A DNA stretch of 20,772 bases. Origin: a virus. This document shows positions 1 through 20,772 of the stretch, piece by piece (position 1 is the first letter of the stretch; each line of letters begins with the position of its first letter). The notes beneath the pieces are model-generated. The model was not told the DNA's origin, did not search any database, and saw only the letters and a list, made by a program, of their open reading frames with translations. The stretch covers positions 1 through 20,772 of the IMG/VR virus record IMGVR_UViG_3300001450_007752. One strand, written 5' to 3'. A program made the translations under genes and the position numbers.

Positions 1-350
1 CTAAAGCATGTGAAGATATGTATAACCAGTACGGTAAAGACGGTGATCAAGAAAGAGCAGAAATTGCCTACTCTTTGCAAAAATATTATGAGACACAGTC
101 TAAATTTGAAGCTCGTGAGGATTCTGAGCATATAGAAGATTATGAGACAGTCACTGAGAACTTCGAAAATCAACGCCATCTAAATGTAACTACAAACTCA
201 ACTAGTATGTACTTAACAGAGCAAGTTAGTAAAGATACGCGCAACGGTTCGCAAAATAAAAAATCTTCTAACCAGTCACAAAGCTTTAGAGAGCGTTATA
301 AGCCAAAGACAAGTCATCAGCTAGCTGAGCTACGTCGTTACGGTCTTTAA
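1..350 (+). CDS. 3' end of an unrecognised phage gene (partial)
   Basis: The reading frame is open from the left edge (codons from position 3) to a TAA at 348-350, so this is the C-terminal end of a longer protein or a protein starting at the ATG at 18. The visible 115 residues are hydrophilic and rich in Glu, Asn, Gln, Ser and Tyr. There is an acidic stretch in the middle and a basic tail with RERYKPK and LAELRRYGL. There is no signal peptide, membrane segment or motif that I recognise. It runs toward the minus-strand queC-like gene and is separated from it by a hairpin terminator. Function unknown; it could be a virion or virion-assembly protein, but nothing seen here proves that. Confidence 0.7.
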   Translation, partial: KACEDMYNQYGKDGDQERAEIAYSLQKYYETQSKFEAREDSEHIEDYETVTENFENQRHLNVTTNSTSMYLTEQVSKDTRNGSQNKKSSNQSQSFRERYKPKTSHQLAELRRYGL

Positions 351-370
351 TATACATAGATAATATACAT

Positions 371-404
371 AAAAAAGAGGCATCATATATGACGCCTCTT
401 TTTA
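371..404. terminator. Bidirectional intrinsic terminator between convergent genes
   Basis: A run of A (371-376), then a stem with arms GAGGCATCAT (377-386) and ATGACGCCTC (389-398), then a run of T (399-403). The single internal mismatch is A-C on the plus-strand RNA but becomes a G-U pair on the minus-strand RNA, so the minus-strand hairpin is slightly stronger. The flanking A and T runs give a U tract in both directions. The site serves both the partial gene ending at 350 and the queC-like gene ending at 418. Confidence 0.8.
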
Positions 405-417
405 TTGCCGCTGTAGT

Positions 418-1164
418 TTAAATCTTCTTACAGCCTTTAGCCATATAGACTTCATTTAACTTAGATTGCTGAACGTATTGAATTGGATCTTGATAACCTG
501 CATCAATAAAGCCTTTTACCCTCATACTAGATGAAGGTGTAGTAGCATCAGCTAGACCATCCTTACGGTTAGAGTAACAAGTCCATGTCTTACTAAAGTC
601 TACACCTAACCTTATACCTTCTTCAACGATAGCCTCTTTACTCATAATAAGTAGCGGTGCTTCTATTTGAATACGGTTCTCTCTATTAAGGGCGATTAGA
701 GCATTCATTGAGTCAACAAACTCAACACTACCATCCCAATAACCTGCTAATGAATCTACCTCCGCTGCTCCATACCATACTGTATCAGCACCTTTAGACT
801 CTGCATATGCACATCCTATTGTATTAAACAATTGATTACGGAATGGCACATAGCTAACTGGCTGAGCATCACCTGCCATTTTACTGATATCAGGGTTATC
901 GATATCGGTATTAGTAAGTGACGATGTAGGTGCAAGGTGTTGAATAAATCGAACATCAGCAGTATAGTGATCTACTACTATATCAGGAAACTTACTCTTC
1001 ATCGCATCAATCTGATGCTTTACACAGTCAAGCTCACGTACATGACGTTGACCATAGTTATAGGATATAAGGTAAATTTCCTTAAACCCCCTATCAGCAG
1101 CCATATGCAATAGCACAACACTATCCATACCACCACTTATTGATAATACTAACTTTTTATCCAT
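418..1164 (-). CDS. queC: QueC-like 7-cyano-7-deazaguanine synthase, zinc site degenerate
   Basis: The 248-aa protein has the QueC layout. An ATP-pyrophosphatase P-loop SGGMDS lies at residues 10-15, then VPFRNQLF near 106-113 and YGAAEVDSLAGY...EFVDSMNAL near 131-155. The C-terminal TWTCY (193-197) is followed by RVKGFIDAGYQDP. QueC converts 7-carboxy-7-deazaguanine through the amide (ADG) to preQ0 using ATP and ammonia; phages use this path for 7-deazaguanine DNA modification. Oddly, only the first cysteine (C196) of the usual Cys-x(n)-CGxCxxC zinc site remains. The segment 204-216 has Leu, Ala, Thr and Ser where the other three belong. No FolE, QueD, QueE or DpdA gene is in the window. It lies downstream of uvsX on the same strand. 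Family assignment is firm; the exact product (preQ0, ADG or another substrate) is uncertain. Confidence 0.85.
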   Translation of the reverse strand: MDKKLVLSISGGMDSVVLLHMAADRGFKEIYLISYNYGQRHVRELDCVKHQIDAMKSKFPDIVVDHYTADVRFIQHLAPTSSLTNTDIDNPDISKMAGDAQPVSYVPFRNQLFNTIGCAYAESKGADTVWYGAAEVDSLAGYWDGSVEFVDSMNALIALNRENRIQIEAPLLIMSKEAIVEEGIRLGVDFSKTWTCYSNRKDGLADATTPSSSMRVKGFIDAGYQDPIQYVQQSKLNEVYMAKGCKKI

Positions 1165-1265
1165 TCTATATAACCTGCTTGTTGTAAATCTATAATAATC
1201 TCTGCAGTATGAATTATAGTATTCAATACTAACAATGCAATTATAATTTTAGTACTAGTTCTCAT
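1149..1265 (-). CDS. Possible small membrane peptide between uvsX and queC
   Basis: A 38-codon ATG frame starts 11 nt inside the end of uvsX and ends 16 nt inside the start of the queC-like gene, filling the only gap between them. The peptide has one hydrophobic stretch (KIIIALLVLNTIIHTAEIII, residues 6-25) that could span a membrane, then a short polar tail. There is no clear Shine-Dalgarno site, so translation would depend on coupling to uvsX. A longer version of the same frame reaches back to 1343 but is only a shadow of uvsX. It may be a real coupled microprotein or a chance frame in AT-rich DNA. Confidence 0.3.
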   Translation of the reverse strand: MRTSTKIIIALLVLNTIIHTAEIIIDLQQAGYIEWIKS

Positions 1266-2394
1266 CTGAAATAAGGTCTGATAACGGTTTTGGTTTTGCT
1301 TTAACCTCTTCAACTTCATCTGGTAGTTCTTCATCTTCTTCATTAGAGTAAGACCACACTTTACCGATACGATCTTCTACAACTGGTAGAATAATATTCT
1401 CCCAAAGTTCCTTATCCTTACGCCAGTTCTTATAATACCCTAATTTCTTACCGTTTGGTAGCTGATATGTTGCACCTGTACTAATAACAGCACCAACTCC
1501 AACAGCTAAATCGATCATACCATAGTATCTGTCTAGTCCTGATGCAAATGATAGGTACATTTCACCTTCTAGATACTGTTTAATGAATCTATTTTTACGA
1601 GTAAGAGCTCTAATGATAATACCTGCATAGTTTTTCTGAGCTACAGCAGTTTCACCATCCATAGTCTTACCACCGTCTGACTTAACTGGTTTACGCGCTA
1701 GTTGAATAGTAACAGATGGAAGATATACACATGATTTACCACCTGGCATGTTCTTCTCAATAGAAGGAAACAACGCTGCTGGGTTATCATACACGTGATT
1801 AGTACAAAGAATAGTAGTCTGGGTAACTGCGCCTAGATTAGTACAAGTCTGCATAAGAGACTTCATAGCACGAGCATTAGTACCCATATCTGTTGAAGTG
1901 CTATCCTTACCCATACGTGCTAGAGATAGTTCTGATTGCAAATTACCAAGTGAATCAATGGCTATGATAAATTTACCTTCAAGTCCCTTTTCTTTAACTG
2001 AAGTAAGGAACTTATACAACGCATTACGTGTTTGTTCAATACTTATACAAGGTACATATTTGACATTCTTAACATCAAGCCCAAGTCTTTCAGCTCCTTC
2101 AGGGTCGATAGCATTTTCAGTATCGAATATAACAGGAATAAGACCTTCTTTCTGAGCAGCTGCTAGTATTTTCATTACAAATAACGACTTACCTGTCATT
2201 GATTCACCAGCTAACATAGTAACTCGGCCTTTTGGTATACCACCATGAATAGAGCCTGATACAATTGCATTGAGAACATAAGAACCGGTATCGATCCAAC
2301 CACCGACACGGCTTAATGTACTATCTGATAGATAGGTTGCAAACGGATTTATACTATCGATATCATCGAGAGCTTTTTTAACGTCTTTTTCCAT
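1255..2394 (-). CDS. uvsX: UvsX RecA-like recombinase
   Basis: The 379-aa protein has the phage UvsX form of the RecA fold. Near residues 29-41 is RVGGWIDTGSYVLN, like the N-terminal core entry of T4 UvsX. A Walker A loop GESMTGKS lies at 63-70, DTENAIDPEGAERLG at 91-105, and Walker B FIIAIDS at 142-148. It ends in an acidic tail rich in Glu and Asp. UvsX coats single-stranded DNA and drives strand exchange, D-loop formation and recombination-dependent replication. Its mediator UvsY and the helicase UvsW are encoded at the other end of this window. The ATG at 2392-2394 follows a perfect TATAAT at 2401-2406 by 6 nt. No Shine-Dalgarno site is evident, so the message may be nearly leaderless. 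It may be cotranscribed with the queC-like gene. Confidence 0.95.
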   Translation of the reverse strand: MEKDVKKALDDIDSINPFATYLSDSTLSRVGGWIDTGSYVLNAIVSGSIHGGIPKGRVTMLAGESMTGKSLFVMKILAAAQKEGLIPVIFDTENAIDPEGAERLGLDVKNVKYVPCISIEQTRNALYKFLTSVKEKGLEGKFIIAIDSLGNLQSELSLARMGKDSTSTDMGTNARAMKSLMQTCTNLGAVTQTTILCTNHVYDNPAALFPSIEKNMPGGKSCVYLPSVTIQLARKPVKSDGGKTMDGETAVAQKNYAGIIIRALTRKNRFIKQYLEGEMYLSFASGLDRYYGMIDLAVGVGAVISTGATYQLPNGKKLGYYKNWRKDKELWENIILPVVEDRIGKVWSYSNEEDEELPDEVEEVKAKPKPLSDLISDEN

Positions 2395-2400
2395 AAATTT

Positions 2401-2406
2401 ATTATA
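2401..2406 (-). promoter_or_regulatory. -10 box before uvsX
   Basis: On the minus strand TATAAT ends 6 nt before the uvsX ATG, the same short distance seen at the other unit heads. No TTG-type -35 box sits 16 bp upstream, because that space is taken by the terminator hairpin at 2420-2449. It could be an activator-dependent promoter or chance in AT-rich DNA. Confidence 0.35.
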
Positions 2407-2409
2407 TAC

Positions 2410-2449
2410 TAAGATAACAAAACCTCCAGAGAATAATCCCTGGAGGTTT
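2410..2449 (-). terminator. Intrinsic terminator or attenuator upstream of uvsX
   Basis: A perfect 10-bp stem (AAACCTCCAG at 2420-2429 pairing with CTGGAGGTTT at 2440-2449) has a 10-nt loop. On the minus-strand RNA it is followed by UUUUGUUAUCUU. It lies between the small gene ending at 2468 and uvsX, so it would end the first transcript or let only part of it read into uvsX. Confidence 0.7.
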
Positions 2450-2467
2450 GAGTCATTCTAACTTAAT

Positions 2468-2818
2468 TTAATCGTCAAACAATTTAACTACGTTCGGCTC
2501 ACCGGCGGCATCTGATTGTGTTACAGGTGGTTGTGGGTTGTTAATGTTATTATACTGTTGAATAATACGATCATCGAGATCGACATCTGAGAGTACAATA
2601 GATGATTTAGTAAACGTCCAATTGTTCTTTTCTTTATCTGTTAAGAACTCCATAAAGATATATGGAAACGATTGAACCTGTAGTTGACCATTTTCGGCAT
2701 TAGGTTGTGTATGAATAATGACCGGGTTATTAATAGTAACTGTGGTATCTGTCTCTTCAACCGACTTTCCAACAACTGTCCTACCAATATGATCGTTAAT
2801 TGTAATAATATCTGACAT
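2468..2818 (-). CDS. Small conserved-looking phage protein, function unknown
   Basis: A 116-aa acidic protein. The N-terminal half reads as short beta strands (IITINDHIGRTVVGKSV, TTVTINNPVIIHTQPN, LQVQSFPYIFMEFL). The C-terminal part is polar and loop-like, rich in Asn, Pro and Gln, and ends in VVKLFDD. From memory the N-terminal pattern resembles small proteins of marine T4-like phages, perhaps with an Sm-like beta-barrel, but I cannot name a family. It is the first gene of the minus-strand unit reading toward uvsX, and a terminator follows it. A TTGAAA-N16-TAATAT promoter ends 6 nt before its ATG. There is no signal peptide or membrane segment. Confidence 0.75.
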   Translation of the reverse strand: MSDIITINDHIGRTVVGKSVEETDTTVTINNPVIIHTQPNAENGQLQVQSFPYIFMEFLTDKEKNNWTFTKSSIVLSDVDLDDRIIQQYNNINNPQPPVTQSDAAGEPNVVKLFDD

Positions 2819-2824
2819 ATGTAT

Positions 2825-2852
2825 ATATTAGCTGATTTTTTTTGGTTTTCAA
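2825..2852 (-). promoter_or_regulatory. Sigma70-like promoter for the 2468-2818 gene
   Basis: On the minus strand, TTGAAA (2847-2852), a 16-bp spacer and TAATAT (2825-2830). The -10 box ends 6 nt before the ATG at 2816-2818, so the transcript would start at or next to the start codon. A run of eight A lies in the spacer. Confidence 0.45.
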
Positions 2853-2855
2853 CTA

Positions 2856-2883
2856 TTGTTTTTTTATTTTTTTGAACTAATTA
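2856..2883 (+). promoter_or_regulatory. Putative promoter of the glycosyltransferase operon
   Basis: TTGTTT (2856-2861), a 16-bp spacer that is almost all T, and TAATTA (2878-2883), ending 6 nt before the ATG at 2890. The boxes match consensus only weakly. However, the spacing and the distance to the start codon repeat those of the other promoters here, and the operon needs a start in this 71-bp divergent gap. It stands back to back with the promoter at 2825-2852. Confidence 0.4.
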
Positions 2884-2889
2884 ACGTAT

Positions 2890-4155
2890 ATGAGTCCTTA
2901 TAAAGGTAAGACAGTGTTTGTTCAAATAGCAGCGTATAGAGATAAGGAACTTTTACCTACTCTTAAAGATATGTTAGATAAAGCTGACGAGTCAGATACC
3001 TTACGTATCTGTATTGCTTGGCAACATAGTAAAAAAGATGAATGGGATCAACTAGATGAATACTTACTTGATGATAGGTTTACTATTATTGATTTAGACG
3101 CTGCAAAATCCAAAGGAGCGTGTTGGGCTCGTAATTTAATACAGCAAGAATACAAGAAGGAGGATTTTACGTTACAAATAGACTCACATCATAGGTTTGT
3201 AGAAGGTTGGGATACTATTCTTAAGAATACATTCTACTCTTTACAGTTATCTGGTGTTAAAAAGCCTTTACTTACAGGATACTTACCATCTTATGATCCA
3301 GAAACAGAAGAAAAGCTTGACGAGCCGTGGAGATTAAGATATCAACGCTTCGCTCCAGAAGGTCCATTACACACTATACCTGAAACTATACCTGATTGGA
3401 AAGATCACACTGGACCAGTACGTGCAAGATTCTATTCTGGCCACTTCTGCTTTACTTTAGGTAAGTTTTCAAAAGAAGTACAGCACGATCCTAAATTATA
3501 TTTTCATGGTGAGGAGATAACTATCGCTGTTAGAGCATTTACACATGGTTATGATTTATTTCACATGCATAAACCTATTATGTGGCACCATTACCACAGA
3601 AGCGGAAGTTCAAAACACTGGGATGACCATAAACAGTGGGTAAAACTAAACAAAAAGTCCTATGCGCGTGTACGGAAGCTATTAGGTATTAACGGAGAAG
3701 AGTTGCAACCTAATGAAATTGGTGGTTATGGTTTAGGTGAAGTAAGATCCTTAGATGACTATGAGAGATATGCTGGAATCCGCTTTAGCGATAAGGGTGT
3801 TCAGCAATATACCCATGATAATTTTTACCCGCCCAACCCTATAATCAAAAAAGGTTATGATGAGTCTTTCTTGAACATGTTTAAGTTTTGTGTTGATGTA
3901 AATAAAAGCAGTCTTAACGGTGAGGAAGATTTTGTGTTCTGGGCTTTAGCTTTTGAAGATGAGGATGGTAATGAAATGTACAGAAAAGACGTAACTGATA
4001 CAGAGATTAAAAATTCATATAATAGTGAGACTGACGCTTATCAAATTTGGCGTGAGTTTACAACAAAGGAGTTACCTTATAAATGGATCGTATGGCCACA
4101 GTCTAAAAAGAATGGTTGGCTAGATAGAATAGAAGGAATTATTAATAATGGATAA
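2890..4155 (+). CDS. GT60-like (Skp1 GlcNAc-transferase type) glycosyltransferase, copy 1
   Basis: The 421-aa protein begins with a GT-A sugar-transferase fold: FVQIAAYRDKELLPTLKDML at residues 9-28, then KGACWARNLIQ and QIDSHHRF. The last is the DxH form of the metal-binding DxD motif used by the GlcNAc (GT60) family. Further family blocks are ARFYSGHFCF, FHGEEITIAVRAFTHGYDLF and HKPIMWHHYHR. The founding enzyme moves GlcNAc onto hydroxyproline of Skp1. After about residue 300 there is an extra C-terminal region ending in WPQSKKNGWLDRIEG, also present in the next protein. It is the first gene of the plus-strand operon and overlaps the next by 8 nt. No signal peptide is seen, so it probably acts in the cytoplasm. 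Acceptor and donor are not determined. Confidence 0.85.
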   Translation: MSPYKGKTVFVQIAAYRDKELLPTLKDMLDKADESDTLRICIAWQHSKKDEWDQLDEYLLDDRFTIIDLDAAKSKGACWARNLIQQEYKKEDFTLQIDSHHRFVEGWDTILKNTFYSLQLSGVKKPLLTGYLPSYDPETEEKLDEPWRLRYQRFAPEGPLHTIPETIPDWKDHTGPVRARFYSGHFCFTLGKFSKEVQHDPKLYFHGEEITIAVRAFTHGYDLFHMHKPIMWHHYHRSGSSKHWDDHKQWVKLNKKSYARVRKLLGINGEELQPNEIGGYGLGEVRSLDDYERYAGIRFSDKGVQQYTHDNFYPPNPIIKKGYDESFLNMFKFCVDVNKSSLNGEEDFVFWALAFEDEDGNEMYRKDVTDTEIKNSYNSETDAYQIWREFTTKELPYKWIVWPQSKKNGWLDRIEGIINNG

Positions 4156-5389
4156 AAGAACGATTTTACTTCACCTACCCGCTTATAGAGATCCTGAGTT
4201 AATACCGACAATAAAGGATGCTTTAAACAATGCAGAGTTTCCAGAAAGAATACACTTCGGTATTTGCTTGCAATATAATCCAGATGATGGTTTTGATGAT
4301 TTATCTGAATATGAGAAAGATAAGCGCTTTAAGATAAAAAAAATACACTATACAAAAGCTAAAGGTCTACCATACGCTCGAACCTTAATTAATGATAAGT
4401 TACTTACTGATGAAGATTATGTGTGTCAATTAGACTCTCATCATAGATTTAGTAAAAACTGGGATAGTACTTTAATATCTTGGCATGATGAATTAGTTAA
4501 CGAAGGGTATAACCCAATTATAGGTGGTTATTCACCTATGTATAACCCATATAATGATCCTGAAGAACGAGTGAAGGAACCTTGGATGTCTTTGGCTGGT
4601 TGCTTCTACCCTTTCGGGACTATCTTTATTAGACCTGGTGGTATACCCAATTGGCAAGATCTTAAATCACCTATACCTGCAAGATTCTTAAGCGGTCATT
4701 TCGCTTTCGGAACTAATAAGTGGGCGAAGGAGGTTAGACACGATCCAAATATTTTCTTTGCGGGGGAAGAACTAAATCTTTCGGTTAGATCTTTTACTTA
4801 CGGTTATGATCTATTTCATCCACATAAAGTGGTTATATGGCATGCTACTATGAGAGAAGAACGAAGTGGAATGCTAGTTTGGGATGATCAACACAAGAGG
4901 GGCGATGATCAGTGGTGGAAGGGTAATGATGTAGCACGTTCAAGAATAAGGCAGTTGTTAGGTGTAGAGGATAATGGGCATAATTTAGGTGATTATGGTC
5001 TTGGTACAAAAAGAACACTTCGCGATTATGAAGTTTACTCGGGTATAAATTTTAAAAATCGCGCATTTCAACAGCATACTATTGACAACAACCTTCCACC
5101 TAATCCTAAAGATAGTCCGTGGAAAAATTCTTATTATCATTTAGTAAATATAACACCTGATATTTTACCTGGTAAGGATTACGAGCATATTTTAGTTTCT
5201 TTTGATGATATAGAAGGTAAAGGTATACATCAAACATACATTGCTGATGATAGATTAGTACAGTTTTTACAGGGTAGCACTATTCACTATGAAGAGATGT
5301 TTTGCACACCTAATAAGCCAGTTAAAGTTGTATATTGGGGTTTTTCGAAAACAAAGGGCTGGGCAGAAAGGGTAGAATTTAGTTTATGA
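4148..5389 (+). CDS. GT60-like (Skp1 GlcNAc-transferase type) glycosyltransferase, copy 2
   Basis: The 413-aa tandem paralogue of the preceding protein shows the same blocks in the same order. These are LLHLPAYRDPELIPTIKDAL near the N-terminus, AKGLPYARTLI, QLDSHHRF, ARFLSGHFAF, FFAGEELNLSVRSFTYGYDLF and HKVVIWHA. It has the same extra C-terminal region ending in WGFSKTKGWAERVEFSL. Clear divergence between the copies suggests an old duplication and different acceptors or sugars. A purine-rich AGAAGGA about 10 nt upstream could serve as a ribosome site. Its ATG lies inside the end of copy 1, and its stop overlaps the next gene by 4 nt (ATGA), so translation is probably coupled. Confidence 0.85.
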   Translation: MDKRTILLHLPAYRDPELIPTIKDALNNAEFPERIHFGICLQYNPDDGFDDLSEYEKDKRFKIKKIHYTKAKGLPYARTLINDKLLTDEDYVCQLDSHHRFSKNWDSTLISWHDELVNEGYNPIIGGYSPMYNPYNDPEERVKEPWMSLAGCFYPFGTIFIRPGGIPNWQDLKSPIPARFLSGHFAFGTNKWAKEVRHDPNIFFAGEELNLSVRSFTYGYDLFHPHKVVIWHATMREERSGMLVWDDQHKRGDDQWWKGNDVARSRIRQLLGVEDNGHNLGDYGLGTKRTLRDYEVYSGINFKNRAFQQHTIDNNLPPNPKDSPWKNSYYHLVNITPDILPGKDYEHILVSFDDIEGKGIHQTYIADDRLVQFLQGSTIHYEEMFCTPNKPVKVVYWGFSKTKGWAERVEFSL

Positions 5390-6117
5390 GTATAAAGGTA
5401 AGTAATAATAAATTAGCTGATATAGGCAGATATATAAATTTAAATAAGAGGAAAGATAGAAACGATTATTTTAAGAATCAATTACTAAATACAGGTGTAA
5501 CCGGTGTTAATCGAAAATCTGCTAAGGATAGTAACTATGGGGGTGTTAGTGGTTTAATTGAAACCACGTTTGATCTCTATAAAGAATTTCTTGAGACTGG
5601 TCAAGATACTATGGTGGTTTTTGAGGATGATTGTAAGTTTTTAAAAACGTTTAAAGAAAATAGTCAACAAATATGTGCAGATATTTTAAATACAGAGTGG
5701 GATATATTTTGGCTTGGTGGCCATAACAGAAAGCCGGTAAGGTATATTGGTAATAACTGCTGTCAGGTATCATCAATTAATTACGCGCAATCGTATATTA
5801 TATCTAAAAATTTCGCTGAATCATTAGTTGCAGCATTTTCAACGTTAGATAAGCAATATGTAGATATATTTGATGTTCATCATGCAGGTATCGATGAAGT
5901 TTTATGTTTATATGCATATAGTAAGGAGTTAGTTAGAGATGCTATACCAACTGGATTTTATAATTTAGATCAGCCATTAGATAAATATAAACCAAAGTAT
6001 CGAGCGTTATGTTATAAAGAACCACTTACAACTCAAGTTAACGATACATCAGACATAACTCATGTAGAAACATCACTCGATGAGTGGTTAGCTTTACCAT
6101 ACAATATTGAAAAATGA
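5386..6117 (+). CDS. GT25-like glycosyltransferase
   Basis: The 243-aa protein has the hallmarks of family GT25: RYINLNKRKDRNDYF near residues 15-29, GVSGLIETTFDLYKEFL, then MVVFEDDCKF (the EDD metal site), DIFWLGG and YAQSYIISKNFAESL. GT25 includes bacterial lipooligosaccharide galactosyltransferases (LgtB type) and the collagen hydroxylysine galactosyltransferases. The length is close to the bacterial members. The sugar and acceptor cannot be read from the sequence. It is linked by ATGA overlaps to both neighbours and has no good Shine-Dalgarno site. The DNA here looks more AT-rich than the replication genes; one 60-base row counted by hand was about 22% GC against 38% for a row in the polymerase gene. 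Confidence 0.8.
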   Translation: MSIKVSNNKLADIGRYINLNKRKDRNDYFKNQLLNTGVTGVNRKSAKDSNYGGVSGLIETTFDLYKEFLETGQDTMVVFEDDCKFLKTFKENSQQICADILNTEWDIFWLGGHNRKPVRYIGNNCCQVSSINYAQSYIISKNFAESLVAAFSTLDKQYVDIFDVHHAGIDEVLCLYAYSKELVRDAIPTGFYNLDQPLDKYKPKYRALCYKEPLTTQVNDTSDITHVETSLDEWLALPYNIEK

Positions 6118-6836
6118 AAATACTTACAACAACATGGTCTTACGAGGATAAGTTTGATATAACATCTACTACTTTATGGAAATCATTTATAAAAAACAAT
6201 AAAGCGGATGACTTCATACATATACACTATAATCGTAAACAATTTGATACACTAGAACAGGAATTTAAACAGCGGTTTGACTATCAGTATGAATATATCT
6301 TATATAAGATTTTTTTAATGAAGGACTTTGTTAAAAACAACGTACATGATGATATAATTTTTTGTGATGCAACTGATACTGCATGTTTATATTGTATTGA
6401 TAATATTAAACCAACGGAAGACGGTATTATGTTCTCGCGAGAAATTAGTCAATACCCTAGTTCATTAGGTGATTGGGGAGATGAAGCACAATGGCAACAG
6501 AATCAAATAAATAACAAAATATTTTTAAATGCAGGGTTATTTGTATCTTCTACCGAAAATTATATAAAATTACTAGATAGCGTTATTGATAATATTTTAG
6601 TTAAAGATTTAAAATCTTTTGGCGGTGATCAGGGAGTATACACTTACCACTATTTATTAAAACATAATCCAGAAATAGTTTTAGATGAAAATAGTAATAT
6701 ATTCTTATCTACCTTTAATAGAAATATTGAACACTTTAAGAAAGAAGAACTACCTTGCTTTATACATGACAACGGTTTCGATTATGGCTCACCACGTTTT
6801 ATAGAAAACTTTAATTTAATTTCAAATGAAAAGTAA
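6114..6836 (+). CDS. PLOD-type GT-A glycosyltransferase, copy 1
   Basis: The 240-aa protein follows the order of motifs in the glycosyltransferase domain of procollagen lysyl hydroxylases (PLOD/LH3). It has MKILTTTW at the start, YKIFLMKDFV near 64-73, IIFCDATD near 81-88 (metal-binding acidic motif), IFLNAGLFVSS, GGDQGVYTYHYL, NIFLSTFN and a final CFIHDNG. In LH3 and the mimivirus enzyme L230 this kind of domain glucosylates galactosyl-hydroxylysine. Only the transferase domain is present; there is no hydroxylase domain. It is a distant paralogue of the gene at 7623. It overlaps the upstream stop by 4 nt and the next gene by 11 nt. Confidence 0.7.
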   Translation: MKILTTTWSYEDKFDITSTTLWKSFIKNNKADDFIHIHYNRKQFDTLEQEFKQRFDYQYEYILYKIFLMKDFVKNNVHDDIIFCDATDTACLYCIDNIKPTEDGIMFSREISQYPSSLGDWGDEAQWQQNQINNKIFLNAGLFVSSTENYIKLLDSVIDNILVKDLKSFGGDQGVYTYHYLLKHNPEIVLDENSNIFLSTFNRNIEHFKKEELPCFIHDNGFDYGSPRFIENFNLISNEK

Positions 6837-7626
6837 AATAGTATTTACTATAACTGCTAAAGGTGAAAAAATAAGAGGTGATCTTTTGCATCTATTAAAT
6901 GATTTAAGAAATTTAGATCTACCAGTTTTTGTTTTGACTGATTTATCTATAGACTTAGATTATTTAAGATATGATAATGTACAACTAGTTGAGTGTAAAA
7001 AGAAGTGGTCAGATTTTGATAAACATGTAATAGTAAAGTATGCTTTTAATCATACAGATGCAGAGTATGTTTATAGTTTAGATGCAGATAGTCGATTTGT
7101 AAATTACAGGCCGGAAAAATTTAACAAACAATCATTTTTAACGTTATTAGATAGTATTAGTTTTGATGTTTTATGTTCATGGGATTTAGGTGAAAAAACA
7201 AACGCGGAGTGGCATTTAAGACCTGTTAATCCAAATGAGCATCGTGAGACTGGTATGCGTTATTATAATTATGGGTTTGATTCTGTAATAAAATTTTTAC
7301 GTAATGATTTACCTAATTACAATAAATCTATAAAAGAATCTAACCCACACTTACCTTTAGAAAATGCTATGATTTTTAAGCGGAGTTTAAAATTGTTTGA
7401 GTATTTGGATAATTTATTAAAACTAAATAAAATTATAGTAAAGGAGCATGAGTTATGTGGTAGAGATACCGGACCCAGCACTGGATTTGCAATGGCTTTA
7501 TATGTAGATAAATATGATATCAATATACATATATCACCTATTGCTTGTCAATTTTTTTCACCTAACTTCGTAAATGAAATGCCTCTCTGGAATGTATATC
7601 CTAAAAATTATAACATATACGTATGA
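6826..7626 (+). CDS. GT-A fold glycosyltransferase, family uncertain
   Basis: The 266-aa protein has a GT-A pattern: FTITAKGEKIRGDLLHLLNDL at the N-terminus, then PVFVLTD. A beta strand leads into YVYSLDADSRF, a DxD metal site near residues 85-87. The C-terminal half contains GRDTGPSTGFAMALYVDKY and ends with a hydrophobic PLWNVYPKNYNIYV. The overall layout recalls GT6- or GT8-like enzymes, but I cannot fix the family. There is no signal peptide. It lies between the two PLOD-like genes and overlaps both, so it is surely part of the same translation-coupled operon. Confidence 0.65.
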   Translation: MKSKIVFTITAKGEKIRGDLLHLLNDLRNLDLPVFVLTDLSIDLDYLRYDNVQLVECKKKWSDFDKHVIVKYAFNHTDAEYVYSLDADSRFVNYRPEKFNKQSFLTLLDSISFDVLCSWDLGEKTNAEWHLRPVNPNEHRETGMRYYNYGFDSVIKFLRNDLPNYNKSIKESNPHLPLENAMIFKRSLKLFEYLDNLLKLNKIIVKEHELCGRDTGPSTGFAMALYVDKYDINIHISPIACQFFSPNFVNEMPLWNVYPKNYNIYV

Positions 7627-8354
7627 AAAAATATTGCTTACTTTCAACGTTTTACGGGTGGGAAATCGACAAACCCTCACTTCAAGAAATTAAAACCAAA
7701 TTAAACTACGATGGTGATGTAAATGATATATATTTAAATTTCTCTAATACTTTTGACCCATGGCATACAGATCACTTAAATGTTGGATGCTCAGGTCGCG
7801 CAGATTTAATACATGGCAAAATTATAATGCTTAAGGAGTTTATAAAAAATAATATACTTAATAAGTATGAATATCTCTGCCATGTAGATTATACAGATTT
7901 AAGCTTTCATAGATCTTTCTGCGAAATGATGGTTAAATTTATAAATTCAGGAGAAGATTTTATAATTTCAACAGAGAAAACAGCGTGGCCAACTATTGAT
8001 GTTATTAATACATGGGTAGATTATGATGTTAAAGAAAGTGAATTTACTTTTATAAATTCGGGTAGTATAATATCAAAAACGGAAGTTATGTATAATTACC
8101 TAACTAAATTAGAAGCATTACTATTTAGCACGAAATTAGATTTTAGGGATGATCAGGGGGTATGGCAATACTATAATTTACATATAGATTCTTTAAATAA
8201 AGATCAGGACTGTACGTATACATTTTCCACAGCCTTATTAGATGATACATATTACAATAGTATTAATGGTAAAGTAATAACTAAATTTAAAACTCACCCA
8301 TATATTATACACGATAATTCTAGCTTTAGCCTTAACTTAAGAGATATAAATTAA
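7623..8354 (+). CDS. PLOD-type GT-A glycosyltransferase, copy 2
   Basis: The 243-aa protein is a second member of the PLOD glycosyltransferase-domain type. Motifs are KYCLLSTFYGW near the start, GKIIMLKEFIKNN, YLCHVDYTDL (acidic metal site), FTFINSGSIISKTEVMYNYL, RDDQGVWQYYNL, TFSTALLDD and PYIIHDNSS. These line up with LNAGLFVSS, DQGVYTYHYL, FLSTFN and CFIHDNG of the gene at 6114. It has an unusual insertion near residues 40-58 (NFSNTFDPWHTDHLNVGCS). The start overlaps the upstream stop (ATGA), and its TAA shares one base with the next ATG. No hydroxylase domain. Sugar and acceptor unknown. Confidence 0.65.
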   Translation: MKKYCLLSTFYGWEIDKPSLQEIKTKLNYDGDVNDIYLNFSNTFDPWHTDHLNVGCSGRADLIHGKIIMLKEFIKNNILNKYEYLCHVDYTDLSFHRSFCEMMVKFINSGEDFIISTEKTAWPTIDVINTWVDYDVKESEFTFINSGSIISKTEVMYNYLTKLEALLFSTKLDFRDDQGVWQYYNLHIDSLNKDQDCTYTFSTALLDDTYYNSINGKVITKFKTHPYIIHDNSSFSLNLRDIN

Positions 8355-8989
8355 TGATTGACGATAACATACATAATAACGAAATTAGCGGTTGGTTTGG
8401 TTACAAGGGAGTAACAACTATGCAGGTACCAGCTATTAACGTACCATTTAAAGAGTTGTTTAATACAATTAAACCTCGACGTGTGCTAGAAATAGGAACT
8501 TCAAGTGGTGGTCTTACTTTAATGTTACGTGATATACTAGATGATTTAGGGTTAACTGATTGTGATCTTCGATCGTATGATACTAATCCTGATCATGATA
8601 GAACAATACTCTTTAATAGTAATTTAAATTATGATTTCCGACTTAAAAACCTGTTTAATCAACCGTACTCAGACTTATGTGATGTAAACGGTCAAGAGGT
8701 AATTGATTATATTGCTGAAGAGGGTCCGATAATTGTACTTTGCGACGGAGGTTGTAAAATAAATGAATTCAATATATTATCAAAATTTTTAAAGCCAGGG
8801 GATATAATTATGGCTCATGATTATGCGCCAACTGTGGAGTATTTTGAATCGTATAATAAAAATAAAATATGGAACTGGTGTGAGATTTTTGATAACGATG
8901 TAGCTGATGCATGTAATAATAATAACTTAATACCATATATGGCAGATGAATTTACCGCTGTTGTTTGGTTGTGTCGTAAAAAGAATTAA
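8354..8989 (+). CDS. Class I SAM-dependent methyltransferase-like protein
   Basis: The 211-aa protein has VLEIGTSSGGLTLML near residues 44-58, the glycine-rich motif I of class I methyltransferases. An acidic residue follows in SYDTNPD (motif II region), then IIVLCDGGCKINEFNILSKFLKPGDIIMAHDY at about 126-157. The latter DGG...HDY pattern resembles the cephalosporin-hydroxylase/CmcI and macrocin O-methyltransferase group, where Asp and His help bind metal. In this setting a sugar O-methyltransferase that caps the glycan is the likeliest role, by inference from neighbours. The N-terminal GWFGYKGVTTMQVPA may be an acceptor-binding lid. It sits between glycosyltransferase genes with no spacing. 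Confidence 0.7.
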   Translation: MIDDNIHNNEISGWFGYKGVTTMQVPAINVPFKELFNTIKPRRVLEIGTSSGGLTLMLRDILDDLGLTDCDLRSYDTNPDHDRTILFNSNLNYDFRLKNLFNQPYSDLCDVNGQEVIDYIAEEGPIIVLCDGGCKINEFNILSKFLKPGDIIMAHDYAPTVEYFESYNKNKIWNWCEIFDNDVADACNNNNLIPYMADEFTAVVWLCRKKN

Positions 8990-8990
8990 C

Positions 8991-10670
8991 ATGAATAATC
9001 AAACAATAGTAACTGGGTTATGGAATATTAATAGACCTGGTAGAGATTTTAATCACTATATAGAAGCGTTTAAACGGTTTCTAGATATACCTCAAAATTT
9101 ATTTATTTACATACCTAAAGAGTATGAATATTTGGTATGGGAAAAACGATCACCTGATAATACTTATGTGCGTGTTTATGAACTTGAAGATGTCAAAAAA
9201 TTATATGAGCCTTTTTGGGATAGGACGCGGCAAATAAGGCAGAGTGGGGAGTGGTTAGATAGTACGGGTTGGTTAAAGGATTCCCCTCAAGCGGTTTTAG
9301 AGATGTATAATCCTATTGTACAATCTAAAATGTTTATGCTTAATGATGCTTCTATTATGAATCCATTTGATACGGAATATCATTTCTGGGTTGATGCTGG
9401 TATAACAAATACAGTACCTCATGGGCATGTAGCAGATGATAATCTATTAGATAAGCTATCTGAATATAGCGAGCCCTTTCTGTTTTTAAGTTACCCATAT
9501 ATTGCAGATAAAGAGATACATGGGTTTAATTATGAGGCTATGAATAGAATAGCTGAGAATGAGGTTAAATATGTTTGTAGAGGGGGAATATTTGGTGGTA
9601 AAAAACAAGCTATTAATAACGCTAATGCAACATACTACTCACTACTTGATCATACACTAGCACAAGACTTAATGGGTACAGAAGAAAGTGTATTTACGTT
9701 AATGTCGTATATGGAGCCAAACATTTATAGACGATTTGAACTAGATGCGAATGGTCTTATTGGTAAGTTTACTCAAGCTATAAAAGAAAATAACGTAACA
9801 TTAAGTAAGGCTTCAGCGTCTATTGTACAACAAGTTGATGAAGTAAACTATAAAGAAGTTAAAACTAATCTTTACATGTTGACGTTTAATTTTCCAGAGC
9901 AAGTACTTCACACAATAGAGTCGATGAAAAAGACACCAGAGTGGCTAACCATTCCTAATTTATTTTTACTCGATAATTCCACCGATAATACTGCCAAAAT
10001 TAAAAATCAAGAAATAGCAAGAGAGTATAACTTTACATATATTGACTTAGGCGGTAATACCGGTATATGCAGGGGTAGGCAGGCCGCGGCAGATCATTTT
10101 AATAACTCAGATGCAGACTTTATGTTTTTCTTCGAGGATGATATGACATCTAACCCACCAGAACTAGAAGGTCAATTTTGTAGAAATGGGTTTAGAAAAT
10201 ACATACCTAATCTTTACAACACAGTACATAAAATAATGTTAGAGAAAGATTTCGACTTTTTAAAGCTCTCCTTTACTGAAGTATACTTTGATAATGATAA
10301 GCAATGTTCATGGTATAATGTACCGCAAAATATCCGTACAAGGGATTGGCCTGATTATGATAAACTACCTATAACTGGACTTGATCTTAATTGTCCTAGA
10401 ACGAAATTTAATCATATATACACTAAAGATGATTTATCGTTTATAAGCGGTGAAGTTTACTACGCGAACTGGCCTATGATAGTCAGTAAAGAAGGTAATA
10501 GAAAGATGTTTATTGATACTAAGTGGGCTCATCCATTTGAACAAACTTGGATGTCACATATATACCAGTTAACAAAAGAAGAAAAAATAAGACCAGCAAT
10601 ATTGCTGGCCTCACCTATTTGGCATGATCGTATAAAGCACTACCAGCCAGAAGAAAGAAGGGAAAACTAA
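8991..10670 (+). CDS. Two-domain glycosyltransferase: HtrL/YibB-like + GT2
   Basis: The 559-aa protein starts at the ATG one base after the upstream TAA; an in-frame ATG at 8946 would overlap that gene by 44 nt and is less likely. Residues 1-250 resemble HtrL/YibB/WlaTC proteins: TIVTGLWNINRPGRDFNHYI at 5-24 and FWVDAGITN near 132-140. Residues about 290-559 form a GT2-type domain with NLYMLTFNFPEQVLHTIESM, LFLLDNSTDNT, NTGICRGRQAAADHF, DFMFFFEDDM (EDD at 382-384) and a late WAHPFEQTW. Both halves would be sugar transferases, so one chain may add two successive sugars. It is the last gene of the operon, and its stop overlaps the stop of the convergent gene by 3 nt. Confidence 0.8.
   Translation: MNNQTIVTGLWNINRPGRDFNHYIEAFKRFLDIPQNLFIYIPKEYEYLVWEKRSPDNTYVRVYELEDVKKLYEPFWDRTRQIRQSGEWLDSTGWLKDSPQAVLEMYNPIVQSKMFMLNDASIMNPFDTEYHFWVDAGITNTVPHGHVADDNLLDKLSEYSEPFLFLSYPYIADKEIHGFNYEAMNRIAENEVKYVCRGGIFGGKKQAINNANATYYSLLDHTLAQDLMGTEESVFTLMSYMEPNIYRRFELDANGLIGKFTQAIKENNVTLSKASASIVQQVDEVNYKEVKTNLYMLTFNFPEQVLHTIESMKKTPEWLTIPNLFLLDNSTDNTAKIKNQEIAREYNFTYIDLGGNTGICRGRQAAADHFNNSDADFMFFFEDDMTSNPPELEGQFCRNGFRKYIPNLYNTVHKIMLEKDFDFLKLSFTEVYFDNDKQCSWYNVPQNIRTRDWPDYDKLPITGLDLNCPRTKFNHIYTKDDLSFISGEVYYANWPMIVSKEGNRKMFIDTKWAHPFEQTWMSHIYQLTKEEKIRPAILLASPIWHDRIKHYQPEERREN
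10578..10611 (-). terminator. Intrinsic terminator of the minus-strand replication unit, inside the glycosyltransferase gene
   Basis: A perfect palindrome CCAGCAATATTGCTGG lies at 10593-10608, extended by outer pairs. On the minus-strand RNA the stem is followed by UCUUAUUUUUUC. It sits about 60 nt past the stop of the 10667-10969 gene, within the coding end of the convergent glycosyltransferase. On the plus strand no U tract follows, so it should act on minus-strand transcripts only. Confidence 0.6.
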
Positions 10671-10969
10671 ATAGTAATCTTTTTAGCTAACTCTTCACAC
10701 TCTTGAATTGCTTCTTGTGCATGCTTAGACAAGTATGTAGACTTATCTGACGCGTGTATAAGTGTTTCTCTATATGTAATAAGAATACGTCGAGCGGCTT
10801 CGATAACAGGGGAGTTAATCGCACCGTCTCCTGGGTCATTACCCTCTGCGACTCTCTTAACAATCCTTAAAATTTCTGCTGTTCCACGTGCTCGACCTCG
10901 CCAGTATGCTGGGTGAGCTTTTTGAGTACCATCATCTGCTGGTCTATCTAAGTAACTTGTTTCTGCCAT
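10667..10969 (-). CDS. 100-aa hypothetical protein after DNA polymerase
   Basis: The ATG at 10967-10969 gives 100 residues. An alternative TTG at 11002 would reach back into the polymerase gene and is less likely. The sequence starts with a polar MAETSYLDRPADDGTQ, then has a likely helical middle (HPAYWRGRARGTAEILRIV, positively charged) and helical C-terminal parts (SPVIEAARRILITYRETL; AQEAIQECEELAKKI). There is no motif I can name. It is base-rich and better balanced in GC than the glycosyltransferase genes, like its replication neighbours. A TTGATT-N16-TAAGTA arrangement ends 5 nt before the ATG, so it may have its own promoter besides read-through from the polymerase. Possibly a small replication-associated or virion protein; not determined. 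Confidence 0.7.
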   Translation of the reverse strand: MAETSYLDRPADDGTQKAHPAYWRGRARGTAEILRIVKRVAEGNDPGDGAINSPVIEAARRILITYRETLIHASDKSTYLSKHAQEAIQECEELAKKITI

Positions 10970-10985
10970 GATACTACTTATACCC

Positions 10986-13547
10986 TTATGCAAATAAATC
11001 AAATAGCTCTACCTGAACATTATCAGATGGTTTACGTATAGTCCAGTTAACATTATCATAAAACCGTTGAATAGACTGGAACAGAATTTTCTCGAACATC
11101 TTTTCATAGTCCGGCTTAAAAATATCAGCAAATTCCACAGGATAATCATACTTAAAGCCAATAGTACCCAACCCAAACTTATTAGGCTGCTCAACGTACA
11201 TGTAACGGACTTTGTCTCCTGAGCTGATGTCTTCATACTTATTTCCAGTATTTAGTTTCTCTAGCATCATATTGTAGTAATAAGCGGACTTAGCATGAAT
11301 AGGCATACCTTTACTAGTCTCAAATCCGCGACACTTAACTGCATGCTTTTCATATCCACGTACTCCCATAACGAAAGCTAATTCTTCTGGACCTAACGAC
11401 TTAAATGTATCATATGTCTCGTTCAAGACAGCATTGGTCTCCTTAAGAGACTGCGTTGTCAGCATGGTCTCGATGATCTTCTTTGCATACGGTTTGATTG
11501 CATTAGGCATGGTTGTACGTACAACCTCCACGCCTGTATACTTAAACTTATTTTCTTTAATACCCTCATCATCTAGAATATGCATCACGTATCGCTTCTT
11601 CTGCAAGAACACTCCTATATCTGCAATACATTCACGCTTGAATATAAAGCGGCTATCTTTAGTTAGTAGAGCTTTTCTTGCCCAGTTATTAATACCTTCG
11701 TTTAGAAAGTCTTCAATATTTTGAATCTCGTCATATGTCTCTTGATGTATATCTTCACCATCCCAGAACTTAACAAGATCGTTTTTAACTAGCGGTGCGA
11801 TAGAGGCATACGAGCTGTCTGTATCATTATAAATAATACATTGATCTAGATCATAGTTTGATATATCAGGTAACCTGCCCTTAATATACTCTTTAATAAG
11901 TTCATTAGAGTACTTAATAACTGCTTGACCAGTTAACGTTACTGAGGCTGCAATGTCATCATCACCAATAGGCGCGCGTTTGTTACCCATATAACCGTAG
12001 CACGAGTTGATCAAAATCTTGATAACCATCTGCTCAGTATTAAGTCGCTCAACTTCATACTTAAGCTCAGTATTATTAGGATCCTTCTTAAGTTTCTGCT
12101 TACACTTGAATAGCTTCTTCTTAATAACTACTCGCTTGTTAATATAATACTCTAAGAACTCTGGTATGATACCTTTTTTCTTTTGTGAGAATAATATACC
12201 TGCTTTAGATAGTGCGCAATCTTCATCTTTAAGGAACTTTGCAAATGCAGGTCTATCTAAACTAAACTGCTTACCAGAAACATGCTGTATAACAACTTTA
12301 TCTTGTAAGGTATCTATTTTACCTATCTTAGTTTCCGGTGACGTATTGAGCGATATCATAACGTTCGGATATAGTGAGTTCGCGTCGAACGATACAATAT
12401 GTTCTTTAAAACCAGACTTCGGTTCTGCAACATAAGCACCTGGATTCTTACCCTCTACTTCTGCTCTTACAAACGTAGAAATAATCTCACCACGTTTTCG
12501 AGCTCGTATACAAAGCGCACCGTTAATCACTTGAATAGTGCCCATAGCACCTTCAAGCGTAGTTAACCCAACATATGATAGCATACGCAATAGAGGCATA
12601 TACTGAAGTTTCTCTTCCAACCTAACTAGCAGGTTAACATCTTGAATGTTATAATCAATAAACGTATCCCAATCCTCTTCAGATAGTTGCGCGAGACTCA
12701 TACCCCCGTAATCTACTTTATTCTCACCAAGCTCTAGTTCGCCGATAGCATCGAGTTTATATGACTCACGTAACTTCAAGCAAAAGCGTCTATAAATATC
12801 CAGAAAGTCTAAGCATGCAATACCGTCAATATAATAACGCTTTTTTTCTTGTCCAAACTGACCTCGCATCATTCGGAAGAATACGTTACCTACAGGGGAC
12901 ATACGTTTTACATATTCGTTACCTAAAATACGCTCCATTCGGTTAACGATATATGGAATATCAAAACCTTCACTGTTCCAACCAGACAAAATATCCGGAT
13001 AATCAGCTTCAAGGTATTCTAGGAACTTAATAAAGAGCTCGCGCTCGCTATCACAATGTACATATATAAGATCATCACGGCCGGCCCCTGTATAGGGCTT
13101 TAACCCAAACGTGTGAAACTTCTTACTAAAGTTATCGTAACAAGTTATAACGTTTACTGTATGAGTAGGGTCATCTATATCCGGAAATGAATCAACAGAA
13201 AAGGTCTCAATATCTAAAAAACAACACTTAAGAGGTTGTTTACTAAACTCTGGATTTTCATTCTCTTGCCAAAACATATCAAGCAAGTATTGCTGTGATA
13301 CAGGCGTATTCTCAAAGACTCTTTTAACTCCTGAATCAGTTAAGAACCTGCTTCGGTTATATGAGTTGCTAAACTGCTTCTTCTTAAGTTTAGTACCGAA
13401 AATTGACGTCTTATCACCTCGAGGGTCCTCTGTATAAAGGTAAGGTTCGAACGATGAGTTATACGAAATACGATTACCATCTTCATCCCACGTAAAGAGA
13501 GTAATTACACTCTCACGGTTATTGTATATTACGTTTCTATATGACAT
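10986..13547 (-). CDS. 43: Family B DNA polymerase (T4 gp43 type)
   Basis: The 853-aa protein carries the proofreading exonuclease motifs DIE (112-114, Exo I), WNSEGFD (190-196, Exo II) and YNIQD (299-303, Exo III). The polymerase motifs are SFDANSLYP (386-394, motif A), the NSCYG stretch (514-518, motif B) and YNDTDSS (573-579, motif C with catalytic Asp575 and Asp577). KKRYVM follows further on. The C-terminus VELFDLFA (846-853) resembles the peptide by which T4 gp43 docks on the gp45 sliding clamp. Length is close to T4 gp43 (898 aa). It replicates the phage genome. A TTGTGG-N16-TATAAT promoter lies just upstream, and a glycosyltransferase gene separates it from gene 46. No intein or split is seen. 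Confidence 0.97.
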   Translation of the reverse strand: MSYRNVIYNNRESVITLFTWDEDGNRISYNSSFEPYLYTEDPRGDKTSIFGTKLKKKQFSNSYNRSRFLTDSGVKRVFENTPVSQQYLLDMFWQENENPEFSKQPLKCCFLDIETFSVDSFPDIDDPTHTVNVITCYDNFSKKFHTFGLKPYTGAGRDDLIYVHCDSERELFIKFLEYLEADYPDILSGWNSEGFDIPYIVNRMERILGNEYVKRMSPVGNVFFRMMRGQFGQEKKRYYIDGIACLDFLDIYRRFCLKLRESYKLDAIGELELGENKVDYGGMSLAQLSEEDWDTFIDYNIQDVNLLVRLEEKLQYMPLLRMLSYVGLTTLEGAMGTIQVINGALCIRARKRGEIISTFVRAEVEGKNPGAYVAEPKSGFKEHIVSFDANSLYPNVMISLNTSPETKIGKIDTLQDKVVIQHVSGKQFSLDRPAFAKFLKDEDCALSKAGILFSQKKKGIIPEFLEYYINKRVVIKKKLFKCKQKLKKDPNNTELKYEVERLNTEQMVIKILINSCYGYMGNKRAPIGDDDIAASVTLTGQAVIKYSNELIKEYIKGRLPDISNYDLDQCIIYNDTDSSYASIAPLVKNDLVKFWDGEDIHQETYDEIQNIEDFLNEGINNWARKALLTKDSRFIFKRECIADIGVFLQKKRYVMHILDDEGIKENKFKYTGVEVVRTTMPNAIKPYAKKIIETMLTTQSLKETNAVLNETYDTFKSLGPEELAFVMGVRGYEKHAVKCRGFETSKGMPIHAKSAYYYNMMLEKLNTGNKYEDISSGDKVRYMYVEQPNKFGLGTIGFKYDYPVEFADIFKPDYEKMFEKILFQSIQRFYDNVNWTIRKPSDNVQVELFDLFA

Positions 13548-13557
13548 CTACGTCATT

Positions 13558-13585
13558 ATTATAGCATAGTTCCTTATTGCCACAA
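13558..13585 (-). promoter_or_regulatory. Putative promoter of the DNA polymerase gene
   Basis: On the minus strand, TTGTGG (13580-13585), a 16-bp spacer and a perfect TATAAT (13558-13563). The -10 box ends 10 nt before the polymerase ATG, giving a leader of only a few bases. The -35 box lies in the end of the upstream glycosyltransferase gene. Confidence 0.45.
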
Positions 13586-14779
13586 CGGTATATATTTTCT
13601 ATTTGAGTCACCAAATTTCGTGTTTAGTGCTTCTAAATGAGAGCCAATATTTGGCTCTAATTCCAGAATACGCTTTGCACCAATATCTCTTAATGTATAA
13701 ACGCTCTTATAATATTTAGAACGGTTCTTCCAATCTAAGATCGAGTCAACTTTATCAGAGAGCTCTTGTACTGAACCGAACTTCAGACTAGATGGTGCAG
13801 TATAATATGTTTCCATATCTTGACACAAACACGGTATGCCTAAATTACATGCTTCAATAAATTTAATATCTGATTTGGCTTTATTAAAGCTATTATTCTG
13901 TAACGGTGCTATCATTAACTGCGCATTAAGGTTCGCAATAAATTGAGGGTACTGTAATAAGTTTTGCCATCTATAAAATTCTATCTTACCACTAGTAACT
14001 AAATCAGCTAGCTGGGGTGGATACGCTCCTACAAAAATCCATTGATATTTATCAACAGTCGCACGTACATAGTCTCTTACACCTTCAAAGTCATCTTTGC
14101 CTCCAACCTTATTATCAACATCATAATGAGCGCCAGAACCTGTATACAATATACGCGGTTTCTTTTTATTTATATCAAAAGATTGAACAACTTTACGGCC
14201 ATTGAATTTATTACCCAACCAAAAGTCTGGTACAAAATTAGGTATAACACTTATTTTATCTTGACCAGTCCGCTTCTTATATAAGTCTCTCATATATGGA
14301 CAAGTAACTGTAACTTCATCAACTAAATTGATCATCTCGATACAATTAGATCTTATTTCCTCTGTATCAAAAGCAAACTTAAATTTATTATAATCAGGTA
14401 TATCTTCTTTAAACACTACATCATCAACCTCATAAATAATTTTAAAACCAGCCTCTTGTTGTATTTGTTTAAGGAACTTTAAAAATTGTAATTGTGCGGA
14501 TGAAGCTTGTCTTTGTAATTTAACTGCTTTAAGGTCCTTATAAAAACGAGGATCAGATACCATCGCTGTTAAAGAGTGGGATATACCAACACCTGTAGCA
14601 TTTATAACTTGCTCTGGCCATAAAATACGCCAATGACCACAACCAGATAAATCCGCTAGATAATTAAGATATCTTGGCATGCCAGCCTCTCTTGGTTGAG
14701 GCTTTTTTACAGGTATTTGTGGTGATTGTGGAAATGGGGACACAAACGGTGATTGTGGGAATGGTGATGAATTAATCAT
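13574..14779 (-). CDS. GT4-like (GT-B fold) glycosyltransferase within the replication unit
   Basis: The 401-aa protein has a GT-B layout. The N-terminal domain begins after a Pro-rich leader, with GCGHWRILWPEQVINATGV at 46-64 and YEVDDVVF near 116-123. The C-terminal domain has ISVIPNFV, RILYTGSGAH, WIFVGAYPP, LNAQLMIAPLQ and KSDIKFIEACNLGIPCL (302-318), the Glu-rich donor-binding region of GT4 enzymes. Residues 5-20 carry a repeat (SPFPQSP twice, 9 residues apart) ahead of a KKPQPR linker. It would move an unknown sugar to an unknown acceptor; DNA base, virion protein and cell envelope are all possible. Its place between genes 46 and 43 is unusual. A TTGATT-N16-TAATTA promoter ends 7 nt before the ATG. 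Confidence 0.75.
   Translation of the reverse strand: MINSSPFPQSPFVSPFPQSPQIPVKKPQPREAGMPRYLNYLADLSGCGHWRILWPEQVINATGVGISHSLTAMVSDPRFYKDLKAVKLQRQASSAQLQFLKFLKQIQQEAGFKIIYEVDDVVFKEDIPDYNKFKFAFDTEEIRSNCIEMINLVDEVTVTCPYMRDLYKKRTGQDKISVIPNFVPDFWLGNKFNGRKVVQSFDINKKKPRILYTGSGAHYDVDNKVGGKDDFEGVRDYVRATVDKYQWIFVGAYPPQLADLVTSGKIEFYRWQNLLQYPQFIANLNAQLMIAPLQNNSFNKAKSDIKFIEACNLGIPCLCQDMETYYTAPSSLKFGSVQELSDKVDSILDWKNRSKYYKSVYTLRDIGAKRILELEPNIGSHLEALNTKFGDSNRKYIPLWQ
14721..14768 (-). repeat. 27-bp direct repeat encoding the Pro-rich leader
   Basis: Two imperfect copies start at 14721 and 14748 (plus-strand core GGTGATTGTGG, then AAATGG or GAATGG). They encode the repeated SPFPQSP unit at the N-terminus of the GT4-like protein and look like a small in-frame tandem duplication. 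Confidence 0.7.
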
Positions 14780-14786
14780 TCTTATA

Positions 14787-14814
14787 TAATTAGTTTAAAT
14801 TTCAGTATAATCAA
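14787..14814 (-). promoter_or_regulatory. Putative promoter of the GT4-like gene
   Basis: On the minus strand, TTGATT (14809-14814), a 16-bp spacer and TAATTA (14787-14792), ending 7 nt before the ATG. Its -35 box matches the one before uvsY exactly, and its -10 box matches that of the glycosyltransferase operon. Confidence 0.4.
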
Positions 14815-16600
14815 TCCGATGAGTTATACCATTTTCTTTCTCAAGCCAAATGACTTCACCTGTAACCGCTTTAATAGATTCTTTTCTATGTGATATAACT
14901 ATTGAGCATTCATCAAGTTCTTCAACCCGGTCTTGTAATATTTGTGTAATAAGCTCGATACCTTTTTCATCAAAAGATGAATCAAAAAGCTCATCATATA
15001 TAGCAATATTATACTTAACACCTCCTTGCATACGTCTTATATCTGCGAAGGTAAACAAGCAGGCTAGATCAATAGACTTTCTTTCTGCTCCAGAAAAATT
15101 AAAGTAAGAACACACTTTATTCTTTTCATTAAGAATCTCTTCTTCAAAGTATTCGTTAAAGATACATATAGAGTTTGAATCTAGTCTACGTAAATACTGC
15201 AGCAATTTATTGTTAAGTAACTCTAGTAACTTATTAACGATGTACGACTTAACACCTTCTTCTGATACAACATACTTAACAATATCTAACTTGGCTAAAC
15301 GCTCACGTAGTTCCTTTACTTTTACCTGTAGAGACTCTAAATCTTTATTTGTACTTTTTATTATTACATCTATGTCAGTTTCTGTAATGTTTACTGACTT
15401 AATATCTTCACCCAACTCTTCTTGCCACTTGGTAAGCTGACCAATCCTTAACTTAATATTTTCTTGTGCTTGTAAATCTAGTTTAATCTGGGACAACTCT
15501 TTGTTACTACCGGCTATAGCCTGGTTAACCCGTAACTTAATATTCTTAGCTTTAGTTAGCTTTTCTTGTATAGCTTTTATATCTCCAACCATCGCCTCAA
15601 TCTCTTCTTTGAGGGCTTTTCTTTCGATTTCGATATATTCAGTATCATGTTCTTCAATACTTCGAAGACAAACAGGACACTTTTCATTTGATGTACCAAT
15701 CTTTGCATATGTTGTTTTTGTATGAGTTACTTCTGCTTTTTTAGTGCTTATATTCTCAATAAGACCGTTTATTTTTTCGTCACAAATATTTAGTTTACCC
15801 TCATACTCTTTTATATTATCTCTAACATTATCTATATTCTTTTCATCTACAGAAACTGTCTGAGTTTTAAGATTACTCAGTTCAGATTCATTTGATCCTT
15901 TACGTTCAAGATATAACGCATGTTTTTCCTTACGACGTTCTAAAATTTTAGTACGCTGATCTTTATAGTTATTACAACTCTTACTTACTTCTTCTAGTCG
16001 GGTAAACTCTGTATCATGTTCACGCTTTATATCGTTATATTCACTTCTTAGGTGTGATAACATTTGACCAAACACTTCCATACCAAAAATATCTTCGATA
16101 AACTTACGCTTCTCAATTTTATTTTTTGCCATAAATGGTATCGCGTTGTTAACTGTCATAATAACACAGTTCTGAAAGATCGAAGGTGTGGCGCTGGTTA
16201 CTTGACTAATATATTTGTTTGTATTAGATATACTATCACGGGTCTTATCAACACCTTCTTTAAATACAAAGACCTTTGATGGGTTAAGATGTCTAACTAT
16301 TTTATAATTACTAACACCCTTAGTTGACTTAATTTCAAAATCCAATTCTACATGGGTTCTACCTCCAGTAATGTTATTAGGTATAAGATCTTTTTTAAGT
16401 TCGCGTAATGTATCACCGAATATAGCAAAATAAATAGAATCAGCTACTGTACTCTTACCAATAGCATTTCGACGATCCGGTTTATCACGATTTGTACCTG
16501 TAATAACATGTAAACCTTTTGTAAACTCTACTGTTACAGGGTCTTCACCTACAGATAGAAAATTTATTATACTTACCTTTTTAAAGTTTACTTCTTTCAT
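14795..16600 (-). CDS. 46: gp46-like recombination endonuclease subunit (SbcC/Rad50 type)
   Basis: The start is the ATG at 16598-16600; the frame runs on to a TTG at 16621, but the ATG places MKEVNFKKVSIINF at the usual start. The 601-aa protein has a Walker A region GTNRDKPDRRNAIGKST (35-51), long coiled-coil arms (about 185-440) and a zinc-hook CPVC at 308-311 near their middle. The ABC signature reads FSGAER (502-507), Walker B is YNIAIYDELFD (530-540) and the switch His is in VISHRKE (568-574). With gp47 it resects DNA ends for recombination-dependent replication and helps degrade host DNA. It is slightly longer than T4 gp46 (560 aa). The start overlaps the end of gene 47 by 20 nt. Confidence 0.95.
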   Translation of the reverse strand: MKEVNFKKVSIINFLSVGEDPVTVEFTKGLHVITGTNRDKPDRRNAIGKSTVADSIYFAIFGDTLRELKKDLIPNNITGGRTHVELDFEIKSTKGVSNYKIVRHLNPSKVFVFKEGVDKTRDSISNTNKYISQVTSATPSIFQNCVIMTVNNAIPFMAKNKIEKRKFIEDIFGMEVFGQMLSHLRSEYNDIKREHDTEFTRLEEVSKSCNNYKDQRTKILERRKEKHALYLERKGSNESELSNLKTQTVSVDEKNIDNVRDNIKEYEGKLNICDEKINGLIENISTKKAEVTHTKTTYAKIGTSNEKCPVCLRSIEEHDTEYIEIERKALKEEIEAMVGDIKAIQEKLTKAKNIKLRVNQAIAGSNKELSQIKLDLQAQENIKLRIGQLTKWQEELGEDIKSVNITETDIDVIIKSTNKDLESLQVKVKELRERLAKLDIVKYVVSEEGVKSYIVNKLLELLNNKLLQYLRRLDSNSICIFNEYFEEEILNEKNKVCSYFNFSGAERKSIDLACLFTFADIRRMQGGVKYNIAIYDELFDSSFDEKGIELITQILQDRVEELDECSIVISHRKESIKAVTGEVIWLEKENGITHRIDYTEI

Positions 16601-17645
16601 ATAGACCGAGAGTATAATCAATTATATCTTTTTTATTGTCAATATCAAGCATGTTTACAAACTCTTCAATAGCTTGCTCTACATCAATACCTGATAAGTC
16701 TTCTTTATCTTCTGTATTTTCTAGTAAACGATTAAAGTTAATATCATAGTCAACTGTTAAACCTTCGGGTTTAAGCTTGACGAGTACGCCAAGGAGTACG
16801 TCCAGATCTTCTTGCGATATATTCATATCAACCTTTAGTTTAACTATGTTATTAGTAACACTCTGTATTACATAAGATGTAATTTCACCTTCCTCTACCA
16901 ATTCACTTAAAGCTATCTTTTTATAGCAGGGTGATATATGATTAGGTTTAAATTCATACTCTAAAGTATCTAGATCTAGAATATGGTAGCCTTTCTGGTT
17001 ACCAGCATCACCGAAGTCCATTTGAAAGGGATTACCAACATATAAAATAGTACCTGAACCGAAAGTCTTTTCATGCCTTGTATGGAAGTGTCCTGATATA
17101 ATCAAACTAGACTTCTTCAAAAGATCTTTTACCTTTACACCCTCCTCACATACCTTGTAGGTATTCATTTTAAACGTCTCAATTTCAAAATGACCGAATA
17201 TAATATCACTCTCTTCGATATTTTTAACGTTTGTATTCCAAGGACAAAATGATAACATACGATCGTATGCTTCTAAAGTCTGATACTGCTCTAGAACAGT
17301 TACATTTTTTCTATTCTTAAATATAGAAAGGGAATTTACATCCGTTCTATGCTTGTAGTAGATATCATGATTGCCAGTTATTGCAATAACGTTAAACTCC
17401 GATAAGATGTCCAATATATCGGCAGATATTTGTAACGTATTGACTGATATTTCACTTCTATTATGATGCCAGTCACCACAAAATATAATGTCCTCGATCT
17501 TATTACGGACACATTCTTCTTTAAACCAATTAGCCCACTCTAAGGCATAATTATGCCATTCTGTACTATTAGAATGAACCCCTAGGTGAAGATCGGATAT
17601 AATAGCTACTTTAGGCTTTCTAAGCGTCGGGATCATCATCACCAT
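16581..17645 (-). CDS. 47: gp47-like recombination nuclease subunit (SbcD/Mre11 type)
   Basis: About 354 aa with the metallophosphoesterase motifs in order: SDLHLG (DxH) near residues 17-22, FCGDWHHNR (GDxxH), ITGNHD (GNHD) and ISGHFH (GHxH). A capping region and a C-terminal Glu-rich part that would bind the gp46 coiled-coil base follow. This is the nuclease half of the gp46/gp47 complex. The exact start is uncertain: ATG codons at 17645, 17639 and 17636 lie in a short ATG-rich stretch inside the end of gene 55, and the last would give MIPTLRKPKVAIISDLH. There is no Shine-Dalgarno site, so translation is probably coupled to gene 55. Confidence 0.95.
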   Translation of the reverse strand: MVMMIPTLRKPKVAIISDLHLGVHSNSTEWHNYALEWANWFKEECVRNKIEDIIFCGDWHHNRSEISVNTLQISADILDILSEFNVIAITGNHDIYYKHRTDVNSLSIFKNRKNVTVLEQYQTLEAYDRMLSFCPWNTNVKNIEESDIIFGHFEIETFKMNTYKVCEEGVKVKDLLKKSSLIISGHFHTRHEKTFGSGTILYVGNPFQMDFGDAGNQKGYHILDLDTLEYEFKPNHISPCYKKIALSELVEEGEITSYVIQSVTNNIVKLKVDMNISQEDLDVLLGVLVKLKPEGLTVDYDINFNRLLENTEDKEDLSGIDVEQAIEEFVNMLDIDNKKDIIDYTLGLYERSKL

Positions 17646-18057
17646 CAACAGGTTTTACATAAACATGACCATGGGTATTGTTAGGATCGGACATATAGTC
17701 TTCGTAAACCTGCTCTTTATAAGATGTAATAGCTTCATGATGCTTTTTCTCTTTCTTAATTCGATTAATAAAGGCATGATAAGCTATTGTAGTAAAATAT
17801 GAAAATGGGTTAGAGTTATTCTCAAATTTATACTTCTTATATTTGAGAGCCGAATACATCTTAATCAATGCATCACCAATCATATCATCTTTGTATGAAT
17901 AATTAATAAATGACGAGTTATAACTTAAACCGTAAGCAATCTTCTTAATATTCTCGGCGAGATCATCCGTCAAGATATCAGAGTCATAATACTTCCTTAA
18001 ACTCGCTTTAAAGACTTTAGGTTCTATATAATATTCAGCTTTCTTCTCTTTGGACAT
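17620..18057 (-). CDS. 55: gp55-like sigma factor for late transcription
   Basis: The 145-aa protein resembles T4 gp55 in its core. It has IKKIAYGLSYNSSFINYSYKDDMIGDALIKMYSAL (about 38-72), then FENNSNPFSYFTTIAYHAFINRIKKEKK (about 78-105), the sigma region 2-like part that binds RNA polymerase and the -10 element. T4 gp55 is 185 aa and ends in a hydrophobic clamp-binding peptide. Here the protein is about 40 residues shorter and ends in an acidic DGDDDPDA, so the clamp contact seems absent. It should direct RNA polymerase to TATAAATA promoters, such as that before 19941. It has a strong TTGACT-N16-TATAAT promoter of its own and overlaps the start of gene 47. Confidence 0.88.
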   Translation of the reverse strand: MSKEKKAEYYIEPKVFKASLRKYYDSDILTDDLAENIKKIAYGLSYNSSFINYSYKDDMIGDALIKMYSALKYKKYKFENNSNPFSYFTTIAYHAFINRIKKEKKHHEAITSYKEQVYEDYMSDPNNTHGHVYVKPVDGDDDPDA

Positions 18058-18064
18058 TTAATAT

Positions 18065-18092
18065 ATTATAAAGTATCTATGATATAAGTCAA
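18065..18092 (-). promoter_or_regulatory. Sigma70-like promoter of gene 55
   Basis: On the minus strand, TTGACT (18087-18092), a 16-bp spacer and a perfect TATAAT (18065-18070): the best promoter in the window. The -35 box overlaps the TGA of uvsW. The -10 box ends 7 nt before the gene 55 ATG, so the RNA should start at or next to that ATG. Confidence 0.65.
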
Positions 18093-19522
18093 GTTAAATT
18101 TACAGTTGATTCTGTATAGCGTATTTTTTCAGACTCATAGATTTCCTTACGTTTTTCATTGTGTTTTATACCATATGGCAGATTGTCGCATATATCAATA
18201 ATAACTAACTTGTTTTTACTATGATGCTTACGTAATCCGCGGCCGATTGATTGAACTGTACGTACAAACGACTTACCACCTGCGGCAAATACAATGTTAT
18301 GAAGATTTTTAATGTTAACACCAGTAGAAAAGATAGCACTAATAGCAACACATATAACATTATGTTCCTTTTCCATTATACCTTTAATTTTATCACGTTC
18401 TTCTACATCTACCTCACCTCTAATGAAGTAAACTTGTTTATCCTCTAGAGTACTAAGGTAATTCATTAAAGCCTCGCCATGTTTTATGTGATTAACCAAT
18501 ATCAGAGTGTTATTTGGTAGTTTACCTACCAACTTGCTTAAGAACGTGTTACGATCAAAGGATTCGTATATAAAGTTAAGCTCTTCTCTATATCTATCTT
18601 GTGTTTCATAACGTATTTTGTCTTTATAGTTAAGATTAAGTATCTTAACGTTAACATTAGCTAGATAATCCTCCATTCTAAGCTCATAACTCGTTTTTTC
18701 ATAGATAACCGGTCCTAGTTTACCAATAATAGACCATTTATCTATCTGTTTCTCAGGTAAAGTACCCGTAAATCCATATTTGTTAGGTGTTTTTATCTTC
18801 TTTACTATCTTAGATATCTTATTGCCTGATGTTATCTTGTGACACTCATCTACTATTAGTAAATCTATATGCTTTATCCAATCATTATCTTCAAACCTAC
18901 TCTGTATAATGCCTATATTAGCAATAATTACATTTGCAGTAAAGTCTGGCTTTGTTTTACCGGTCCATTTAGTTAATTTGTATGTTGTTCCACAGTTTAC
19001 AAACTCTTCATAAGTCTGCTTAACCAATCCTAGATCAGGTACAAGCACAATACACTTAAATGTATCTCTATCTGGACTATACCTAAAGTAATTTTCTATT
19101 AATGCTGCCGTTGTAAATGTCTTACCAGCACCTGTACCAAGAACACATGTACCTCTACCAAGTCTCATAGCCTTACCTATAACTTCTTCTTGATATTCAC
19201 GCAAGTCAAAAGCAAAATCTTTATGCATCGGCTTATCTAAACCAACATCTATAGCTTTCTGAAGTGCAGGTGTTATGTTAACCTGTATATTAATCTGATT
19301 CTTAATAAGATACTGTCGAATATCCCAGTATAACCCAAGCTCACATGAGCCTAAGTTACTAATCACATACTTACGACGAGGAGCAAACCTATTAAACCTT
19401 CTAGCGAACCTAGCGCCATCATTTTCCACGCTAAAATGCTCACGCATTCGATCGTATAACGACGAATCATCACATTTAATATGAAGTTTGCCGGATGACT
19501 TTATATAATCAAAGTGTATCAT
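18089..19522 (-). CDS. uvsW: UvsW recombination helicase
   Basis: The ATG at 19520-19522, one base after the uvsY stop and about 10 nt after a GGAG, gives 477 aa. A frame extension to 19549 overlaps uvsY and lacks homology to the T4 start. The N-terminal domain (1-90) matches T4 UvsW in pattern (REHFSVENDGARFARRFNRF). Helicase superfamily 2 motifs follow: Walker A LGTGAGKT (128-135), DECH (225-228), FTGTL (251-255), and a C-terminal QSIGRGLRKH. UvsW unwinds branched DNA and R-loops, and so shifts the phage from origin-dependent to recombination-dependent replication. It ends in SEKIRYTESTVNL, like the T4 protein. It is cotranscribed with uvsY. Confidence 0.95.
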   Translation of the reverse strand: MIHFDYIKSSGKLHIKCDDSSLYDRMREHFSVENDGARFARRFNRFAPRRKYVISNLGSCELGLYWDIRQYLIKNQINIQVNITPALQKAIDVGLDKPMHKDFAFDLREYQEEVIGKAMRLGRGTCVLGTGAGKTFTTAALIENYFRYSPDRDTFKCIVLVPDLGLVKQTYEEFVNCGTTYKLTKWTGKTKPDFTANVIIANIGIIQSRFEDNDWIKHIDLLIVDECHKITSGNKISKIVKKIKTPNKYGFTGTLPEKQIDKWSIIGKLGPVIYEKTSYELRMEDYLANVNVKILNLNYKDKIRYETQDRYREELNFIYESFDRNTFLSKLVGKLPNNTLILVNHIKHGEALMNYLSTLEDKQVYFIRGEVDVEERDKIKGIMEKEHNVICVAISAIFSTGVNIKNLHNIVFAAGGKSFVRTVQSIGRGLRKHHSKNKLVIIDICDNLPYGIKHNEKRKEIYESEKIRYTESTVNLT

Positions 19523-19523
19523 A

Positions 19524-19919
19524 CTATAACTGCTCCATCTTCTGAACATCTATAATGTTCTTAATATCAAATCCCATTTGACCCATAACTTTTTCTACTT
19601 TCTCGAGATATTCAATGATCATATTACATTCATATATCTTTGATGTAAGTTCCTGCACGGCATCATGCCGTTCAGCTGCTGATTCAGCAGCTGCTTGACT
19701 TATTTTAACAGGTGAAGTTTCAATTACTCCTTTCGTTAAAGTCTTCTTAAGAGTCTTTTTCTTATTAAGTAGCTCACCTCGCTTTATTTTAGCCTCCATC
19801 AATCTAGCCACCCAAAAATGCTTACGAGCAGGTAGTCTCATTTGAGCTTCCTTAAGATTGAAATCATCAAGTACAAGATCTTTACCGACATCTTCAATAA
19901 ATTTTTTAAGCAATTCCAC
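19524..19919 (-). CDS. uvsY: UvsY recombination mediator
   Basis: The GTG at 19917-19919 gives a 131-aa protein, close to T4 UvsY (137 aa); a TTG at 19946 would extend it into the facing promoter. The pattern fits T4 UvsY from end to end: a helical N-terminus (LLKKFIEDVGKDLVLDD), then ARKHFWVARLMEAKIKRGELL. The closing segment IYECNMIIEYLEKVEKVMGQ then MGFDIKNIIDVQKMEQL aligns with the end of T4 UvsY (RGFAIKHIQDM). UvsY helps UvsX displace single-strand-binding protein. The gene order uvsY-uvsW supports the call. The GTG choice is supported by a TTGATT-N16-TATACT promoter that ends 6 nt before it. Confidence 0.85.
   Translation of the reverse strand: MELLKKFIEDVGKDLVLDDFNLKEAQMRLPARKHFWVARLMEAKIKRGELLNKKKTLKKTLTKGVIETSPVKISQAAAESAAERHDAVQELTSKIYECNMIIEYLEKVEKVMGQMGFDIKNIIDVQKMEQL
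19657..19693 (-). other. Two adjacent perfect stem-loops inside uvsY
   Basis: ACGGCA-TCA-TGCCGT (19657-19671) and, one base further, CAGCTGCTG-ATT-CAGCAGCTG (19673-19693). They have perfect 6-bp and 9-bp arms with 3-nt loops and no U tract. They code for an Ala-rich helix with AAES and AAERHDAV, so repeated Ala codons may explain part of the symmetry. Confidence 0.6.
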
Positions 19920-19925
19920 AAACTT

Positions 19926-19953
19926 AGTATAAATATAAATATGCAAGAATCAA
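19926..19953 (-). promoter_or_regulatory. Sigma70-like promoter of uvsY and the replication unit
   Basis: On the minus strand, TTGATT (19948-19953), a 16-bp spacer and TATACT (19926-19931), ending 6 nt before the GTG of uvsY. The spacer contains the plus-strand late promoter motifs, so the two promoters share the same DNA. Confidence 0.55.
19928..19941 (+). promoter_or_regulatory. T4-type late promoter, doubled TATAAATA
   Basis: Two overlapping copies of TATAAATA occupy 19928-19935 and 19934-19941. This is the word read by the gp55 late sigma factor encoded in this window. With the usual T4 spacing the first copy would start RNA at about 19941, exactly the A of the downstream ATG. Confidence 0.65.
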
Positions 19954-20336
19954 GAGGTAAATTTGAATCTCAGTTCTTTAAGTTGTTATCAGAAGATTTA
20001 GCTGAAGAAAATATATCTGTAGGTGGTGGAGCTCTTGGAACAGCGGCGCAAGGCGGTACTATCTTTAATCCAGATAGTCAGATTAACTCAGCAGATACAT
20101 ATGCGCCTGGTGATGCAAGAAAACCAAAGATGTTAGGTGGTGTTCAAACAAGAAGTGGTTCCGCATCTAAGAAAAAGAAAGATAAAAAGAAGAAAGGTGT
20201 AGATGGAGTATTCTTAACCGGGGAAGAAGACGAAGAGGGTATGTGTCCAGATGCTTGTTGTGGAATGCCGATAAAAGAGTGTAAGTGTGGTCCAGAATGT
20301 GAACATTGTAATTGTTACGAGATCAACAATGGCTGA
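19941..20336 (+). CDS. Small late protein with Lys-rich linker and Cys-rich C-terminus
   Basis: The ATG at 19941 gives 131 aa; an upstream ATG at 19842 lies inside uvsY on the other strand and is rejected. The N-terminal part (ESRGKFESQFFKLLSEDL) is probably helical. A Gly- and Ala-rich middle contains INSADTYAPGDARKPKM, followed by a KKKKDKKKKG linker and an acidic GEEDEEG. The last 30 residues hold eight Cys and one His (CPDACC, CKCGPEC, EHCNC), which looks like a metal-binding cluster. The family is not recognised. Its position behind a late promoter suggests a virion or assembly protein. It overlaps the next gene by 8 nt. Confidence 0.75.
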   Translation: MQESRGKFESQFFKLLSEDLAEENISVGGGALGTAAQGGTIFNPDSQINSADTYAPGDARKPKMLGGVQTRSGSASKKKKDKKKKGVDGVFLTGEEDEEGMCPDACCGMPIKECKCGPECEHCNCYEINNG

Positions 20337-20727
20337 TTTAGGACACTGGCAAGGATTGCTTACAGAAGATGTAATTCCTTATGGATTTATTTACGAGATA
20401 ACAAATCTCACTAATAAACGTAAGTATATTGGTAAAAAACAGTGCCAATCGGTACGTAAACGACCACCTCTTAAGGGTAAGAAGAATAAACGGCATCAAA
20501 TCGTTGAAACAGATTGGAGAACTTACACTTCTTCATCAAATGAGCTAAATAAGGACATAGTTGAGCTGGGAAAAGATAAATTTAAGTTTGAAATACTTAT
20601 AAGTTGTGATAGTAAATGGGAACTCTCATATAATGAGATGAAGCTACAGGTAGAACGTGAGGTTTTACTGAAAGATGAGTATTACAATGGAATTATCAAC
20701 GTTCGAATTGGAAAAAGAAGAAGATAA
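20329..20727 (+). CDS. GIY-YIG nuclease-domain protein
   Basis: The ATG at 20329 gives 132 aa; an upstream ATG at 20287 lies inside the previous gene. The GIY-YIG core is visible as YGFIYEITN (18-26) and KYIGKK (32-37), with basic residues after it. WRTYTSSSNELNKDIVELG, KFKFEILISC and a helix YNEMKLQVEREVLL follow, where the catalytic Glu is expected, and the protein ends RKR-like (RIGKRRR). Such proteins in T4-like phages are often called Seg-like homing endonucleases, but no separate DNA-binding domain is evident here. A resident nuclease of unknown role is as likely. Its start is coupled to the preceding late gene. Confidence 0.75.
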   Translation: MADLGHWQGLLTEDVIPYGFIYEITNLTNKRKYIGKKQCQSVRKRPPLKGKKNKRHQIVETDWRTYTSSSNELNKDIVELGKDKFKFEILISCDSKWELSYNEMKLQVEREVLLKDEYYNGIINVRIGKRRR

Positions 20728-20772
20728 CGTCAGAGGTTATGTTTTTATTAACTTAAATCGACTGTTAGAGGC
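20687..20772 (+). CDS. Start of a further gene running off the window (partial)
   Basis: An ATG at 20687 opens a frame with no stop to the window end (28 codons). It begins MELSTFELEKEEDNVRGYVF and continues INLNRLLE, an acidic start followed by a plausible beta strand. It overlaps the end of the GIY-YIG gene by 41 nt, more than is usual here, so the true start could differ. No family is recognised. Confidence 0.4.
   Translation, partial: MELSTFELEKEEDNVRGYVFINLNRLLE

What the first reader, a model, noticed from the sequence alone, without database searches (positions are those of the whole stretch)
2890..10670. A phage operon uniting collagen-type and hydroxyproline-type glycosyltransferases
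Eight coupled genes encode two GT60-like enzymes (the family that modifies hydroxyproline in Skp1), one GT25-like enzyme (the family of collagen hydroxylysine galactosyltransferases), two PLOD-type transferases (the glucosylating domain of lysyl hydroxylase), another GT-A enzyme, a methyltransferase-like protein and an HtrL-GT2 fusion. The combination suggests a glycan built on hydroxylated Pro or Lys of a virion protein, with methyl capping. No prolyl or lysyl hydroxylase lies in this window; 2-oxoglutarate oxygenases are common in marine T4-like phages and would be expected elsewhere in the genome. GT25 and HtrL also occur in surface polysaccharide synthesis, and a DNA-base glycan is possible.
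Basis: partly seen in the sequence, partly recalled or inferred. Interest (0 to 1): 0.75.

Follow-up and report, generated by a model that had tools for sequence, protein, structure and literature searches.

The report
Phage mucin-type sugar-coating cassette
A marine T4-like phage carries a swappable set of sugar-transferring enzymes, led by relatives of the enzymes that start sugar chains on mucins, and its relatives encode next to their tail-fibre genes the kind of long threonine/serine-proline "mucin" that such enzymes would decorate, so these phages probably make their own changeable sugar coat.

Summary
The operon is real: eight co-directional genes at 2890-10670. Two GT60 proteins are strong. 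The two PLOD-type enzymes are confirmed by a profile match to the LH3 transferase domain (E 4e-8). GT25 is marginal, 6826-7626 unassigned.

The hydroxyproline/hydroxylysine reading is not supported. P4H-type oxygenases occur in 3 of 49 related records and in neither complete one (XacN1, RAS14). Instead GT60 carriers encode very long Thr/Ser-Pro repeats, i.e. mucin-like proteins. Records chosen only for a TP-repeat DNA pattern carry GT60 in 22 of 50 cases, PolB control records in 0 of 42. Among GT60-chosen records 20 of 39 hold a strict TP pattern, controls 0 of 42. In the window's T4-like lineage the mucin gene lies ~17 kb away, beside tail-fibre genes; a contig of the window's closest group ends inside it.

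The GT60 model (pLDDT 94) matches polypeptide GalNAc-transferases first. In near-identical relatives GT60a and HtrL-GT2 stay while interior genes are swapped; in more distant relatives the whole cassette is absent from a clean site.

Best reading: phage-encoded mucin-type O-glycosylation of Thr/Ser on a fibre-associated protein, with a serotype-like variable glycan. Acceptor, sugars and function are inferred; no bench proof for the window.

The parts
2890..4155 (+). GT60a, putative initiating polypeptide alpha-GlcNAc-type transferase; constant first gene in the closest relatives
   Evidence: PF11397 6.5e-68; phrog_24687; invariant D98 and H100, S99 at 90% or more, in a DSH motif; model pLDDT 94, top PDB fold matches are polypeptide GalNAc-transferases; 91-94% identical in the four closest relatives that cover it
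4148..5389 (+). GT60b, paralogue of GT60a (38% identity)
   Evidence: PF11397 3.7e-50; 81-91% in two of the closest relatives, replaced by a different GT60 copy in two others
5386..6117 (+). GT25-like transferase (variable interior)
   Evidence: PF01755 24.6 bits vs cut-off 24; phrog_2835 8e-11
6114..6836 (+). PLOD/LH3-type glycosyltransferase 1 (variable interior)
   Evidence: joint profile with the 7623-8354 family hits LH3 GT domain 6wfv E 4.2e-8
6826..7626 (+). unassigned enzyme-size protein, perhaps GT-A (variable interior)
   Evidence: no match above cut-off; 85% relative in L020
7623..8354 (+). PLOD/LH3-type glycosyltransferase 2 (variable interior)
8354..8989 (+). methyltransferase-like protein, candidate glycan capping (semi-variable)
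   Evidence: Methyltransf_24 8.9e-4, below cut-off; relatives at 31-89% in many other cassettes
8991..10670 (+). HtrL_YibB-GT2 fusion, conserved 3' bookend
   Evidence: PF09612 3.8e-9 and PF00535 9.5e-8; 142 candidate relatives in viral contigs, 80 fetched
2468..2818 (-). small conserved ORF that marks the left edge of the insertion site
   Evidence: adjacent to the 10667-11002 ORF in cassette-free relatives
10667..11002 (-). small conserved ORF that marks the right edge of the insertion site

Best explanation
The operon is a phage-encoded mucin-type O-glycosylation cassette. The GT60 enzymes put the first sugar (probably alpha-GlcNAc from UDP-GlcNAc) on Thr/Ser of a long TP/SP-repeat protein encoded among the tail-fibre genes elsewhere in the genome. 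The exchangeable interior enzymes (here GT25-like, two PLOD-type transferases, a methyltransferase) and the constant HtrL-GT2 enzyme extend and cap the glycan in the cytoplasm before assembly. The result would be a glycosylated stalk or brush on the virion whose sugar structure differs between near-identical phages, like an O-serotype. Shown: enzyme families, GT60 fold, association with mucin-like genes, position of the mucin gene by tail-fibre genes, swapping of interior genes, clean absence of the cassette in some relatives. Inferred: acceptor, donor sugars, order of steps, virion location, adaptive role.
For: GT60 carriers have long TP/SP-rich ORFs, often right next to the cassette. Association in both directions with PolB-motif controls: GT60 in 22/50 TP-chosen records vs 0/42 (Fisher 1.3e-7; 20/33 vs 0/22 for records of 40 kb or more); TP DNA pattern in 20/39 GT60-chosen records vs 0/42; mucin-like ORF in 13/64 de-duplicated cassette loci vs 0/78 control loci, which are shorter on average. 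T4-like lineage: mucin gene at one syntenic place ~17 kb upstream of the cassette on the same strand in G009, G022 and G143; L591, DnaB 99% identical to that of the window's near relative L005, ends inside ...KTPSVTPSKTPSVTPS...ATPASS* at that place; a tail-collar/fibre gene lies two genes upstream of the mucin gene. GT60 model: the 35 best PDB matches are all polypeptide GalNAc-transferases. GT60 TcOGNT1 makes GlcNAc-alpha-O-Thr on T. cruzi mucins (PMC9472816). XacN1, which has GT60 + HtrL-GT2, has at least two glycoproteins detected by proteomic analysis and its authors name the GT60 gene (ORF334) as a candidate enzyme (PMC5852040).
Against: The mucin gene is not in the window, and in this lineage lies ~17 kb from the cassette. 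28 of 50 TP-chosen records show no GT60 (many are short fragments). Some cassette-free sisters carry short T/P-rich stretches (87-147 residues, TTPPY type) without GT60. Controls are PolB-motif contigs, not matched for phylogeny, and records were not all de-duplicated. No measurement shows sugar on a TP repeat; GT60 donor and acceptor specificity cannot be read from sequence. Which XacN1 proteins are glycosylated could not be read (supplement not available).
Confidence: 0.7

Rival explanations
1. One reading: the glycan is built on hydroxyproline or hydroxylysine of a collagen-like virion protein, with a phage 2OG hydroxylase elsewhere.
For: GT60-related enzymes also initiate the Skp1 hydroxyproline glycan; LH3-type transferase domains are real; (GTS)n collagen-like proteins in G021, L040, L082, L086, and G021 has the cassette most like the window's among large records.
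Against: PF13640 oxygenase in 3 of 49 records and in neither complete genome; the repeats found are Thr/Ser-dense and need no hydroxylation; the PLOD hydroxylase domain is missing.
Confidence: 0.08
2. The enzymes modify phage DNA bases (glycosylated hydroxymethyl-pyrimidine or 7-deazaguanine).
For: T4-like relatives glycosylate DNA (general knowledge); queC lies nearby (418-1164); variable sugar cassettes would also fit escape from restriction.
Against: No Tet_JBP over the cut-off in 46 records; GT60 fold matches polypeptide transferases; association with TP repeats. dCMP hydroxymethylase was not tested.
Confidence: 0.08
3. The enzymes remodel host LPS, capsule or another host surface glycan, for superinfection exclusion or receptor change.
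For: GT25 and HtrL families occur in surface polysaccharide loci (general knowledge); other cassettes hold carbamoyltransferases and what look like NDP-sugar genes.
Against: No lipid-carrier initiating transferase, flippase or polymerase in the window; GT60 has a polypeptide-transferase fold; does not explain the mucin association.
Confidence: 0.1
4. The mucin-like repeats are plain flexible linkers and their association with GT60 is only shared ancestry of a few big-phage lineages.
For: Both features are commonest in large phages; controls are not matched for phylogeny.
Against: The pairing recurs in unrelated lineages (T4-like marine, XacN1/RAS14 jumbo, several others) and next to GT60 in three Bacteroidota genomes; within the T4-like lineage contigs with the long array that span both sites have GT60 (3 of 3) and spanning contigs without it do not.
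Confidence: 0.12

Closest known systems
CAZy GT60 polypeptide alpha-GlcNAc-transferases (T. cruzi TcOGNT1/2; Dictyostelium Skp1 Gnt1 and Golgi enzyme)
   Same: PF11397 domain, transferase fold of the polypeptide GalNAc-transferase type, no ricin-type lectin domain recognised, likely acceptor a Thr/Ser-Pro mucin
   Different: phage-encoded, duplicated, with an extra ~95-residue C-terminal mostly beta region, in an operon with swappable extension enzymes; activity untested
Virion glycoproteins of tailed phages (XacN1; mycobacteriophages)
   Same: phage-encoded glycosyltransferases thought to decorate virion proteins
   Different: the acceptor proposed here is a giant TP/SP mucin by the tail fibres and the initiating enzyme is GT60 with constant ends and variable middle; mycobacteriophage detail is from memory and abstracts only
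LH3/PLOD glycosyltransferase domain (collagen glucosyl/galactosyl-transferase)
   Same: sequence-profile homology of two interior genes
   Different: no lysyl hydroxylase domain, part of a variable cassette, many relatives have none
Bacterial O-antigen gene clusters
   Same: constant flanks, exchangeable central transferase genes
   Different: phage-borne, no lipid carrier, flippase or polymerase seen

Membership tests
GT60 polypeptide alpha-GlcNAc-transferase | PF11397 domain over cut-off | tested here: met
   230 and 172 bits vs cut-off 21
GT60 polypeptide alpha-GlcNAc-transferase | metal-binding DxD/DxH motif conserved | tested here: met
   D98 and H100 invariant in 40 sequences; the role of the motif is from general knowledge
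GT60 polypeptide alpha-GlcNAc-transferase | fold of polypeptide transferases | tested here: met
   top 35 PDB hits are polypeptide GalNAc-transferases, E down to 9e-10, TM about 0.5
GT60 polypeptide alpha-GlcNAc-transferase | UDP-GlcNAc donor, alpha linkage to Thr/Hyp | not testable with these tools
   needs enzymology
Mucin-type O-glycosylation system | Thr/Ser/Pro-dense acceptor protein in the same genome | tested here: met
   met in relatives, including one contig of the window's closest group; not testable in the window's own genome, of which only 20.8 kb is held
Mucin-type O-glycosylation system | glycans present on the acceptor | not testable with these tools
   only XacN1 glycoproteins reported, identity not read
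Hyp/Hyl glycosylation (Skp1, collagen) | prolyl or lysyl hydroxylase in the genome | tested here: not met
   PF13640 in 3/49 records, absent from complete XacN1 and RAS14; other oxygenase families not searched in relatives
PLOD/LH3 glycosyltransferase domain | sequence homology to the LH3 transferase domain | tested here: met
   E 4.2e-8; the structure model was too poor to use
GT25 | PF01755 over cut-off | tested here: inconclusive
   24.6 vs 24 bits, partial stretch
HtrL_YibB | Pfam domain / NCBIfam equivalog | tested here: inconclusive
   Pfam 37 bits over 24.1, but NCBIfam TIGR02192 36 bits vs 264.9: distant relative, not YibB itself
DNA hypermodification cluster | TET/JBP oxygenase | tested here: not met
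   Tet_JBP 0/46 over cut-off
DNA hypermodification cluster | dCMP hydroxymethylase | not tested
   not searched

The most novel reading that the evidence does not exclude
A broad class of tailed phages makes its own mucins: giant Thr/Ser-Pro fibre-associated proteins O-glycosylated by a phage GT60 pathway of the protist/animal mucin type, with a horizontally exchanged glycan cassette that gives near-identical phages different sugar coats.
Probability: 0.6. Interest if true: 0.88.

Novelty: new variant of a known kind. Interest (0 to 1): 0.78.

Why it matters
Mucin-type O-glycosylation is mostly seen as a eukaryotic trait. If phages run a GT60 version of it on their own mucins, viruses of bacteria carry a complete, swappable glycoprotein system, which would bear on adsorption, diffusion in mucus and biofilm, escape from recognition and the origin of GT60/GT27 enzymes. 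It also gives a direct test: a known isolate (XacN1) is already reported to have glycoproteins, and the enzyme and candidate acceptor can now be named. Searches of 5.39 million open papers found no phage GT60 and no phage mucin report, though subscription papers are not covered.

Tried and rejected
Hydroxylase search in the window's genome: only the 20.8 kb record exists, so relatives were used. Structure prediction of the PLOD-type protein gave pLDDT 50 and was not used. Sequence search of GT60 against the PDB found nothing meaningful; the fold search did. Alignment A2 contained a bogus two-base row and was replaced by A4. In the TP scan of bacterial loci several high-GC hits (for example L480, L483, L502, L507) look like non-coding frames and were ignored. 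The test 'do TP-bearing T4-like contigs carry GT60' was mostly uninformative because contigs break inside the repeat; only contigs spanning both sites were counted.

Full report
The window has eight co-directional, mostly overlapping genes at 2890-10670, between uvsX/queC and gp43-gp46-gp47-gp55-uvsW homologues, all of the latter on the other strand. Two genes are clear GT60 proteins. One is marginally GT25. 6826-7626 could not be assigned, the methyltransferase call is weak, and the last gene is an HtrL_YibB domain fused to GT2.

The order is conserved at its ends and not in its middle. A scan of viral contigs with HtrL-GT2 gave 142 candidates, 80 fetched; in most loci with enough flank, one or two GT60 genes stand at the 5' side and HtrL-GT2 at or near the 3' side, although in some loci a GT60 copy sits after HtrL-GT2. 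In the relatives that are 97% or more identical to the window in gp43, uvsX or queC, GT60a is 91-94% identical, whereas none has the window's PLOD-type genes or 6826-7626 gene and only one has a 30% GT25 relative. More distant relatives (74-78% in gp43: G172, G174, G175, G184) have no cassette at all: the two small ORFs that flank it in the window lie 48-80 bases apart. The cassette is thus a replaceable unit at a fixed site.

The missing partner is a mucin. In many other cassette loci the neighbouring gene codes for hundreds to thousands of residues of TPTNTVTPTITPTN or SISATPSVTPS type (L089, L075, L036, L080, L091, L058, L059 and others); a 288-kb record holds more than 5,000 residues of it over 107949-131189. 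To test this without bias, a DNA pattern for TPTxTPTxTP was scanned in viral contigs; 73 of 80 loci are genuine TP/SP-rich frames, and 22 of 50 of the records of 20 kb or more carry GT60. Of 42 control records chosen by a polymerase motif, none has GT60 and none has the TP pattern. Restricting to 40 kb or more gives 20/33 against 0/22. In the other direction 20 of 39 records chosen for GT60 or HtrL-GT2 have a strict TP pattern. The controls are not matched for phylogeny, and some records are near-duplicates, so the P values (1e-5 to 1e-8) overstate independence.

The same holds inside the window's own lineage. In G009 and G022 the contig breaks in a TP/SP array at the same place, about 17 kb upstream of the cassette and on its strand; G143 shows the same pair. 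Sixteen of 17 loci that are 78% or more identical in the neighbouring primase and extend at least 2.5 kb beyond it have such an ORF there. L591, whose DnaB is 99% identical to that of the window's near relative L005, ends in the frame ...KTPSVTPSKTPSVTPSKTPSVTPSKAPSVSPTPTATPASS* at exactly this place. So the window's phage very probably has the mucin, outside the window. Complete versions (L415, about 1,570 aa) combine a segment with a GDSG serine-protease-like motif, propeller-like repeats and Calx-beta-like repeats (my reading of the sequence; Pfam support weak), and the second gene upstream is a tail collar/fibre homologue. Cassette-free relatives have no such array or only short TTPPY-type or T-rich stretches, so a T/P-rich stretch alone does not imply GT60.

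GT60 looks like a polypeptide transferase. The model built from 40 sequences (pLDDT 94) finds polypeptide GalNAc-transferases as the 35 best PDB matches, above GlfT2, RmlT and COLGALT1; TM-scores of about 0.5 mean shared fold, not close kinship. Asp and His of a DSH motif are invariant. GT60 is the family of the T. cruzi enzyme that makes GlcNAc-alpha-Thr on mucins (PMC9472816), and the Skp1 hydroxyproline enzyme is related to it (PMC8724618). P4H-type oxygenases are in 3 of 49 records and Tet_JBP in none over the cut-off, which weakens both the hydroxyproline and the DNA reading; other oxygenase families and dCMP hydroxymethylase were not tested.

There is one piece of wet evidence. Phage XacN1 carries GT60 (ORF334), a carbamoyltransferase and HtrL-GT2 near a giant ORF with a Ser/Thr/Pro-rich part; its authors detected at least two glycoproteins by proteomic analysis and proposed ORF334 as a candidate enzyme (PMC5852040). 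They did not, in the text held, connect it to a mucin.

Bacterial genomes repeat the pairing: in three Bacteroidota (L451, L452, L454) the gene divergent from GT60 codes for a TP/SP-rich protein, and in three Burkholderiales a VgrG-like protein with a TP or EPST tail lies about 4 kb away. These have no matched control.

Verdict: real, conserved, and best read as phage mucin-type O-glycosylation with a variable glycan. Enzyme families, fold, association and swapping are shown; substrate, sugars and benefit are inferred.

Noticed in passing
window 418-1164: queC homologue between the cassette and the left edge, 97% conserved in near relatives; may belong to 7-deazaguanine DNA modification or queuosine synthesis, not visibly linked to the glycosyltransferases.
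   Followed up: no
window 3-350: C-terminal end of a ~570-aa ORF that is only 67-69% identical in relatives whose neighbouring genes are 97% identical: another fast-changing protein of unknown function.
   Followed up: no
window 13574-14779: GT4-like glycosyltransferase (phrog_7162, 2.8e-23) between gp43 and gp46, conserved at 94% in near relatives and present in cassette-bearing sisters; could be a constant extension enzyme.
   Followed up: no
L452:6947-7813(-), L454:6519-7700(-), L451:2687-3442(-): Bacteroidota genome contigs with a TP/SP-rich, apparently exported protein divergent from a GT60 gene.
   Followed up: partly
L481, L484, L501 (about 13.1-15.5 kb, - strand): VgrG-like protein (type VI secretion spike, my reading of the sequence) with TP- or EPST-repeat C-terminal tail about 4 kb from GT60 in Burkholderiales.
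   Followed up: partly
G021 861-10585, L040, L082, L086: Collagen-like (Gly-Thr-Ser)n proteins in cassette records; G021 has GT25, both PLOD-type genes and the methyltransferase as in the window.
   Followed up: partly
L008:6424-9709: Interior cassette genes on the opposite strand between GT60 and the methyltransferase, which suggests insertion of a block.
   Followed up: no
G172, G174, G175 (L611-L613): Cassette-free sisters with TTPPYTTPPY stretches of 87-147 residues at the mucin position and no GT60.
   Followed up: partly
window 20287-20727: SegE-like GIY-YIG homing endonuclease (1.4e-30) at the right edge; ORFs of the same cluster follow HtrL-GT2 directly in some other phages (c14 in L044, L048, L059), perhaps a way the cassette moves.
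   Followed up: no

Follow-up and report, generated by a model that had tools for sequence, protein, structure and literature searches.

A conserved early/late promoter pair in uncultured marine T4-like phages that looks like a by-product of promoters placed on start codons

Timed transcription is known in textbook form from phage T4, whose mRNAs carry leaders and are driven by Shine–Dalgarno (SD) sites. In an uncultured marine relative, uvsY and a small late gene diverge from neighbouring start codons, and the promoters of both appear to interlock between them. Does this junction hold a switch from early to late transcription, or are its promoters simply packed together? A preliminary description had proposed a switch, in which the late sigma factor gp55 shuts off its own upstream promoter while opening the late genes.

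The window, that is, the whole 20,772-nucleotide stretch of DNA analysed here, is a fragment of a T4-like phage. Its minus strand carries a run of uvsY, uvsW, gp55, gp47, gp46 and gp43; two of these names, gp47 and gp46, are tentative and follow from gene position and general similarity only. uvsY (19524-19919, GTG start; PF11056, E 2.5e-06; phrog_231, E 1.3e-10) ends within the start of the uvsW helicase gene (18089-19549; phrog_16, E 4e-69), and gp55 lies at 17620-18057 (phrog_234, E 1.7e-22). A longer uvsY reading frame from TTG 19946 was rejected, as relatives align from the residue encoded by GTG 19919. On the plus strand, the small late gene (19941-20336; MQESRGKFE...) shares a KFE..FFK N-terminal motif with its relatives and found no family match in family searches. 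It is followed by a SegE-like GIY-YIG endonuclease gene (20329-20727, plus strand; PF19835, E 1e-30). In T4, segE likewise adjoins uvsW. Elsewhere, window positions 2890-10670 hold a plus-strand run between uvsX and gp43 of genes resembling glycosyltransferases, including an HtrL/YibB + GT2 fusion, the sole member of the run that was scanned.

The letters and coordinates earlier given for the uvsY junction match the window sequence exactly. The minus-strand early promoter of uvsY consists of a -35 box, TTGATT (19948-19953), a 16-bp spacer and a -10 box, TATACT (19926-19931). Nested within it on the plus strand is the gp55-type late box, TATAAATA, present as two overlapping copies at 19928-19935 and 19934-19941. 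The letters TATA at 19928-19931 thus belong to both the early -10 and the late box, read on opposite strands. Only 21 bp separate the uvsY GTG (19919) from the late-gene ATG (19941), and the uvsY -35 falls inside codons 3-5 of the late gene. Because the T4 late box spans -13 to -6 (PMC1524935), late transcription is predicted to start on the A of the ATG (19941). For uvsY, with a standard -10 spanning -12 to -7, the predicted start is 19919, the first base of the GTG.

The form of each element points to its polymerase. The late box has the form of a gp55 late promoter, with a variable first T and a predicted position of -13 to -6; gp55 is encoded by the phage itself, and late boxes precede late structural genes in G1, a long related genome introduced below. 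The box at the junction is predicted to be a T4-type late promoter read in a gp55-dependent manner. The early promoter fits the sigma-70 type, with -35 and -10 hexamers and a spacer within 15-18 bp, and promoters of the same class stand before gp55 and other early genes. By its consensus, it appears sigma-70-like. In T4 middle promoters, a MotA box (TGCTTtA) about 30 bp upstream replaces the -35 (PMC9004378). A MotA-type promoter for uvsY was considered and rejected, since no TGCTTtA lies upstream and its position holds TTGATT. Together, the shared -10 sequence and the predicted divergent starts, 22 bp apart, match the form of bacterial bidirectional promoters, and transcription in both directions is predicted. 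In those promoters the -10 is shared, starts lie 18, 10 or 23 bp apart, and one binding event blocks the other (PMC12825309). Mutual exclusion of two polymerases at the uvsY junction, as the preliminary description had argued, is likely given the shared TATA and the predicted start spacing; that this amounts to a regulatory switch is conjectural.

Inexact versions of the early promoter are common in this AT-rich window. TTGATT-N16-TATAMT is matched exactly once, but 26 times when up to two mismatches are allowed, vs 18.5 expected. ATAAATA-N5-ATG occurs once vs 0.32 expected, a count reached in 25 of 100 shuffles. Barely beyond chance, the motifs in the AT-rich window alone are weak evidence for a promoter pair.

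Comparison of relatives makes the pair solid. A search for UvsY relatives brought up 65 viral contigs, and the junction is readable in 63 besides the window. The overlapping pair recurs in one frozen geometry in 52 of these 63, although the junctions share ancestry, so that the counts are not independent, and some of the 52 are near-identical to each other. In this geometry 16 bp separate the -35 from the -10, a further 6 nt lead to the uvsY start, and the late box stops 9 nt short of uvsY; in three contigs (L059, L063, L064) the script scored an alternative spacer, with box positions unchanged. Across the 28 distinct sequences of the overlap type, ATAAATA never varies (28/28), TTGATT is kept in 25 and TATAAT or TATACT in 25, and the adjoining positions vary. 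Conservation of the pair is strong. The doubling of TATAAATA singled out in the preliminary description is present in the window, but only the first copy (19928-19935) is conserved; most relatives lack the second, from which transcripts would begin within codon 3, and its presence is probably incidental. One UvsY relative (L016, upstream of position 3001) is without both promoters at the junction and has unrelated upstream sequence.

The placement of the -35 within the first codons of the late gene also stands, and the box is conserved there as DNA. The late-gene serine codon over the -35 is TCA in 30/30 distinct sequences, vs about 30% TCA use in window genes. The codon that follows begins with A in 31/32, irrespective of which residue it encodes (T, I, M, R or S); these counts, too, come from sequences of shared ancestry and are not independent. 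Judging by these choices, the -35 is constrained as DNA and not merely as codons. That it is coding sequence only is ruled out by this codon use together with a clade in which TTGATT is non-coding yet kept. In the 11 contigs of that clade, TTGATT-16-TATAAT is retained, the late box lies about 35 bp away and the late-gene start is shifted. These contigs represent six distinct junctions and occupy seven rows of the UvsY tree, with one overlap-type row nested among them. Since the clade keeps both promoters with the boxes separated, early and late promoters are separate elements, and their overlap, though retained in most relatives, is not essential.

We then asked how promoters sit relative to genes in whole related genomes, of which two are long, G1 (170.9 kb; L148-L156) and G2 (154.6 kb; L157-L164), and two shorter, G3 (L165-L168) and G4 (L169-L171). 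Among genes with a nearby box, ATAAATA stands exactly 5 nt before the start codon in 28/44 in G1, 15/32 in G2, 9/21 in G3 and 9/15 in G4. The distance is mostly 12-38 nt in T4, S-PM2, Melnitz and C48C1. In G1, 38 boxes lie near the start codon vs 5.7 for permuted motifs on average. Starts in the uncultured genomes were set by a simple ORF rule that seeks the motif, which is a bias towards short distances; in T4 and S-PM2, however, this rule yielded long ones, and permuted motifs averaged far fewer matches. In G1, G2 and G4, most early -10 boxes lie 5-8 nt before a start codon; in G3 they peak at 6 nt, with few boxes. Late-box genes (ATAAATA-5) in G1 include tail sheath, tape measure, tail and neck protein genes, and 6 of 10 scanned had no family match. 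Genes behind TATAAT early promoters include those for the ssDNA-binding protein, UvsX, dUTPase, a helicase and gp55.

SD sites are nearly absent from these genomes. In G1-G4, 2-8% of the genes that lack an adjacent promoter have one; the figures are 56% for T4, 64% for Mosig and 47% for HTVC008M. The base profile before starts in G1-G4 has no G peak, and a search of the four genomes found no S21 gene. The four are probably non-SD phages with leaderless mRNAs, as the joining of promoters to start codons suggests.

Taken together, we favour, with some reserve, a compact divergent promoter served by two sigma factors through a shared TATA, giving leaderless mRNAs, whose interlock stems from compaction rather than from a gp55 feedback loop. 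Early in infection, a host sigma-70-type polymerase would use TTGATT-16-TATACT to transcribe uvsY-uvsW to the left. In the late phase, the gp55 holoenzyme would use TATAAATA to transcribe the small late gene to the right. Since the predicted starts (19919 and 19941, 22 bp apart) fall on start codons, both mRNAs are probably leaderless. Because promoters are joined to start codons genome-wide and SD sites are nearly absent, interlocking would be unavoidable at a divergent gap of 21 bp. The activated late complex of T4 has a footprint that extends 13 bp further upstream (PMC2988020), which makes occlusion of the early promoter late in infection likely. We infer that such shut-off by the late polymerase and its clamp would be a physical consequence of the layout, and it may help to lower uvsY late. 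A far broader proposal is that, across a large marine T4-like clade, essentially all promoter-proximal early and late mRNAs are leaderless, SD sites have been abandoned and shared-TATA, two-sigma divergent promoters act as early-to-late direction switches; this we regard as speculative.

The closest alternative to this compact two-sigma promoter is compaction pure and simple, in which something else would have ended early transcription by the time gp55 acts and the overlap would have no regulatory effect. In its favour, interlocking recurs at several further short divergent gaps and in differing phases, with an early -35 meeting a late box or two late boxes meeting each other. Late boxes interlock with late boxes in G1 and G2 across gaps of 30-32 bp. 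Two such pairs (L153 16721-16752 and L151 364-397, at 116721/116752 and 60364/60397 in G1) have boxes back to back, a few bases apart. Where an early -35 meets a late box, the G1 pair 153746/153791 (gap 44 bp) overlaps and the G2 pair 154136/154192 (55 bp) does not. The loss of overlap in one clade fits the same picture. Against it, the uvsY phase does not shift by a single base in most relatives, though the shared TATA letters alone would explain that constancy. We consider an overlap wholly without effect possible but doubtful.

A dedicated temporal switch fares less well. Here the gp55 holoenzyme at TATAAATA would shut off the uvsY-uvsW-gp55 run, closing a negative feedback on gp55, and open the late gene. 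The exactness of the overlap and its conservation across much divergence speak for it, as do the expected mutual exclusion of two polymerases (PMC12825309) and the extended upstream footprint of the activated T4 late complex (PMC2988020). However, gp55 has an early promoter of its own, TTGACT-16-TATAAT (18065-18092, minus strand), 7 nt before its ATG. TTGAYN-16-TATAAT or a close match precedes gp55 in 62/67 relatives, in most cases at 7-8 nt from the ATG. A block at the uvsY promoter would thus leave gp55 unsilenced, which removes the central loop of the model in the preliminary description. In addition, one clade separated the boxes and kept both, and the majority of early promoters in G1 have no adjoining late box. 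We therefore think a dedicated switch improbable, and the earlier interpretation is, overall, partly supported: its promoters and their overlap hold, and its feedback on gp55 does not.

Two further readings are very unlikely. ATAAATA near the ATG might be an AT-rich translation-start signal of a non-SD host and not a late promoter, a role that the missing SD sites of the clade would leave vacant; yet the box matches the gp55 consensus, its excess over permuted motifs in G1 is large, and the genes that it marks are those of tail and neck, whereas TATAAT is found at replication genes. Equally improbable is a replication origin at the junction, with the uvsY transcript as primer, for which one could cite the T4 record, where oriF (ori uvsY) lies at uvsY and the primer RNA is the uvsY transcript, and a local minimum of cumulative GC skew near the junction in G1-G4, but gene orientation alone yields such a minimum, and the sign change of fourfold-site skew around the junction is inconsistent in G1 and G2.

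If borne out, the compact two-sigma promoter would matter in several ways. A marine relative whose late boxes abut start codons would demonstrate that leaderless mRNAs are compatible with the gp55 system, and the junction would be a natural bidirectional promoter split between two sigma factors. The joining of promoters to starts also provides a guide for annotating where genes begin in such phages. It says something about the host as well, where translation would be expected to proceed without SD sites. A search for gp55 relatives in GTDB genomes found none. Most relatives of a dehydrogenase in G1 belong to Bacteroidota, but at 56-60% identity they are too remote to point to a host. Neither the window region nor its UvsY had a match in the phage collection, so isolates were compared only via gp43 and UvsW. 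A literature search, open-access only, found no description of leaderless late mRNAs in T4-like phages.

How does the junction compare with known systems? Like T4 late promoters (PMC2988020, PMC1524935), it combines a TATAAATA box with a gp55 gene and needs no -35. The T4 box lies mostly 12-35 nt from the start and most T4 genes have SD sites, whereas here the distance is 5 nt and there is no SD site. For RB49 and S-PM2, overlapping early and late promoters have been proposed at genes whose T4 counterparts are middle genes (PMC2984593). Those pairs serve the same gene; the pair described here faces opposite directions and different genes. The Pelagibacter phage HTVC008M (NC_020484; L174, L261, L179), a cultured T4-like phage, has ATAAATA 5-8 nt before the ATG in about a dozen genes. 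It nevertheless keeps SD sites at the 47% of its other genes noted above, and its uvsY lies on the same strand as the capsid genes. The nearest likeness is to the bacterial bidirectional promoters of Warman, Grainger and colleagues (PMC12825309), in which the divergent -10 is likewise shared and one polymerase excludes the other; the 22 bp predicted here is near their common 23-bp class. Theirs are promoters of E. coli, with no phage mentioned, whereas at the uvsY junction one direction looks to be read by a host sigma-70 and the other by the phage's own gp55.
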